From Nocardioides sp. GY 10113 (lineage in GTDB: Bacteria > Actinomycetota > Actinomycetes > Propionibacteriales > Nocardioidaceae), in the NCBI RefSeq assembly GCF_004919105.1, contig NZ_STGK01000007.1, positions 1 to 64,000 of the forward strand: a stretch of DNA of 64,000 nt, written 5' to 3'. Below the pieces are notes generated by a model. The model searched no databases, was not told the DNA's origin, and saw only the letters and a list, made by a program, of their open reading frames with translations. Positions 1 to 64,000 of this stretch are shown in pieces; the stretch's first letter is position 1; each line of letters begins with the position of its first letter. A program made the translations under genes and the position numbers.

Positions 1-25
1 TGGCCCCGACCGCCGTCCAGGCGGC

Positions 26-1153
26 CTAACCCCAACTGTCACCTGTCCGTGCAGCAGTCCCGGTCGAGGCGTAGGCCCGTACATAGGGCCCGACGTCCAC
101 GCCGAGACTGGGGCCGTCATAGGAGAGGTAGTGGAAGTCGACGTTGACCAAGGCGGTCACCTTCGCGTCGATGTTGCCCTTGATTCCCCAGGTTCTGCTG
201 ACCAGCGCGGGTTTGGTGGTCTCGTCGGTGTTGAAGGCGTACTTGCCCTTGCTGTAGGTCAGTTCCGCTGCGGTCGTCTGTCGGAAGGTGGCCTGTGCGC
301 CGCCCTTGACCGAGGCGTTGAACTCGCCGTAGATCGAGGGGGTAAGGGTGGGGCACACCTGTCCGAGGCCGTACGGGAGCACGGCGCAGGTCATCTTGAC
401 CCGGGCGTTGTCGAAGGTCTTCTCCCCCGACCACGAGCCTGCTGCAGCGGCGGTGAGCGCGACCTTCGCGGTGACTGTGTTGGCAACCGTCGCGGTCGCG
501 TCGACGCGGGGAGGCAGCACGCCGCCGTCCACGTTGAACCCGAGCGAGAAGTCGTTGGTGAGGGTGAGAGCGCCGCGGATGTAGTTCGCGCCCGAGCCCC
601 ATTGCGCGGTAAGCGTCCACTGGTTCGCTTTGGAGACGTTGATACCCGCCCGCGCCGCCCGTGCGCTCGCGCGCGGGCTGGACGGCACGACCAGGTCAGA
701 GTTGTCCCAGGACAAGTCCGCATCGACGTTCTGCGCGACCTCCCAGATGCTGAGAGACGGCCCATGCAGGGTGATCGCGTTGTCTGTGGGATGGATCGCG
801 TCGATTCGGCGGATCACGACGTCCTCAGCATCGCGTGGAGCTACGAGCGCCTGACCGACCTGCAGATCGCTAAACGGCGGCTCGTTCGGCACCGACAGCT
901 CATCCTCGGAGAGCACGACGACTTGTGCCGCGTTCTGGTCGCTCAGCCGGACGGCGGGCGGCGCGCTTGCGTCCGACGCCGAGGTCGAGGCGAGTCCGGG
1001 GACCGGGGTGGCGGCCGAGGTCCGAACGCCCGTGTCGACAACGGCATTGGGAGTCGCCTGCGCCGGACTCGCCGAGGAGAGTCCAGCCGTGACCAGAGAT
1101 GCTGAGACAAGAACCGCAACGGCGGCAACGCCCCGCGCGAATGGGTTGTGCAA
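26..1153 (-). CDS. Secreted hypothetical protein with signal peptide
   Basis: 375 aa. The N-terminus has a short basic stretch, a hydrophobic core (about residues 9-28) and an A-x-A-type site near SPAQA, so it is probably exported by Sec. The first codon in frame is TTG, with an AAGGAG sequence about 10 bases upstream, which is a long but usable spacing. The body is rich in Ala, Thr, Val and Asn and looks beta-rich, with two Cys in the C-terminal half that could form a disulfide. I recognise no catalytic motif and cannot name a family. It is co-directional with the membrane protein encoded upstream, but 459 bases separate them, so it probably has its own promoter. Confidence 0.75.
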   Translation of the reverse strand: MHNPFARGVAAVAVLVSASLVTAGLSSASPAQATPNAVVDTGVRTSAATPVPGLASTSASDASAPPAVRLSDQNAAQVVVLSEDELSVPNEPPFSDLQVGQALVAPRDAEDVVIRRIDAIHPTDNAITLHGPSLSIWEVAQNVDADLSWDNSDLVVPSSPRASARAARAGINVSKANQWTLTAQWGSGANYIRGALTLTNDFSLGFNVDGGVLPPRVDATATVANTVTAKVALTAAAAGSWSGEKTFDNARVKMTCAVLPYGLGQVCPTLTPSIYGEFNASVKGGAQATFRQTTAAELTYSKGKYAFNTDETTKPALVSRTWGIKGNIDAKVTALVNVDFHYLSYDGPSLGVDVGPYVRAYASTGTAARTGDSWG

Positions 1154-1612
1154 GGTGACGGGTCTCCTTCGAGAGAGTCACCGAGAGCGCGCACGGGCGA
1201 CCGCCCGCGATGCTCCGACGCCCGGGCCGTCGCCCGCGGAGACCGTGGTGAACTAACCAGACGAACCCTCCAGTCTCGGCGACGGCAGGACCCCGAAATT
1301 GCGCCAGCCACCGACCCGCGAAACAAAGTCAGGCTGATCTGGGCGGGATCTGCCCTTCGGCAGTGATTCACACCCTCTACCCCGCAGCGGTGGAGTCGCC
1401 ACCGAGACAGCAGTCGCGAGAGAGCTCCGCACGATGAGTTGACAACTCCACGTGCCGCCTGAGTGCCCAGCAGCCCCGGCTGCTTCAGCTGGTGGCGGAT
1501 TGCGTTGGGAAGTAGGGCCTGACGGCCGCACCCGTCGCGTGAGGCACCTGGGGTGCGGGGTCTGGGGCGCCGGGCCGCGAGAGCTGGGGGCGGAGGTGCC
1601 GAACAGCCTGCG
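1154..1612. other. Intergenic region without a supported gene
   Basis: 459 bases between two minus-strand genes. Open frames here do not show the codon pattern of neighbouring genes. A short perfect hairpin with 6-bp arms (CGGTGG/CCACCG, 1388-1404) and a 5-base loop is visible. It could be a weak terminator for the membrane-protein gene or an operator for the secreted-protein gene. No convincing -10/-35 pair was found by eye. Confidence 0.4.
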
Positions 1613-3979
1613 TCAAGGCGCGATCTCCTTGCCGATGTCGAGAACAAGCGTGGTGCTCGGGTCCGCCATGAAGGCGTCGAACTCGTCCTGGCTACCGAAG
1701 ATCGGGGCGCCGGCGTATTGAGTGGCGATCGCGGCAAGATCGCGCAGCCTGGCATCGGGGTCTTCACCGTCGGCGTCGTGGGTGAGCCGGTCGAGGGCCG
1801 GCAGCACGTGCTCGGTGAATCCGATCCGGTACTGCTCGGCCAGTCGACCGAGCTCCGCCCGCTCGTCTGCACAGCGGACTTCCAGTTCGGCAGTCTCCTG
1901 GATCAGAGCGTCGTACGCCGCGTCCCATTCCTGCGCTGGGTCCCGGCCGACGAGTGCAAGTCGGACTCCCCGCACAATGATGGCCGCGGCGTACTGGCCA
2001 ACGATGCCGCCAACCAGCGCGCCGACGGCCTGGTTCGGGATCACTTTGCGCCCGACCGCCGCACATGCCCAGACCGCCACGGATTCAGTCACGGTCTCCG
2101 TCGCAGCGAGGGCCGCCTCGGCCGCCGTGAGGCGTCCCGTTGCGAGTCCGTGTGCCACGACTGCGACGTCCAGGCTCGCCTTCGCCATCGCGACACCGAG
2201 ATCGCTCTCGGCGAGGACTCTCCGGAAGGGGTTCGTTGCTCCATCGGCAACGGCCTTCTGCGCCGTGGATTGAATGATGCTCCCGGCGGCGGCGGTAGCT
2301 GCCGAGGCGGCACCTGCGCGAGCCGTGCGAATGGTGGCGTCTGTCCACGACAGACCATCGAAGGTCCCGTGTTCCAACACATGCCGCGCGGTGTCGGTCG
2401 CGATTGTCACGAGTGCAGCAGATCCACCTGCGGAGACGGCCGCACCTACTGCTTGACGGAATTGAGTGTCGCCAAAGAGGCCGTTCACATAGCTGAGTGG
2501 ATCGTCGGTGATGTCGGCGAGCCGGGTGGTGCTCACTGGGTCCGAGGCGACGTCGCCGGCCGTGATCCTGTCGGTGAGGCGTTCCTGGACACTCTCGTAT
2601 CGGTCGTGGAACAGGCCGCGGGGCATCTCGAGGCGCCGTTCCAGGAAGTCCGCAGTCTCGACCCGATGATCCTCTGGGACCAGGAGTTGCATGTGCCCGT
2701 ACTTGTCATTGGGCAGTCCGTTGGACGACATGCGCTGGACGTTGGTGCTGAGGACCTTGGCTTGAGCCTCGCCGATGACGTTGCCGGCACCGTCATGCAG
2801 CACGAGATCGGCAGGGTCAGTGGGTCGTCCGAGCCACTCGGTCATCCGTAGCCGGATGTCTGAGCCTTCGGCCATGGCGTTGAGGTTGAACGACAGTTCG
2901 TGCTTCCACTCGAAGTAGTGGCCACGCTGTTGAGCGATCGTGCGGTTTGAGAACCGTGCCTGCATGCGTCGAATCAGGTCTGGCTGTTCCAGTAGGTAGC
3001 CCAGTTGCTGGCGTTCGCGCTCAGTCGCTACTCGCGCGATCTCCCAGGCCGCGATGTCGGTGACCGTTGCACCGGTGCGCGGGGTGGAACGCGCCGCAGC
3101 CGCTGCTTTGGCGGCATCGAGAGTTTGCGGGGAATGCGGCTCGAACTCACCTTCGGTGGTCATGCGCGAGGTCGCGATGACCGCGGCGACGATCTGCGCG
3201 AGACCGACAAGCTCGGCAACGATCGCTCGCTCGTCGGCTGCGTAGGTCTCGTAGCTGTTGTTGCTCTGGACCAAGGCACGGAACGCCGGAAGCCGCCCGA
3301 TCCCCAAGTCCGTCAGTCGCGTCAGCACCTGCGCGGCGTCCTCGTACCGACGAGCGGCGAACTGCGTCTGATCGGTGGCGAGCTGCTTCAGCAGCTCATC
3401 TTGCGCGGCAGCCAGTTCGGACACCTGCTGCTTGCGCTGCTCGGTCGAATCGTCGCGGGTTGACCACAGCAGTAGGGCGACGGATCCTGCGGCCAACAGG
3501 CTGCCCGCGACCAGTCCCTTGTTCGCCAGGAGTTGGCCACGTACGCCGCGCAGGGCTTTGATCGTCTGCTTGGTGGCCCTGGACTGCAGGGCACGGTTTA
3601 CGCCTGCCGGGAGGTGTCGGAGCGAGCCGAGCGCGTACGCCACGTTGGTGGCCACCCCGCCAGCCTTGACGAGAGCGTCGACAACATCGAGCGCGGCCAC
3701 GCGGACGTCAGCGTCGACCTCACCGAGTTCGGGGACGGCGTCCACCGTGGGAACGTCGCCCAACCGGACGTCATGGATCGCCCGGAATGCCTCGGCAAAC
3801 GGGGCGAGCAATTTGTCGATCGCATCGTCGTGGGCTGCGAGCAGCGCCGCCTCAGCGTCTCGAAAGCGGTCATTGGCTCGAGCGCGCTGTTCCTCGGAGT
3901 GCTCGCCGGCTTGCTCGTCGTCTCCCGGCGCCGACTCAACGGTGGGCTGCGGCACGTCATTGTCGGGTCCAGGCGCCAT
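1613..3979 (-). CDS. Large membrane-anchored protein of unknown function
   Basis: 788 aa from the ATG at 3979, chosen because GGAGG lies 4 bases upstream; longer in-frame starts have no ribosome site. An acidic, Gln/Glu-rich N-terminus (1-60) precedes a helical region and a clear transmembrane segment at about 154-173. A coiled, charged region follows. Around residues 388-408 an Asp in a hydrophobic strand (ADLVLHDG) is followed by GEAQAK, which has the spacing of a PD-(D/E)XK-type core. This is suggestive only. The C-terminal 300 residues are Ala/Gly-rich helices with glycine-zipper-like stretches that may be membrane-active. It is divergent from the NTPase operon starting at 4692, so a shared role is plausible but unproven. 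I do not recognise the family. Confidence 0.75.
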   Translation of the reverse strand: MAPGPDNDVPQPTVESAPGDDEQAGEHSEEQRARANDRFRDAEAALLAAHDDAIDKLLAPFAEAFRAIHDVRLGDVPTVDAVPELGEVDADVRVAALDVVDALVKAGGVATNVAYALGSLRHLPAGVNRALQSRATKQTIKALRGVRGQLLANKGLVAGSLLAAGSVALLLWSTRDDSTEQRKQQVSELAAAQDELLKQLATDQTQFAARRYEDAAQVLTRLTDLGIGRLPAFRALVQSNNSYETYAADERAIVAELVGLAQIVAAVIATSRMTTEGEFEPHSPQTLDAAKAAAAARSTPRTGATVTDIAAWEIARVATERERQQLGYLLEQPDLIRRMQARFSNRTIAQQRGHYFEWKHELSFNLNAMAEGSDIRLRMTEWLGRPTDPADLVLHDGAGNVIGEAQAKVLSTNVQRMSSNGLPNDKYGHMQLLVPEDHRVETADFLERRLEMPRGLFHDRYESVQERLTDRITAGDVASDPVSTTRLADITDDPLSYVNGLFGDTQFRQAVGAAVSAGGSAALVTIATDTARHVLEHGTFDGLSWTDATIRTARAGAASAATAAAGSIIQSTAQKAVADGATNPFRRVLAESDLGVAMAKASLDVAVVAHGLATGRLTAAEAALAATETVTESVAVWACAAVGRKVIPNQAVGALVGGIVGQYAAAIIVRGVRLALVGRDPAQEWDAAYDALIQETAELEVRCADERAELGRLAEQYRIGFTEHVLPALDRLTHDADGEDPDARLRDLAAIATQYAGAPIFGSQDEFDAFMADPSTTLVLDIGKEIAP

Positions 3980-4691
3980 CGATCCTCCAAACCGGGCGGT
4001 CGCATCTGTCACACCACCAATGGCTGCGCGGCGGCCGCACGATGCGGCTGCACCGTCGGCCGAGCGTTCGGATTGTGGCATTGGGGCCCGACGGATGTGG
4101 CACGTCCCGGCATCTTCCCGACCCGAGACAGCCCCGGAGGGCGACAAGGGACCGACGAACCGGTGGCCTCGTCGCCGAGCCTCGCAATGGCCTCAAGCGA
4201 GGTCGACAGTTAGCTCGTCGGCGGCCCGACAAGCTCGCCGCGGCCGACCAGTTCTCGCACTGCTCTGCTGCAGCCGGACTGGCGGGCGCCAGCCTCGTCC
4301 CTGAACGAGATCACCGGCGGTTCAGCGCAGGTCTCTCCGTGCCAGGAGCACTGCCCGGCAGCCGCCTTCGTTCCGGCTCCGTGGAAGGCCGCGTCGTACC
4401 GGATCGCTGTGATCATGGCCCTCGAGGCTACGCCCGGCGTCGCCCCCGCTCCGCGTCCCGGTCCTCAGGACGGCACGGTGCAAGGTCGGCAGGGTGCGAG
4501 GTCGGCAGGGAGAGCGGCGGGATGATGATCTTGCTTGCCCGGCCCGCCCTGGCTACCGCGTCGGGTGTGCTCGGCCGCCGGAATCGAGGCGAAGCGTTCG
4601 CTCGTGACCATCGATTTCCGAAGGATCGACGTATCTGTCGGATCCCAGAACTAACCTTCGCGGGGTTCAGCAACGGGCAAGGAGGAACCGC
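3980..4691. promoter_or_regulatory. Long divergent intergenic region upstream of NTPase operon
   Basis: 712 bases between the membrane-protein gene and the NTPase gene. No frame is convincing as a gene. A perfect 12-bp direct repeat, AGGTCGGCAGGG, occurs at 4483-4494 and 4499-4510, so the copies are 16 bp apart, which would suit a regulator bound in tandem. The last bases contain AAGGAGG, the ribosome site for the GTG start at 4692. Confidence 0.4.
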
Positions 4692-7600
4692 GTGACCGAC
4701 GCCGCAGATCATCTCGACGCAGCATGGCCAGATGCGAAGGAGGTGTTCGCGGTCTACGACCCCGAAGCCCGGGCACGTGAGGTCCTCGATCGGGTGACCG
4801 CGGCGGATGTGTTCCGCGCCGCGAAGACGAACAACGGGTTGCGCGACTCGCTGGCCAGGATGCTTGGGCTCAGCTCGGGTAAGTTCTTCAAGCAGGCCAT
4901 GGCGGGGCGTGCGCTGGATCTTGCGCGCACCTGCGAGGACTCCCGGTGGCACCTCTTGGGGCAGTCCGCCGGCAGCATCATCAGCACCCTCGACGACGAC
5001 CCCGAGGCTTGGGCGCGGTGGACCGAGGGCGACGGGACCGCACTCGGCTGGTTCGGATCTGACGACACCTTCGCGGAGATACTGCCGACGGTGGTCGACA
5101 TGCTCGGGGACGCTCTCGTCCGCCTGGGAGCCTTGGCCGAGATGGACAGGCCCGGGGGTGCCGTCATGCCGGCGTTGATCCTGCTGGCTGGGGTGGACTC
5201 CGATGCCGCCGAAGCGCTCGAGAAGCTGGCTGTGGACCACCCCCGGGTGCCGAGGCCGCCAGCCTGGCGGGGATGGACGCCTCCTGAGGACAGCTGCTCC
5301 TCGCCCGACCCCGACCCGGCCGACGAGGTTGCAGGCGCCGACGACACACCAGCGGACGCGGCGGCCCCGTCGACCGCGGACGCCCCTGCGGACGCCACGG
5401 ACACCCCCAATGCCTCTGTCCTCGAGCCGACCGGCACGGCCCCACTCGACCCGGCGGCGGACTGGGAGCGCGCATCTGAGATGTCACGCGCGGTTACCCG
5501 CGATATCGACGAAGGGCGCATGCCCTCGACCGGGCTCCTCGAAGGTTTGCTCGAGTTCGCCGAGGCCGTCGCGGACCTTGCCGAGGAGCTTTCGTCGACC
5601 ACAGGACTCCCCGTTCCCGCAGAGCGGGCCGCGATCCTCGACGCCCTGGCCCGCCTCGAGCACGAGGACGACGTGCGCACCGAGCAGCTCCAGCTGCTGG
5701 GCCGCCTGCTCGGCGTCGACACCCGGCCGCCCGGTGGCCTCGTGGACCAGCTCGCACGGCTGCGCGGATTGGTCGAGGAAGCCGTCGCCATCGGCGAGGA
5801 GCACGAGGCCTTCGACGGACTGCTCGCGCTCGCGCTGCTCGCCTCGAGCAACGCGGACACGCCGGTCGAGGATCTCCTTGAGCTGGAGAGCCGCGCCGAG
5901 TCCGGCCTCCCGGTGGAGCTGAGCCACGTCGTGGCCCATGCCGGCCGCTCACGCCTCAGCATCCCCGACGAGGCCCCCGCCGCAGCGGCGAACGCTGAAG
6001 ATGACCCGGCCGCCACGGCGGACGGCAACGACGCCGCTGACCCGGCGGGACCATCCGAGGTCGACAGCGCCCAGCCGGAGGGCACCTCGGGCAGCCGCAG
6101 CGACGACGCCATGCAGCCGCAGGAGCCCACGGCGAGCGCCCCAACTCCCTCCGAAGCCGACGAGGTGCCGACCCTCGCGGGGTCGGGCGACCACGCTGCC
6201 GACGCATCACGCTCCACGAGTACCGCGCTCGACACGGAGGCCCCGACTCCCGCGGGGGATGCGCTCGGCTCGTCCGACGCCGCCAACCACTCCGTTACCG
6301 CCGACGGCCAGCAGCCCGAGGGCGTCTCCCCCGAGTCCGGACAGTTCTCCGCCGCGGACAAGGGCAGCGTGGAAGACCTCGAGGCCGCCGTGCTCGCGGA
6401 CCTGGCCCGCACTGGGTCACGGCTCCTGCGCAGCCCCTCCCAGGCGTCGGAGACCGCCGCATCGACGTCCGATTCGCAGGAGGACCGGGCCGACGGCCTA
6501 TCAGAAGGCCGCGATGGCGCATCCGAGCTTGCGGTCGTTGAGGAGCCGGAGGCGGATCTCCCGGCACGCCCTGCCCACCCGGCCTCCGAGGCACGGGCCG
6601 CAGAGGTCGAGGTGGGTCTGCTCGACGCAGACCGGTTCGGCCTCGCCTCCCACCTGCACACCACGGCTGCCTCGATCGCGGCTCGACGCCTCGCCGCGTG
6701 GGCTGTCGGCATGGTCGGCTCGGCCGGCCCAGTCGCCACGGCTTTCTCGGCTGCCACCCACGACATCTCCCGCTCCGCGCTCGCCGACGACCGTGCCGGG
6801 CAGTGGCTGGCGTGGGCCGCAGCGCTCCGCGTCTCGCTGATCTCGCCGGCCGTCGGCGCGCCCCTGCTGCTTACCGAGCTGCAGCCGACCCTGGCGGACC
6901 TGCGAGCGACCAGCCAGGTCGCGGAGGCCTTCATCCAGGCCGCCCAAGCCGGCGCGATCGCGCTCCCCATGGTCTCCGACGTCGGCGAGGCCGAAGCCGG
7001 CGCCGAGACGGCCGCCGACGAGGCCAGGGCGCTGCTCGACGGAGCCGCCACCTTCAAGATCAAGTATGTTCCCGCGACCGGCGTGTACAAGGCGTGGATG
7101 TCACGCGACGGGCGCCTGGGCCGCCTGCTCACGCTGGTCGCCGCGAACGACCCGGAAACGGTGCCGGAGGTTCTGCGCCAGGTGGGGTCGCTCGAGCGGG
7201 ACGCTGATCGCGCCATCGACGACACGTTCCACGGGATGCGCGGACGCAACAAGCGCAACGAGATCAACGGCGGCGCCCGCCAACAGCTCCTCGGGCTCTG
7301 GGCCGACAGGGTCGACCTGGCGCGCCGCTGGGCCGCCCGAGCAGGCGACGCCAGCCAGCGGCGCGAAGCGGTGTGGGCCGACCAGCAGCACGCGCGGCCC
7401 CTGGAGAAGCTGCGCCGCGACCTCTACCCCCTCGTGGACCCGGCACGACAGGAGCTGCGCCGCCACGCCGCAGCCTGCCCCGACCCGGTCGAGTCGGCCG
7501 CCGTCGGCGCTGCGGCGCGGATGATGGAGGACGCCATCGAGTTCGCCAACGGCCATCCTCCGCGCGGCCCGGAGGCCGACCCTTCGTGGCTGACCGGCCA

Positions 7601-10600
7601 CGAACTCCTCGCCAGCGGCCTGCCGTTGACTGCGAAGCCGCTCGCGCTCACCGCGGGGGTGCCGCACGACGAAGTGGTCGCCGCCATCGCCGCCATCAGC
7701 GACGTCCCGTTCGGTCCGATCGCCACCTACGACCGGCTCGCCTCCTGCGATCAGCACCACCTCACGAGTGTCCTGGTCCGCCACCTCGACTCGGCCGGCG
7801 CGGAGGCGGCCGACACCTTGGCCACCCGCCGCCGCGACGACGTCACCGCGGCACGGCGGCGCCTGGCCGAGGAGTCCGCCGCGGTCGAGCAGTCGCTGCG
7901 CTACCGTCGCCGGCAAGCCACCCTCTCCGCCGACCAGGCGGAGGAGCTGGCCGCGCGGCTGGCCGTGATCGATGCCGATCCGAGCGCCGACTTCCCCGCC
8001 CTGCGAGCCGAGCTGGCCACCGTGCAGGACGCGTGCGACAAGGCACAGACGCAGGCGACCGAGGCGGCGCGGGCGCAGGTCGCACACCTGGCGGAGACCA
8101 ATGCCACGATCGCGCAGCACCAGTCCCTGCTGCTCGCGTCGATGGATTCCGGCGACGTGGCGGTGGCGCTGGAGTACGTCGACCAGCTCCTGACCACCGG
8201 GCGACTCCCTGAGACCGACACGTCGCGGGAGGTGTTCGAGGCCTTCTACCCGGCGGTGCCCAGCCTCGACGGGGTCGACACCGTCGTGACGAGGCTGCGC
8301 GACTCGATGGCGTCTGCGAACGACGACGCGACGGTCGCTGCGCTGCGTGCCGCAGCCGACCCGGACGGCATCGCCGAGCTCCGTCCGGGGCTGAGCGCGG
8401 CGTTGGAGTCCTGGTCCGGCCTCCGCAAGACCAGCGGGGTCCAGATCGATACCGCGCTGCGTCAGGTCCTCGCCCAGATCGGCTTCGATTTCCGAATCGC
8501 CACCCGGGAGAAGGGCGCCTACACCGGCCCCGGCAGCTACTGGCGCCTGTCCGGGGTGACCGGTCACGGCAAGGCATTGACGCCCGTCCTCGGCTCGCGA
8601 GCGTCGCGGACCCCGAACGTGCTGCATGTGGCCGTGGTGCCCAAGGTCGTGGATCCTGCCCAGCTGGTCGGCCTGTTCTCTCGGCTGCCGAGCGAGGAAA
8701 CCGTCGTCGTGCTGTACCTGCCCGGTTCACTGTCCACGGTCGCGCGTCAGCGAATCGCGCAGGACTCCCGGCGCCACGCCCGACCGCCCGTCATCGTGGT
8801 GGACCAGGCCGCGTTCTGCTTCGTGGCGCTGGCCCCGGGGCGGCCGCGACACACGCTGGCCACCCTCACGCTGCCGTTCACCGGCGAGTCACCGTACGCC
8901 GACCGCGCCACGCGCACGCCCCGCGAGATGTTCTATGGGCGGACTGTCGAGCGCGCCCAGGTGATGGACCTGGATGGCCCCTCGTTCGTCTCGGGCGGGC
9001 GTCAGCTCGGCAAGTCCGCGCTGCTGTGGGCGGCCGACGAGGCGTTCGACGACCACGACGCCCGGCGCTCGGTGGTCTGCGACATCCGCACCGTGGGCGC
9101 GACCGGTGACCCGGAGCGAATCTGGGTCGAGGTGCGGCGGGCGCTCGTGGAGGACAACGTCCTCGAACGGCCGCCGGTCGACGCCGACGACTCCCCCGAC
9201 GCGATCGCGTCGGCGATCGTGTCCTGGCTCGACGCCGACGACCGGCGCCGCCTGCTGATCATGTGCGACGAGGCCGACGCCTTCTTGGAGGCCGACGCCC
9301 ACGCCGGCAGGTTCCACCACATCACCTTGTGCAAGCAGCTGATGGAGTCGACCGACCGCCGGGTGAAGTTCGTCTTCGCTGGACTGCACACGACGACACG
9401 GTTCGAGAAGCTGCCGAACCAACCGCTGGCCCACCTCGGCCGACCGGTCGTCGTCGGGCCGTTGGCCCCGCAACCGGCGTTCGACCTGGTGACCCGACCG
9501 CTCGCCGCCCTCGGCTACCGGTTCGCCGACGAGCGAAGCCAGGCAGCTCGGGTGATGACGTTCACGAACAGCGTCCCGTCGCTGATGCAGCTGTTCGGGC
9601 AGGCGCTGGTCACCTACCTCGCGGCGCGCCCCGTCGGCAACGGACCGACTTGGGAGATCACCGACGAGGACCTGACGGCGATCATGGACGACACCAAGCT
9701 CCAGGCTCAGTTCCGCGAGAAGTACCTGCTCACGCTCAACCTGGACCCGAGGTACAAGGTGATCGTCTATGCCTGCGCGCTGCACGCGTATGCCGATCCG
9801 GCCTCGACAGGCCAGCTGGTCGGCGACCTCGAGGAGACGTGCCGATCGCAGTGGCCCGAGGGGTTCGGCGAGCTCTCCGCGGACCACTTCGAGTCGCTGG
9901 CCGAGGAGTGCTGCCACCTCGGCGTGCTCACCAGGGACGGCGAGCGCTACCGGCTCCGGACACGCACGCTGCTGTCACTTCTCGGCACCGAGGACCAGGT
10001 CACCGACGTGCTGGCTTCTGCGTCGGAGCGCCTGACGCTCCCTGCCCAGACCGACGTGTTCTCGCACCGCGCACTGACTGGCAACAAGGCACCGGCCCCG
10101 CTGACGGCCCGGCAGACCTCGACGATGCTCAACGGGCAACCCCGGGTGATCATCGCTGCGGGAACTCCGGCGACCGGCATCGACCGGGTCACCGACTACC
10201 TCAAGCGACTCCACACCGATCGCACCAGCAACCGCCTCGCCGTCTGGCCGGTGGAGAGCCCGACCCCGCAGGCCCTCTCGGAGGCTGCGACGGCGCTGCA
10301 GGTACCGGGCCTCCTCGTGGTCGACGCGTGCGGCCGCACCCCGGCCGCCGTGACCGCTCTGTTGGAGGCCGCCGACCGGGTGATCGGCGACCGCTCGGCA
10401 CCCGGCGGGACTTCGGTCGTGGTACTGGTGGACCAGGCTTCCGGCCCGTCGTGGATCGGCCGCCCGAACCGCATCGAGGTCGGGCGGCTGGACGTGCCGG
10501 CCACCGTCATGTGGTGTGACGAAGCCGGAACCCGAGCCCACGCTCCCGCCGAGGGACGTCAGGTGCATGTGATCACCTCTGGCTGGCCCCGGCTCCTGAT

Positions 10601-10997
10601 GGAGCTCAACCAGGCGCCAGCGGCCGCCGCGGCGGTCGACTGGCTGACCGCTCGCATCGCCAGCCGGATCGCCACCGAGGCCGGCGCGCGGGAGCTGCTG
10701 AGCGCCGCCGGCCTGGGCGGCAGCACCGAGGCATCCCGGGTCCTCCGCGCGGTCTTCGACCAGATCGCGGTCCTGACCAGTGCCGGGCCGACCGCACCCG
10801 AGGACGTGGCGGAGGTGATCGCCCTCGGCGACTACGACGCCCAGCACACCTTCGACGACGTCGCCAGGGTTCTCGGCTACAGCTCGGTCGCGAGCCTGGT
10901 GGACGTCCTCGCCGCGACCGGCGCCCTGGTCACCGGAGCCAGTGGCATCACCGCCGAGCCGCTGCTCGCGAAGGCCCTGCGGGTCCTGCCCGGATGA
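4692..10997 (+). CDS. Giant 2101-aa P-loop NTPase of a three-gene operon
   Basis: 2101 aa from a GTG preceded by AAGGAGG. Residues 1-190 are helical. Two acidic Ala/Asp/Thr/Ser-rich linkers (about 205-260 and 430-600) flank further helical segments, and a long coiled-coil-prone region covers about 1030-1150. A globular module (about 1240-1420) leads into an EMFYGR motif and then the NTPase core. Walker A is GGRQLGKS (1435-1442) and Walker B is LLIMCDEAD (Asp1526/Glu1527). This is the arrangement of STAND/AAA-like sensor NTPases. The C-terminal 400 residues may hold a second, degenerate P-loop-like domain. The stop overlaps the next start (ATGA). Size, linkers and coupling to a nuclease and a kinase suggest a sensor or scaffold in defence or stress response; that role is inferred. 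Confidence 0.8.
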   Translation: MTDAADHLDAAWPDAKEVFAVYDPEARAREVLDRVTAADVFRAAKTNNGLRDSLARMLGLSSGKFFKQAMAGRALDLARTCEDSRWHLLGQSAGSIISTLDDDPEAWARWTEGDGTALGWFGSDDTFAEILPTVVDMLGDALVRLGALAEMDRPGGAVMPALILLAGVDSDAAEALEKLAVDHPRVPRPPAWRGWTPPEDSCSSPDPDPADEVAGADDTPADAAAPSTADAPADATDTPNASVLEPTGTAPLDPAADWERASEMSRAVTRDIDEGRMPSTGLLEGLLEFAEAVADLAEELSSTTGLPVPAERAAILDALARLEHEDDVRTEQLQLLGRLLGVDTRPPGGLVDQLARLRGLVEEAVAIGEEHEAFDGLLALALLASSNADTPVEDLLELESRAESGLPVELSHVVAHAGRSRLSIPDEAPAAAANAEDDPAATADGNDAADPAGPSEVDSAQPEGTSGSRSDDAMQPQEPTASAPTPSEADEVPTLAGSGDHAADASRSTSTALDTEAPTPAGDALGSSDAANHSVTADGQQPEGVSPESGQFSAADKGSVEDLEAAVLADLARTGSRLLRSPSQASETAASTSDSQEDRADGLSEGRDGASELAVVEEPEADLPARPAHPASEARAAEVEVGLLDADRFGLASHLHTTAASIAARRLAAWAVGMVGSAGPVATAFSAATHDISRSALADDRAGQWLAWAAALRVSLISPAVGAPLLLTELQPTLADLRATSQVAEAFIQAAQAGAIALPMVSDVGEAEAGAETAADEARALLDGAATFKIKYVPATGVYKAWMSRDGRLGRLLTLVAANDPETVPEVLRQVGSLERDADRAIDDTFHGMRGRNKRNEINGGARQQLLGLWADRVDLARRWAARAGDASQRREAVWADQQHARPLEKLRRDLYPLVDPARQELRRHAAACPDPVESAAVGAAARMMEDAIEFANGHPPRGPEADPSWLTGHELLASGLPLTAKPLALTAGVPHDEVVAAIAAISDVPFGPIATYDRLASCDQHHLTSVLVRHLDSAGAEAADTLATRRRDDVTAARRRLAEESAAVEQSLRYRRRQATLSADQAEELAARLAVIDADPSADFPALRAELATVQDACDKAQTQATEAARAQVAHLAETNATIAQHQSLLLASMDSGDVAVALEYVDQLLTTGRLPETDTSREVFEAFYPAVPSLDGVDTVVTRLRDSMASANDDATVAALRAAADPDGIAELRPGLSAALESWSGLRKTSGVQIDTALRQVLAQIGFDFRIATREKGAYTGPGSYWRLSGVTGHGKALTPVLGSRASRTPNVLHVAVVPKVVDPAQLVGLFSRLPSEETVVVLYLPGSLSTVARQRIAQDSRRHARPPVIVVDQAAFCFVALAPGRPRHTLATLTLPFTGESPYADRATRTPREMFYGRTVERAQVMDLDGPSFVSGGRQLGKSALLWAADEAFDDHDARRSVVCDIRTVGATGDPERIWVEVRRALVEDNVLERPPVDADDSPDAIASAIVSWLDADDRRRLLIMCDEADAFLEADAHAGRFHHITLCKQLMESTDRRVKFVFAGLHTTTRFEKLPNQPLAHLGRPVVVGPLAPQPAFDLVTRPLAALGYRFADERSQAARVMTFTNSVPSLMQLFGQALVTYLAARPVGNGPTWEITDEDLTAIMDDTKLQAQFREKYLLTLNLDPRYKVIVYACALHAYADPASTGQLVGDLEETCRSQWPEGFGELSADHFESLAEECCHLGVLTRDGERYRLRTRTLLSLLGTEDQVTDVLASASERLTLPAQTDVFSHRALTGNKAPAPLTARQTSTMLNGQPRVIIAAGTPATGIDRVTDYLKRLHTDRTSNRLAVWPVESPTPQALSEAATALQVPGLLVVDACGRTPAAVTALLEAADRVIGDRSAPGGTSVVVLVDQASGPSWIGRPNRIEVGRLDVPATVMWCDEAGTRAHAPAEGRQVHVITSGWPRLLMELNQAPAAAAAVDWLTARIASRIATEAGARELLSAAGLGGSTEASRVLRAVFDQIAVLTSAGPTAPEDVAEVIALGDYDAQHTFDDVARVLGYSSVASLVDVLAATGALVTGASGITAEPLLAKALRVLPG

Positions 10998-13030
10998 GCA
11001 CCAGCACACCCGACACCGCGCCGCAGCACCCGTCGCTCGCCGGTCTCGATCCCTCCGTCGTCGCCGCGCTCGCGGCGGCGGCGGGGGCACTGGAACGCCT
11101 GACCGGTAACGGCGGGCTCCTGGGCGAGGTGCGGGGAGTCAAGGAGGTGCTGGCCCAGCTGGCCCAGTCGGCGTCGCTGAGGCAGCTGACCGCACGCACC
11201 CTCGCCAACGGTGCGTCCCTGTCCGACAGCGCAGAGCGCCTCCTCTCGGCTGACCCTGCGGCCGCGACGTCCGCCGCCAACGAGGTCCGCGCGCAGGTCG
11301 ACGGTGCCGTCCGCGATGCGGCGCAGGCCAGGCGGCGGGAGCGACGTGCCGCGAAGTCAGCGTCCGTCGATCAGGTCCAGCTCGATCGCATGCGCCGCGA
11401 ACGCGACTCTGCGCGCGAGGACCGCAACGCTGCACGCCGCAAGGCCGAGTACGCAACCCGGGAGGCCGCCGACCTGCGGCAGCAGCTGGCGGAAACCACC
11501 ACTGCGCTCGCCGACGCGCAGCGTCAGGCAGAGGACGCCGCCCGGCACCTGTCCGGTCTCCGGGAGCGCCACGAGGACCTGACGTGGCTGGCAGGGGCGC
11601 TGCACACGACCATTGGCCGGCTGAGCAGGCAGCGGGAGGAGCGCGACACCACGGCGCAGCGTCTGCTCGAGCCGCTGGGGGCACAACTCGAACCGTTGCA
11701 GGCCGCGCTCCGGACGCTCACGTCGGCGCCCGCGACGACCCGGGACCTCGACCTGCGGGTGGAGATGCTCGGCGGGGTGGACATCGGTGGTTCCTGCGTC
11801 CTCGTCACGGCCGGCGACGACGCGGTCCTGGTCGACTGCGGCGCCGGCCCCGGCGCCGAGAACGGCCCCCCGCACCTGGACCGGATCGGACGCCGCCGGC
11901 TCACCGGGGTGGTGATCACCCACGCTCACAACGACCACGCGGGCTTCGTCCCGGCGCTCGTTGCTCGCCACCCCGGCCTCGGGGTCTTCGCCACCCCGGC
12001 GACGGTCGACCTGCTCGCGACCATGTGGCGCGACTCGGCGAAGGTGCTCGCCCGCCGTCCCTCGCCCGCCTACGGCAACCGCGAAGTCGACCGTGCGGTC
12101 GACGCACTCACCGAGATCGGATTCGGCTCGACACTCCGACTCGGCGACCTCGAGATCGAGCTGTTCCCAGCCGGGCACATCGTCGGGGCGGCCTCTGTCG
12201 TCGTGCGCGCCGGAGAGCGGCGGGTGGTGGTCTCAGGAGACGTCTCGACCTCCCGGCAGGCGACCGTCGACGGCTTCGCCCCCTCGAGCCTTGCCCAGGC
12301 CCCCGACCTCCTGGTGCTGGAGTCGACCTACGGCGCAGACCTCGCCCAGCAGCCGCGCGCTGAGGCGGTCTCGGCCTTCGTCTCGACCGCCCGCGAGGTG
12401 ACAGATGCCGGTGGAGTCCTGCTCGTCCCAGCCTTCGCGCTCGGCCGCGCCCAGGAGGTCGCTCTCCTGTGCCAGGAGATGCTTCCTGGCGTCCCGGTCC
12501 TGATCGACGGCTTGGCCCGCGAGGTCTCGGAGGTCTACGAGCGGCATCTTCCCGAGGGCAGACGGGTCTTCGGGGGCGCGGTCAGGTCGGTGGCACGGGG
12601 CGGCACCGCCGAGGCCGTCAAGACCTTCCGCGGAGGCGTCGTCATATCGACCTCAGGGATGCTCCACCAGGGACCGGTGCTGTCCTGGGCCCGCCGCGTC
12701 CTGGACGACCCGAGATCGGGGCTTGCAGTGGTCGGCTACCAGGACGCGGAGTCGCCGGGACGTCGCCTGCTTCGCCTCGCCGAAGCCGGCGGTGGCTACT
12801 TCGAGCTACCGGGCCGGGATGGTGGAGACCCCGAGAAGGTCGAGGTTCGGGCGTCGGTGACCAAGTTCGGCCTGGGCGCGCACGCGAACGCGACACAGCT
12901 GTCCCAGATCGTGCAGCGTCTGCAGCCCAGCGGCCTGATGCTCGTGCACGGCGAGGAGCGGGCGCGCAGCATGCTTGGCAACCGGCTGCGGAGCATGGGC
13001 CACCACCTGCTGACCGAGACCTCGTGGTGA
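10994..13030 (+). CDS. Coiled-coil beta-CASP metallo-beta-lactamase-fold nuclease
   Basis: 678 aa, ATG overlapping the NTPase stop. Residues 1-250 are helical with a charged Arg/Glu/Ala coiled coil (about 110-230). The metallo-beta-lactamase domain starts near 255. Zinc ligands are visible: HAHNDH (His310, His312, Asp314, His315), His395 in GHIVG, and Asp416 in SGDVS. Beta-CASP motifs follow: ESTYG, VPAFALGRAQE, then GLGAHAN and LVHGE. This is the RNase J/CPSF-73 class, which cuts nucleic acids, mainly RNA. Housekeeping members lack the long N-terminal coiled coil, so this looks like a specialised effector attached to partner proteins. Its stop overlaps the kinase start (GTGA), implying made-to-ratio expression. 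Confidence 0.88.
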   Translation: MSTSTPDTAPQHPSLAGLDPSVVAALAAAAGALERLTGNGGLLGEVRGVKEVLAQLAQSASLRQLTARTLANGASLSDSAERLLSADPAAATSAANEVRAQVDGAVRDAAQARRRERRAAKSASVDQVQLDRMRRERDSAREDRNAARRKAEYATREAADLRQQLAETTTALADAQRQAEDAARHLSGLRERHEDLTWLAGALHTTIGRLSRQREERDTTAQRLLEPLGAQLEPLQAALRTLTSAPATTRDLDLRVEMLGGVDIGGSCVLVTAGDDAVLVDCGAGPGAENGPPHLDRIGRRRLTGVVITHAHNDHAGFVPALVARHPGLGVFATPATVDLLATMWRDSAKVLARRPSPAYGNREVDRAVDALTEIGFGSTLRLGDLEIELFPAGHIVGAASVVVRAGERRVVVSGDVSTSRQATVDGFAPSSLAQAPDLLVLESTYGADLAQQPRAEAVSAFVSTAREVTDAGGVLLVPAFALGRAQEVALLCQEMLPGVPVLIDGLAREVSEVYERHLPEGRRVFGGAVRSVARGGTAEAVKTFRGGVVISTSGMLHQGPVLSWARRVLDDPRSGLAVVGYQDAESPGRRLLRLAEAGGGYFELPGRDGGDPEKVEVRASVTKFGLGAHANATQLSQIVQRLQPSGLMLVHGEERARSMLGNRLRSMGHHLLTETSW

Positions 13031-14985
13031 ACGCTCGCCCCGTGATCGACACGCGCACCGTTCAACCGCTGGGCCCCCACGACCCCCGCCGGCTTGGGCC
13101 GTGGGAGCTTCGTGGTCGGCTCGGTGCCGGCGGCATGGGCGTGGTGTACCTCGGCCATGACGGCTCGCGCCTGGCCGCGGTCAAGACCATCGCGCCGTAC
13201 CTCGCTGACTCGGAGGAGTTCCGCAGCCGTTTCCGCCGGGAGGTCGCGGTGGCCTCGGCCGTCGCCGGCCCCTTCATCGCCCGGTTGTACGACGCGGCCC
13301 CGGACGCCAGCCCACCATGGCTCGCCGTGCAGTACGTCGCCGGTCCAACGCTCGAGGAGGCCGTACGAGACCACGGTCCCCTGGCCGGGGTCGCGTTGGA
13401 GGCATTCGCTCTCACGACACTCGAGGCGGTCCATCAACTGCACGCCCGCGGCGTGCTGCACCGGGACCTCACGCCCGCCAACGTGATCCTGACCCCCGAC
13501 GGCCCGGTCCTGATCGACTTCGGGATCGCCCGGCTCACCGACGGAACCGCGATCACCGCCACACGTCAGCAGGTGGGCTCCCCCGGGTGGATCGCACCTG
13601 AGGTCCTGCTGGGTCAAAGCGCAGGCACCGCTGCGGACGTCTTCGCCTGGGGCGCGCTGGTCGCCTACGCCGCTACGGGGCAGGGGCCGTTCGGCCGCGG
13701 CCCCGGCGAGGCGGTCACCTTCCGCGTCGTCCACGCTCACCCTGAGTTGGTGGGCCTTGAGGATCCCCTCGCCACGGTCATCGCAGAATGCCTGGCCAAG
13801 TCACCCGGACGCAGGCCGAGCACGTCCGCGCTCCGGCGCCGTCTCAGCGGCGCCGACGATGACGCCGGCACCGCGGAGGCGGTGACACAGATCGTCTCGA
13901 CCTGGTCGTCTGCCACCTCGGTCCTGACCCGCGTCGCGGATCCGGTGATGCCGGGTGGGGGCGCGGGCACGTTGCGGACGGCCCATCGCCGGCGTCGGCG
14001 CCGAAACCTCGTAGTGGCGGCCGCTCTGGTCGCAGCGCTCGGCGTGTCGGTTCCTACGGCCACGCTCCTTCTCTGGGATCCGACGCCGGCGCACCGCACC
14101 TCGGTCTCGCCGCCGGCGTCGGCATCGGCATCGGCATCGGCATCGGATGGACCGCAACAGACGGCAAGCCCGACACGGGCCGGAGCAGAATCGACGCCAG
14201 AGATGCCGACCTCGGTCGTGACGGCCGCCGTTCCTGTTGACGACACCGCCCCGGGGCTCGTGACCACCATCGAGACCGAGCGCGACATGCAGAGGATGCT
14301 GGACTTCGCCCACGACAACATCCAGCGCGAGGTAGTCCTCGACCTCCTCCTGTCAGCGCCCATCGGGGGCAGCGTGGACGTAGATCACCGTGCGTCCGGC
14401 ATCTACGGACTGGAGTACCTACGCGATCACCAGCCCTACGACGACTGCTCGCTGTGCGGACTAACCGTGCTGATCGCCGGGATGTCCGCCTCGGGAGATG
14501 CGTCGGTGTCGAGCGTCGGTCTTGAGGGGAAACTGACCGGAAGGTTCCTACTCCAGCGTGTCGACGTCGGGACCGGCGGATTCATCGCACTGGACCTCCG
14601 CGCCGTGGGATCGCCCGATGCGGCGGCGGCGCCAACGCCAGCCCCGTCCGGCGGCCTGACGCCCGCGGCGGACCTCGGTGTCCAGGACGAGTGCGCGCAG
14701 GGCACCAGGACCATCGGCGATTGGCCCGGCTTCGTCCTCACGCCCTACGCGCCCCGCGCGCACTCGGCCGCCACGCGCACGGTGCAGGACGTGCTCAACA
14801 CCCTTGGCTGGGGCTGCCTGGTCGAGGACGGGATCTACGGCCCCAACACAGCGAGCGAGGTCCGCGCCTACCAGCGCTACAGGGGCTATGCGCCCGCCAA
14901 CGGTCTTGTCGACGAGGGGACCTGGAACCTCCTGCGCGATGACGCGTGGGCCGGCGACGGGGCGTGTCCAATCGACGGGTGCTGA
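13027..14985 (+). CDS. Transmembrane Ser/Thr protein kinase with peptidoglycan-binding tail
   Basis: 652 aa, GTG start overlapping the previous stop. The Hanks-type kinase domain is at about 25-285, with glycine loop LGAGGMGVVY, Lys53 in AVKTI, HRDLTPAN (His145-Asp147) and DFG (Asp164), so it should be active. A basic stretch is followed by one transmembrane helix (about 327-350), then a Ser/Ala linker coded by a GGCATC hexamer repeat near 14122-14148. A Cys-containing extracellular region comes next. The C-terminal region (about 560-652) resembles peptidoglycan-binding domain 1, with GIYGPNTASEVRAYQ. It would sense the envelope and phosphorylate cytoplasmic targets, perhaps its operon partners. 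That link is inferred from coupling only. Confidence 0.9.
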   Translation: MNARPVIDTRTVQPLGPHDPRRLGPWELRGRLGAGGMGVVYLGHDGSRLAAVKTIAPYLADSEEFRSRFRREVAVASAVAGPFIARLYDAAPDASPPWLAVQYVAGPTLEEAVRDHGPLAGVALEAFALTTLEAVHQLHARGVLHRDLTPANVILTPDGPVLIDFGIARLTDGTAITATRQQVGSPGWIAPEVLLGQSAGTAADVFAWGALVAYAATGQGPFGRGPGEAVTFRVVHAHPELVGLEDPLATVIAECLAKSPGRRPSTSALRRRLSGADDDAGTAEAVTQIVSTWSSATSVLTRVADPVMPGGGAGTLRTAHRRRRRRNLVVAAALVAALGVSVPTATLLLWDPTPAHRTSVSPPASASASASASDGPQQTASPTRAGAESTPEMPTSVVTAAVPVDDTAPGLVTTIETERDMQRMLDFAHDNIQREVVLDLLLSAPIGGSVDVDHRASGIYGLEYLRDHQPYDDCSLCGLTVLIAGMSASGDASVSSVGLEGKLTGRFLLQRVDVGTGGFIALDLRAVGSPDAAAAPTPAPSGGLTPAADLGVQDECAQGTRTIGDWPGFVLTPYAPRAHSAATRTVQDVLNTLGWGCLVEDGIYGPNTASEVRAYQRYRGYAPANGLVDEGTWNLLRDDAWAGDGACPIDGC

Positions 14986-15090
14986 CGTGTCAGGCAGCCC
15001 AACACCTCTCGAATGCCTTGTCGCGTTCCTGCCGTGAGGCGAGTTGACGCCCCAAGGGCGCCTGCAGTCGGGTAGGGCCTGGGAAGGCGG

Positions 15091-16173
15091 TCAGACCCCG
15101 GGATACTTGGTGTCCCACCACGGATCGACGGGGTGCTCGAAGCCGTCGCCCTTCCAACCGTCCCCGGCCTGGTTCCTCGTCGTCTGCACGACGAGGTCCC
15201 GCGCGAGGGTATCCATCACCCAGCCCAGCTCGAGGCGGGCACGCAGAGCCGGCGGCAGCGCCTCAACACCGTGGATGGCCCCGAGGAGCGCGCCCGCGAC
15301 CGCGGCCACGGAGTCGCCGTCGGGCGCCCAACCGGCGAACTCGAGCGCCTCCTCGAGCGTGTCGACGTCGGGAAAGGAGAGGGCGACGTAGACGCCCCCG
15401 GCGAGTGCTGAGGCGGCGGTCTTGTCGGGCGCGATCCGCTCGAGGAGCTGGGGTACGCACGGCTGGGACATGCCGTCGCCGACGAGTCGGTCGACGTGCC
15501 CGTGGATCGTCTCCGGCACGCCCGCGGCGAGGGTGGAGTCGAAGGCGCGCCCGAAGCCGTCGGCCTCCAGGCAGGCCGCGGCCAACCGGACGGCGAACCC
15601 GGTGGGGGCGTTGCGGGCACCGTCGTCGTGGGTGAGGCTCGCCGCCGATGCTGCGAACTCGTCGATGCCCGCTGGCGTGCCCTGCCGGACGAACGCCGCG
15701 ATCGGGAGCGAACGCAGCAGCGCCTGGCACCCTGCCGACCGGGTCGGGCGGCCAGAGGTCAGTGCCTTCTCGGTAGCCGGCGAGCTGCCACGGGGCGCGG
15801 CCATTGCCGGTACGTCGAGCAGCCAGCCGCGGGTGGCGGTGCCGTCAAGCTCGATGACCGGGTTCCAGTGGTCCCCGCGGCCGACTCCGCCGCGGGTGAG
15901 GAGCCATCGCTGGTAGGCGTGTCGAACGACGTCGAGGGGGTTGCCGACGACGTAGCCGCCGTACCGGGTCGCGGTACGCAGCAGCCCCTCGGCGGTCCAG
16001 GCGGCGAGTTGGGTCGCGGCACCGGCCGTCAGCGTCCCCGCCTCGGGGACGTCGCTGCGCCGGGAGCCGATGGCGTCGCCGAGCGCGAGGCCGAGCATCA
16101 GGCCGCGGACCTTGCTCTCCCACGTCACGGGGGCGTCGTTGCGCCCGCTCTGCCGGTTGGTCGCCGTGGTCAT
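15091..16173 (-). CDS. ADP-ribosylglycohydrolase-family protein with degenerate metal site
   Basis: 360 aa from the ATG at 16173, 8 bases after the upstream stop; a GTG 15 codons downstream is an alternative. The DraG/ARH fold is shown by LGLALGDAIG near residue 32, LTHDDGARNAP in the middle, and DGDSVAAVAGALLGA near the end. Active members remove ADP-ribose using two metals bound partly by a DDTQ motif. Here that motif reads AATQ (52-55), so both Asp are Ala. The protein is therefore probably catalytically weak or a binding/pseudo-enzyme, although the second Asp pair is intact. It forms an operon with the ADP-ribosylglycohydrolase-phosphatase fusion just upstream. Confidence 0.8.
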   Translation of the reverse strand: MTTATNRQSGRNDAPVTWESKVRGLMLGLALGDAIGSRRSDVPEAGTLTAGAATQLAAWTAEGLLRTATRYGGYVVGNPLDVVRHAYQRWLLTRGGVGRGDHWNPVIELDGTATRGWLLDVPAMAAPRGSSPATEKALTSGRPTRSAGCQALLRSLPIAAFVRQGTPAGIDEFAASAASLTHDDGARNAPTGFAVRLAAACLEADGFGRAFDSTLAAGVPETIHGHVDRLVGDGMSQPCVPQLLERIAPDKTAASALAGGVYVALSFPDVDTLEEALEFAGWAPDGDSVAAVAGALLGAIHGVEALPPALRARLELGWVMDTLARDLVVQTTRNQAGDGWKGDGFEHPVDPWWDTKYPGV

Positions 16174-16181
16174 GGGCAGAT

Positions 16182-17651
16182 TCAACCGCGCGCCTCCTTC
16201 TTGGCGAGTCGTTTCAGGGAGGCACGGAATGCTCGGTTGGGACGGGCGTAGGGCAGCGCCGCACAGACCTCGGCGGTCGCGCGGTCGAGATCGACGCCGT
16301 TGCGGAGTGCGTAGGCGATGCCGATGGTCGGGGTGCGGGACTGGGCGGCCACGCAGTGGACCAGCACCGTCCTGCCCTCTGCGCGCATGGCCGCGACCGT
16401 GCGTGCCGCGTCGCTGATGACGAAGTCGAGGTGTGGGTTGGCGTCCCGGTCGGGTACGTCGATCAGGCGGAACCCGACCTGCTCCACCCGGGCCGGGACC
16501 TGCCGGTCGCCGACGAGGCAGAGGCTGACGACCGCGTCGACGCCGTCGGGGAGGTTGTCGAGCGCCGTGGCTGAGGAGAGCCAGACACCGGGGTCGTGGG
16601 GGTGCCGCGCGAGCGCAGGGGCCGGTCCCTGCCAGTCCGTGTAGTCGATGTGCTCGGTCAGCGGCCAGCCGTGTGCTCCCGGGCGGCCGCCGGTGGCGGC
16701 GAGGTGCGCCCACCTCTCCAGGTCCCGAACGGTCGCGCCGGGCCAGCCGTGCAGCAGCCGTCGCCACCGCGCTGGCACCGCGCTGGCGCCCCAGCGGGCA
16801 CCGAGCAGCGCACCGGCGATGGCGGCGACGGTGTCGGTGTCGTGCCCGATCCGGATCGCCGCGGTCAGCGCATCCACCAGGTGCTCGCAGGCGTCACCGT
16901 GAGTCGGTACCGGGGTGTGGGTGATGGCCGACCACGCCGCCTGAAGCGCCCCGACGGCCCACGCGTTGGTCGCGAACGCTGTTGGTGCGGCAGTCTCGGC
17001 CTCGGTGAGCACGCCGCGCCAGTAGGCGGGGTTGGGGCACCACGGGGCGATGTCCTCGAACGACGGGAGGTCACCGGTCAGGACGGCGTGGCGGATCATC
17101 AGGCACCACACCGCGCAGGCGTCGCGCGCCACCTCCTCGTGGTGGGTCAGTGCGCCGACCGCACGGGCGGCCTCGACCAGTGCCCCGGGGTCGCCGAGGT
17201 GGGCGAGCGCCACGGGCCCGGTCCGCATCAGCGATCCGTTGCCGGCGCTGCGACCGCGGAACTCGTGCACTCGACGGGCGGCCTCGGCCATCGCGGCGCC
17301 GGTCGGCCGCCGGCCGGCGCGGCGCAGCACCTCCGAGGTCTGCACGCCCACGTCGGCCGGACCTCCGGCGTACCAGTCGGCGAACCGGGTGGCGATGCGA
17401 TCGAGCGCGTCGGGGGTGCGCAGATCCAGGCCGTCGGCGGCGACCTCTGCGATGGCGAGCGCCTGGGCGGTGTCGTCGGTCCACTCCCCCGGTGCGAACC
17501 CGCCGAGACCGCCGCCGATCATCTCGGGCACCAACCCTGCCGGGATCTCGGCGAACTCGTAGCCCGCGCCCAAGGCGTCGCCGGCCGCCGAGGCGAGCAC
17601 CACGCCGACCGCCCGGTCCAACTGTGCCGAGGTGAGGTTCATCCGTGCCAT
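16182..17651 (-). CDS. ADP-ribosylglycohydrolase fused to dual-specificity-type phosphatase
   Basis: 489 aa from the ATG at 17651, with GGAG 4 bases upstream. Residues 5-320 form a DraG-type ADP-ribosylglycohydrolase: AAGDALGAG, WTDDTAQ (metal Asp59/Asp60), LTHHEE and GHDTDTVAAIAGALLGA, so both metal motifs are intact. Residues 345-489 form a cysteine phosphatase domain with HCVAAQSRT: Cys433 and Arg439 fit the CX5R loop. The phosphatase could act on proteins or on a phosphate left by nucleotide or ADP-ribose processing. Such a fusion suggests two-step removal of a modification. It diverges from an XRE regulator, with palindromes in the shared promoter region. Confidence 0.88.
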   Translation of the reverse strand: MARMNLTSAQLDRAVGVVLASAAGDALGAGYEFAEIPAGLVPEMIGGGLGGFAPGEWTDDTAQALAIAEVAADGLDLRTPDALDRIATRFADWYAGGPADVGVQTSEVLRRAGRRPTGAAMAEAARRVHEFRGRSAGNGSLMRTGPVALAHLGDPGALVEAARAVGALTHHEEVARDACAVWCLMIRHAVLTGDLPSFEDIAPWCPNPAYWRGVLTEAETAAPTAFATNAWAVGALQAAWSAITHTPVPTHGDACEHLVDALTAAIRIGHDTDTVAAIAGALLGARWGASAVPARWRRLLHGWPGATVRDLERWAHLAATGGRPGAHGWPLTEHIDYTDWQGPAPALARHPHDPGVWLSSATALDNLPDGVDAVVSLCLVGDRQVPARVEQVGFRLIDVPDRDANPHLDFVISDAARTVAAMRAEGRTVLVHCVAAQSRTPTIGIAYALRNGVDLDRATAEVCAALPYARPNRAFRASLKRLAKKEARG

Positions 17652-17666
17652 CACTCCACCCCATCT

Positions 17667-17679
17667 ATGCTTTCCGCAT
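17667..17679. promoter_or_regulatory. Palindromic operator O1 (ATGC-N5-GCAT)
   Basis: Perfect inverted repeat ATGC-TTTCC-GCAT, 15 bases from the phosphatase-fusion start, overlapping a candidate -10 on the minus strand (CATAGAT). An identical half-site pair occurs at 17734-17746 in front of the XRE gene. Likely bound by the XRE protein to control both directions; binding is inferred. Confidence 0.55.
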
Positions 17680-17733
17680 TGCCAGAACTTCGCCCACCGT
17701 ACCACGAGAGATTCCGGAAGCGTTGATTCTGCT

Positions 17734-17746
17734 ATGCTCCACGCAT
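17734..17746. promoter_or_regulatory. Palindromic operator O2 (ATGC-N5-GCAT)
   Basis: Second copy of the palindrome, ATGC-TCCAC-GCAT. It overlaps an extended -10-like TGCTATGCT on the plus strand, about 20 bases before the XRE start codon. Position and symmetry fit autorepression of the XRE gene. Confidence 0.55.
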
Positions 17747-17766
17747 AACAGCGAGGAGGTTGCCCC

Positions 17767-18177
17767 ATGGCAGCGTCACCCAAGACCGGCGATCTGGAAC
17801 TGGGGCGGGCCATCGCGGCCCGACGCGAGGAGCTCGGCATGTCCCGCAAGGAGCTCGCCCAGGCCACCGGTCTGTCGTACCCCTACATTGCCCAGATCGA
17901 GACCGGCTACCGGTTGCCGTCGACGAAACACCAGGTGGCGCTCTCGAGGACTCTCGGCCTGTCCCTGGATGAGCTGTTCGGCACCGCTGAGGCCCACCCC
18001 GACATCCCGCCAAGCACGTCGTCCCCACGTCAGCGTCCGACGCTCGAGCAGGCGGTGGACGGTGCGGCGCGGCAGATCGAATCGCTGCCAACCTCCGTGC
18101 GCCTGGAGGCGCTGTCCCGGCTCCAGCTCAGGATCATGCAGGGCGTGACCGACGAGCGGGCGCGCCGCCACAGGTGA
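17767..18177 (+). CDS. XRE-family transcriptional regulator
   Basis: 136 aa with GAGGAGG upstream of the ATG. An N-terminal helix-turn-helix of the Cro/C1 class (about 12-68) includes SRKELAQATGLSYPYIAQIE followed by a predicted fourth and fifth helix. The C-terminal half is a charged, helical dimerisation or sensing region. It is divergent from the ADP-ribosylglycohydrolase operon and overlaps the next gene region, so it probably regulates both through the two ATGC-N5-GCAT palindromes in between. Confidence 0.9.
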   Translation: MAASPKTGDLELGRAIAARREELGMSRKELAQATGLSYPYIAQIETGYRLPSTKHQVALSRTLGLSLDELFGTAEAHPDIPPSTSSPRQRPTLEQAVDGAARQIESLPTSVRLEALSRLQLRIMQGVTDERARRHR

Positions 18178-18233
18178 CCGGACCATCACGCCGGGTCGAC
18201 ACACCACAGACGTTGCAGGGAGAGGAACCAGCC

Positions 18234-19187
18234 ATGACGACGGACCAGCACGAGGAGCGGATTGGCGCCGGCCTGCCGCCGCGGATCAGCTACGCCGACC
18301 TGAACGCGAAGCAGAAGGAGATCTACAACTTCCAGAAGGTTGCCGCGCTCCTCGCCGACCACGGCTTCAACTGCATCAAGCTGTCGGACGACTGGCAGGG
18401 CGCCGACTTCCTCGCCTACCACAAGGACTGGGAGCACACGCTCCGCGTACAACTCAAGACCTCGCTCACTATCGCCAGCAAGTACGCCGAGAAGGGCCTC
18501 CACATCGCCTTCCACATCCACGGTGTGTGGCACGTGATCGACCACGACGCGTTGGTCGACCTCTGCGCCGAGCACGCGACGTACCTGGACACCGCAGCGT
18601 GGAAGGTCGACGGCCTCTACACCACGACTCACCCCAACCCTGCGCTGCGCGCGGCCCTGAAGCCCTACGCTCTGTCGGCCGATGCCTCGGCATCCTCAGC
18701 AGCCAGTTCCGCCCGCCCCGCTGACGCCGGTTCGGTCGACAGCGGGCCCACGACGAAGGGCAAGCGCTTCGAGGTGCACGCCGGTACCGAGCCGATCGGC
18801 CCACTGACGCAGAAGCACGCCGTGCTCGCGGTGGTCCAGCTTCTGGTCGAGGCCGGGGTGAGCTGCGAGACGATCCAGGAGGTGCTCAACCCCGGCCCGT
18901 TCCGGTGCATCCGCGGCACCGTCGACCCGCGCGACCTGTGGCCGGCGATGGCTGCCGCGTACGAGCTCGGGTCGCACGAGGAGAAGCTGTGGTTCCTCGA
19001 CGAGCCGGTCTACCAGAGTGGCAACACCTGGGTGCTGCGCAACAACGTGTGGGGCAAGGCGACCGCGCAGAAGCTCGGCATGTTGTGCGACCTCGCCGAG
19101 GGATCACATTCCGCGAATTGTGACTCTCGCGGCAGGACGACCGCGGACCTGCGCGGAGCCATCACCGCCAACCCGGACTCGGGGTAG
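18234..19187 (+). CDS. Possible PD-(D/E)XK-like protein, function unknown
   Basis: 317 aa from the ATG at 18234, with GGGAGAGGAA upstream. A GTG at 18174 overlapping the XRE stop is a possible longer start. The N-terminal domain (20-120) has a helix, then a strand with Asp58 (GADF) and Gln73-x-Lys75 (RVQLKT), the order seen in PD-(D/E)XK nucleases that use Gln in place of Glu. A low-complexity Ala/Ser linker (145-180) leads to a second domain (190-300) starting FEVHAGTEPIGPLTQK, which I do not recognise. Operonic with the XRE regulator. A nuclease role is a guess from motif spacing. Confidence 0.65.
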   Translation: MTTDQHEERIGAGLPPRISYADLNAKQKEIYNFQKVAALLADHGFNCIKLSDDWQGADFLAYHKDWEHTLRVQLKTSLTIASKYAEKGLHIAFHIHGVWHVIDHDALVDLCAEHATYLDTAAWKVDGLYTTTHPNPALRAALKPYALSADASASSAASSARPADAGSVDSGPTTKGKRFEVHAGTEPIGPLTQKHAVLAVVQLLVEAGVSCETIQEVLNPGPFRCIRGTVDPRDLWPAMAAAYELGSHEEKLWFLDEPVYQSGNTWVLRNNVWGKATAQKLGMLCDLAEGSHSANCDSRGRTTADLRGAITANPDSG

Positions 19188-19260
19188 ACCCCCACCGTCA
19201 TCCGGGCAAGGCCCTTCGGACTCGCTCCTCATCGGGATCACCTGGGCGGCGGAAGTCGGG

Positions 19261-21291
19261 TCACGATCCGTCGCGCGCTCGATGAGAATCGGCACCACCC
19301 GGAACAGAAGTGGTGGCTTCGTTCGGCGGATTCGTTGGCTCCAAGGCAACTGTGACGTGGAGCGGGCAGGCCGGGTGGACGGGAAGCGGACGGGTGTCCC
19401 AGCGAACCGGTTGAGGGCGCCCGTGGCGGTCGCGTAGATGGGCGACATCCAGGACGCTCGGACTCCCGCCGGCGAGGCCGTCACCTCCGTCGAGCAGGTC
19501 GAGCGCGACTCGGGAGCCGTGGTGGGCGATCGTGGCGAGGTCCGCGTTCGTGCCGGTGAACGTCGAGTCGGCGCAGCCGGTGTTGACCATCCCGTCCGGA
19601 TCTGCCGTCGGAATTGGCACGGCGTTGTCGGCACGATGATGCTGCAAGCAGGCCCAGCATCCGCCGCCGGGCCGATAGAGGTAGACGCACCCGCCCCATC
19701 CGCCGGCGGTCCCGCTGACATGCAAGAGAGCCTTGCCTTCGGCTTGCCGGAGGGCAGCCAGGTAGCGGGTTACGGCGGGGGCGGCGGTGGCGTCGATGAC
19801 CAGGTCGGCGGTACGGAGCGCCTCCTCGAGACGGTCCCGCTCGGTGGCGTCCAGGGCGTCGCGGCGGCTGACTCGCCCGAGGTGACGGTGGAAGGCCCGC
19901 ACCTCGACGCCGGGCCGCTGTGAGCGCAGGTGTCCGCCGAGGGTCTCGACCTTCGTTCGTCCGGCGGCGGCCGTGGGCGCGAACTGCCGACAGGCGGTCT
20001 GGATGTCCACGACGTCGCCGTCGACGAGGTCGAGGCGGCCGATGCCGGCGCGGGCGAGGTCGGTGGCGACGTGGCCGCCCAGGGCGCCGATGCCGACCAC
20101 GACCACGTGCGCTCCCCGCAGATCGCGAACGAATCGGGTGCGCCCCCCGTCGAGGTCGGCGCCCATCGCCTGAACTTGCAGGTAGTGGTATTTCGGACTC
20201 GGTTCCAGGTTGGCGCGCAGGAGCGCGACCCAGCCCTCACCAGGCTCCCGATACCCCTGCTCGCTCGGCACGAGGAGGCACAAGACCTCCAGGTCCTCGC
20301 TCGCGTTCCTGACCCCCTCCGCATCGGCCGCGTCGGCACCTGCTCCATCCACGCCGGCCCCATCCGCGCCGGCCCCATCCGCGCCGGCCCCATCCGCGCC
20401 GGCCGTGCCGTCATCGTGGGTGGCGTCCGCGGGTCCCTCATGGATGAGTTCGACCGGGTGCAGTCGCGACTCGAGCCTGGTCCAGGTCTGCTCCGGCGAG
20501 GCATTTGGATCGAAGGCCGCGTCGCGGGCCCACCGGCCAGGAACAAGGAGCGGGTAGCCGTGCTCGTGCGCGGGTCGCGGGCCGGGGTGTTCGTAGCCGG
20601 GTGCGTAGATGGCCTCCACGATCCCGGGGCCAATGTGCCTGCTCATCTGGACGTAGAAACGTGCCAGAAGAGCACCCTCTGTGACGTCGGTGGGTGGCCT
20701 CGCGTCGGCCATGATGAGCGCGATATCGGCGGTCGCGTGGCCCAGTCGGAGACCAACCGGTTCGGGAGCTTGGACCTCGACCCCGGCAGGAGGGGCGTCC
20801 GGGCTGAGCCCGCCGGCCAGGATCTGCGGGAGCTGACGGGTGAGGAGGGCCGCCACCGTGAGGTCCGAGTTCCAGTCCTCGGGCTCGAGCAGACACAGAA
20901 CTCCCAGCGGGCCCCGGTGGCGGCGCAGCCCAAGGCGATCGTCGTGGTCACGAACCTCGGGCGGAAAAAAGGGGTACTCATGGGGGAAGACGACCTGGAT
21001 CCGGCATACCTGGGAGCCGGCGTCTCCGGCGGGTGAGGCTTCGTCGACTTGGGCAGGATCGGCTGGTCTGCCGGAGCGCTCGGCCGGCGCAGACCCGGGC
21101 AGTCCCGGCGGGATGGGCCAGTCGATGTCGACCCTGACCAGGCCGGCGTCCACACCGAGCCGGTAGTTCCAGCCGGTGGCGTCCAACTCTGCGAGCTCGG
21201 TGCGCCACCGACCGGGATACCAGCCAGCCCAGTCCGGCTCGAGCCCACGCTGGCCGGCATCTGTCGCGGATCCGGGTTCACGTCCGGTCAT
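19261..21291 (-). CDS. E2-E1 ubiquitin-type conjugation enzyme fusion
   Basis: 676 aa from the ATG at 21291, with GGGGGG 8 bases upstream; the GTG one codon earlier is also possible. The N-terminal 165 residues are an E2/UBC-like fold: PHEYPFFPPEV followed by GVLCLL (candidate catalytic Cys133) and a downstream Trp, in E2 order. A Gly-Ala-Asp repeat linker covers about 298-322. The C-terminal E1/ThiF domain has VVVVGIGALGG (nucleotide loop 400-406), LVDGDVVD, a CWAC...CPLH zinc-site pattern (Cys545, Cys548, Cys642, His645) and GCADSTF (Cys573, possible thioester residue). The order matches CBASS Cap2, but no cyclase, JAB protease or effector is beside it. The partner is probably the small protein encoded 17 bases upstream. 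Confidence 0.88.
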   Translation of the reverse strand: MTGREPGSATDAGQRGLEPDWAGWYPGRWRTELAELDATGWNYRLGVDAGLVRVDIDWPIPPGLPGSAPAERSGRPADPAQVDEASPAGDAGSQVCRIQVVFPHEYPFFPPEVRDHDDRLGLRRHRGPLGVLCLLEPEDWNSDLTVAALLTRQLPQILAGGLSPDAPPAGVEVQAPEPVGLRLGHATADIALIMADARPPTDVTEGALLARFYVQMSRHIGPGIVEAIYAPGYEHPGPRPAHEHGYPLLVPGRWARDAAFDPNASPEQTWTRLESRLHPVELIHEGPADATHDDGTAGADGAGADGAGADGAGVDGAGADAADAEGVRNASEDLEVLCLLVPSEQGYREPGEGWVALLRANLEPSPKYHYLQVQAMGADLDGGRTRFVRDLRGAHVVVVGIGALGGHVATDLARAGIGRLDLVDGDVVDIQTACRQFAPTAAAGRTKVETLGGHLRSQRPGVEVRAFHRHLGRVSRRDALDATERDRLEEALRTADLVIDATAAPAVTRYLAALRQAEGKALLHVSGTAGGWGGCVYLYRPGGGCWACLQHHRADNAVPIPTADPDGMVNTGCADSTFTGTNADLATIAHHGSRVALDLLDGGDGLAGGSPSVLDVAHLRDRHGRPQPVRWDTRPLPVHPACPLHVTVALEPTNPPNEATTSVPGGADSHRARDGS
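20346..20405. repeat. Four 15-bp tandem repeats in E2-E1 linker
   Basis: Four consecutive copies of CATCCGCGCCGGCCC. The first has one change and the last differs only at its final base. They encode the Gly-Ala-Asp linker between the E2 and E1 domains. Identical silent positions show recent expansion, so linker length probably varies between strains. Confidence 0.9.
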
Positions 21292-21308
21292 CACGGTGCC
21301 CCCCGGGG

Positions 21309-21671
21309 TTAGCCGACCGGGGTCGGGTGATCCGACGCAACGGGCGGCGCGTACGGGACCGGGGCGGGCGCGTACGCACCGGCGGCGGGGAAGCGTTCCT
21401 CGACCGTCTCGTGCCGGTCCTCGACCGTCTCCGTGCGGCGCACGGTGCGGCGGGTGATTCGGTGCACGCCGCCGACGTTCTCGTACCTGGTCGTCGTGCT
21501 GGATTCCGTCGTGGTCGCAGACTGCTCGGGTTTCGCCGGTCCGGCAGCCCGCTCGTCGGGCGCCGGACCGGCGGCCGGCTGCGCGACCTGGTCGGCGGTC
21601 GGCGCCGCGTTCCGTGACGGCTCGTCGCTCTGGGTCTGGTCGGGCTGGTTCTCAGGCTGGTTCTCAGGCAC
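21309..21671 (-). CDS. Small disordered protein ending in glycine; candidate protein modifier
   Basis: 120 aa from the GTG at 21671, with AAGGAG 7 bases upstream. Residues 1-60 are Pro/Gln/Ala/Glu-rich and low complexity. A Thr/Arg/Glu segment (about 60-95, with HRITRRTVRRTE) follows, then a Pro/Ala tail ending in Pro-Thr-Pro-Val-Gly. A free C-terminal Gly is what ubiquitin-type E1 enzymes activate, and the E2-E1 gene begins 17 bases downstream on the same strand. No beta-grasp fold is evident, so it may be a disordered modifier (compare Pup) or simply a substrate. Function is inferred entirely from context and the terminal Gly. Confidence 0.7.
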   Translation of the reverse strand: MPENQPENQPDQTQSDEPSRNAAPTADQVAQPAAGPAPDERAAGPAKPEQSATTTESSTTTRYENVGGVHRITRRTVRRTETVEDRHETVEERFPAAGAYAPAPVPYAPPVASDHPTPVG

Positions 21672-21933
21672 AGCGTTGCTCCTTCTGGTGCGTTGGCGTG
21701 GCACGCGGGTTTGGCAAGCAGAGTCCGGGTGCCTTCCGCGCCTCGACCAGCGTGTGCCGGAAACGTCCGACGGGCTCGCCAACAACGGTCTTAATGCGGC
21801 GTTCGACACCACGCCCTGGGCGGTTCTCGGGGGCATCTCGGTCGTCGGGGGCGATCGGAAACTCGACCGCCGACTCCCCGGCCTCCGAGCACGCCTGCGC
21901 CGCGCCCGCGGCCGCCCAGTCGGCCAAAGGCAT
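21664..21933 (-). CDS. Possible 89-aa protein at head of E2-E1 operon
   Basis: Open frame from an ATG with GGAG 8 bases upstream; its 3' end overlaps the start of the Gly-ended protein gene by 8 bases, typical of coupled genes. Third codon positions are G/C-rich in the first half and weaker in the second. The sequence (MPLADWAAAGAAQA..., with an acidic middle and basic C-terminus) matches nothing I know. It could be a third component of the unit or a spurious frame. Confidence 0.4.
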   Translation of the reverse strand: MPLADWAAAGAAQACSEAGESAVEFPIAPDDRDAPENRPGRGVERRIKTVVGEPVGRFRHTLVEARKAPGLCLPNPRATPTHQKEQRCA

Positions 21934-22453
21934 GGACCAGACTCCAACCTTCTGCCGGGCTCCGGAACCGGCCCGGATGCCTGCCCCAAGCTTCGGCTCC
22001 CCCGGCATATTTCGGCGCTGCACCAACCCCAGGACTACAAAGCCGTTTCAGAACGGGCAACACCTCGTCCGCGTCGTCGCAACTCCCCGCGCCAACGGAC
22101 GCGACTGCTCGGATACGACCCCTGCCCAATGTCCGCTGCGCGTGCTGTCAAGCCGCTCGAGGGGACCGGCCGGGCGATTTCGTGGTTAGGGGTCGCGATC
22201 GGCGTCGCCGTGCCGAAGGGGTCTGCCGCGCTTGTCAGCGCAGATGCCGACGCGGCCAGGATGCGGGTGTGATCGCCACACCGGCACGCCGCCACCACCC
22301 CGGCCGGGCCACTGACCGAACCTGCCGAACCTTCGCCGCCAGCTACGCCTGCGCGGCCTCCTCGGCCTGGCGCGTCAGCACAGCCACCTGGGATGTCCGG
22401 GTGGTGCCGCGGTCGAGTGTGCACGACTCGGCGACACCGGCACGTTCCCGGGC
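21934..22453. other. Intergenic region between divergent units
   Basis: 520 bases between the minus-strand E2-E1 unit and the plus-strand antitoxin-like pair. Several frames are open but lack ribosome sites and consistent codon bias. It presumably carries the two divergent promoters; I could not assign them. Confidence 0.35.
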
Positions 22454-23272
22454 ATGATCGTGCTGACCCTCCAGGAGTGGACCGGAGGAGACCCCTCCCG
22501 CAGCGTCGTGCTCGGCCACGTGCTCGCCACCGAGGTCTCCAATCGCGGCTCCCTCGGGCTGCTGGCGGTCATCCGACTCGGCGCCGGGCACGAGCGCCGC
22601 CTGGTCGTTCCCTCCCCCAACGGCACGACCGGCCTCCACCTGCTCTGGGAAGGCCTTCGTCAGCGCACGGGCAACGGGGAGGTGCGGGAGCCCACCGCCC
22701 AGGAGCACGCGGTCGCCGACGAGATGGTCACCGTCTTCAACCGCGGCTTCGACACCAACCACCCCGCACCGGCCCAGCCGCTACCCGATGCGGTGTGGGG
22801 CCGCGATGACCAGCTCCGCCAAGGCGCCCGGGACCGCCTGCTCGCACTGCCCTACCTGACCGAGACCCGGGTACGGGAGCTCGTGACCCCAGGCGCCGCC
22901 AACGGGATCGCGTTGCGGAGCCTGGTCGATGCCCGCGTCGTGCTGGCGGTTCCGATCGAGGGGCGCCGGCACTACCCGGTGTTCCAGTTCACCGCGCATG
23001 GCCTGAATCCGGTCGCCGTGCACGTCAACCTTCTCCTCCTCGGCAGCCACCGCGCGTCGGCCGTCGCTCGGTGGTGGACCACCACCGACGAGGTTCTGCA
23101 GATGAGGCCGGTCGACGCCCTCGAACACCGGTCACTCGCCAGGACGCTCCTGGACCGCGCCGCCGCGATGGCCAGCACCGGCAACCCCCGCCACACCGAC
23201 CACCAGCAGCACATCGAGGACCACCACCGGCAGAATCCGGATGGCGACCATGACCAAGCGAGCCCACCGTGA
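22454..23272 (+). CDS. Antitoxin-like protein with MbcA/ParS/Xre toxin-binding-type C-terminus
   Basis: 272 aa. No clear ribosome site precedes the ATG, so it may be leaderless. Residues 1-115 are a beta-rich region of unknown type. Residues 125-180 look like a small helical DNA-binding unit ending in a strand with YPVFQF. Residues 188-241 (LLLLGSHRASAVARWWTT, then RPVDALEH) match the pattern of the MbcA/ParS toxin-binding domain, which normally blocks RES-type toxins. The tail is His/Gln/Asp-rich and disordered. No RES toxin gene is adjacent. The downstream gene overlaps by GTGA. A frameshifted copy of residues 188-241 lies at 40033-40199 on the other strand. Confidence 0.65.
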   Translation: MIVLTLQEWTGGDPSRSVVLGHVLATEVSNRGSLGLLAVIRLGAGHERRLVVPSPNGTTGLHLLWEGLRQRTGNGEVREPTAQEHAVADEMVTVFNRGFDTNHPAPAQPLPDAVWGRDDQLRQGARDRLLALPYLTETRVRELVTPGAANGIALRSLVDARVVLAVPIEGRRHYPVFQFTAHGLNPVAVHVNLLLLGSHRASAVARWWTTTDEVLQMRPVDALEHRSLARTLLDRAAAMASTGNPRHTDHQQHIEDHHRQNPDGDHDQASPP

Positions 23273-23697
23273 CCACCCAGGACGCCACGAGCGAAGAAGT
23301 GCCGCCCGAGCCCAGCGCACTCTCCGGCGAGGAGGGCGGGGTCTGGCAGATCGTCACCGAGGCCTCGCTCTACATCCTCGATCTCGAGCGGGGCCGGCTC
23401 ATGCGGACACCCGGCGCCGGTCTCGGACCCCACGTCGCCCCCGACGGTGTCCTCGTCAGGGTCACAGACCTTGCTGGCGACCGCGCCTGGCTCACCCTCG
23501 TCGAGCTTTGGCAATGCCGGATCGGGTTCCCGCTCCTCGCCTTCTGCGAGGACGAACACGGAGACAACCCCATGCTCAGATGGTCCACCCACATCATCAG
23601 CATCCGCCGCCTACCCGCCAGCCACGATGCGCAGCATCCGGGTCACGAGGAGCATCCGTCACCGCCATCCGCTGATGCCGACGGACCCGATGCATAG
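23269..23697 (+). CDS. Small hypothetical protein coupled to antitoxin-like gene
   Basis: 142 aa from a GTG overlapping the preceding stop. The middle (25-110) is beta-strand rich: WQIVTEASLYILDLERGRL and LTLVELWQCRIGFPLLAF. Both ends are polar and disordered. Actinobacteria carry many short proteins with this 'Y-x-LDL-x-x-x-x-L-x-R' start, but I cannot assign a function. Coupling suggests it acts with the antitoxin-like protein, possibly as its partner. Confidence 0.6.
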   Translation: MTTQDATSEEVPPEPSALSGEEGGVWQIVTEASLYILDLERGRLMRTPGAGLGPHVAPDGVLVRVTDLAGDRAWLTLVELWQCRIGFPLLAFCEDEHGDNPMLRWSTHIISIRRLPASHDAQHPGHEEHPSPPSADADGPDA

Positions 23698-23971
23698 GGC
23701 GACTGGGTGATCACCGGCGCGCTGAAACCAAGATCGGCGCCTGGAACGCGCCTTCTGGACCGCGCCGGAGTCGCAGAAGGCCGAACTCAGCTCTCGTCGT
23801 GGCGCAGGAAGAATCGGCGGGCTTGGGCGAGCGGGCCTGACCAACGCACTTGGCGACCCGGTTGTCGGGGCTGATAGGCGCCCGGTAGTTCGCACCGGTG
23901 AGGAGCGCTTGCACGCGGCTACCGGCGCAGATGGGCTCCGAAGCGGCGAGCAGGCCGACGTTCCGAACAGC

Positions 23972-26467
23972 TCAGGTCTCGCGCCCGGCCTCCGAGGCGA
24001 CGGCGGCGAACAGGCGCGAAACCTCCGGCTTCATCCGGTAGGTCGCGGGGTCACCGGGCGCCCATTCCGATGGCAGATGCCGGCCCATCTGCGCGACGTA
24101 CCGCCCGGGCCAAGCCAGCACGCCTGCCACCCCTAACGCACCGTTGGGGATGTCGCACACCTCGGCCAACTCATCCGCCGGAAGCGGCCGAGGGGAGGCG
24201 TCCATCAAGGCCTGGAAGAAGCGTCGACCGGCGGGACTCAGGCTCTGCCACAGGTAGCGTGCCGCCGCCACGTCCTCCTCGCTGTCTCCCCAGCCGAGGA
24301 GTTCCTCGCTCTCCGAGGGCGCCTCGGCCTCGAGGCGCTGGAGCGTCAGGCGCTCCTCGCCGAGGCTGACGTTGCGGGCCCGCCAGCCGGCGTCCTTGAT
24401 GGAGCGTGAGAGCGGCGAGCCGCCACCGGCGTACCAGATCGTGTAGTGCTTGCGCGCCGAGTCAGGGAGCGGCTCTGGCAACACCTCTTCGATCTCGGCG
24501 AAGGTGAGCCGCAGTTCATCACCCTCCTGCACGGCCAGCCAGGCGCGGAGCGGCTCGTACTTTCCGACCATGCCCGTGGCTCCTCCGACCGATTCGTCGG
24601 CGGAGCGGGCAGTGGCCGCCTGCACCGCATCCGACGGACACGGCCAGATCTCGACCAACGCCTCGACCGCCTCCGCAGTGCGGGCACGGATGTCGTCCTC
24701 GGTCCAGGAAACCGGGTGCGCGGTGACGATCCGGCTGTTCAGCGAGAGCTGGCTGTGCTGGAGCAGGTAGTCCCGCTTGCCGCCGCCAGGGAGGCCGCGG
24801 GAGGCGGACTCCGCGTCGGTCCACGGACGATTCGACAGCGTCGGGTTGAGCTTGGCGTTGACCAGCGTGAGGTTGCCCAGCGTGTGCACGAGCCGGTCCC
24901 GGCGCAAACCTGCGAGCTCGTCGCCGGCGATGTCGGCTCCCCAGTGCTCGCGCCATGCCTGCGGCATCACGTGCTCGACGGTCAGCCCCTGCGGACACGG
25001 CTGCCCCTCCCCCAGCGGGCCACGAAGACGGTCCTCCATCGCCTCGAGAAGCATCCGCATCCGGGCCCGGATCAACGAGCTGTAGACGGGTTCCTCGCTC
25101 AACCGTACGGCGAGCGTCGCGTCGTTCGGCCAGTAGCGCGAGTCGGCCGACTGCCCTGCCAGGAACCGCTCGACAGTGTCGCCAGCGACCTCGGCGCCGT
25201 GCTCCTCCACCTCCTTGAGCAGCTCCAGGACGACGCGGTTGTGATCCTTCGTGGTCACCCGGCACAGCGCACGGCGCACGAGCCAGCTCTCGAGGCTGCC
25301 CAGAGCCTTGTCGCGTTGCTCCTCGGGCAGATGCCCCTCCGGCTGGCGAAGCAGCCACAGCAGGAACGGCGCGACCACCTGGGTGTCCATCGCCTTCAGG
25401 ACGCGGTAGTGGAAGCGACCCGGCACGGTGTCGAGTGGCAGCGACTCCATCTCACGATGGATCCGGGCGTCCCGTGAGATCTCCGCGAGCAACCCGGCGA
25501 CGTCGTCTTGGCCACCGGTCATGAGGAAGTCGCGGAAGTCGGAGAAGACCCGGTCCGACTGCACCTCCCTCAACAGCTTCATCGTCAACCAGCGGTTGAG
25601 GAAGACGTCGATCCGCGGACGGTAGAGCCGTCCCTGCGCGACCGACTGCCGCCAGTGGTCGTCATCCAGGTCGCGCCAGTGCTTCCGATAGAGGGCCTCG
25701 ACGTCGAGCTGCTGGTGGGTGGCGATCTGGAACACGAGATTCTTGACCAGGTCGGAGGCGAGCAGCGGGCTACCGCGGTGGTTGAGGGTCTCGAAGATCA
25801 CCTGGGCGTTGTCGCCGGGCTCAAGGTCGATCACCACCAGCCGGAGATGGTCCCGCAGCACCCGGGTCAGCGCCGACAGGCGGGCGACCACCTTGCCCGG
25901 GTCACCGCTGAGGTCTGCCCACTCCTGGACTACCTCAACGAAGAACTTGTGGGCCTGCGCGATGCGCGAGCCGCTCAGCGAGGCCGGCACGACGGTGTCG
26001 TCGTCCATCGCGGCCCGGAACGCGTCCTGGTCCCGGTCAGTCGGCCACACCTTGAACACGTCGTCGGGGTTCGCGGACATCGCCCGGTTGTTCTCCACGA
26101 GGACCAGGAGAGCTTGGGCGTCCATCTCGGCGCCGTGCCTTGCCACCACCCACTGCGCCGCGTCCAGCAGCAGCTGCAGGGTCGTGAGCCGCTGCTGCCC
26201 GTCGATCACGTGCCGCACCCCGATGTGGGCCACCGGGGAGATCTGCTGCTCGATGACGATCGCGCCGAGGAAATGGGGCGGTACCTGCGGAGCGCCGTAG
26301 GCGGCGGCCGGCGCGTCGAGGAGGCGCTCCGCCACCGCACGGACGTCCTCCCAGAGCGGCTGCCACTGATCCTTCTCGTTCCAGACATAGGGACGCTGGA
26401 ACAACGGGACCACGTACCGGATCGCATTGCCGAAGATCTCCGCCGGACTGTGGGTCAGTGCCTTCAC
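23972..26467 (-). CDS. GmrSD-type DUF262/DUF1524 restriction enzyme
   Basis: 831 aa from a GTG with AAGGAG 7 bases upstream. The N-terminal DUF262 domain has VPLFQRPYVW and VIDGQQRLTTLQ, the ParB/Srx-like nucleotide site of GmrS. The middle is helical. Near 505-560 a DUF1524 HNH-type motif appears: TVEHVMPQAW, then LGNLTLVNAKLN. An extra C-terminal module (about 620-831) contains YTIWYAGGGSPL and a final helical region. GmrSD enzymes are type IV systems that cut modified (glucosylated) phage DNA using NTP. Here it closes a minus-strand defence cluster. Substrate is unknown. Confidence 0.92.
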   Translation of the reverse strand: MKALTHSPAEIFGNAIRYVVPLFQRPYVWNEKDQWQPLWEDVRAVAERLLDAPAAAYGAPQVPPHFLGAIVIEQQISPVAHIGVRHVIDGQQRLTTLQLLLDAAQWVVARHGAEMDAQALLVLVENNRAMSANPDDVFKVWPTDRDQDAFRAAMDDDTVVPASLSGSRIAQAHKFFVEVVQEWADLSGDPGKVVARLSALTRVLRDHLRLVVIDLEPGDNAQVIFETLNHRGSPLLASDLVKNLVFQIATHQQLDVEALYRKHWRDLDDDHWRQSVAQGRLYRPRIDVFLNRWLTMKLLREVQSDRVFSDFRDFLMTGGQDDVAGLLAEISRDARIHREMESLPLDTVPGRFHYRVLKAMDTQVVAPFLLWLLRQPEGHLPEEQRDKALGSLESWLVRRALCRVTTKDHNRVVLELLKEVEEHGAEVAGDTVERFLAGQSADSRYWPNDATLAVRLSEEPVYSSLIRARMRMLLEAMEDRLRGPLGEGQPCPQGLTVEHVMPQAWREHWGADIAGDELAGLRRDRLVHTLGNLTLVNAKLNPTLSNRPWTDAESASRGLPGGGKRDYLLQHSQLSLNSRIVTAHPVSWTEDDIRARTAEAVEALVEIWPCPSDAVQAATARSADESVGGATGMVGKYEPLRAWLAVQEGDELRLTFAEIEEVLPEPLPDSARKHYTIWYAGGGSPLSRSIKDAGWRARNVSLGEERLTLQRLEAEAPSESEELLGWGDSEEDVAAARYLWQSLSPAGRRFFQALMDASPRPLPADELAEVCDIPNGALGVAGVLAWPGRYVAQMGRHLPSEWAPGDPATYRMKPEVSRLFAAVASEAGRET

Positions 26468-26601
26468 GCTTGCGCTCCTTTCGCTCGGCTGCTCCGCCGA
26501 GGCCCGCCCGAGCCGAGCCAGTCAAGCACGAGCCGTAGTACACCGTGGGCCATTGTCAGCCGCAGCAGGCCGTCGACCGGCTGGACGTCACGGTGGGACC
26601 G

Positions 26602-27507
26602 CTATGTGCCCCCGGTCCCTGCCGCGGCATGCTGCCTCATCGAGGACGCCGTCCGGCGTTCTGCAATCTCCGCGGTCAGATTGAATGCGAACTTCTGATC
26701 TGCCGCGATGGCCGGTCGCAGGAGAGGATGCTCCGCGAGATGCTCGGGCACCCAGATGTGCTGCGGCGGCGCGTAGGGCCACTCGAGCTCACCCGCCTGG
26801 TCGCTCTCGCCCTCCTCAGTGACTCGCACGATGCCCGCCGGAAGGTGCAGGGTCGCATCGTTGGCCAGAAACCAGGCGCGCTGATCCCGGCCAAGACGAT
26901 CGGAATGCGACTTAACCTCGACCAACTCCAGGCCTTCCACCGTCCCCTGCGGCGAGAAAGCGAGCACGATCAGGTCGGGCCAGCCGGCTCGACGACCCCA
27001 GTAGTCCTCGATCAGGTAGGAGAGAACCGCTTTCGTCTGCGCCGCGGACATCGCTCCCAGGAGCAGAGCAGCCGTCAGCTCGATGGCCAGGTCCTCGAGC
27101 GGGTGGGCTGTTCTCGCCAGCATCTCGCGTGCTGCCACCGTCGGCGAACGGTTCGCGATGAAGCGGCTAAGAAGCTCCTCGGAGTCGTCGGGGAGGCTTC
27201 GGATGTGGGCAGCCGCGACCTCGGCGCTCGGCCACGGGTCGGGGTCGTCGCTGTATCGAATCCGCCCCAGCGGCAACACCGGGTGCATCAACCCGCCCAG
27301 TAAATGGCCGAACGGAGGGTACTCCCCGCGCAGCACTACCTTCCCGCTCGACACGAAGTGCCGCGCGACCCAGTCCTCGACGGTGAGCGCGTCGGCCCAG
27401 TCCTCAGATCCGGGCGGCAGCAGCCGCCGCCGACCACGGCCCTTGCCCACCACGTAGCGTGCCGCGAGAGTCCGCTCGCCGGGCAGCCCGGCTGCAGCCC
27501 GGCTCAC
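26602..27507 (-). CDS. VRR-NUC-type nuclease coupled to type ISP enzyme
   Basis: 301 aa from a GTG overlapping the stop of the type ISP gene (GTGA, 27504-27507). A longer open frame upstream would lie inside that gene and has no ribosome site. The C-terminal half contains GWPDLIVLAF, ELVEVKSHSDRLGRDQRAW: Asp, then Glu-Val-Lys, then Gln/Trp, the VRR-NUC variant of PD-(D/E)XK. The N-terminal half is helical. VRR-NUC proteins cut structured DNA. The coupling implies it works with the restriction enzyme, perhaps processing its products; this is inferred. Confidence 0.85.
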   Translation of the reverse strand: MSRAAAGLPGERTLAARYVVGKGRGRRRLLPPGSEDWADALTVEDWVARHFVSSGKVVLRGEYPPFGHLLGGLMHPVLPLGRIRYSDDPDPWPSAEVAAAHIRSLPDDSEELLSRFIANRSPTVAAREMLARTAHPLEDLAIELTAALLLGAMSAAQTKAVLSYLIEDYWGRRAGWPDLIVLAFSPQGTVEGLELVEVKSHSDRLGRDQRAWFLANDATLHLPAGIVRVTEEGESDQAGELEWPYAPPQHIWVPEHLAEHPLLRPAIAADQKFAFNLTAEIAERRTASSMRQHAAAGTGGT

Positions 27508-30500
27508 TGCTGCTCCCGGATCGCGAGGGCGGGGAGGGCGTCGACGATCACCATCGTCTCCAGGCTGACCGTCACGATGCGCGCGAGCAGGTCGAGGATG
27601 TATCGGGGGTCCTCGACCTCGCGGCTCCAGTCGTTGGGGTCGTTGACGATGCCAGACGCCTTGTCGGTCTTCACCTGGTAGCGGTCGAGGATCCACTCGA
27701 CCGCCGAGCGGGAGCCGAGCTGGTAGCGGTACGCCGCCTCTGGGATGCCGCTGACCGTGATCTTGGAGTTGTAGATGATGCCTGTGCGGTCGGCAACGAG
27801 CTTCTTGGTCTCGGGGTCGCGGACCTTGGCGAACGCCAACTTCTGCACGCGGTAGAAGTCATACTCGTCCGCCCCCACCGGGGGCCTCGCGTCGAGACCG
27901 TCCAGCGGGTACGGCGTCACCGACTCGTAGCCGAGGTGCAGCTCGGAGAGCTGACGGCCCGCCTCGACGAACGGCCACGGGTCCTCGACCAGCGGGATCC
28001 GGGGCAGCATCTTCTTCAAGTCCGCCGCATAGGTCTCGCGGTACTCCCCGCTGTGCAGCAGCCCGTAGACGTAGAAGAAGATGTCGTCCTTGGCGAACTC
28101 GCCGTAGGCGGTCACGAAGCGCTTCAGCGCCTCGTCGGTGATGTTGTCGATGCGTCTGTAGCCGTCGATGTCGTTGGCATCCGCTCCGAAGGACAGCATG
28201 CCGTCATCGGAAACTGGTTCGTACCGCCAGCGCGGGAAGAACTGCCCAGGGTTGCCAGCACCGGGCAAGACCAGATCCGGAACACAGTTGATCATGATCG
28301 ATGTGAAGGAGCCAGCCGCGCCTGGAGCTGACACATAAAAGCCGTCGTTCGCGAGGTTAGGCTTCGGGAAGAACGCAGGTTGCCTCGAGACGCTGTCGTT
28401 CATCGACCGGCTGAAGTAGATCCTCTGCTTCATGAAGGGTCTGTAAGCAGCGACAGTTATGGCCTGCGGATCGAATTCATGCTGCTTTCCGCGCTCGTGG
28501 TCTCGAAGGAGCGCACGACTCCAACTGATCCTGGCTGGATCGGAGATAGCGGTCCGCGATACGCGACAAGTTTCGTAAGTCGCGATCATGCTCTGCATGT
28601 TGGCCGTGAGCGCGCCAAGCGACGAGTTATATGCCCATGCATCGCGATTGGTCTTGACGCCATCGCCATAGGCACCGAAGATCCGATCCGGCCCCTCGCT
28701 CTTAAGTCCAATCTGTAGGAACTTATCGAAGTCATCACGACGCTGGTTGAGCCAATCGCCGTGCTCGTTTGGAGTGATGTGGGTGACGGGTTCGAGTCTC
28801 GTGACGTCACCGGCCTCCGCGGTCTTGGCGAGCTTCTGCTCAGCGGTGAGGTAGTCGCCGATGTCGGTGTAGTGAATGGTGGCCGGGCCGGGCCTTTCGG
28901 GGTTACGCACCAGCACGGTCACTGCGACGGTGGCGCGGCTGCCTGACTCGAACACCGTCCCGCCCTCCTTCTTCCGCTGCTCGCCAGCAGTTCGGGCGTT
29001 GCCGCGCAGGTTGAGGACGTAGATGGAGGAGAACTCGTCCGCGAGGGTCTTGCGCATGCCGTCGGCCGTGTTGGAGTCCAGCCAGCCGCCGTTGGTGACG
29101 TAGGCGATCACGCCACGATCTTGGATGCGGAGGGTGGCCCACTTGATGGCACGGATGTAGGAGTCGTAGAGCGAGTTCTTGTTGGTCGCGGTCGACCGGT
29201 CGGCGTAGGTCCTACGGATCTGGTCGTCGAGGCCGGGGTACTTCTCGTTGGCGTTGTCGTCGTTGGCCGAGTCCTGGCCAGACGAGTAGGGCGGGTTGCC
29301 GACGATGACGGTGACGGGCGTCTGCTTGAGCTTCTCGAGGCGCTCGTTGTTCTCGGGGAAGACCTCCAGGTCGGGGGTGTCGTCGTCCTCCCACGACTGG
29401 AAAGTGTCCGTGAGGACGAGCCCTGGAAACTCGACGTATTCGTGGCCGGGATCGGCGGCACGCTTGCCGCCACCTGGCGCCGCGACCGACGTCATCACGT
29501 CGTAGTAGGTGGTCTCGATGTTGACCGCGGCGATGTAGTAGGCGAGCAGCAGGATTTCGTTGGCGTGGAGTTCCTCGGCGTACTTCCGGGCGAGGTCGTG
29601 CGGCTCGATCAGTCCGAGCTGGAGCAGCCGGACCAGGAAGGTGCCCGTGCCTGTGAACGGGTCGAGGATGTGGACGCCCTCGTCGGTGAGGCCCTGTCCG
29701 AACTCCTGGCGTAGAACGGTGTCGGCGGAGCGGAGGATGAAGTCGACGATCTCGACGGGGGTGTAGACGATGCCGAGCTTGTCGACGGTCTTCTTGAAGG
29801 CGGTCGAAAAGAAGGTGTCGTAGAGCTCGACGATGATCCGCTGCCGGCCCTCGGCAGAGTCGATGCCCGCGACCCGCATCCGAACGGAGTCGTAGAACTT
29901 CTCCAGGGTGCGGTTCTCGTCGTCGACGTTGTGGGCGTCCAGTGCCGCGAGCATCCGCTCCATGGTGGTGGCGACGGGGTTGTGCTCGAGGAACTGAGAA
30001 CCGGCGAAGAGTGCGTCGAAGACGGGCCGGGTGATCAGGTGCTGGGCCAGCATGTCGATCGCGTCGGCCTCGGTGATGCCGTCATTGAGGTTGTTACGCA
30101 GGCCGGTTAGGAAGTGGTCGAACTCGTCCCGGACTCCCGTGTTGGGGTCGTTCAGGAGGGCGTGGATCCGGGTGGTCTGGCGGGTGGCGATGTCGGCGAC
30201 GGACTTGGCCCAGTCGGTCCAGTACCGGCGTGATCCGACCTTGGCGACGATCTTGGCGTACATGGCGTCGCGGAGCAGGTCGAGGTCGCGGAAGGCCAGC
30301 GGCAGCTCGAGCTGCTCGTCCGTGCGGTCGTGGTCGGTGACGCCGATGACGTTGATCTTGTCGTCGCGCTTGGCGGTGAGCTCGATGCGGTTGACCATCG
30401 CGTCGAACCGCTCGTCATGGGCACGCAAGGCCTGGAGAACCTCCCACACGGCGGCGTACCGCTTGTTGTCGGCGAGCGCCTGCTCCGGGGTCATTCCAGC

Positions 30501-32303
30501 GGGGATCCCAACCGGAAGGATGATGTAGCCGTACTGCTTGCCGGGCGCGAGCCGCATCACGCGGCCGACGGACTGGACGATGTCGACGATCGACTTGCGC
30601 GGGGACAGGAACATCACCGCGTCCAGGGCGGGGACGTCGACGCCCTCGGAGAGGCAGCGGGCGTTCGTCAGGATCCGGGCGCTGTTCGGTGCGGGTTCCT
30701 CCTTAAGCCAGTCGAGGCGCTCGTTGCGCTCGAGGGCGTTGAAGGTGCCGTCGACGTGGCGAACCGTGCACTTCAGCGGAAGCTCGCCGTCCTCCTCCAG
30801 GCCGGTCGAACGCGCGTAGTGCTCGGTGATGTCGGTGAACATCTGCTCGACCCGCTTGGAGTCCTTGATGTTCCCGGCGAAGGCGACCGCGCGGCGCATC
30901 GGATCGGTGTCGGGGGCGAAGGAGTGCTCGGCCTTGCCGATCTTGGCCAGGCCGTTCCAGCAGCCGACCAGCTTGGCGGCGTCGTCGAGCTGGAGCTCGT
31001 TGTCGGCGTCGGAGAGCTGCTGCTGGAACGTCCTCGCGACCGACTCCTCGTCGACGGCGAGGACGAGCACCTTGTAGTCCGTGAGCAGATTCCGCTCGAC
31101 GGCCTCGCCAAATCCGAGACGGTGGAACTCGGGACCAAAATCGTCGGCCTTGTCATCCATGGACACGACTACAGCGTTGGCCTCGCCCGCCTTCGCGCGG
31201 GAAGCATCGTTGTAGATCCGCGGGGTAGCCGTCATGTAGAGACGGCGGGCGCCCGGGAGGTAGGCGTTGTTGTGGACCCGTACGAACGCGGACTCCTCAG
31301 CGCCCGCGAGGGTGACGCCGGTGGTGCGGTGGGCCTCGTCGCAGACGATCAGGTCGAACGGCTCCCGGCCCTGCTGGGCACGGGCGACGACGTCGATGGA
31401 CTGGTAGGTGGAGAAGACCACCGTCATCGCGTCGGTGTCCTTGGCGGCGGCGTCGAGGCGGGCGCGGAGGATGTCGACGTTGGTGGTGGCCGGCAGGGCG
31501 AGGTCGACGGTCGAGATGTCCTCGTCGTTAGCCGAGCGCTTGGTGGACTTGGCGTCGGAGCAGACCGCGAGCGGGCGGATCGGGAGCTCGGACTCGGAGA
31601 CCCACTCCCGGACGGTCTGGGAGAGCAGGGAGATCGAGGGGACCAGGAACAGGACGCTGCCGCCTGCGCCGACGTTCTGCTCGGCCAGGCGCAGCGAGGT
31701 GAAGGTCTTGCCGGTGCCGCAGGCCATGATCAGTCGGCCGCGGTCGGTCTCCCCGAACCCGGCGGTGACCTTCTCGATGGCGGTGGCCTGGTGCGGGCGG
31801 GGCTGCTTCTTCTCGTGGAGCTCGAGCTCGACGGTGATCTGGGTGGGGTCGAGCAGCTTCCAGTCGACCCGGGAATGCTCGAGGTCGGACAGCCCGATGC
31901 GGCGTACCGGCTTGGCCTGGTCCTTCAGCGTCTGCTCGGCGTTGGCGTTCCACTTCTCGGTGGTGGAGACGACGATCCGGTCGGTGAACGCATTGGTGCC
32001 CGAGGCAGCCAGGAAGGAGTCGATCATCGGCTTGGTGACGTAGACGTGCGGCGCGAAGAACTTGCACTGGATCGCGGTCAGGTCACCGGTGATCGCGTCC
32101 TTGGCGACCAGGTCGATGCCGGTGTCGTGCTTGCCCTGGTTGCCGGGCCACTCGCCCCACAGCCAGACGTCGGAGAACTGGTCGGCGAAGACCGGGTCGA
32201 TCCGCAGGTACGCCTGCACCAGCCGCTCGAACTTCGTGCCCTTGTCCGCCTCGGACAGAGCGGATGCGCGCAGGTGGTCCAGCACCTCGTAGATCGTCGT
32301 CAC
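27504..32303 (-). CDS. Type ISP single-chain restriction-modification enzyme
   Basis: 1599 aa from the GTG at 32303 with AGAGGG upstream. Domain order is that of LlaGI/LlaBIII, and the length is usual for the family. The N-terminus is Mrr-like nuclease (GIDLVAK...IQCK, about 60-75). The SF2 translocase follows, with Walker A CGTGKT near 195, DEAH-type CDEAHR near 320 and a motif VI region. The N6-adenine methylase has FTGTGTF near 880 and NPPY near 1002. The C-terminal target recognition region is about 1180-1355. The enzyme methylates one strand of an asymmetric site and translocates to cut unmodified DNA. The target recognition part is visibly lower in G+C than the rest, a sign of domain exchange. 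Confidence 0.95.
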   Translation of the reverse strand: MTTIYEVLDHLRASALSEADKGTKFERLVQAYLRIDPVFADQFSDVWLWGEWPGNQGKHDTGIDLVAKDAITGDLTAIQCKFFAPHVYVTKPMIDSFLAASGTNAFTDRIVVSTTEKWNANAEQTLKDQAKPVRRIGLSDLEHSRVDWKLLDPTQITVELELHEKKQPRPHQATAIEKVTAGFGETDRGRLIMACGTGKTFTSLRLAEQNVGAGGSVLFLVPSISLLSQTVREWVSESELPIRPLAVCSDAKSTKRSANDEDISTVDLALPATTNVDILRARLDAAAKDTDAMTVVFSTYQSIDVVARAQQGREPFDLIVCDEAHRTTGVTLAGAEESAFVRVHNNAYLPGARRLYMTATPRIYNDASRAKAGEANAVVVSMDDKADDFGPEFHRLGFGEAVERNLLTDYKVLVLAVDEESVARTFQQQLSDADNELQLDDAAKLVGCWNGLAKIGKAEHSFAPDTDPMRRAVAFAGNIKDSKRVEQMFTDITEHYARSTGLEEDGELPLKCTVRHVDGTFNALERNERLDWLKEEPAPNSARILTNARCLSEGVDVPALDAVMFLSPRKSIVDIVQSVGRVMRLAPGKQYGYIILPVGIPAGMTPEQALADNKRYAAVWEVLQALRAHDERFDAMVNRIELTAKRDDKINVIGVTDHDRTDEQLELPLAFRDLDLLRDAMYAKIVAKVGSRRYWTDWAKSVADIATRQTTRIHALLNDPNTGVRDEFDHFLTGLRNNLNDGITEADAIDMLAQHLITRPVFDALFAGSQFLEHNPVATTMERMLAALDAHNVDDENRTLEKFYDSVRMRVAGIDSAEGRQRIIVELYDTFFSTAFKKTVDKLGIVYTPVEIVDFILRSADTVLRQEFGQGLTDEGVHILDPFTGTGTFLVRLLQLGLIEPHDLARKYAEELHANEILLLAYYIAAVNIETTYYDVMTSVAAPGGGKRAADPGHEYVEFPGLVLTDTFQSWEDDDTPDLEVFPENNERLEKLKQTPVTVIVGNPPYSSGQDSANDDNANEKYPGLDDQIRRTYADRSTATNKNSLYDSYIRAIKWATLRIQDRGVIAYVTNGGWLDSNTADGMRKTLADEFSSIYVLNLRGNARTAGEQRKKEGGTVFESGSRATVAVTVLVRNPERPGPATIHYTDIGDYLTAEQKLAKTAEAGDVTRLEPVTHITPNEHGDWLNQRRDDFDKFLQIGLKSEGPDRIFGAYGDGVKTNRDAWAYNSSLGALTANMQSMIATYETCRVSRTAISDPARISWSRALLRDHERGKQHEFDPQAITVAAYRPFMKQRIYFSRSMNDSVSRQPAFFPKPNLANDGFYVSAPGAAGSFTSIMINCVPDLVLPGAGNPGQFFPRWRYEPVSDDGMLSFGADANDIDGYRRIDNITDEALKRFVTAYGEFAKDDIFFYVYGLLHSGEYRETYAADLKKMLPRIPLVEDPWPFVEAGRQLSELHLGYESVTPYPLDGLDARPPVGADEYDFYRVQKLAFAKVRDPETKKLVADRTGIIYNSKITVSGIPEAAYRYQLGSRSAVEWILDRYQVKTDKASGIVNDPNDWSREVEDPRYILDLLARIVTVSLETMVIVDALPALAIREQQ

Positions 32304-32446
32304 GCCCTCTTGATACCTCACCGGTCCGTCGCATGGGGCGCACTCCCCCTCCGTCGGCGGTTTCGGAACAAATCGCACGGCATGCAATCGAGCGACCTAC
32401 CCTCGATGGGTCCGTGCCTTGGCACGGCCGCGGGGAGGGGTACTTG
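32304..32446. promoter_or_regulatory. Divergent promoter region of defence island
   Basis: 143 bases between the type ISP gene and the nuclease-helicase pair. A perfect hairpin CCGTGCC-TT-GGCACGG (32412-32427) lies just before the GGGGAGGGG ribosome site, and a shorter ACCC-N5-GGGT element precedes it. These could be regulator sites or control translation of the nuclease gene. Confidence 0.4.
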
Positions 32447-35122
32447 GTGAGCGGTCTGATCGCCGGCGGTGGCAGCGGTGCCGTCGCGTCCTCGGCGCAC
32501 GCGGGGTGCGAGCGGTTCCGGATGACCGATCCGATGCTGCTGGGCCGCAGCCGCCGGGCGCTGGCCGCCGATCTCGGTGCGCCCGACATCGGCGCGGGCA
32601 TCCCGACCGCGCGGTGGGTGCGGGCGATGGCGTTCGAGCGGATGGTGCACGACGAGTCCTTCGTCTCCGAGCTGCTGACCCGCGCGGTGGGGCTCCTCGG
32701 GTTGGAGCGGCCGAAGGCGGTCCGGATCCGTTCGGGCAAGGACGCGGTCGCGGTCACCGCGTCCGAGCTGGCGGCCGCCGACCTGAAGGCGCGGCACGCC
32801 GGCGAGGCCACGATGCTGTTCAGCCTCCGGGTGCCGTTCCTGCACCTGGAGAAGGAGGCGGGCGCGACCGACGTACGCCCCGACTTCGCGATCGTCGTCC
32901 CCCAGTCCGGCAGCCCCGCGCCGGGCTCGTGGCTGGTGATGGGCGATGCGAAGGACTTTGAGCGGGTGCGGGCGCGGATCGACGACGGACGGATGCTCAA
33001 GGGATTCCTCCAGGTCGCGCTCGGAGCCGAGTCCGCCGCCGCCTGGTCCAAGCTGCCCCGGGCCATGGCGGTACACCGGTTCGGGGTGCTCGCGGTGCCT
33101 CGCAACGCCTACCTGCGTCCGGAGGCCGTGGTGGAGGACCTCGCCGACCACCGCCGAGAAGTCAGAGTCCGGGTCGAGGAGCGGATCGCGGCGCTCGGCG
33201 CACTGCAGGCGGTGCCGTCGACCCCCGACGAACTGCGTGCCCATGTGGACCACGTCGCGGCGACCTACGACCCGACGACCTGTCCGACCTGCTCACTGTT
33301 CCGGTACTGCCGCGGGGAACTGCGCGGCTCCGGCGACCCGACGGCGGTGCTGACTGAGATCGGGGTCCGGCCCGCCCAGCGGGCCGCCGTGCTGGGTCTG
33401 GTCGACGGCACGGGGGTCGCTCCTCCCCCGTCGGCCCCGGCGTCCCTGGTCGCTGCCGTCGAGGCCACGGTCAGCGGGTTGCCGGTCCGGACCGGACGCC
33501 TGCGCATCGACGCCGTCGGGCAGCCGGGCTGCATCAACGTGGTCGCGGTCAAGTCCGACGCGGCCGCGCTCGGCGTGCATGGGATCGCGGTCCAGCGGAT
33601 CGACGGGTCCGGCACGGAACCGTGGCAGCGGCGCACCTTCGAGCGGACCAACGCCACCGAGACCCGGCACGCGGCGATGAGCCTGCTCGGCGCCGGCGTG
33701 CGGGAGGTTCTCGCGGCCGGGCACGGGCCGGTGCACCTGGTGGTGCCGGACAAGCCGACCGCCGACCTGCTGGTCTCGATAGCCGACTCACTGGCCGGCG
33801 TCGAACTGAGCCGGCTGCGGTGGCTACGCGACCTGGCGGAGGGCCGGGAGATCCTCACCTTCGACGGCGAGCCCGCCACCCTGCCCGACGCGCTGGACGA
33901 CGACGCCCGGACCGCCGTGAGCCTGCTGCTGGAGGAGGACCGGGCACGGGCCTTCGGGCTGCGGCAGCCGGTGGTCGACCTCCGGGCGGTGGTCACCACC
34001 TACCTCACCCCCGGTGGCCCGCGCTCCGACGCCGGCCGCCTCGACTACCTCCTCGCCTGGGCCGAGGCCACCACTCCCCTGGAACACCGAGCCGTCACCG
34101 ACGCCATCGCCGACGGCAGTGACACCCCCGGCGCCCGGCTCTCCACCGAGCTCTCCGACCAGGTCCACGACGCCGGCCGCCCCGGTCGGGGCGATCCGGT
34201 GCGGTACCAGCAGCTGGTGGACGAGGCCCTGGACTATCGCATCGACGTTCTGAACCGGTCCGTCGCCTTCCTGGACACGCTGCCGAACTCGCGGCTGCGG
34301 CCCGCCTACCGGGCGCTCGAGCAGGACGCCCAGACCGTGTGGGGACGCAGGCTCGCGCTTCAGGCGTCCGACCTGGTCCGGTTCTCCCGCACCTACCGGT
34401 ACTGGCGCAACGCCCAGGTCGACATGCTCGACGCCGACCGGAAGTGCCGCGACCAACTGGCGGCGCTGGTCGACGACCAGGTCGCCCACGACCGTGCGGC
34501 GGACGCCGGCGTACGCGAGCTCGCGGTGGCCACGGTCGTCGGACTCGCCCCGCTGCGGCTGGAGGTCGCGTCGCGGCAGATGAAGGACGGTAGCGTGGTC
34601 GTCCTGCTCCACGGCCCCTCGGGGCCGGCCGTCGAAGGGGACGTCGACCTGACCGTGCAGGCGACCAGCTTCAAGCTCGGTCGGATGGCGATCGGAAGGC
34701 TGACCGACGACGGCGAGCCCGGGCTGCTCTGGGAGCCGGTCGTCACGCCTGCGTTGGCGCTGGGCGACCGCGTCGTGCTCGGTGACGCCGAGTGGCTCGG
34801 CGGCGGCTACAAGTCGGGCCACGAGATGGCGATCAAGCGTCCCGGCGTCGACGGGCTGGCGGCCCCAGGCCAGGACTGCACTCCCGACTCATACGCGACC
34901 GATCCCGCCGGTCACCAGTGGTGCTGCCGCCCGCACGAGGCCGCCGAGGCCGAGTGGTCCGACACCATCGCCGAACGCCGGTCCCGGGGCGAGCTCAACC
35001 CCGAGGTGTGGCCGCCAGTGATCGACGAGGAGCGTTTCGACCCCGCCGACGGCGAGGACCCGGTCCCCGGCACCGACCCTGGCCCCGTGCCGGCCGACCT
35101 CACCCTGGACGACCTGGACTGA
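32447..35122 (+). CDS. Fe-S RecB/Cas4-like nuclease (Dna2-type, TM0106-like)
   Basis: 891 aa from the GTG at 32447, with GGGGAGGGG 6 bases upstream. PD-(D/E)XK core: Asp146 (DFAIVV) and Asp167-Ala-Lys169 (GDAKDF). Four Cys fit an iron-sulfur staple of the Cas4/AddB/Dna2 kind: Cys21 near the N-terminus and Cys279, Cys282 and Cys288 (CPTCSLFRYC). Residues 300-890 continue with a helical and beta-rich region like the N-terminal half of TM0106-type RecB/Dna2 proteins. A C-terminal Cys/His patch (HQWCCRPHE) is unusual. In Dna2-like proteins the SF1 helicase is fused; here it is the next gene, 8 bases downstream. Likely resects or degrades foreign DNA. Confidence 0.85.
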   Translation: MSGLIAGGGSGAVASSAHAGCERFRMTDPMLLGRSRRALAADLGAPDIGAGIPTARWVRAMAFERMVHDESFVSELLTRAVGLLGLERPKAVRIRSGKDAVAVTASELAAADLKARHAGEATMLFSLRVPFLHLEKEAGATDVRPDFAIVVPQSGSPAPGSWLVMGDAKDFERVRARIDDGRMLKGFLQVALGAESAAAWSKLPRAMAVHRFGVLAVPRNAYLRPEAVVEDLADHRREVRVRVEERIAALGALQAVPSTPDELRAHVDHVAATYDPTTCPTCSLFRYCRGELRGSGDPTAVLTEIGVRPAQRAAVLGLVDGTGVAPPPSAPASLVAAVEATVSGLPVRTGRLRIDAVGQPGCINVVAVKSDAAALGVHGIAVQRIDGSGTEPWQRRTFERTNATETRHAAMSLLGAGVREVLAAGHGPVHLVVPDKPTADLLVSIADSLAGVELSRLRWLRDLAEGREILTFDGEPATLPDALDDDARTAVSLLLEEDRARAFGLRQPVVDLRAVVTTYLTPGGPRSDAGRLDYLLAWAEATTPLEHRAVTDAIADGSDTPGARLSTELSDQVHDAGRPGRGDPVRYQQLVDEALDYRIDVLNRSVAFLDTLPNSRLRPAYRALEQDAQTVWGRRLALQASDLVRFSRTYRYWRNAQVDMLDADRKCRDQLAALVDDQVAHDRAADAGVRELAVATVVGLAPLRLEVASRQMKDGSVVVLLHGPSGPAVEGDVDLTVQATSFKLGRMAIGRLTDDGEPGLLWEPVVTPALALGDRVVLGDAEWLGGGYKSGHEMAIKRPGVDGLAAPGQDCTPDSYATDPAGHQWCCRPHEAAEAEWSDTIAERRSRGELNPEVWPPVIDEERFDPADGEDPVPGTDPGPVPADLTLDDLD

Positions 35123-35130
35123 CGGGCTGA

Positions 35131-36636
35131 GTGAGTATGGCGATCGAGTTCACCGCCCCGGTGGCGGACGCGCCCACCGACGCCCAGCACCACGCGCGGG
35201 CGGCCGCCCAGAACGTGGTCGCATCGGCCGAGGCCGCCGCCGCCCTGATGGCCACGCTGAACGGGATGGCCGAGTACGAGAAGGTCCTGCTGCGCGCCGC
35301 GGCTGGTGCCGGGAAGTCCGTCGCGCTGGTATCGATGGTCGGCGAGGCCCTTGCCAACCCGAACTGCCTGCGGATCGCGGTCACCGCGTTCGCGAACAAG
35401 CAGGTGATCCCGCTGGCGCAACGCCTCGGGGCTGCGTACGGGCCGGACAAGGTGTGCCTGTTCGTGTCGAAGGCGTGGGAGCCGAAGCTCCCCGAGGACC
35501 TCGCCGACATGGCCACCGTGGTCACCAAGTCCAAGGAGATCCCGGAGTCGGCGCGGATCGTGCTCGGCGTCTCCCACAAGTTCAAGGTCATTGGCGAGTA
35601 CTCGCGGATGCACGCCCGCCTCGGTCCCGGAGCGAACGGCGAGCGGATCTTCGACGTGCTCTTCGTGGACGAGGCGTGGCAGATGCCGCTGCACCTGTTC
35701 ACCGGAGTCGAGGGGTATGCGCCGGTCGCGGTCGGCGTCGGCGATGTCGGGCAGCTGCCGCCGATCGACCCCAGCGAGAACCCGTGGCGCGGCGACCCGG
35801 GCTACAACCCGTACCGCGCCTGGCCCACGGCGTACGAGGGGCTGGCGACGACCTTCGCCCGCGACCTTCCGGCCGTGTGGCGGCCCACCGCCGAGCAGCT
35901 GCCACTGTGGCGAGCCTTCTACGGCGACTGGGACCGGCTCGACTGCGTGGCGGCCCCGGGCGACCGGCACATCGACCTGCCCGTATTCGACGGAGACGCC
36001 GGGGCGGTGTGGTCCGCCGTCGCAACGGGGCACCCGGTCCTCCTGGAGGTCGACGGCCTCCCCGAGGCCGAGGCCCCAGACATCGACCCGCCGCTGCTGG
36101 CATACCTCGAGGACCTGCTCCGCCCACTGCTGGAGGGCGGGTTCAGCACCGTCGAGGCCCGGTACGACGACGTCGGCGACCCGTTCGAGGAGCACCGCGT
36201 CACCTCCGACCAGCCGACCGGCGACCCCCTTGTGGTTGTGCTCGCGACCCGCAACCAGGCCGTCGACGACGCCACCGCGATGGTCGAGCGGCTCACCAAG
36301 GAGCTCGACCTGCCCGAGGGCGTCCTCGTGGCCTCGACCGTCGACTCCTGGCAAGGCCAGACCAACCGCATCACCGTCGCCCTCCACCCGCTGTCGGGCG
36401 CCGACCAGCTCGACGAGTTCAACTCCGCCTTCGGACGGCTCGCCGTTACCTGCACGCGGGCGACCCACGGGCTCCTGCTGCTGGCGCGCGCCGGGCTCGA
36501 CGACCTGCTCGACGGAGCCGCCGCGCGGCCGGGGACGCCGTTGGGCGAACCTGGGACGCGTGCGCTTCCGCGGCAGACGCACCAGCGGATCCTGGCCGCG
36601 TTCACCCGGGGAACCTGCACAACCGACGTGACCTGA
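35131..36636 (+). CDS. SF1 helicase partner of RecB/Cas4-like nuclease
   Basis: 501 aa from a GTG 8 bases after the nuclease stop; an ATG two codons later is possible. Motifs of a Upf1/Dna2-type SF1 helicase are present: GAGKS (59-63), motif II DEAWQ (Asp180), motif III GDVGQLPPI, motif V STVDSWQGQT and motif VI VTCTRATHG. It has no nuclease domain and is short, so it probably works as the motor for the preceding nuclease. Together they resemble a Dna2 enzyme divided into two polypeptides. Placement back-to-back with a restriction enzyme suggests phage defence. Confidence 0.9.
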   Translation: MSMAIEFTAPVADAPTDAQHHARAAAQNVVASAEAAAALMATLNGMAEYEKVLLRAAAGAGKSVALVSMVGEALANPNCLRIAVTAFANKQVIPLAQRLGAAYGPDKVCLFVSKAWEPKLPEDLADMATVVTKSKEIPESARIVLGVSHKFKVIGEYSRMHARLGPGANGERIFDVLFVDEAWQMPLHLFTGVEGYAPVAVGVGDVGQLPPIDPSENPWRGDPGYNPYRAWPTAYEGLATTFARDLPAVWRPTAEQLPLWRAFYGDWDRLDCVAAPGDRHIDLPVFDGDAGAVWSAVATGHPVLLEVDGLPEAEAPDIDPPLLAYLEDLLRPLLEGGFSTVEARYDDVGDPFEEHRVTSDQPTGDPLVVVLATRNQAVDDATAMVERLTKELDLPEGVLVASTVDSWQGQTNRITVALHPLSGADQLDEFNSAFGRLAVTCTRATHGLLLLARAGLDDLLDGAAARPGTPLGEPGTRALPRQTHQRILAAFTRGTCTTDVT

Positions 36637-36769
36637 CAAGGTCGTCGCTCGCAGGCCAACGAGGTATCGGGGCACGCTCAGCGGCGTACTCCTGGGGTTC
36701 GCGGGCCGCGCCCACGTTGCCCGCTGGTCGTACGTGAATTTGGCGAGGCCGTCCGCACCGTCCCGTCCC

Positions 36770-36943
36770 ATGACGACCAACGCCGCCCGGCCGCTACCCG
36801 ACGAGACCGCCCCCGCCAAGGAGCGGATCTACCGCTCCGAAGAGCTCGCCGAGGCGATCTCTGCGCTCCTCGCTGGCCGTCCTTCGGAGATGACCGAGGC
36901 CACCTTCGTCTCGTCTCCTCGGACCTCTCGCATCCTCGAATGA
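36770..36943 (+). CDS. Possible 57-aa protein or gene remnant
   Basis: Short frame MTTNAARPLPDET... with a plausible helical centre (YRSEELAEAISALLAG) and C- or G-ending codons like neighbouring genes, but no clear ribosome site. Its stop falls inside a 9-bp inverted repeat next to the recombinase operon, so it may be the stump of a gene cut at an integration site. Confidence 0.35.
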   Translation: MTTNAARPLPDETAPAKERIYRSEELAEAISALLAGRPSEMTEATFVSSPRTSRILE

Positions 36944-36976
36944 CTTGTAATCCGATGTGTAAGGTCGACAAGTCAT
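36940..36976. repeat. Inverted repeat near recombinase operon
   Basis: Perfect 9-bp arms ATGACTTGT (36940-36948) and ACAAGTCAT (36968-36976) separated by 19 bases, about 300 bases before the serine recombinase start. Total length and symmetry fit a recombinase attachment site or an operator. No second copy was noticed. Confidence 0.5.
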
Positions 36977-37277
36977 CGGGAGATGCGAAGAGAGGTGATC
37001 CCGGTGGTTTCGCGACGTCCGCGTATCCGGGTCCGCAGCGTCCCTGGAGGCAGTTCGCCCCTGGTTCGCAGCGAGGTTGTCCGGGCCTGGCTCACCCTCG
37101 CCCGCGCCGCCGCCCGTCGGCCCGGCCCCTCCCAGATCGACGACGACCCGTGCAGTGCCCGCTCCTCGGGACCCACCGCCCGCGAGACCGTGCGCCACCG
37201 CCGAGGCCCGGCAACTCGCGACGTTCCGCGAGATGCCCAACCGACCCGAAGCCAATCGCTATAGAGAAGGAATCGCC
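36977..37277. other. Region upstream of recombinase genes
   Basis: 301 bases without a convincing gene, although one frame stays open. It ends with AGAAGGAAT, the ribosome site for the recombinase ATG. It is the most likely place for the recombinase promoter and possibly an attachment site. Confidence 0.35.
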
Positions 37278-38570
37278 ATGCCCCGCCACCAGCGGACCAG
37301 TACTCCCGCTCCGTCCCACGCCGTGACATCGGAGCCCAACATCGCCCCCGACACAGCGACCCGAGCTCGTTCGCTGGTGGTCTGCCGAGAGTCCAATCAA
37401 TACGACTGCCTGCTGCTCGAGGGACTCCTCGAACAGACCTTCGCGTACCTCGATCTCGCATCCGTACCGACAGCACGGCTGTACGGAATCCTCCCGCTGA
37501 CCGACCCGGGCCAACTTCCACCGGACGTCCCGGTCATCACGCTCGTCGAGGGCAAGACCAGGGCATCACTCATGGAGATCGACGGCGACTACTACCTGTA
37601 CTCGATGGCGAGCGCCGCGAAGTTCGACGAACGAGGCAACAACGAATTCACGACCCTGCTCTGCCGGGTGCTCGAACGGCTTCGCCCGCTGGACATGTAC
37701 GCCGCCACCCACAGTCGGCTGGTGCGCGGACTGACGCACGGTGCGAACCTCAGCAGCGCGGTGGCCAGACACGTCGACCGCGTGCACGCCGGCACCACCA
37801 CCATGGACATGCGCGGCGGCGACAGATCCGTCGGCCACCTGCTCTGGACGATGCTCTCGATGATCGCCTCGAGCGAGCGCGATCTCATCGTCCAGCGGAC
37901 CTCGGCCGGCAAGGTCAACCAGTACTCGAGAGGCGAGTGGATCCAGGGCAACAACTCGGTCCCGCTCGGCTATCAACTGACCGGCAAGACCCTCGTCGTC
38001 GACCCCGAACAGACCGAGCTGCTCAATCTCGCCTGGACGCTGATGGCCGACCCGAACCTGAGCTCGACCGAGATCGTGATGAGGCTGGCCGCACGAGGGG
38101 TGTCGACACCGCGCACCCGGAAGGATGGAGAAACGATCGCGGAGCTGGTGGGTCACCACTCCTGGATCCAGACCCAGCTGTGGTGGGCGGACCTCTACAT
38201 GACGGGCAAGTACACCATGCGGTTCAAGAACCCGTTCCCGGGCGCGGAGCACCTCGCCGGATGCCCGGTCCTCTACGAGATCGACGAGTCCGGCGTCCGC
38301 GACGAGATCGGGGTGCTCGAGTTCGACTACGACTTCGGACGCCCGAATCTGGACCCGGCCCTGATCACGGCCGCGGTGCGAGCGCGGCGTACATCACGTC
38401 CCACCGGCGGTGCCGCGAAGTCGCACGTGCCCGCACTCAACGGCCTGCGGTGGATCGCTGACGGCATCGAGTACCGGCTGGCGGGAGCCACTCGGGGCAT
38501 GTACGCGCTGCGCGCACTCGGCGACGCCGAGCGCTCAGACGAGGACAGCATCGCGGATGGTGTCGCATGA
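37278..38570 (+). CDS. Serine recombinase, catalytic subunit of a split large recombinase
   Basis: 430 aa from the ATG at 37278, with AGAAGGAAT upstream. The resolvase domain starts CRESNQ, where Ser39 follows the conserved Arg and is the likely nucleophile. Then come HSRLVRG (near 145), the helix ASSERDLIVQRTSAGK and GYQL, followed by the recombinase domain (about 215-330). The zinc-ribbon domain expected next is replaced by a Cys-free LNGLRW...GIEYRL stretch. The usual coiled coil is absent; both features occur in the protein encoded by the next gene, which overlaps by ATGA. This suggests a two-chain integrase. Confidence 0.85.
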   Translation: MPRHQRTSTPAPSHAVTSEPNIAPDTATRARSLVVCRESNQYDCLLLEGLLEQTFAYLDLASVPTARLYGILPLTDPGQLPPDVPVITLVEGKTRASLMEIDGDYYLYSMASAAKFDERGNNEFTTLLCRVLERLRPLDMYAATHSRLVRGLTHGANLSSAVARHVDRVHAGTTTMDMRGGDRSVGHLLWTMLSMIASSERDLIVQRTSAGKVNQYSRGEWIQGNNSVPLGYQLTGKTLVVDPEQTELLNLAWTLMADPNLSSTEIVMRLAARGVSTPRTRKDGETIAELVGHHSWIQTQLWWADLYMTGKYTMRFKNPFPGAEHLAGCPVLYEIDESGVRDEIGVLEFDYDFGRPNLDPALITAAVRARRTSRPTGGAAKSHVPALNGLRWIADGIEYRLAGATRGMYALRALGDAERSDEDSIADGVA

Positions 38571-39898
38571 GGAAGGCGACCATCGGCAACCAGGCAAGCG
38601 GCGCGAAAGTGGCGCAGGTCCGCATCGCTGACCTGCACCGCAGCATCGCAGAGGGGATCGCTGAGGGTCTGCGCCGAGGAGTGCCCGGGGTCAGGCTGGA
38701 CGGCCACGAGACGAGGGGCAACGACCTCGACGGCCACATGGTCATCAACGCCCGGCGCGCCCAGATCGACCACCTCCGCGAGCGCGTGGTTGACGAGCGC
38801 CACCGAAGCGCCCGGTTCAGGCGCCTGGCGGCCGAACACGACGATCCCGAGAAGAGCGCACCCTACGTCGCTGATGCTGACGCACACTTCGAGTCCGCAC
38901 GGCGACTGGAGGCCCAACTGCGCGACCTCGAAAGTCGTGTCGACAGCGAAGCGCTGCCCCTGCACTTCACGACCGGCGTCGAACTCCTGCTCACCGGGGT
39001 CACAGCTCTGCTGCTCGACCCGGACGCTGCGGACGCCTCCGTCGCGAAGGCCTTCACCAGTCTGCTGCGGGACTTCCAGATCGAGCCGTTCTCCGAACCC
39101 CTGCGCTGGAGTACCTGGCTCGACGTTCCGGCCGACGGGCGGGTGATGTCCCTGGGACCCTTCACCGGCGAGGTAAAGGGGCACGGGCGTCGAATGAGCC
39201 CGGCTGAGAAGCAGGGGCTGGAGACCGTATTCGACCTACCAGAGCGTCGTCGGGCGCTGACCGCTGAACTGGTGGCGCACGGCGTTCCGAAGGAGACCGC
39301 TGCGCCGGCGGCGATGGCTCCGGACGGCTACCTGGCGCGGGTGCTCATGGGCGAGCCAGTGATCTGGCCCGACACCCCGGCGGGCTACGACCACGAGGCG
39401 TTCAACAACCATGTGCGCCGCCACTGGCCGGAAGACCTCGCCTGGCGAAGAGGTGTCTACAACGAGACCAACCCCGACAGACAACTGGTGACCGACATCG
39501 TCGCCGCGTACGGGGGTATCGCGTACGTCGCCGATGTACGACGGGTGCTGGCGTCGTACGGCGTGACTGTGCGCAACCTCGGCGTCTACTTCACCGCCCG
39601 GAAGCCAGCCAACCCGCAGACTCCCCCGTGGGACGCGTCGGTCCGGCACGCCGATGGCTGGCGACGTGGCACCTCGGACAATCGCGTGGAGAGCATCCGC
39701 TGCCCGGAGTGCGGGCTGCCAGCGACGGCAGTGGTTCGGGTGCCGGAGGTCCCCGGATCCCTGCTGTGCCGGACCTGCCTGGTCGCCCCGGCGCTCCCCA
39801 CACTCCGGTTCCCGCCGCTCTACGGGCAGCTCGCGCTGCCGAGCACGGTGATCCCGGAGGACCTTCTCACCTCGGCCACGCCACGCTGGAAGGTCTGA
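38567..39898 (+). CDS. Zinc-ribbon/coiled-coil partner of serine recombinase
   Basis: 443 aa, ATG overlapping the recombinase stop. Residues 45-130 are charged and helical, with a likely coiled coil around 65-130. The middle is a mixed domain. Near the C-terminus, CPEC (379/382) and CRTC (401/404) form a zinc ribbon. In single-chain large serine integrases the zinc ribbon and coiled coil sit in the C-terminal domain that binds DNA and sets direction. Here they are on a separate polypeptide, so this is probably the DNA-binding/directionality half. I do not recognise the domain between. Confidence 0.65.
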   Translation: MRKATIGNQASGAKVAQVRIADLHRSIAEGIAEGLRRGVPGVRLDGHETRGNDLDGHMVINARRAQIDHLRERVVDERHRSARFRRLAAEHDDPEKSAPYVADADAHFESARRLEAQLRDLESRVDSEALPLHFTTGVELLLTGVTALLLDPDAADASVAKAFTSLLRDFQIEPFSEPLRWSTWLDVPADGRVMSLGPFTGEVKGHGRRMSPAEKQGLETVFDLPERRRALTAELVAHGVPKETAAPAAMAPDGYLARVLMGEPVIWPDTPAGYDHEAFNNHVRRHWPEDLAWRRGVYNETNPDRQLVTDIVAAYGGIAYVADVRRVLASYGVTVRNLGVYFTARKPANPQTPPWDASVRHADGWRRGTSDNRVESIRCPECGLPATAVVRVPEVPGSLLCRTCLVAPALPTLRFPPLYGQLALPSTVIPEDLLTSATPRWKV

Positions 39899-40485
39899 CA
39901 GTGGCCCGCCGATCGCCGGAGCGTGGCCGAGCGCCAGTGCACGTCACGCGCTCCGGTGATCGGTGGCTGCTCGCGAAGGGGCCTACGGCCTCGCCTGAGA
40001 CGCGTGGTCCGGCATCTGCGAGGCCGCTCGCGGCTCTCGGAGGCCGCGGCCTGCGCGGCGGCGCGGCCCAGGAGGGTCCGTGCCAGCGTCTGGTGTTCGA
40101 GGGATTCGACCGGCCTTTCCGGAGCACCGGGTCCGGCGTAGTCCACCACCGGGCGACGACCCAGGCGTGATGCGCGCCCAGCAGCAAGCGGTTGGCGTGC
40201 CGGCGATCGAGGGTGGGAGCTGGCCAAGCAAGAAGGCGCGGGCGGCGCGGTGGCCACCGGGCTTCTCGGCCGCACACCGCGAGCCTCAACCGAGCGTTTC
40301 ACGGGCGAGACCGGCGCCGTGGCGATTGGGGCCGTCAATCGCGAATTCGCAGGTTGGCCCTACCGCGACCTCGACCGATCCCGCCGGCGGCCAAGCGGGC
40401 CATCGACTTCGCTCGTGGCTGGCGCTCTGAAGCCTCGGCATAGGTCGTCGTGATGCTCACAGTGCGGGCTCGGTCGTCCGGTAGA
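39899..40485. other. Decayed region after recombinase operon
   Basis: 587 bases with no intact gene. Several frames are open on both strands by base composition alone. The only recognisable content is the antitoxin-like gene fragment at 40033-40199 on the minus strand. The rest looks like degraded coding DNA, as expected at an element edge. Confidence 0.5.
40033..40199 (-). pseudogene. Frameshifted fragment of antitoxin-like gene
   Basis: Translating 40199 downwards gives NRLLLGAHHAWVVARWWTT; after a one-base deletion near 40117-40122 the next frame gives RPVESLEHQTLARTLLGRAA. These match residues 188-238 of the gene at 22454-23272 (LLLLGSHRASAVARWWTT, RPVDALEHRSLARTLLDRAA). The upstream two thirds are missing. 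It is a diverged paralogue remnant, not a recent duplication, since many bases differ. Confidence 0.8.
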
Positions 40486-40947
40486 TCAGTGCAAGTCCAA
40501 CTCGCGGAGGGCACAGGTGTCAGGAACGCTGCGGCTCTCGAAGTAGTGCAGGAAGATCCTCACGGCCTCGTCCGCGTCGAAGACCTCGTTGGCCGACACC
40601 ATCAACGAAACCCCACCCAAGTCCACCTCGACACTCGGCGCCGAGGTCGCCGAAGTCGGCCGCCCCAGGGCGTACTGGTGGTGTCGGCCGTCCGCCTCCA
40701 GCCGGCGGACCTCGATGACCATCGCGCCAGCGGTTCCGGCGCACTGGAGGTAGTCGCCGTCGTAGTCGCCGACGTTGAAACCCGGTGCGTCGGGCCAGCC
40801 CGCGTCGTCGGGCACATGAAACAACAGATACGACGAGCGCTCTCCACCGTCGAGCAGGCCGATGCCGTGACGCAGTTGCTGCTCGTAGCTCCGGAAGCTG
40901 TCGGTCAGTTCCATGCTGCTGCGACCGCCGACCTTGATGATGAACAT
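40486..40947 (-). CDS. Imm1-type immunity protein
   Basis: 153 aa from an ATG with AGAAGGGC upstream. Ends with a helix VFDADEAVRIFLHYFESRSVPDT typical of Imm1-family immunity proteins, after a beta-sheet region with several Gly-Asp turns. It starts 10 bases after the toxin stop, the standard toxin-then-immunity order. It would bind and neutralise the nuclease toxin of its own cell or siblings. Family assignment is from pattern only. Confidence 0.7.
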   Translation of the reverse strand: MFIIKVGGRSSMELTDSFRSYEQQLRHGIGLLDGGERSSYLLFHVPDDAGWPDAPGFNVGDYDGDYLQCAGTAGAMVIEVRRLEADGRHHQYALGRPTSATSAPSVEVDLGGVSLMVSANEVFDADEAVRIFLHYFESRSVPDTCALRELDLH

Positions 40948-40957
40948 GCCGCCCTTC

Positions 40958-42916
40958 TTAGTCGACCTGGACGAGCCTGACGGAGGTGATCTCGATGACC
41001 TTTCCGTCGGGCAGCGTCGCGAGGGCCGGGTTTTCGGGGCTGACGAGCTGGTCGAACGCGGTCTGGTTCGCGGACCGGGTCGCGCCCCCGCTCTTCACCT
41101 CGACGCCTTCGTAGTCCCCGCCGGGCTTCCGGGCAAGCCCGTCGTAGAAACGACCGTTCTCGACGCCATCGATCCGCGACAGCACCTGACGCCGATCCAG
41201 GATTGCGCCGGTCTCCGCCTCGTAGGCCTTGAGGCCTCGCTCCTCCGCCTCCGCGGAGACCGCCCGCGAGAGGGTGCCCGAGACGATCTGGCCCTTCTCG
41301 TTGCGGCCATTGCGCGCGATCACGTCCTTGTCGGGGCCGCTGACGTGCGTGAGCGTGCCGTCCGGGGCGAGTTCGTAGGTGGTGTCGCCGTACTTGTAGG
41401 TGACACCAGGCACCGGATTCTCCAGCGCCGCGAGGAAGCCGTCGGCGCTCGGGAAGTCGTAGACGCCGTCATCAACGCCCGTCGCGACGGATAGGAGCCT
41501 GCCGGCGTCACTGGACCCGTCGATCGTGCCGCCCGCGTGATCGACGAGCTTGACCGCAGTGGCACCTTCCTCGACGACCTCCGCGGCCTTGACTCCGCCC
41601 TTGACGAGCTTGCTGCCCGCGGCAACGACACCGACGAAGGGAACCATCGCCGCCACCGAGAGCCCGGCGGCTGTCCAGTCGCCTTCAATGGCGGACCAGA
41701 TCCCGCTGGCCGCGTCGGGAACAATGCCTACGCCGGGGACCAGACCGACGACGTCGAGGGCGGTGCGGCCCCACTCCCGGAGTACGTCGCCCAGCTTCTC
41801 GTACCAGTGCGCCGACTCAGCGTCGGCGCGCTCCGCGACGGCTGCATCCTGGAAGTCCTGAAGAACGAATGCGTCAGCCATCGGGCCGGCGGCGTCGTCA
41901 CCGTACGAGCCGCCTGTCGCCTGGATCGCGGACATCAGCGCCGTGACCGAGGCGGTCGCTCCGGAGTTCTCGGCGCCGGAGTCCTCCACCTCGCCGTACG
42001 CGTGCTCGAAGAACACGTAGTGGGCGAATGTTCCGATGATGCGGTCGGTGTCGTCGATGCTGACCGTGGTCGTGTCGGGCTGGAAGTCGGTGAAGGCCCA
42101 GCCCGCTGCTTCGGGGTTGGCGGTCAGCGCAGCCATCAGTGCGACCAGGCCGTCGGTGAGGTAGGTCCCGCTCGGCGCGGGGGCGTACTTCGCATCCTCG
42201 GCGGTCAGTCCCGGCCAGGGCACCTCGCCCTCCTGCTCCCACGCCCAGTAGGCGCGGGTGGTCGCCTGGAGGAACTCCGTGGACCAGCGGCCGCGGGACA
42301 GCAGCAGGAGCAGGTTCTGCTTGTTGGCCAGGTCCTGGTCAGCCCGCGCCGGGTCGTCGCCCGTGTCGTCGCCGTATGCGGCGGGCATGGTGGTTGCCAG
42401 GAGGAAGTCATCCGTCCAGGAGGTCGGCAGCACCAGGTCGCCGCTGCCACGCGTCGCGAGGGCGAGGGTGTCGGCAAGGTCGGTGAGAACCCGCGCGTAG
42501 GCGTCCTCGCCCAGTCCGACGCCGGAAGCGCCTGGCTCCCCCGAGCTTGATCCAGCATCCGCACCTGACGGGACGTCGACGACGCTGCCGAGCGCGTCGC
42601 CGAGGTCGCGGGGAGTCGCGCGGCTCGTGAACTGGAAGGCGAACTCGGGGTCGGCCCGGTGAACCGACAACTGCTCGCCGAGGGCGACGAGGTTCTGGTC
42701 GCGCAGCGCGCTGATGGCGGAGGCTGCATCGCTGCGAGCCTGCTCCTTGGCGTCGTCGCCGGTGAGCGCTCGAATCTCAATCGCGACGCCAACGACAAGG
42801 GCCAGCGCGACGAGGCCCACCAGTAGCCCCAGAAGCCGCTCGCGCCCAGATCGTCTCCTCGGCCTCTTGGAACCGGTGATCTCGGATTCGTTGCTCGCGG
42901 AAACCGCGCTTGCCAT
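40958..42916 (-). CDS. Polymorphic toxin with C-terminal PD-(D/E)XK-like nuclease domain
   Basis: 652 aa from the ATG at 42916, with AGGGGG upstream. A basic N-terminus precedes one transmembrane segment (about 30-48). Residues 60-370 are a helical domain of unknown type. Residues about 385-450 (GVGIVPDAASGIWSAIEGDW, then AAGSKLVKGGVKAA) resemble the pretoxin PT-TG hinge of polymorphic toxins. The C-terminal domain (about 530-652) has VEVKSGG (Glu606, Lys608) followed by Gln in NQTAFDQL, a restriction-endonuclease-fold toxin pattern. Targets are probably nucleic acids of competing cells. The export route is not evident; no secretion gene is next to it. Confidence 0.75.
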   Translation of the reverse strand: MASAVSASNESEITGSKRPRRRSGRERLLGLLVGLVALALVVGVAIEIRALTGDDAKEQARSDAASAISALRDQNLVALGEQLSVHRADPEFAFQFTSRATPRDLGDALGSVVDVPSGADAGSSSGEPGASGVGLGEDAYARVLTDLADTLALATRGSGDLVLPTSWTDDFLLATTMPAAYGDDTGDDPARADQDLANKQNLLLLLSRGRWSTEFLQATTRAYWAWEQEGEVPWPGLTAEDAKYAPAPSGTYLTDGLVALMAALTANPEAAGWAFTDFQPDTTTVSIDDTDRIIGTFAHYVFFEHAYGEVEDSGAENSGATASVTALMSAIQATGGSYGDDAAGPMADAFVLQDFQDAAVAERADAESAHWYEKLGDVLREWGRTALDVVGLVPGVGIVPDAASGIWSAIEGDWTAAGLSVAAMVPFVGVVAAGSKLVKGGVKAAEVVEEGATAVKLVDHAGGTIDGSSDAGRLLSVATGVDDGVYDFPSADGFLAALENPVPGVTYKYGDTTYELAPDGTLTHVSGPDKDVIARNGRNEKGQIVSGTLSRAVSAEAEERGLKAYEAETGAILDRRQVLSRIDGVENGRFYDGLARKPGGDYEGVEVKSGGATRSANQTAFDQLVSPENPALATLPDGKVIEITSVRLVQVD

Positions 42917-43227
42917 GGCTACCCCCTGTCGCATCCGAGGCGCGGCCACTGCCTCGGGTTCGCACAGCGCTCGCACGATACGTCACTGCTGCCCGGGCCG
43001 CGTACGAACCCCTGATGCAACCAGGGCCTGCCACGAGGCGGGGCAGCCACAACTTCGGCGGCCAGCGACACACCGGAGCAACCAACTGACACACAAGCCA
43101 TGTAGTTGAGTGCCCGGGCGGCGCTGCATCGTGCGTCGCCAGATCGGTCCCTTTCGGAGTTAGGCTCGCATCATGCAGACCGCCTCGCGGTACCCCATCG
43201 CCCCAGTTCAGAGGGGCTTTACGAGCC
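42917..43227. other. Intergenic region with orphan leaderless promoter
   Basis: 311 bases between the toxin gene and the core acyl-CoA dehydrogenase gene. It contains TAGGCT (43161-43166) 6 bases before an ATG at 43173, the same arrangement as leaderless starts elsewhere in this window. The frame runs about 45 codons, but after the first 13 it runs antisense to the dehydrogenase gene. This may be the stump of a gene cut off at the island edge. Confidence 0.45.
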
Positions 43228-44424
43228 TCAGATCTGCGACTGCACCCCGGCCAGCAGCTGCCGCGCCATCACGATCCGCTGCACCTGGTTGGTGCCCTCG
43301 TAGATCTGGGTGATCTTCGCGTCGCGCATCATCCGCTCCACCGGGTAGTCGCGGGTGTAGCCGTAGCCGCCCAGCACCTGGACCGCGTTGGTGGTCACCT
43401 CCATCGCGACGTCGGAGGCGAAGCACTTGGCCGCGGCGCCGAAGAACGTGAGGTCCTCGTCGCCGCGCTCGGACTTCGCCGCCGCGGCGTACGTCATCTG
43501 GCGGGCCGCCTCGACCTTCATGCCCATGTCGGCGATGAGGAACTGCAGGCCCTGGAAGTCGGCGATGGACCTGCCGAACTGCTGGCGCTCCTTGGCGTAC
43601 CCGATGGCGTAGTCGAGCGCGCCCTGGGCGACGCCGACGGCCTGGGCCGCGATGGTGACCCGGGTGTGGTCGAGGGTGCGCAGCGCGATCTCGAAGCCCT
43701 GACCCTCTTCGCCGATCAGGCGGTCGGCGGGGATCCGCACGTTGTCGAAGTAGACCTCGCGGGTCGGCGAGCCCTTGATGCCGAGCTTCTTCTCGGGGGC
43801 GCCGAAGGAGACGCCCTCATCGGACTTCTCGACGACGAAGGCGCTGATCCCGCGCGAGCGCTTGTCGGGGTCGGTGGTGGCCAGCACGGTGTAGTACTCG
43901 GAGACGCCGGCGTTGGTGATCCATCGCTTCACGCCGTTGAGCACGTAGTGGTCGCCGTCGCGCACCGCACGGGTCCGCTGGTTGGCGGCGTCCGAGCCGG
44001 CGTCCGGCTCGGAGAGGCAGTACGAGAAGCCGCCCTCCCCCGCGGCCAGCCGCGACAGGTACTCCTTCTTCAGCTGCTCGCTGCCGCCGAGCTGGATCGG
44101 CAGCGAGCCGAGCTTGTTGACCGCCGGGATCAGTGACGAGGAGACGCACGCGCGGGCGACCTCCTCGATCACGATGCAGGTGGCCAGCGCGTCCGCGCCG
44201 GCGCCGCCGTACTCCTCCGGGACGTGCGGGGCGTGGAAGTCGGCGGCCCGCAGCGCGTCGGCCGCCTCCTGCGGGAAGCGCGCCTCCTCGTCGACCTCGG
44301 CGGCGTACGGCGCCACCTTCGCGTCACAGAGGTCGCGGACGGCCTCGCGGATGGCGCGGTGCTCCTCGGAGAGTCCGTAGGCGGCGAAGTCGGAGTTGGT
44401 CACGGTGGTCACCCGTCTCATCAC
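43228..44424 (-). CDS. fadE25: Acyl-CoA dehydrogenase, FadE25-like
   Basis: About 398 aa. Start uncertain: GTG at 44424, ATG at 44421 or GTG four codons later, none with a strong ribosome site; a leaderless message is possible. Signature motifs: [40 protein letters not shown], ending [15 protein letters not shown], where the Glu of YEGT is the catalytic base. The FAD enzyme introduces the alpha-beta double bond of acyl-CoA thioesters. Sequence and neighbours (purE, purK, birA, accD nearby) match mycobacterial fadE25, which links branched-chain amino acid or fatty acid oxidation to carboxylase genes. Divergent from a TetR gene with tandem operators. Confidence 0.93.
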
Positions 44425-44430
44425 TGGGGA

Positions 44431-44462
44431 TACTCAGTACGGGATATATGGTACTCAGTACC
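44431..44462. promoter_or_regulatory. Tandem palindromic operators between fadE25 and TetR gene
   Basis: Two copies of TACTcAGTA at 44431-44439 and 44452-44460, the second extended to GGTACTcAGTACC (44450-44462). Centres are 21 bp apart, two helical turns, which allows two dimers on one DNA face. They lie 6 bases before the dehydrogenase start and 36 bases before the TetR start. Likely bound by the adjacent TetR protein. Confidence 0.75.
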
Positions 44463-44498
44463 GCCCGGTAACGTGCAGCCGACGACAGAGGAGGGTCC

Positions 44499-45158
44499 GT
44501 GCCCGCGACCGCCACCCGTGCCCGGCTGGTCGAGGCGGCGTTCCGCCTCTTCGCCGACCAGGGGTTCGAGCAGACCACCGTCGACGCCATCGCGGCCGAG
44601 GCCGGCGTCAGCCGGACCACCTTCTTCCGCTCCTTCGCCAGCAAGGAGGCCGTCGTCTTCCCCGACCACGCGCCGATCCTGGCCGCGGTCGACGCCCGCC
44701 TGGCCAGCGCGTCCCGCGCCACGGCCGACATCGCCCTGGTCGAGGCGTCGCGGATCGTGCTGGACACCTACCTGGCCGAGGGCGAGGTGGCCCGCGCACG
44801 CTACGCGCTCACCACCACCGTGCCCGCCCTGCGGGCCGCCGAGATCGCCAACCAGCGCAGCTACCAGCAGCTCTTCCGCGACCACCTGCGCCGCTGGCTC
44901 GGCGTCGGCGACCGCGACGACGACCTGCTCGCCGAGCTGCTCGCCAACGCGGTGACCACCGCGCACAACCACGTGCTGCGGCGCTGGCTGCGCGGGCAGA
45001 GCGAGGACCCGACCGCCGAGCTGAACGACGCGGTCGCGCTGGCCACCCGGAGCCTGCGGTCGGGCGAGGACACCGAGACCCAGGTGGTGGTGCTCCGCTC
45101 CGGGCGCTCGTTCGAGGACGTGCTGCCCGAGGTGCGGCGGCTGCTCGACCAGCCCTGA
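44499..45158 (+). CDS. TetR-family regulator
   Basis: 219 aa from a GTG with GAGGG upstream. N-terminal helix-turn-helix (about 8-50): AAFRLFADQGFEQTTVDAIA then AEAGVSRTTFFRSFASKE. The ligand-binding C-terminal region is all-helical, with a Trp-Leu-rich helix. Divergent from fadE25, so it probably represses that gene and itself through the tandem palindromes, released by an acyl-CoA or related metabolite. The ligand cannot be read from sequence. Confidence 0.92.
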   Translation: MPATATRARLVEAAFRLFADQGFEQTTVDAIAAEAGVSRTTFFRSFASKEAVVFPDHAPILAAVDARLASASRATADIALVEASRIVLDTYLAEGEVARARYALTTTVPALRAAEIANQRSYQQLFRDHLRRWLGVGDRDDDLLAELLANAVTTAHNHVLRRWLRGQSEDPTAELNDAVALATRSLRSGEDTETQVVVLRSGRSFEDVLPEVRRLLDQP

Positions 45159-45198
45159 CCTTGGGGAATCCCGGGGCGCCCCGCCGGGTTGTGCGGAC

Positions 45199-45627
45199 AT
45201 GACCGACCGCGACTGGCAGGACCCCGCGACCGTCGACCGGCTGCTGGCGGCCCACACCTGGGCGATCGTCGGCCTGTCCGACAACCCCTCGCGCACGGCG
45301 TACGGGATCGCCCGGATGCTGCAGGAGCGAGGCAAGCGGATCGTGCCGATCCACCCCGCCGCGGCTCGACGCGACCTCGTGGTGCTCGGCGAGAAGGCCT
45401 ACCCCACCCTGGCCGACGTCCCGTTCGAGATCGACGTCGTCGACGTCTTCCGCCGCTCGGAGGCCGCGGGATCGTTCGCGGACGAGGCGGTGGCGGTCGG
45501 CGCCGGTGGCGTCTGGTTCCAGCTGGGTGTGGTCGACGCCGACGCGTTCGAGCGGACCGTTGCCGCCGGCGTGCCGATGGTGATGGACACCTGCCCCGCC
45601 ATCGAGTGGCGGCGCCGGGCGGCGTGA
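45199..45627 (+). CDS. CoA-binding Rossmann protein (YccU type)
   Basis: 142 aa ATG start, 40 bases after the TetR gene. Single CoA_binding_2 domain: WAIVGLSDNPSRTAYGIARM at the nucleotide loop, RIVPIHP, and GGVWFQLGV in the C-terminal half, ending with MDTCPAIEWRR. This resembles the CoA-binding domain of succinyl-CoA synthetase and binds CoA or an acyl-CoA; the cellular role is not established. May be co-transcribed with the TetR gene. Confidence 0.9.
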   Translation: MTDRDWQDPATVDRLLAAHTWAIVGLSDNPSRTAYGIARMLQERGKRIVPIHPAAARRDLVVLGEKAYPTLADVPFEIDVVDVFRRSEAAGSFADEAVAVGAGGVWFQLGVVDADAFERTVAAGVPMVMDTCPAIEWRRRAA

Positions 45628-45650
45628 GGCGCGGGGCCTGACGCTGCGCA

Positions 45651-45700
45651 GCGGGGTGTCGCGGGGTGTCGCGGGGTGTCGCGGGGTGTCGCGGGGTGTC
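45651..45700. repeat. Five 10-bp tandem repeats
   Basis: Five exact head-to-tail copies of GCGGGGTGTC, starting 24 bases after the CoA-binding protein stop codon. Noncoding. Exact identity points to slippage, so copy number probably varies between strains. Confidence 0.95.
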
Positions 45701-45716
45701 GGCCTGCCGGAGGCGG

Positions 45717-45886
45717 GTCGTGTGCCCGACAACCCGCTATGGCGGTGCCTGAGGCACACGACGCTGCCGCGGGTCGGGGTCGTGTGCCCGACAACCCGCT
45801 ATGGCGGTGCGTGGGGCACACGACGCCCCCACCTGCCGGGGTCGTGTGCCCGACAACCCGCCCTACCGATGCCTCAGGCACACGAC
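45717..45886. repeat. Three 46-bp palindrome-ended repeats with 62-bp period
   Basis: Copies at 45717-45762, 45779-45824 and 45841-45886, all starting GTCGTGTGCCCGACAACCCG and ending CACACGAC. The outer 10 bases of copies 1 and 3 (GTCGTGTGCC/GGCACACGAC) pair to form a hairpin, and copy 2 is almost the same. Spacers are exactly 16 bases and similar to each other, so this is a tandem repeat, not CRISPR. It lies between the CoA-binding and Dps genes, which converge, and may help terminate both. Confidence 0.9.
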
Positions 45887-45983
45887 CCCATCCCGGCGGC
45901 GGCCGGGACAGCACCCCACGGCACGACGCCGCCGCCCCGGGCGACCCGGGACGGCGGCGTACGACGTGCGATGAGGCGGCTGG

Positions 45984-46538
45984 TCAGCTCGCGGCGCGCG
46001 CGGCCTCGGCCTCGGTGGTGGCACCGGCGGTGGACAGCGAGCCGCCCTTGTCCTCCAGGTGCGCGCGGATGAACCAGTGGAACAGCTCGAGCTGGTCGGT
46101 CTGGGAGATGAACATGTCCTCGGTGACCGGGTCGAGCTCGCCGAGCTCCTTGATCCCTGCCCGGTAGGACTCGATCACGCCCTGGTAGACGAGGTCGAGC
46201 GCGCCCAGGTGCTCCTGGGTGGTGGCGCGACCGATCGAGTACTCGTCCCAGGTCCGGTCCGCGACCAGCGCGCCCGGCGTGCCCACCGGGCTGCCGCCAA
46301 GGGTGGCGATCCGCTCGGCGAGGTCGTCGGAGAACCCGCGCACGGCGTCGACCTGCGGGTCGAGCATCTCGTGGACCGCGATGAAGTGCGGGCCGACGAC
46401 GTTCCAGTGCACGTGCTTGAGCGTCAGGTGCAGGTCGTTGGTGGCGTTCAGCCGGTCCTGCAGGAGCTCGACGACGCGGACCGCGTCGGACTCGCTGAGG
46501 CCGGGAGTCGTGTAGTGCAGCTTCGTCTTCTTGGCCAT
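45984..46538 (-). CDS. dps: Dps-family ferritin-like DNA-protection protein
   Basis: 184 aa from the ATG at 46538, with GAGGG upstream; longer in-frame starts lack a ribosome site. Ferroxidase residues have the exact Dps spacing: His44, His56, Asp71 and Glu75, within KHVHWNVVGPHFIAVHEMLD. The dodecamer stores iron, removes peroxide and may bind DNA; the basic MAKKTK N-terminus and the Ala/Glu C-terminal tail are variable extensions. Expected to be induced by oxidative stress or starvation. Monocistronic, convergent with the CoA-binding protein across the repeat cluster. Confidence 0.95.
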   Translation of the reverse strand: MAKKTKLHYTTPGLSESDAVRVVELLQDRLNATNDLHLTLKHVHWNVVGPHFIAVHEMLDPQVDAVRGFSDDLAERIATLGGSPVGTPGALVADRTWDEYSIGRATTQEHLGALDLVYQGVIESYRAGIKELGELDPVTEDMFISQTDQLELFHWFIRAHLEDKGGSLSTAGATTEAEAARAAS

Positions 46539-46652
46539 GACCCTCAGATACCCGTGTCGTCGGACGCCAAACATCCCGATGGGGATCGTCCCCATGTCAC
46601 CGACCGACGCAAGCGCCGGGTCGACGGTGCCCAAGCCCCGGCTCGGCGGTCC

Positions 46653-47150
46653 CTAACCCGCGGCTCGGCGGACGACCTCGCCCTTGGCGTGGGCCGCGGC
46701 CTTGAGGTCGGCCTGGAAGGCGGTCATCCGGGCCTGCAGGTCCGGGTCGCCCGCCCCCAGGATCCGTACGGCGAGCAGGCCGGCGTTGCGCGCGCCGCCG
46801 ACCGCCACGGTCGCCACCGGCACGCCGGCCGGCATCTGCACGATGGAGAGCAGCGAGTCCATGCCGTCGAGGTACTTCAGCGGCACCGGCACGCCGATCA
46901 CGGGCAGCGGGGTCACCGAGGCGAGCATGCCGGGCAGGTGGGCGGCGCCGCCGGCGCCGGCGATGATCACCTCGAGCCCGCGGCCTGCGGCCCGCTTGCC
47001 GTAGTCGAGCATCTCCTCGGGCATCCGGTGCGCGGAGACCACGTCGGCCTCGTAGGCGATGTCGAACTCCGCCAGCGCCTGCGCCGCGGCCTCCATCACC
47101 GGCCAGTCGGAGTCCGAGCCCATCACGATGCCCACGCGCGCAGCAGTCAT
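46653..47150 (-). CDS. purE: N5-carboxyaminoimidazole ribonucleotide mutase PurE
   Basis: 165 aa, normal length for class I PurE. Motifs: [22 protein letters not shown] and [13 protein letters not shown], covering the nucleotide site and the catalytic His of SAHR. Converts N5-CAIR from PurK into CAIR in purine synthesis. Begins 22 bases after the purK stop, so the two are one operon, in the same order as in mycobacteria. Confidence 0.97.
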
Positions 47151-47172
47151 GGGCGAAACCCTAACGAGCGGG

Positions 47173-48345
47173 CTACTCGCTGTGGTTGCCGAGGTCGCCG
47201 CGGAACCAGGCAGCCGCGTGCCGCGCCCGCTCCAGGCAGTCCTCGAGGTCCTCGCCGTAGACGTTCACGTGGCCGACCTTGCGCCCGGGGCGCAGGTCCT
47301 TGCCGTACAGGTGCACCCGCAGCCGCGGGTCGCGGGCCAGCGCGTGCGGGTAGCCGTCGTAGAGCCGCCCCACGTCGGGGTTGTCGCCCCCGAGGATGTT
47401 CACCATCACCGACCAGGTCGCCCGCGGCTCGGGCGAGCCCAGGGGCAGGTCGAGCACCGCGCGCAGGTGGTTCTCGAACTGCGAGGTGACCGCGCCGTCC
47501 TGGGTCCAGTGGCCGGTGTTGTGCGGGCGCATGGCCAGCTCGTTGACCAGCACCACGGTCTCGCCCGCGGCGTCCCGGGCCTCGAACAGCTCGACGGCGA
47601 GGATGCCGGTGACGCCGAGCTCGCCGGCGATCCGCAGCGCCAGCTGCTGGGCCTGCGCGGCCAGCTCGGGGGCCAGGTCCGGCGCGGGGGCGATCACCTC
47701 GTTGCACACGCCGTCGACCTGGAGCGACGCCGCCACCGGGTACGCCGCCGCCTGACCGCTGGGCGCGCGGGCCACCAGCGCGGAGAGCTCGCGGCTGAAG
47801 TCGACGAGCTCCTCGGCCAGCAGCCGCACGCCGGTGCGCTCGGCCGCGGCCAACGGCTCGTCGATGTCGTCGACCGTGCGGACCACCCACACGCCCTTGC
47901 CGTCGTAGCCGCCGCGGCTCACCTTGAGCACGCAGGGCAGTCCGAACTCCTCGACGTCGGCGTGGGTGGCGACCTGCGCCCAGCGCGGCTGCGGGGCGCC
48001 GAGCCGCGTCATCGCCTCGCGCATCACGATCTTGTCCTGGGCGTGCACGAGCGCCTCCGGCCCGGGGTGCACCGCGAGCCCGGAGTCCTCCAGCGCGTGC
48101 AGGTGCTCGGTCGGCACGTGCTCGTGGTCGAAGGTGACCGCGGCGCAGCCGTCGGTGATCCGCAGCAGCGCGTCGAGGTCGCGGTAGTCACCCACCTCGT
48201 GGTCGCCGATCACCTGGGCGGCGCTGACCCCCTCGGCCTCTGCCAGGAGCCGCAGCGGCACGCCGAGGGCGACCGCGGGCTGAGCCATCATCCGGGCGAG
48301 TTGTCCGCCGCCGATCACGGCGACGCGGGGGGCATGCTCGGGCAC
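47173..48345 (-). CDS. purK: 5-(carboxyamino)imidazole ribonucleotide synthase PurK
   Basis: 390 aa from a GTG. ATP-grasp enzyme: N-terminal [13 protein letters not shown], central [15 protein letters not shown] (phosphate loop), then [14 protein letters not shown] containing the metal and substrate residues, and a C-terminal GHVNVYG segment. It uses ATP and bicarbonate to make N5-CAIR, the PurE substrate. Upstream partner of purE, and 15 bases after the stop of the lone winged-helix gene, so all three may be co-transcribed. Confidence 0.97.
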
Positions 48346-48359
48346 GCCCGGAGACGCTA

Positions 48360-48710
48360 CTAGACCGCGGCCTCCGCGCCATGATCGAGGCCCTCGGTCA
48401 CCTCGAAGCGCAGACCGCGCCCCCGGACCGTGGTGATCAGACGCGGGTCGCGGGTGTTGTCACCCAGCTTGCGGCGGACCCACCCCAGGTGCACGTCGAT
48501 GGTCTTCGAGGAGGTCCAGAAGTTCACCTGCCACACCTCGCGCATCAGCTCCTCGCGGGTGACCACGTCACCGGCGCGCTCGATCAGCGCCTGCAGCAGG
48601 TCGAACTCCTTGCGCGACAGCTCGACCTCCCGGCCGGCCCGCCATGCACGGCGCGCCACCGGGTCGAGCCGGACGTCCTGGACCTCGATCACAACCGACA
48701 AGGTAGGCAT
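48360..48710 (-). CDS. Stand-alone OmpR/PhoB-type winged-helix protein
   Basis: 116 aa. Only the effector domain of a response regulator is present: LSRKEFDLLQALIERAGDVV, the recognition helix area SSKTIDVHLGWVRRKLGD, and the wing TVRGRGLRFE. The phospho-acceptor receiver domain is missing. The 131 bases before the ATG hold no such domain, so it is not a simple truncation within this window. No good ribosome site; possibly leaderless. It may act as a constitutive regulator or need another partner. Likely co-transcribed with purK and purE. Confidence 0.88.
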   Translation of the reverse strand: MPTLSVVIEVQDVRLDPVARRAWRAGREVELSRKEFDLLQALIERAGDVVTREELMREVWQVNFWTSSKTIDVHLGWVRRKLGDNTRDPRLITTVRGRGLRFEVTEGLDHGAEAAV

Positions 48711-48841
48711 CCGGACCCGCGCACGCGGGAGGTTTGGACAAAATCGTCCGATGCGTCAGCAGCCCCGGGACCGGGTCCCGGGCGCCGCGGGGCACCCCGG
48801 GCACCGCGACGGAGCGACCGCCGACCCGGCGTGTGGCGCCC

Positions 48842-49870
48842 TCAGGTACGCCGTACGGCGACCGGCTCGACGACCCCGAAGCCGCGGACCGGGCGCGGCG
48901 GCAGCGGCCGCGACTCGACCTGGTCGCGGGGCAGCGCGCCGGCGGTGGCGTGGTCCACGATGATCCGGTTGCGGCGGGCGACCGCGGTCAGCCGCGAGGC
49001 CAGGTTCACGGGCGGTCCGAAGACGTCACCCAGGCGCAGCACCACCGATCCCGTGGCCAGCCCGACCCGGACGTCCGGCATCCGCTTGTCGCGCCCGATC
49101 ACGTTGATGATCCCCTCGGCGGTCGCGAAGGCCCGCAGCGGCTCGTCGTTGACGAACAGCACCGCGTCGCCCATCGACTTGATCAGCCGGCCGTGGTTGC
49201 TGCCGATCACGTCAGCGCAGCGGGACTCGAAGAGCTCGACGAGGTCGCCGATCTCCTGCCGCGTGGCCTCGTTGGACAGGGCGGTGAAGCCGACGATGTC
49301 GGCGAAGCCGACGGTGAGGTGCGTGGTGCCGGGCTGCAGGCGCAGGTCGCGGGTCGCCTCCATCCGGGCCACCGCGGCCGCCAGGTGGCGGCGCCAGGCG
49401 TACGACATCAGCAGCTCGAAGCGGGCGCCGTACTGGCCGAACATCAGCGAGCTCGGCGTCTCCCCCTCGGCGACCTCCGGGCTCTCCCGGAAGAGGTCGT
49501 CGGCGCGCTGCGTCAGCGCGCCCACCTCCCAGTCCGCGAGCCGCGCCATGCTCAGCCCCACGCCGCGGGCGACGTTGAGCGCCATGTCCAGGTCGAGCAG
49601 TCCCTCGCCGATCACGTCGCCGAGCACCGACAGCGCTGCCACGTCGGCGTCGGTGTAGGCGACCTCCTCGCCGCGGTCGGGGAAGCCGAGGGTGCGCCAG
49701 ATTCGCCGGGCCTGCTCCAGCGACATCCCGGCGCGCTCGGCGACCTCCGCGGCGGTGTACGTCGGAACGGACCCGAGGAAGGTGAGGTCGATCTCCTGCG
49801 GCGTCGGACGCGGCAGGTCCGCCGTCACCGCGCGCCCTCCGCCGTCCCGGACGTCGTGCTCACTGCTCAC
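48842..49870 (-). CDS. Class III adenylate cyclase with Rv1264-type N-terminal domain
   Basis: 342 aa from a GTG overlapping the stop of the PH-domain gene (GTGA). Residues 15-150 are a helical regulatory domain like that of mycobacterial Rv1264, which senses acidity. The catalytic domain has metal Asp in GFADIVGFTALS and in KSMGDAVLF, whose Lys is the purine-specifying residue for ATP, and Asn/Arg of PPVNLASRL for the transition state. All catalytic residues are present, so it should make cAMP as a homodimer. Translational coupling to the membrane protein suggests shared control. Confidence 0.93.
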   Translation of the reverse strand: MSSEHDVRDGGGRAVTADLPRPTPQEIDLTFLGSVPTYTAAEVAERAGMSLEQARRIWRTLGFPDRGEEVAYTDADVAALSVLGDVIGEGLLDLDMALNVARGVGLSMARLADWEVGALTQRADDLFRESPEVAEGETPSSLMFGQYGARFELLMSYAWRRHLAAAVARMEATRDLRLQPGTTHLTVGFADIVGFTALSNEATRQEIGDLVELFESRCADVIGSNHGRLIKSMGDAVLFVNDEPLRAFATAEGIINVIGRDKRMPDVRVGLATGSVVLRLGDVFGPPVNLASRLTAVARRNRIIVDHATAGALPRDQVESRPLPPRPVRGFGVVEPVAVRRT

Positions 49871-50370
49871 ACGCCCTCGGAGCCGCCGCGACCGGTGTGC
49901 AGCTGGTGGAGGAGCTCGTTGAGCTGGCGCTGCGTCGCCTCGACGTCGGGGATGTCGTTGAGCCGGACCAGGCCGTGGGTGGAGGCGTCGGCGATCAGGA
50001 GGCTGCCGCAGCTGAACGGACGGTCGAGCAGGTGGATCTCGATCGAGACGTCGCTGATCCGGGCCAGCGGGATGTCGTGGCCACGGCGGGTGATGATGCC
50101 GCGGCGGGTGATCAGGCGGCGATCGGTGAACGCGTGCACGGTGCTCAGCCAGGCCAGGAACGGACGCACCGACCACCACAGGATGCCGAGCAGGCAGAGC
50201 ACCCACACGGTCAGCGTCAGCCACTCCTGGTCGGCGCGGACCTGGACGAAGATGCCGACGGCGAGCAGCAGCACCGCCACCAGCACGGGCCCGATCAGGG
50301 CCTTGGGGTGCTGGCGGGTGCTGATCAACAGCCGTTCGCCGGGGTTCAGCAGCTTCTTCGAGATCGCCAC
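49867..50370 (-). CDS. PH-domain membrane protein
   Basis: 167 aa from a GTG at 50370; an ATG 4 codons upstream is possible. Two transmembrane segments (about 23-39 and 45-65) follow the start LLNPGERLLISTRQHPKAL. Then a bacterial PH-like domain of the YdbS/YdbT type with STVHAFTDRRLITRRGII and a beta-rich region. It sits in the same place as the mycobacterial PH-domain gene between purK and birA. Function of such proteins is not settled; membrane lipid or envelope signalling is suggested. Coupled to the adenylate cyclase. Confidence 0.9.
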   Translation of the reverse strand: MAISKKLLNPGERLLISTRQHPKALIGPVLVAVLLLAVGIFVQVRADQEWLTLTVWVLCLLGILWWSVRPFLAWLSTVHAFTDRRLITRRGIITRRGHDIPLARISDVSIEIHLLDRPFSCGSLLIADASTHGLVRLNDIPDVEATQRQLNELLHQLHTGRGGSEGV

Positions 50371-50485
50371 GGTGCAGATCATCCCACCGCGAGGAAGGAA
50401 AGCGCGCCAATCACGCCGACTCCGCGCCGAGCGGCACGATCGGCCGGCGGCGGGCGAGCGGGCGGGCGCCCGGCCTCGGACCGTG

Positions 50486-51310
50486 TCAGCCGTGGCGGCG
50501 GACGTGCACCACGTCGCCGGCCCCGACCCGCTCCCGACCGGCGGAGGTCTCCACGACCAGTCGGCCGTCGGGGTCGACGTCCACGGCGGTGCCGACCAGC
50601 ACCCCGCCGCCGGGCAGCTCGACCCGGACGTCCTGGCCGACCGTCGCGCAGTGCGCCGCGTAGGAGGTGCGCAGCCGCGCCGTGGCCTCCTCCCCACCGG
50701 CCTGCCAGGCGTCGAACGCCTCACGGATCGCCGTGGCCACCGCGACCAGCACCTCGGTGCGCCCCGGGGCGCCGGCGGCTCGCGTGCAGTCGGCGAGCGC
50801 GAGGCTCGTCGCGGTCTCCACCGGCAGCTCCTCGGCGGTGGTGGCGACGTTGATCCCCACGCCGACGACGGCCGCCGGGCCCTGCGGCGTCTCGACCCGC
50901 TCGACCAGGATGCCGGCGACCTTGAGGCCGCCGACGAGCACGTCGTTGGGCCACTTGACCGCCGCGTCGTACCCGAGGCGGAGCAGGGCCTTGGCCACGT
51001 TGTGACCGACCAGCAGGGGCAGCCACGGCCACTGGCCCGGGGGCACCGACGGGCGCAGCACCAGCGAGAAGGTGACCGCTGCGCCGGGTGGCGTCTGCCA
51101 GGTGCGGTCCAGACGTCCGCGCCCCGCCGACTGGTGGTCGGCGACCACCAGCAGCCCGTCCGGGGCCCCCTCCCGCGCGCGGGCGGCCGCCAGCGCGTTG
51201 GTGGACGGCGCCTGCTCCAGCAGCTCGACCACCAGGTCGGGGTGCTCCGCGAACGCCGCGACCAGGGCCGCAGCCTCGAAGGGTGGGCGCCGGGTCGGGT
51301 CGTCGGTCAC
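50486..51310 (-). CDS. birA: Biotin-[acyl-CoA carboxylase] ligase BirA
   Basis: 274 aa from the GTG at 51310; upstream in-frame starts overlap the divergent accD. Motifs: [19 protein letters not shown] (biotinyl-AMP loop), [10 protein letters not shown] and GVGINVAT, with the C-terminal SH3-like cap. It lacks the N-terminal DNA-binding domain of E. coli BirA, so it is a group I ligase without repressor function. It biotinylates the Lys of the AccA subunit encoded 10 kb downstream. The 37 bases to accD hold both promoters. Confidence 0.96.
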
Positions 51311-51347
51311 GGGGACTACCCTGTCGCACGACCTTGAAGGAGGCCAA

Positions 51348-52960
<1,613 letters not shown>

Positions 52961-52964
<4 letters not shown>

Positions 52965-53212
52965 CCGGGGAGCAGGCAGCACCCGAGGCGACCCCCGCGG
53001 CACCCCCGGTGCTGCGGGTGGTCAACCCGGACGCGACCCCGGAGGAGATCGCCGCCCTGGTGGCGGTCTTCGCCTCCCTCGGCGGCGCACCGGAGCAGCC
53101 GGCCCCGCCGCGCTCGCTGTGGGCCTCCCCGGCCCGCCAGGTCCGCCGTACGGCGGGCGCGGGCGTCGCGGCCGGCCGAGGCGCCTGGCGCGCCAGCGGC
53201 CTGCCGCAGTGA
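52961..53212 (+). CDS. accE: Acyl-CoA carboxylase epsilon subunit
   Basis: 83 aa, GTG overlapping the accD stop (GTGA). [20 protein letters not shown] is the conserved core of AccE-type epsilon subunits; the rest is Pro/Arg-rich, ending with a Trp-containing segment. It bridges alpha and beta subunits and raises activity in actinobacteria. Small size, position and core motif make this call firm. A strong terminator follows 16 bases later. Confidence 0.93.
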
Positions 53213-53228
53213 CGCAGCACTGACTCGA

Positions 53229-53267
53229 CAGTCGCCCGGGACCCTGGTCCCGGGCGACTGGTCTTTT
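53229..53267 (+). terminator. Rho-independent terminator after accD-accE
   Basis: Perfect 15-bp arms, CAGTCGCCCGGGACC and its complement, with a 2-base CT centre (53229-53260). They are followed by GTCTTTTC, giving a T-rich tail. It ends the carboxylase transcript before the unrelated protease gene. Confidence 0.93.
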
Positions 53268-53373
53268 CTGACCAGCGCCACGTCGCGACCGACCCCACCT
53301 CCCGGCGCCCCCTCAAGTCCGCGCGTACCGCACCCGATCCTCCCCCCGGAACCCATGGGGAAGGGGCACGGAC

Positions 53374-55092
53374 GTGACATTGCAGCGCTGGACGAGCGCG
53401 GCCGCCGGATGCGCGGTGGCTGCCGCCTTCCTGCTGGTGCCCGCGAGCCCCAGCGCCGCCCGCCCCCAGGGTGACTCCGCGGCCGCCGAGGCCCTGACCC
53501 GCGCCGCCGGACGCGCCGGCCTCTCGGTCGGCGAGCTGCGCGAGCGGATCGACGAGGACCCGACGCTCGAGGTCACCGACGAGGGTCGGCTCCGCTTCGC
53601 CGAGCGCGCGCTCTCCGCGGCCGAGGCCGCCGCGCCCGCGCCGCAGCCGCAGGCCGTCGCCGGCCCGGGCGAGACGTTCGCCCTGCACAGCAACCCCGGC
53701 GCTGCGCGGACCATCCTGCTGGACTTCGACGGCCAGCGGGTCGCGGACACCGCCTGGAACGCCAGCGGCCTGCCGGCGACGACGCACCCGGCCTGGGACC
53801 CGGCGGGCGACGGCGCCGCCTTCAGCCCTGCCGAGCGCACCCTGGTCCAGGACGTCTGGCGCCGCGTCGCCGAGGACTTCGCGCCGTTCGACGTCGACGT
53901 GACCACCGAGGACCCGGGCAGCGCCGGCCTGGACCGCAGCAGCTCCAGCGACCAGGTGTACGGCGTACGGATGCTGATCACGCCGTCCGCGGCAGCGCAG
54001 GAGCAGCTCTGCTCCGTCTGCGGCGGGCTGGCCTACCTCGACATCTTCGACCTCACCAACAACGGCTACCGCATCGGCTGGGTCTTCACCGGGCCGCTGC
54101 AGGACAACGCCAAGTACATCGCCGACGCCGCCGCCCACGAGGCGGGCCACACCCTCGGCCTGAGCCACGACGGCAAGGACGACGACGCCTACGACGACGG
54201 CCACGGCGCCTGGGCCCCGATCATGGGCGCCGGGTACCTGCGTCCGGTCACGCACTTCAGCAACGGCGACTACCCGGGCGCCACCAACGCCGAGGACGAC
54301 GTCGCCCTGCTCACCGACCAGCTCGGGCTGCGCGCCGACGAGGCCGGGGCCGGCGTCGCCGACGCGGCGCCGCTGGGCGGCGGCACCGGGACCGTCACCA
54401 CGCGCCAGGACCGCGACACGTTCGCCCTGGGCGAGTGCACCGGGCCGGTCGCGGTGACCGCGACCCCCGCCGAGACCGGCGCGAACCTCGACCTCCGGCT
54501 GAGCCTGCTCGACGAGACCGGAGCCGTGCTGGACAGCGACGACCCCGCGGTGACGCGGGTCGACAGCGCCGTCGCCTCCGGGCTCGGCGCGCGGGTCGGC
54601 GTCGCGGCCGACGCCGAGGCCTCCGCCTCCTACTACGTCCGCGTGGACGGCGTCGGGTACGCCACGCCCGCCACCGGCTACAGCGACTACGGCAGCATCG
54701 GCGACTACCGGATCGCCGTCACCGGCAGCTGCACCGGCGGTGCCGGCGCCCCCGGCGTCAGCGCCGAGACCCTCGACGCGGCGCAGGTCGCGGCCGCGCG
54801 GGTGCGGCTGCGGGCACCGCGGCGGGCCCGGGCCTGGACCCGCCCCACGGTGCGGGTCGCCGTTCGGCGTACCGGCGACGACGGGCTGCAGGCCGCCTCG
54901 GGGCGGGTCCGGATCCGCTTCGGCGGTCAGAGCCTGGGCACCGTCCGCCTCGACGACGGCGTGGCCACGATCCGCCTGCCCCGGCTCGCCCCGCGCAGGT
55001 CCCGACCGGTGCTGCGCGTGGCCTACCGCGGCAACGCCTCCACCGAGGCCGCCCACGCCACGAAGCGGCTCCGCGTCGTACGGCGTCGCTGA
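53374..55092 (+). CDS. Secreted metzincin-like zinc metalloprotease
   Basis: 572 aa from a GTG with GGGGAAGGGG 6-7 bases upstream. Signal peptide at 1-29. The protease domain begins near 105; its zinc motif is HEAGHTLGLSHD (His255, Glu256, His259, His265), with a Met-turn APIMGAGY near 286. Two Cys in LCSVCGG probably pair. The C-terminal half is a pre-peptidase beta-domain (about 325-455) and a basic Arg/Ala tail that may anchor to the envelope. Substrate unknown. Its promoter lies in the 106 bases after the carboxylase terminator. Confidence 0.9.
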   Translation: MTLQRWTSAAAGCAVAAAFLLVPASPSAARPQGDSAAAEALTRAAGRAGLSVGELRERIDEDPTLEVTDEGRLRFAERALSAAEAAAPAPQPQAVAGPGETFALHSNPGAARTILLDFDGQRVADTAWNASGLPATTHPAWDPAGDGAAFSPAERTLVQDVWRRVAEDFAPFDVDVTTEDPGSAGLDRSSSSDQVYGVRMLITPSAAAQEQLCSVCGGLAYLDIFDLTNNGYRIGWVFTGPLQDNAKYIADAAAHEAGHTLGLSHDGKDDDAYDDGHGAWAPIMGAGYLRPVTHFSNGDYPGATNAEDDVALLTDQLGLRADEAGAGVADAAPLGGGTGTVTTRQDRDTFALGECTGPVAVTATPAETGANLDLRLSLLDETGAVLDSDDPAVTRVDSAVASGLGARVGVAADAEASASYYVRVDGVGYATPATGYSDYGSIGDYRIAVTGSCTGGAGAPGVSAETLDAAQVAAARVRLRAPRRARAWTRPTVRVAVRRTGDDGLQAASGRVRIRFGGQSLGTVRLDDGVATIRLPRLAPRRSRPVLRVAYRGNASTEAAHATKRLRVVRRR

Positions 55093-55144
55093 GCGGCCGC
55101 CCGGGCCTCGCCGGCGGGTCGCCTCCGGTGTCGGGGCCACGGCC

Positions 55145-55150
55145 TAGGCT
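55145..55150 (+). promoter_or_regulatory. TAGGCT -10 of a leaderless gene (DUF885)
   Basis: TAGGCT lies 7 bases before the ATG at 55158, which has no ribosome site, so transcription probably starts at the codon itself. The same hexamer and gap occur before maf and before the PH-domain gene at 63802. No clear -35. Confidence 0.55.
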
Positions 55151-55157
55151 GACCGGC

Positions 55158-56828
55158 ATGACGCGACCAGTCGACGCCCGGGCCGATCAGTACGTCGAGC
55201 AGGTCTGCGCGCTCGATCCGGTGGCCGCCACGTTCGCCGGGATCCCCGGCAGCGACCACCTGCTGCCGGACCTCTCCCCCGACGGGTTCGACGCCCGCGA
55301 CGAGCTGAACCGGCGCGCGCTCGCCGAGGTCGCCGCGCTGACCGCCTCCGACGAGCGCGAGCAGGTCGCGCAGGACGCCTTCGCCGAGCGGGTCGGGCTC
55401 GCCGTCGAGCGCGCGGAGCAGGGGGTGGACCGCAGCGAGCTCTCGGTGATCAGCAGCGCGCTGCACGAGATCCGCGAGGCCTTCGACCTGATGCCGACCG
55501 AGACCACGGAGCAGTGGGAGGCGCTCGGCGAGCGGCTGGCGGCGATGCCGACGGCGCTCGCCGGGTACCGGACGACCCTGGGCGTCGAGGCGGACGCCGG
55601 CCGCGTCTCCGCGCGCCGCCAATACCTGAAGGTCGCCGACCAGATCCGCGGCTGGACCGGCCAGCAGGGCGCCGGCGGCGACTTCTTCGCCAGCCTGGTC
55701 GCCCCGGCCCCGGCGCCGCTGCGGGACCGCCTCGCCTCCGCCGCCGCGCAGGCCTCCTCGGCCTGCGCGGAGTTCGGGCGCTTCGCAGAGACCGAGCTCG
55801 CCCCGCGGGGCCGCGAGGTCGACGGCGTCGGGCGCGACCACTACGCGCTCGCCTCCCGCTACTTCCTCGGCGCCGAGGTGGACCTGGAGGAGACCTACCG
55901 CTGGGGCTGGGAGGAGTTGAAGCGGATCGAGGACGACATGGCCGCGACCGCGCGGCGGATCGTCGCCGGTGGCTCGATCGACGACGCGGTGAGGGCGCTC
56001 GACGCCGACCCGGCCCGCGACCTGGGCAGCCGCGAGGCGTTCGAGGCCTGGATGCAGGCCAAGGCCGACGACATCCTGACCAGCTTCGACGGGGTCCACT
56101 TCGACATCGCGGAGCCGATCCGCACCATCGCCTGCAAGGTGGCGCCGATCAACGACGGCGGCGCCTGGTACACGCCGCCCTCGGAGGACTTCTCGCGCCC
56201 CGGCACGATGTGGTTCTCCTTCACCGACGACCACGAGATCTACTCGAGCTGGCGGGAGACCACGACCGTCTTCCACGAGGGCGTCCCGGGCCACCACCTG
56301 CAGTGCGCCCAGGTCGTGCACCGGGCCGACCTGCTGAACCGCTGGCAGCGGCTGATGTGCTGGGTGAGCGGCCACGGCGAGGGCTGGGCGCTCTACTCGG
56401 AGCGGCTGATGGACGAGCTCGGCTACTTCGCCGACCCGGGCGACCGGCTCGGCTTCCTCGACATGCAGGGGTTCCGCGCCGCGCGGGTGATCGTCGACAT
56501 CGGCGTCCACCTCGGCCTCACGATCCCGACCGACAACCCGTTCGGCTGGCGCGGCGGGGAGACCTGGGACGCCGACCTGGTCTACGAGTTCATGCGCGCC
56601 CACTCCCGGATGGACGACGGGTCGCTGCGGTTCGAGGTCAACCGGTACCTCGGCTGGCCGGGCCAGGCGCCGTCGTACAAGGTCGGCGAGCGGATCTGGC
56701 TGCAGGCACGCGACGAGGTCAGGTCCCGCAAGGGCGACGCGTTCGACCTCAAGCAGTTCCACACCGACGCGCTCAACCTGGGCTCGCTGGGGCTGGACCC
56801 GCTCAAGGCCGCGCTGGCCCGCCTCTGA
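55158..56828 (+). CDS. DUF885-family metallopeptidase-like protein
   Basis: 556 aa, usual length. Conserved zinc-type motif HEGVPGHHLQ (373-382) and downstream GHGEGWALYSE near 408, as in DUF885 proteins related to gluzincin carboxypeptidases. The N-terminal half is helical. No signal peptide, so it acts in the cytoplasm, perhaps on peptides. Probably leaderless. Downstream gene starts 25 bases later. Confidence 0.9.
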   Translation: MTRPVDARADQYVEQVCALDPVAATFAGIPGSDHLLPDLSPDGFDARDELNRRALAEVAALTASDEREQVAQDAFAERVGLAVERAEQGVDRSELSVISSALHEIREAFDLMPTETTEQWEALGERLAAMPTALAGYRTTLGVEADAGRVSARRQYLKVADQIRGWTGQQGAGGDFFASLVAPAPAPLRDRLASAAAQASSACAEFGRFAETELAPRGREVDGVGRDHYALASRYFLGAEVDLEETYRWGWEELKRIEDDMAATARRIVAGGSIDDAVRALDADPARDLGSREAFEAWMQAKADDILTSFDGVHFDIAEPIRTIACKVAPINDGGAWYTPPSEDFSRPGTMWFSFTDDHEIYSSWRETTTVFHEGVPGHHLQCAQVVHRADLLNRWQRLMCWVSGHGEGWALYSERLMDELGYFADPGDRLGFLDMQGFRAARVIVDIGVHLGLTIPTDNPFGWRGGETWDADLVYEFMRAHSRMDDGSLRFEVNRYLGWPGQAPSYKVGERIWLQARDEVRSRKGDAFDLKQFHTDALNLGSLGLDPLKAALARL

Positions 56829-56853
56829 GCGACGCCCCCGAGCAGCACGCGGG

Positions 56854-57972
56854 ATGGGTGCCGGGCCACGCCGCCTGAGCCGCGCCGAGGCGCGGCAGGT
56901 GGCGGTCCGCGCGCAGCTGCTCGACGAGCCGAGGCCGGAGTCCCTGGTCGCGCTCGTCGACCACCTGACCGGGCTCCAGGTCGACCCCACCGCGGCGGTC
57001 GCGCCCAACGTCGACCTGGTCTCGTGGAGCCGCCTCGGGGAGACGTACGCCGCCTCGGACCTGCGGTTCGCGCTGGAGGAGGAGCGCTCCCTGGCCGAGC
57101 ACGTCTCGTTCGTCCGCCCGATGGCCGACATCGGGCTGCTGCTGGCCACCCAGGACGACATCGTCCACCCGCGGGCCCGCGGGTGGCTGGCGGCCAACGC
57201 CGGCTTCCGCGCCGACGTGCTCGCGCTGCTGGCCGACGAGGGGCCGTTGACCGCCGCGGTCATCCCCGACACCTGCCAGGAGCCCTGGGAGTCCTCGGGG
57301 TGGAACGACGCGAAGAACGTCAACCGGCTGCTGGACCTTCTCTGCCGGACCGGGCAGGTCGCGGTCAGCGGCCGCCATGGACGGCTGCGGACGTGGGACC
57401 TGCCCGAGCGGGTCTATCCCACGGACCTCGTCGTGCCGTCGTACGACGAGGCGCGGGCCGAGCTGGACCGCCGGCGGCTGACGGCCACCGGCATCGCGCG
57501 CGAGCGGTCCGCCGCGAACGGGGAGGAGCTGGGCACCGGTGGGCTCGGGGTGCGCTGCGTCGTGGACGGCCTGGGCGGCGAGTGGTTCGCCGACCCCGAC
57601 GCCCTCGACGCGCTCGACGACCCCGGCGAGCCGTTCCTCGGCCGCACCGCGCTGCTCTCCCCCTTCGACCGGCTCGTCTACGACCGGGCGCGGTCGCTGG
57701 AGCTGTTCGGCTACGAGTACGTGCTGGAGATGTACAAGCCGGCGGCGAAGCGTCGGTGGGGCTACTTCGCGCTGCCGATCCTGGCCGGGGACCGGCTCAT
57801 CGGGAAGCTCGACGCGAAGGCGGACCGCAAGGCCGGGGTGCTGCGGGTCCACGCCGTGCACCAGGACGAGCCGTGGTCCCCGTCGGTCGCGGACGGGGTC
57901 GACGCCGAGATCGAGGCCCTGGCCGACTGGCTGGGTCTCGCCGTCACCAGGTCCACCCACCGGTCCAGATGA
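56854..57972 (+). CDS. YcaQ/AlkX-type winged-helix DNA glycosylase-like protein
   Basis: 372 aa. HTH_42 family: start RLSRAEARQVAVRAQLL, then LTGLQVDP, where Gln-Val-Asp corresponds to the catalytic Q-phi-D/Q motif of the family; C-terminal LSPFDRLVYDRARS and MYKPAAKRRWGYFALPIL. Relatives repair DNA interstrand crosslinks or alkylated bases. The motif fits the AlkX (YcaQ) rather than AlkZ subtype. Its 3' end overlaps the convergent membrane-protein gene by 29 bases. Substrate is inferred from the family. Confidence 0.88.
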   Translation: MGAGPRRLSRAEARQVAVRAQLLDEPRPESLVALVDHLTGLQVDPTAAVAPNVDLVSWSRLGETYAASDLRFALEEERSLAEHVSFVRPMADIGLLLATQDDIVHPRARGWLAANAGFRADVLALLADEGPLTAAVIPDTCQEPWESSGWNDAKNVNRLLDLLCRTGQVAVSGRHGRLRTWDLPERVYPTDLVVPSYDEARAELDRRRLTATGIARERSAANGEELGTGGLGVRCVVDGLGGEWFADPDALDALDDPGEPFLGRTALLSPFDRLVYDRARSLELFGYEYVLEMYKPAAKRRWGYFALPILAGDRLIGKLDAKADRKAGVLRVHAVHQDEPWSPSVADGVDAEIEALADWLGLAVTRSTHRSR

Positions 57973-59077
57973 CCCGCCCCACGGGCGGATCGAAGGATTC
58001 GCAGGCCAGCGTGACCGCCGAGCACCGGGCGAGCTGGCCGCCCGGCGCGCCGACGTAGACCCGGTCGTCGCCGGACCAGGCGATCGGCCTCCACCAACCA
58101 CCCTTGGACGAAGCCCGGTCGTCCATCGGTAGCGGCTCGTCGGTCCCGTCGAGGTGCTGGACCCGGAGCCCGCCACCGTCGTCGTAGGCGAAGTAATGAC
58201 CGGCCGGCGACCACAGGCCCTGCTGGTCGGTGGGGGTCTCGCCGACAGCGGCGAACACGCCGTCGTCGGACAACGTGCCGTAGACGCCACCGGCGCTGCC
58301 GAAGGATGTGGCGCCCTGGATCATCGTGCCGCCGGGCCACGGCTGGCTGAGGAACGAGCCGACCTCGGCCCCGGTGATCGCGACCGGCGGCTCCCCCGGC
58401 GACCAGACCCACGGCTTGTCGGTGGTGTACACGACCCGGTGCCGGAGGTCGACCCCGTGCACGACCAGCTCCCCCGCTTGGTCACAGCACTGGACGTCCA
58501 CGGGGACGTCGACGGAGCCGATCTCGGCGCGGGCCGCGACGTCGTACAGGGAGAGCCGCCGGAGCCCGTCCCCGACCCGCTCGCGGAGGGCCACCGCCGC
58601 CCCGTCGGGGGCCAGGGTGACGTCGACCCAAGCGTCCGCGGCGACCAACGGCTCGAGCTCGCCGCCGCGGACCAGGTACCAGGCGCTGCGCTCGCTGCCG
58701 GCGCGCCCGACCACGGTGGTGCCGGAGGCGAAGACGATGTCACGCAGCGGTGTCTCGATCGCCGCGTCGCCCACGTGGAGGATGCCGCGCGACCAGTAGG
58801 GCACCTCGATCTCCGCGGTGGCGTGCACGTCCCGGTCCTGCCCGGGCGTCGGGGCCGGCTGGGGTTCCGCGACCGGCCCACCCGCCAGCACCCGGGCGAG
58901 ACCGATCACCCCGGCGACGGTCGCGGCGACCAGGCCGAGAGCGGAGGCCCGCCGCCGGGCCCGCCGCCCTTCGCCGCGCGCCCGGAGCGCGTCGTAGGAC
59001 GGCACGCGGGCCGCGTACGCCGCCTCGACGGAGGTCGCGCCCCCGTCCTGGACGAGCTGGCTGTCGAGGTCAGACAT
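57944..59077 (-). CDS. Membrane-anchored protein paired with ECF sigma factor
   Basis: 377 aa from an ATG with GGAGG upstream; overlaps the sigma gene by 8 bases. Basic cytoplasmic N-terminus (about 1-45), one transmembrane helix (about 46-65), then an extracellular beta-propeller-like region with repeated Gly/Trp/Asp blades and Cys pairs. Position after an ECF sigma gene suggests an anti-sigma role, but the N-terminal region lacks the zinc motif common in anti-sigma factors. Likely an envelope sensor; ligand unknown. Confidence 0.85.
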   Translation of the reverse strand: MSDLDSQLVQDGGATSVEAAYAARVPSYDALRARGEGRRARRRASALGLVAATVAGVIGLARVLAGGPVAEPQPAPTPGQDRDVHATAEIEVPYWSRGILHVGDAAIETPLRDIVFASGTTVVGRAGSERSAWYLVRGGELEPLVAADAWVDVTLAPDGAAVALRERVGDGLRRLSLYDVAARAEIGSVDVPVDVQCCDQAGELVVHGVDLRHRVVYTTDKPWVWSPGEPPVAITGAEVGSFLSQPWPGGTMIQGATSFGSAGGVYGTLSDDGVFAAVGETPTDQQGLWSPAGHYFAYDDGGGLRVQHLDGTDEPLPMDDRASSKGGWWRPIAWSGDDRVYVGAPGGQLARCSAVTLACESFDPPVGRVIWTGGWTW

Positions 59078-59618
59078 GGGTGCCTCCTACCATGTCGGGG
59101 CGCGGGTCGACCGGGTCGCCATCGGTCCCGTCGAGCAGGGCCCCCAGTGCCGCCCGGCCCCGGCTGAGGCGCGCCTTCACGGTGCCCTCGGCCACGCCGA
59201 GCGTCGCGGCCACCTCCACCACCGGCAGGTCGGCCAGGTAGTGCAGCGCCAGCGCCTCCCGCTGGCCGGCGGGCAGCCGGCGCAGCGCCGCGACCAGCGC
59301 CATCCGGTCGTCGCTGAGGCCGCCGCGCCCGTCGGCGGCGGTATCAGCGGTGCGGCGCAGGAGGCGGTTGCCCAGCTCCCGGCGCCGGTGGCGGCTGCGG
59401 GCGACGTTGACCGCGACCGTGCGCAGCCATGCCTCGGGATTGTCGAGCCGCTCGAACGTCCGCCGCCGGTCGACGGCCCGGACGAACGCCTCGGCCACCG
59501 CCTCCTCGGCCTCGCTCAGGTCGCCGCAGACGCCGTACAGCTGGCCGACGAGCCGCCGGTAGCTGGCGTCGAAACAGACCCGGATCGGGTCGGGAGCACT
59601 CCCCGTTCCTTCGTCCAC
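59070..59618 (-). CDS. ECF (SigE-type) RNA polymerase sigma factor
   Basis: 182 aa from the GTG at 59618 with GAGGGGGA upstream; a longer frame has no ribosome site. Region 2: YGVCGDLSEAEEAVAEAFVRA; region 2.4 area: NPEAWLRTVAVNVARSRHRR; region 4: LPAGQREALALHYLADLPVVEVAATLGVAEGTVKARLSRGR as two adjoining parts. It directs a small regulon, probably envelope-related, and is controlled by the coupled membrane protein. Divergent from maf. Confidence 0.93.
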   Translation of the reverse strand: MDEGTGSAPDPIRVCFDASYRRLVGQLYGVCGDLSEAEEAVAEAFVRAVDRRRTFERLDNPEAWLRTVAVNVARSRHRRRELGNRLLRRTADTAADGRGGLSDDRMALVAALRRLPAGQREALALHYLADLPVVEVAATLGVAEGTVKARLSRGRAALGALLDGTDGDPVDPRPDMVGGTHV

Positions 59619-59748
59619 CTGTCCCCCTCGGGCTCCGCGCCGGTCGTCGCGGTCACCCCCACGACACCGTGCGCGGACGGAAGGTTGCATCGAGTTTCAG
59701 GAATCTGCGTGCCACCCCGGTGGCCGGCGACCGGGCGCCGCCGGTGCG

Positions 59749-59754
59749 TAGGCT
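59749..59754 (+). promoter_or_regulatory. TAGGCT -10 of a leaderless gene (maf)
   Basis: TAGGCT with a 6-base gap to the GTG at 59761 and no ribosome site. Same layout as the promoter at 55145. Confidence 0.55.
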
Positions 59755-59760
59755 CGGCCC

Positions 59761-60372
59761 GTGCCGACGTTCGTGCTCGCCTCCGCCTCCCCCGCCCGCC
59801 TCAAGGTGCTCCGCCAGGCGGGCCTGGACCCGCACGTGATCGTGTCCGGGGTCGACGAGTCCGTGCTGGACGGGCTGGCCTCCGCACCCCTGGCGCTCGG
59901 ACTCGCCGAGCTGAAGTGCGGAGCGGTCGCCGAGCTGCCCGAGGTCGCGGCGGGTGCGCTGGTGCTCGGCTGCGACTCGGTGCTGGAGCTGGACGGCGAG
60001 CCCCTCGGCAAGCCCGCGTCGCCCGAGGAGGCGGTGGCGCGGTGGCGGGCGATGCGGGGACGTGCCGGGGTGCTGCACACCGGGCACTGCCTCCGGGTGG
60101 CCGGCACCGACCAGGTGGCCACCGCGGTGGCGTCGACCACCGTCCGGTTCGCGGAGGTCACCGACGCCGAGATCGCGGCGTACGTCGCCACCGGGGAGCC
60201 GCTGCACGTCGCCGGCGCCTTCACCATCGACGGCCTCGGCGGGGCGTTCGTCGAGGGCATCGAGGGCGACCACCACAACGTGATCGGGGTCAGCCTGCCG
60301 CTGCTGCGGACGATGACCGCCGTGCTCGGGGTGGCCTGGACCGACCTGTGGTCGGGCTCGGCGGCCGGCTGA
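59761..60372 (+). CDS. maf: Maf-family nucleotide pyrophosphatase
   Basis: 203 aa from a GTG. Motifs: LASASPARLKVLRQAGL, CDSVLELDGEPLGKP and an internal GAFVEGIEGDHHNVIG. Maf proteins hydrolyse dTTP, UTP or modified nucleotides, and affect septum formation. Located between the carboxylase subunits as in mycobacteria. A long hairpin follows the gene. Confidence 0.95.
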   Translation: MPTFVLASASPARLKVLRQAGLDPHVIVSGVDESVLDGLASAPLALGLAELKCGAVAELPEVAAGALVLGCDSVLELDGEPLGKPASPEEAVARWRAMRGRAGVLHTGHCLRVAGTDQVATAVASTTVRFAEVTDAEIAAYVATGEPLHVAGAFTIDGLGGAFVEGIEGDHHNVIGVSLPLLRTMTAVLGVAWTDLWSGSAAG

Positions 60373-60406
60373 CCTCAGGGATCCCGGCGGTCCCGCAGTT
60401 GGAGGT

Positions 60407-60451
60407 TTCCTTGCGCGTCTCGGGGGTTGCAGCCCCCGAGACGCGCAGGAA
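60407..60451. terminator. Bidirectional hairpin between maf and acyl-CoA dehydrogenase gene
   Basis: A 19-bp stem with one unpaired T: the core arms GCGCGTCTCGGGGG and CCCCCGAGACGCGC are perfect, the outer TTCCT pairs with AGGAA, and the loop is 6 bases. It stands between two convergent genes, with no long T-tail either way. It is likely a factor-aided terminator for both. Confidence 0.75.
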
Positions 60452-60480
60452 CCACCGGTGGACCGGTGATCCCTGCACCC

Positions 60481-61683
60481 TCACTCGACCGGCAGCCCCA
60501 ACCCCCGCGCGATCAGCATCCGCTGCACCTCGGAGGTCCCCTCGCCGATCTCCAGGATCTTCGCGTCGCGGTAGAACCGCGCCACGGGGTACTCCTCCAT
60601 GAAGCCGTACCCGCCGAACACCTGCGTGGCGATCCGGGTCGCGGTGACCGCGGACTCCGAGGAGTAGAGCTTGGCCACCGAGGCGGCCCGCTTGAACTCC
60701 CCGACCGACGGCGCCGAGGAGTCGCCGCGCAGCATGGCGTCCTTCATCGCGGCGGCCTTGTAGGTGAGCAGCCGCGAGGCCTGCAGCATGACCTCGAGGT
60801 CGGCGATCTGGAACGCGACGCCCTGCTTGCGGCCGATCGGGCCGCCGAAGGTCTGCCGGTCGCCGGCGTAGGTGAGGCACTGCTCGAGGCAGGCCTGGAT
60901 CAGGCCGACCGCCAGCGCGCTGATCGCGACGCGACCGTCGTCGAGCGTGGCCAGGAACTGCGCGTAGCCGCGGCCGCGGTCGCCGAGCAGGTTCTCGCCG
61001 GGCACCCGGGCGTCGGTGAAGGTCAGCGGGTGGGTGTCGGAGATGTTCCAGCCGAGCTTGTCGTACGCCGGCTCGGCGACGAAGCCGGGCGTTCCGGCCG
61101 GCACGATGATCGCCGAGATCTCCGGGGAGCCGTCCGCTCGGGTGCCGGTGCGGGCGGTCACGGTGACCACCGACGTGATCGAGGAGCCGGAGTTGGTGAT
61201 GAACTGCTTGCCGCCGTTGACGATCCACTCCCCCGAGGCGGGGTCGATCTCGGCGCGGGTCCGGGTCGCGCCGGCGTCCGAGCCGGCGCCGGGCTCGGTC
61301 AGGCCGAAGCCGGCGAGCGTGCGGCCGGCGACCAGGTCGGGCAGCCAGGTGTCCTTCTGCGCGTCGGTGCCGTAGGTGAGGATCGGGTTGATGCCGAGGC
61401 CGACCGCGGCCTCCAGCGTGATCCCGAGGGCCTGGTCGACCCGGCCGATCTCCTCGATCGCCACGCACAGCGAGGTGAAGTCGCCGTCCTCGCCCGCGCC
61501 GCCGTACTCCTCGGGGGCGGTCAGGCCCATCAGCCCGAGACCGCCCATCTTCTGGACGACGTCGACCGGGAAGTGGTGCTCCTTGTCCCAGCCGGCGACG
61601 TGGGGGGCGATCTCGGCCTCGGCGAACTCCCGCACGCTGCGGCGGAACTCCTCGTGCTCACGGGACAACTCGAAGGCGGTCAT
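60481..61683 (-). CDS. Acyl-CoA dehydrogenase
   Basis: 400 aa from an ATG with GGGGG upstream. Motifs: GLGLMGLTAPEEYGG, GFGLTEPGAGSDAGATRTRA, KQFITNSG, TFGGPIGRKQG, and the catalytic EIGEGTSEVQRMLIAR with Glu of GEGT. A second FAD dehydrogenase beside the carboxylase locus, probably acting on short or branched acyl-CoA. Divergent from accA with a palindrome between. Confidence 0.93.
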   Translation of the reverse strand: MTAFELSREHEEFRRSVREFAEAEIAPHVAGWDKEHHFPVDVVQKMGGLGLMGLTAPEEYGGAGEDGDFTSLCVAIEEIGRVDQALGITLEAAVGLGINPILTYGTDAQKDTWLPDLVAGRTLAGFGLTEPGAGSDAGATRTRAEIDPASGEWIVNGGKQFITNSGSSITSVVTVTARTGTRADGSPEISAIIVPAGTPGFVAEPAYDKLGWNISDTHPLTFTDARVPGENLLGDRGRGYAQFLATLDDGRVAISALAVGLIQACLEQCLTYAGDRQTFGGPIGRKQGVAFQIADLEVMLQASRLLTYKAAAMKDAMLRGDSSAPSVGEFKRAASVAKLYSSESAVTATRIATQVFGGYGFMEEYPVARFYRDAKILEIGEGTSEVQRMLIARGLGLPVE

Positions 61684-61702
61684 GCCCCCATCGTACCGAT
61701 CC

Positions 61703-61720
61703 GGTTAGCGATTGTTAACC
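61703..61720. promoter_or_regulatory. Palindrome GGTTA-N8-TAACC upstream of acyl-CoA dehydrogenase gene
   Basis: Inverted repeat 19 bases before the dehydrogenase start. Symmetry and position fit a TetR-type fatty-acid regulator site. It differs from the TACTcAGTA sites at fadE25, so a different protein is expected. Confidence 0.5.
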
Positions 61721-61773
61721 ACCGCGGTCGCCCGCTCCCTGGTCCCGCGCGGCTGCCAGACGGTTGGAGGTCC

Positions 61774-61779
61774 TACAAT
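61774..61779 (+). promoter_or_regulatory. -10 element TACAAT of accA promoter
   Basis: TACAAT is close to the consensus TATAAT and is the best -10 in the core region. A start near 61786 would give an 80-base leader before the accA GTG at 61866. -35 is weak (GGCTGC region). Confidence 0.55.
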
Positions 61780-61865
61780 CCGGCACGGTGCTCCCTGCTC
61801 GCGCGTCCACGGCCGCGCAGCGCCCGGAGCGCCTGCCACCACACCCGTACGTCGGAGGAGTCTTC

Positions 61866-63650
61866 GTGCCCCAGCCCCTGCAGAAGGTGCTCATCGCCAA
61901 CCGCGGTGAGATCGCGGTCCGTGTCATTCGGGCCTGCAAGGATGCCGGCATCGGCAGTGTTGCCGTCTACGCCGACCCCGACCGGGACGCGCTCTTCGTC
62001 CGTCTGGCCGACGAGGCCTACGCGCTCAACGGCGCCACGCCGGCGGACTCCTACCTCGACATCGCCAAGATCATCGACGTCGCGCAGCGCTCCGGCGCCG
62101 ACTCGGTGCACCCGGGCTACGGCTTCCTCGCCGAGAACGCCCAGTTCGCCCAGGCCGTCCTCGACGCGGGCCTGATCTGGATCGGCCCCTCGCCCGAGGC
62201 CATCGACGCCCTCGGCGACAAGGCCAAGGCCAAGCACATCGCGGTGAAGGCCAACGCCCCGCTCGCGCCGGGCACCAAGGACCCGGTCAAGGACGCCGAC
62301 GAGGTCGTCGCCCTGGCCAAGGAGTACGGCCTGCCGGTCGCCATCAAGGCCGTGTACGGCGGCGGCGGCCGCGGCCTCAAGGTCGCCCGCACCCTCGAGG
62401 AGATCCCCGAGCTCTTCGAGTCGGCCACCCGCGAGGCCGTCGGCGCCTTCGGTCGCGGCGAGTGCCTGGTCGAGAAGTTCCTCGACCGCCCCCGCCACGT
62501 CGAGACCCAGTGCCTGGCCGACCAGCACGGCAACGTCGTGGTCGTCTCGACCCGCGACTGCTCGCTGCAGCGCCGGCACCAGAAGGTCGTCGAGGAGGCC
62601 CCCGCGCCGTTCCTCAGCGACGAGCAGCTCGAGCGCCTCTACTCGTCCTCGAAGGCGATCCTCAAGGAGGCCGGGTACGTCGGCGCCGGCACCTGCGAGT
62701 TCCTGGTCGCCGCCGACGGCACCATCTCCTTCCTCGAGGTCAACACCCGCCTCCAGGTCGAGCACTGCGTCTCCGAGGAGGTCACCGGCATCGACCTGGT
62801 GCAGGAGATGTTCCGCATCGCGGCCGGCGAGGAGCTCGGCTACGACGACCCGGAGATCAAGGGTCACGCGATCGAGTACCGGATCAACGCCGAGGACGCG
62901 GGCCGCAACTTCATGCCGGCCCCGGGCACCCTCACCGAGTGGGCCCCGCCGAGCGGCCCGGGCATCCGCCTGGACTCCGGCTACGAGAAGGGCGAGACCA
63001 TCCCCGGCTCGTTCGACTCCCTCGTGGCCAAGCTGATCGTCAGCGGCACCGACCGCACCCAGGCGATCGCCCGCTCCAAGCGCGCGCTGAGCGAGTTCCG
63101 CGTCGACGGCATGCCGACGATCATCCCCTTCTTCGAGAAGGTCCTCGACGAGCCGGCGTACGTCGGCTCCTCGAACAAGACCGGCGAGGGCTCCTTCGAC
63201 GTCTACACCACCTGGATCGAGAGCGAGTTCGTCAACGACATCGAGCCGTTCGGCGGCGAGGCGGGCGAGGCCGAGGAGGCCGAGGAGCGCCAGAAGGTCA
63301 CCGTCGAGGTCGGCGGCCGCCGACTCGAGGTCGTCCTGCCGGGCGGCCTCGGCAGCATCGGCACCGGCGCGGCCGGCGGCGGGGCGAAGAAGCCGAAGCG
63401 CGCGGCCGGCAAGAAGGCCGGCGCGACCGCCTCCGGCGACGCCGTGGCGAGTCCGATGCAGGGCACCATCGTCAAGGTCGCCGTCGAGGAGGGCCAGGAG
63501 GTCGCCGAGGGCGACGTCGTGGTCGTCATGGAGGCGATGAAGATGGAGCAGCCGCTCAAGGCGCACAAGGCCGGCATCGTCACCGGCCTGACCGCGGAGG
63601 TCGGTGCCACCGTCACCAACGGCCAGGTGATCTGCGAGCTCAAGGACTGA
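61866..63650 (+). CDS. accA3: Acyl-CoA carboxylase alpha subunit (biotin carboxylase + BCCP)
   Basis: 594 aa from the GTG at 61866 with GGAGGAG 5 bases upstream; an in-frame GTG at 61788 just after the -10 could give a longer form. Biotin carboxylase: [58 protein letters not shown] Lys/Ala linker leads to the BCCP domain, with biotinylated Lys near 559 in [10 protein letters not shown]. It carboxylates biotin with ATP and bicarbonate and passes it to AccD. Probably serves several AccD partners, as in mycobacteria. Confidence 0.97.
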
Positions 63651-63669
63651 GCTCCCCGACACGAGTAGC

Positions 63670-63699
63670 GCGGACCGCGGGCGAACGCCCGCGGTCCGC
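63670..63699 (+). terminator. Hairpin terminator after accA
   Basis: Perfect palindrome of 14-bp arms, GCGGACCGCGGGCG and its complement, 19 bases after the accA stop. Followed by CTGCTTGTCC, with few T, so termination may need Rho. Confidence 0.75.
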
Positions 63700-63788
63700 C
63701 TGCTTGTCCACCGAGCCGCCAGGGCGCGTCGCCCACCCCCGTGCACGCTGCGCGACGTTCGCGACGACGCCGCTTGGGAGAGACGCCC

Positions 63789-63794
63789 TAGGCT
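63789..63794 (+). promoter_or_regulatory. TAGGCT -10 of a leaderless gene (PH-domain gene)
   Basis: TAGGCT, 7-base gap, then GTG at 63802. Third case of this arrangement in the core part. Confidence 0.55.
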
Positions 63795-63801
63795 CCGCAC
63801 C

Positions 63802-64000
63802 GTGAGCGAACTGCGCGACCCCGCCCACCGGGTCAGCCCCCGGGCCCGGACGATGTGGCTGGCCACGACGGCCCTGCAGGCCGCGCTGGCCACCGTTGCC
63901 GCCCTCGTCGTGGCCACCATCTGGCTCACCGCGCCCTGGACCTGGATCGTCCCGGCCACCGTCGCCGCCCTGGGGGCGCTGGCGGTCGCGGTGGTGCCGC
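63802..64000 (+). CDS. YdbS-like PH-domain membrane protein, 5' part
   Basis: The first 66 codons only; the gene runs past the window end. Start RDPAHRVSPRARTMWLATTA followed by two hydrophobic helices, typical of YdbS/YdbT-type bacterial PH-domain proteins. Probably leaderless. Function unsettled; membrane role likely. Confidence 0.75.
   Translation, partial: MSELRDPAHRVSPRARTMWLATTALQAALATVAALVVATIWLTAPWTWIVPATVAALGALAVAVVP

What the first reader, a model, noticed from the sequence alone, without database searches (positions are those of the whole stretch)
32447..36636. Dna2-like enzyme split into Fe-S nuclease and SF1 helicase genes
Cys21/279/282/288 and D146...D167-A-K169 give a Cas4/Dna2-type nuclease; the next gene has all SF1 motifs. 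Dna2-like and TM0106-type proteins usually carry both in one chain. The split pair in a defence island, with an odd HQWCCRPHE tail, may be an unnamed anti-phage system.
Basis: partly seen in the sequence, partly recalled or inferred. Interest (0 to 1): 0.72.

Follow-up and report, generated by a model that had tools for sequence, protein, structure and literature searches.

The report
Two-gene Dna2-like engine beside restriction enzymes
Two neighbouring genes appear to encode one DNA-unwinding, DNA-cutting machine split into two proteins, and relatives of this pair in other actinobacteria often sit right beside a particular class of virus-cutting restriction enzyme, so it is probably an antiviral helper that chews up DNA.

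Summary
In detail: 32447-35122 encodes an 891-aa protein with the stated Cys and D...DxK residues, 35131-36636 a 501-aa SF1 helicase. Predicted folds: protein 1 is a Cas4/Dna2-type nuclease, an RNase H-like domain, helices and a beta-rich domain; protein 2 is a UPF1/Dna2-type motor without 1B. The pair looks like a Dna2-like enzyme cut at the 1B|1A border. No Pfam, NCBIfam or PADLOC family covers it above cut-off. It is not alone: counting the window, 40 of 69 non-duplicate loci have a restriction-modification system directly beside it (Type ISP 16, Type III 24, one a remnant); in an order sample 8 of 8 intact pairs do. Against an obligate link: 29 loci show none in the flanks held, and 26 such genomes rarely carry one elsewhere. 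Precedents: Bad (fused, beside Type III Mod) and UvrD-Cas4 fusions (beside Type III Mod/Res). A distant three-gene cousin is common in the class, sometimes beside Type III. Best reading: auxiliary DNA-degrading motor recruited by one-strand-methylating, long-range restriction enzymes. New variant of a known, functionally untested kind; nothing was shown by experiment.

The parts
32447..35122 (+). Gene 1 (NUC), 891 aa, GTG start
   Evidence: ORF and translation; 47-74% identity to 62 relatives
32447..33346 (+). Nuclease domain, about residues 1-300: C21, E64, D146, D167-A-K169, Q189, C279-x2-C282-x5-C288
   Evidence: conservation; Cas4 7mi4 Z 10.6, rmsd 4.3, 196 aligned; Dna2 5eaw Z 7.1, rmsd 4.7, 212 aligned
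33509..34195 (+). Central domain, about residues 355-583, RNase H/DnaQ-like fold; K369, D440 and D533 invariant, D371 (E in 2 of 63)
   Evidence: RNase T 3ngy Z 9.0, rmsd 3.8, 162 aligned over 355-621; residues; same place as Pfam RNase_H_2 in a fused TM0106-type protein; catalytic state unknown
34196..34516 (+). Helical stretch, about residues 584-690, candidate stalk
   Evidence: predicted helices; assignment is inference
34517..34846 (+). Beta-rich domain, about residues 691-800, candidate 1B barrel
   Evidence: predicted strands; only weak barrel matches, Z 5.8; assignment is inference
34877..34936 (+). C-terminal Cys/His motif C811-x11-H823-x2-CC-x2-H830 (the HQWCCRPHE tail)
   Evidence: invariant in 63 of 63 rows; metal binding is inference
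35131..36636 (+). Gene 2 (HEL), 501 aa, SF1 helicase of UPF1/Dna2 type without 1B domain
   Evidence: motifs; Foldseek top hit Dna2 5eax E 9.4e-15; alignments start at Ighmbp2 residue 191, human Upf1 about 469-480, nsp13 about 260
27504..32387 (-). Divergent neighbour: single-chain Type ISP restriction-modification enzyme (likely start GTG at 32303)
   Evidence: PF18135 E 6.8e-94, PF22240 E 8.6e-50, Mrr_cat_2 E 1.4e-44; NPPY motif; start by comparison with the starts of L013 and L014
32304..32446 (.). 143-bp divergent intergenic region between the Type ISP gene and gene 1
   Evidence: sequence with the start above

Best explanation
The two genes encode one enzyme: a heterodimeric Dna2-like helicase-nuclease in which the chain is cut between the 1B domain (end of protein 1) and the RecA core (protein 2). 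It most likely works as an auxiliary DNA-degrading motor for restriction-modification enzymes that methylate only one strand of an asymmetric site and communicate over long distances (Type ISP and Type III). The Type ISP enzyme next door nicks and shreds unmodified invading DNA; the pair then loads on the resulting nicks, flaps or ends, moves 5'-3' and cuts single strands, so that the invader cannot be resealed or repaired. Shown here: anatomy by prediction, conservation, strict pairing, recurrent adjacency to Type ISP/III. From the literature: DNA shredding by Type ISP (PMC4666363), 5'-3' motor and ssDNA endonuclease activity of the fused, similarly built Bad (PMC7430649). Inferred: complex formation, substrate, polarity here, cooperation with the restriction enzyme, anti-phage effect.
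For: Anatomy. Pairing: HEL found after NUC in 66 of 68 non-duplicate loci, the other 2 being contig ends; the same 8 of 245 order genomes, the window's own among them, have both full-length. RM link: 39 of 68 loci (Type ISP 15; Type III Mod-Res 22, of which L061 only a remnant and L010, L011, L070 near-copies; another Type III subfamily 2) plus the window = 40 of 69. Among 53 of the 68 with at least 5 kb on both sides and NUC over 700 aa: Type III 18, ISP 12, other Type III 2, none 21. In the order sample 8 of 8 intact pairs are beside ISP (4, window included) or Type III (4); rough chance that a random gene is adjacent to one is 1e-4 (assumes 4,000 genes a genome and about 50 RM loci). Broken or active-site-altered NUC: 8 of 28 loci without adjacent RM, 0 of 40 with (Fisher p 4e-4; post hoc, not corrected for kinship, 5 of the 8 are Actinopolyspora). 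Partner classes switch on the tree: at least 11 changes among 62 rows, shuffled mean 29.9. Distant cousins also lie beside Type III in L101, L102, L117, L127. Independent precedents: Bad and UvrD-Cas4.
Against: 29 of 68 loci have no ISP or Type III in the flanks held (some flanks short), and 26 of these genomes carry ISP in only 3 and a full-length Mod of the Type III subfamily in only 1, so there the pair must work alone or with other partners. Type ISP and Type III systems mostly lack the pair: 35 of 245 order genomes have an ISP match and 12 a strong Mod match, but only 4 and 4 have the pair beside it; of 9 Type III and 9 ISP loci without it that I inspected, 2 Type III loci have a distant cousin and none of the ISP loci has. 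My neighbour queries were mainly ISP and Type III, so other partners may be missed. In four Actinopolyspora loci D167 is lost. No experiment, no prediction of the complex, no relative in the phage records or in two viral-contig scans.
Confidence: 0.52

Rival explanations
1. Self-contained two-gene anti-phage system (sensor motor plus nuclease, comparable in layout to Hachiman or Gabija) that merely co-travels with restriction enzymes in defence islands.
For: 29 of 68 loci lack ISP/Type III in the flanks held and 22 of 26 such genomes show neither an ISP match nor a full-length Mod of this subfamily anywhere; the helicase key residues tested are intact in the aligned rows; GmrSD, PglZ or Zac genes lie near some copies.
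Against: The partner is specific: immediate adjacency, mostly in fixed orientation, to Type ISP (13 of 15 divergent) or Type III (22 of 22 downstream on the same strand); decay was seen only in copies without RM.
Confidence: 0.27
2. DNA-repair or genome-upkeep enzyme that mends or clears host breaks, including collateral nicks made by one-strand-methylating restriction enzymes on newly copied DNA.
For: Fold of Dna2, a repair enzyme; the helicase of a distant three-gene cousin is found in 26 genomes of one genus group of the class sample, and 4 of 15 loci fetched share neighbours; Type ISP nicks unmodified head-to-tail pairs on replicated host DNA (PMC4666363).
Against: The two-gene form is patchy (9 of 245 and 2 of 396 genomes, the window's own counted in both and one of the nine a fragment) and lies in different contexts even in close relatives such as L025 and L075; defence-type neighbours in the window.
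Confidence: 0.16
3. Integral subunit of a new class of restriction enzyme (the proposal made for Bad), taking over cleavage from Res or ISP.
For: The Bad authors' proposal; Res of this Type III subfamily has DPH where E-x-K is expected, and the one Res scanned gets no RE_endonuc hit.
Against: Res and ISP are retained beside the pair; the DPH change is equally present in Type III loci without the pair; the window's ISP has an intact-looking Mrr nuclease.
Confidence: 0.05

Closest known systems
Bad, bacterial DNA2-like helicase-nuclease (Geobacillus stearothermophilus; PMC7430649)
   Same: Fe-S RecB-type nuclease plus SF1B helicase, an extra central domain, neighbour of a Type III Mod gene (abstract, Discussion and one results section read)
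   Different: Bad is one chain, here two; here complete Mod-Res or Type ISP as neighbour. Sequence relation to Bad not tested. [quoted passage not shown]
UvrD-Cas4 fusion proteins (PMC5704561, section 8 read)
   Same: Cas4-like nuclease with SF1 helicase, most often beside Type III Mod and Res
   Different: UvrD-type motor fused in one chain; ours is UPF1/Dna2-type and split. One genome (L117) has a UvrD-Cas4 fusion and a distant cousin of our pair at one Type III locus
TM0106-family fused nuclease-helicases (TIGR03491)
   Same: Order of domains: nuclease, RNase H-like, gap, SF1 helicase (L095)
   Different: One chain; no hit of protein 1 to the model; profile comparison with L095 finds nothing for NUC and only motifs V-VI for HEL
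Eukaryotic DNA2
   Same: Best Foldseek match of the helicase; similar nuclease
   Different: Single chain; no such central domain and an essential repair role (from the Bad paper)
Type III systems with an extra helicase-like gene (PMC8259958, Discussion read)
   Same: Extra ATPase gene beside mod-res
   Different: That gene is said to have no nuclease motif; homology to ours not tested

Membership tests
Bad (bacterial DNA2-like) | Nuclease and helicase in one chain | tested here: not met
   Separate ORFs in the window and separate adjacent ORFs in the loci where both are held
Bad (bacterial DNA2-like) | Four-Cys Fe-S RecB-type nuclease | tested here: met
   Residue pattern and Cas4/Dna2 fold by prediction; the cluster itself not assayed
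Bad (bacterial DNA2-like) | SF1B UPF1-like helicase | tested here: met
   Fold and motifs; polarity not assayed
Bad (bacterial DNA2-like) | Central domain homologous to that of Bad | not tested
   No Bad sequence was in hand
Bad (bacterial DNA2-like) | Type III Mod as neighbour | tested here: not met
   Not in the window (Type ISP instead); found in 22 of 68 other loci, one a remnant, plus 2 with another Type III subfamily
TM0106 family (TIGR03491) | Match above curated cut-off | tested here: not met
   No NCBIfam hit for P0001 at E<=0.1
UvrD-Cas4 fusion | UvrD-type helicase fused to Cas4-like nuclease | tested here: not met
   UPF1/Dna2-type motor on a separate chain
PADLOC-listed defence systems | Profile match of both proteins to system components | tested here: not met
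   P0001 none at E<=0.1; P0002 only partial helicase hits, best E 0.0012
Split Dna2-like enzyme (works like) | Helicase chain lacks 1B; partner chain carries it | tested here: inconclusive
   Alignments of HEL begin after 1B (position of 1B recalled); beta-rich 692-797 in NUC fits but no Dna2 1B match was listed
Type ISP RM enzyme (neighbour 27504-32387) | Mrr nuclease, SF2 motor, coupler, N6-MTase and ISP specificity domain in one chain | tested here: met

The most novel reading that the evidence does not exclude
A Dna2-type end-processing engine, occurring as one, two or three genes, is a recurrent third arm of the restriction enzymes that methylate only one DNA strand (Type III and Type ISP); it turns their nicks into wholesale destruction of invading DNA, and its three-gene form is an ancient standing system of Actinomycetes.
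Probability: 0.3. Interest if true: 0.75.

Novelty: new variant of a known kind. Interest (0 to 1): 0.57.

Why it matters
If right, some ordinary-looking Type III and Type ISP restriction systems of Actinobacteria are incompletely described: they come with a dedicated DNA-degrading motor. It supplies independent genomic support for the untested proposal that Bad is part of a restriction system, and gives natural two-chain and three-chain versions in which nuclease and motor roles can be separated by gene deletion. The split between 1B and 1A also offers a handle on how Dna2-type enzymes couple motor and nuclease.

Tried and rejected
Sequence searches of the PDB with the nuclease (single and profile) gave nothing. 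Foldseek with the whole nuclease gave no hit at E<=0.001 (best Cas4, E 0.017); VIA gave the domain assignments. Two viral-contig scans and the phage records gave no relative; 2 plasmid records, both Rhodococcus, did. Profile comparison with the fused TM0106-type protein was nearly empty. The idea that Res lost its nuclease because the pair supplies it was dropped: the same change is in pair-less loci (one pair-less row, L104, was mistranslated by my coordinates and does not count). The chance of adjacency is an estimate with an assumed gene number. Nine paper searches: no listed title or abstract start described this split pair or a Dna2-like pair beside Type ISP; the library lacks most subscription papers and supplements were not read. 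ZacABC gave no paper. The long ATG ORF from 32264 was rejected. Neighbour lists rest on a GC3-based ORF picker of mine that can pick wrong frames (it missed HEL in L016 and L041 and the nuclease gene of L102, for example); RM classes were called by tblastn instead. The genome-contig scan relied on two short exact peptide patterns, so distant relatives are missed.
Full report
What is there. Two genes on the + strand, 8 bp apart: 32447-35122 (NUC, 891 aa) and 35131-36636 (HEL, 501 aa). GC3 is 0.90 (computed on the longer ORF from 32264) and 0.93. NUC has no Pfam, NCBIfam or PADLOC family above cut-off (one Pfam hit at E 0.047, below cut-off); HEL has only sub-cut-off helicase hits. Of 63 HEL sequences (window included), 59 match AAA_19 and 25 match AAA_12 at E<=0.01. 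Seven further NUC members scanned gave no Pfam hit at E<=0.1.

Anatomy. AlphaFold models with 62-63 aligned sequences are good (NUC pLDDT 88.6, pTM 0.89; HEL 88.4, 0.87). HEL: Foldseek's best hit is Dna2 (5eax, E 9.4e-15), then Ighmbp2 and Upf1. VIA alignments start at Ighmbp2 191, human Upf1 about 469-480 and nsp13 about 260, i.e. after the 1B domain of those proteins (position of 1B recalled), so HEL lacks 1B. NUC 2-294 matches Cas4 (Z 10.6, rmsd 4.3, 196 aligned) and less well MGME1, Exo5 and Dna2 (Z 6.7-8.6); NUC 355-620 matches RNase T and other DnaQ-like folds (Z 9.0, rmsd 3.8, 162 aligned) (the tool warns that Z under 8 may mean only a common arrangement). Residues 584-685 are helical and 692-797 beta-rich; a stalk and 1B barrel would lie there, but no Dna2 1B match was listed, so that step is inference. 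A fused TM0106-type protein of a related genome (L095, 1182 aa) has PDDEXK_1, RNase_H_2, an unassigned stretch and AAA_12 in that order, the same layout. The simplest reading is a Dna2/TM0106-like enzyme cut between 1B and 1A. Sequence similarity to L095 is nearly nil.

Conservation. D146, K169, C279, C282, C288 and the tail C811/H823/C826/C827/H830 are 63 of 63; C21 55 of 55 rows that reach it; D167 59 of 63; Q189 60 of 63; E64 62 of 63. D167 is replaced in L055, L062, L066 and L072, all Actinopolyspora and all without an adjacent RM. The helicase key residues tested are intact in 64 rows.

Distribution. tblastn: 2 of 72,556 plasmid records, no phage record. Whole genomes: 9 of 245 in the order (8 full-length with the window's own, 1 fragment), 2 of 396 in the phylum sample with the window's own (the second copy, L082, is the same as L065). 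GTDB contigs: 61 loci, all actinobacterial by their titles. HEL is found full-length in the same 8 order genomes, plus one distant hit, G148. HEL follows NUC in 66 of 68 non-duplicate loci; 2 lack it because the contig ends, one (L049) has it cut by a contig end, and in L080 both are fragments; gaps run from -62 to 365 bp, 62 of 66 being -17 to 38 bp. L010, L011 and L070 are near-copies (97-98% in NUC) but were counted singly. L136, a further ISP-linked pair met later, is not counted.

Restriction neighbours. In the window the divergent gene 27504-32387 is a Type ISP enzyme. Of the 68 other loci: Type ISP 15 (13 divergent, 2 same strand), Type III Mod-Res of one subfamily 22 (all downstream, same strand; L061 only a remnant), another Type III Res-Mod 2 (L028, L032), none 29. 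With at least 5 kb on both sides and NUC over 700 aa, 53 loci: ISP 12, Type III 18, other Type III 2, none 21. In the order sample 8 of 8 intact pairs lie beside ISP (G000, G044, G189, G201) or Type III (G001, G106, G124, G205), whereas 35 of 245 genomes have an ISP match and 12 have a strong match (over 200 bits) to that Type III Mod. RM loci without the pair: of 9 Type III and 9 ISP loci inspected (two of the ISP loci are second copies in pair-bearing genomes; one Type III locus is cut by a contig end), none has this pair within about 8 kb; 2 Type III loci (L101, L102) have a distant cousin. On a 62-row tree partner classes are clustered but switch (at least 11 changes, shuffled mean 29.9; quick tree, SH-aLRT only).

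Results against an obligate link. Of 26 genomes with a pair but no adjacent RM, 3 have a Type ISP match and 1 other has a full-length Type III Mod of this subfamily (one more has a weak hit). Twenty large neighbours were scanned: the two from L028 are Type III Res and Mod; none of the other 18 gave a methyltransferase hit at E<=1e-4, one is PglZ-like (L035). Copies without RM decay more: 8 of 28 broken or active-site altered (L019, L045, L078, L080 broken; L055, L062, L066, L072 altered; L034 and L049 left out as cut by contig ends) against 0 of 40 (Fisher p 4e-4), a post hoc count in which 5 of the 8 are one genus.

Wider family. Distant relatives have the enzyme over three genes (nuclease, middle protein, helicase). 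In L101 all three were read beside Type III Mod-Res; in L102 the middle and helicase genes were read and the nuclease gene was not resolved by my ORF picker. In 14 aligned nuclease sequences (11, L101, L117, window) the columns of C21, D146, C282 and C288 are conserved in 14 and those of E64 and K169 in 12; L127 and L129 show no [D/E]xK. In L117 a three-gene set lies beside a UvrD-Cas4 fusion and Type III Mod-Res; in L127 nuclease and helicase genes precede a Type III Res-Mod. A helicase profile of three such proteins finds 53 of 296 class genomes at E<=1e-20, 47 of them of this kind by the gap in E-values (my reading), 26 in one genus group; how many genomes of that group lack it is not shown. 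Of 15 such loci fetched, chosen partly for second copies, the picker found the helicase in 12, the nuclease in 11 and the middle gene in 11; 4 (L118, L119, L125, L132) share neighbours and show no RM by my queries, which looks like a stable chromosomal locus. So the deep ancestry may be upkeep or standing immunity, with RM-linked forms recruited from it.

Literature. PMC7430649 (abstract, Discussion, one results section and passages read): Bad, a fused DNA2-like enzyme, 5'-3' motor and ssDNA endonuclease, neighbours a Type III Mod in Geobacilli; [quoted passage not shown] PMC5704561 (section 8 and passages): UvrD-Cas4 fusions most often neighbour Type III Mod and Res. PMC8259958 (Discussion and passages): an extra helicase-like gene beside some Type III systems; one-strand methylation of Type III sites. 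PMC4666363 (abstract and passages): Type ISP enzymes methylate one strand, collide and shred DNA by multiple nicks, and nick head-to-tail pairs. PMC12839542 (passages only): no occurrence of Dna2, Cas4, UPF1 or Type ISP in its main text.

Verdict. Observation confirmed; interpretation partly supported. The pair is most probably a split Dna2-like engine that assists one-strand-methylating, long-range restriction enzymes, with a real class of stand-alone copies still unexplained. New variant of a known but functionally untested kind.

Noticed in passing
window 10994-13030: MBL beta-CASP protein with sub-cut-off similarity to aCPSF1 and to the type VII CRISPR Cas14 model, between a 2101-aa protein of no clear family and a protein kinase matching PD-T4-6 profiles.
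   Followed up: no
window 19261-21294: ThiF/E1-type protein matching PADLOC E1-E2 (E 5.7e-38) with a weak E2-like N-terminus.
   Followed up: no
window 23972-26467: GmrSD-type protein with C-terminal DUF7662 and DUF6416.
   Followed up: no
window 26602-27696: VRR-NUC nuclease ORF overlapping the end of the Type ISP gene on the same strand.
   Followed up: no
window 37077-39898: Two overlapping genes after the pair; the first has a sub-cut-off resolvase N-terminus, possibly the island's recombinase.
   Followed up: no
window (genome G000, contig C33): The held genome has an estimated contamination of 6.82, so the contig's origin is not beyond doubt, though the nearest relatives of the pair are Nocardioides.
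   Followed up: no
L012, L013, L015, L016, L019, L020, L022, L024, L036, L038, L060, L067: ZacA and/or ZacC homologues near the pair in 12 of 69 non-duplicate loci, L019 counted and the window not (tblastn over 60 bits); in L015 Zac genes, pair and Type III form one run. ZacC is a helicase, so weak hits may be generic.
   Followed up: partly
L012, L013, L014, L016, L020, L022: EcsC or DUF726 protein directly after the Type ISP or Res gene, in L012, L014, L020 and L022 with a further conserved gene of about 275 aa.
   Followed up: no
L117:5508-16876: Three-gene Dna2-like set, UvrD-Cas4 fusion and Type III Mod-Res at one locus.
   Followed up: partly
L118, L119, L125, L132: Three-gene cousin in a shared chromosomal setting without RM by my queries.
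   Followed up: partly
L010:20308-22905 and relatives: Res of this Type III subfamily carries PDF...DPH instead of a canonical E-x-K, with and without the pair.
   Followed up: partly
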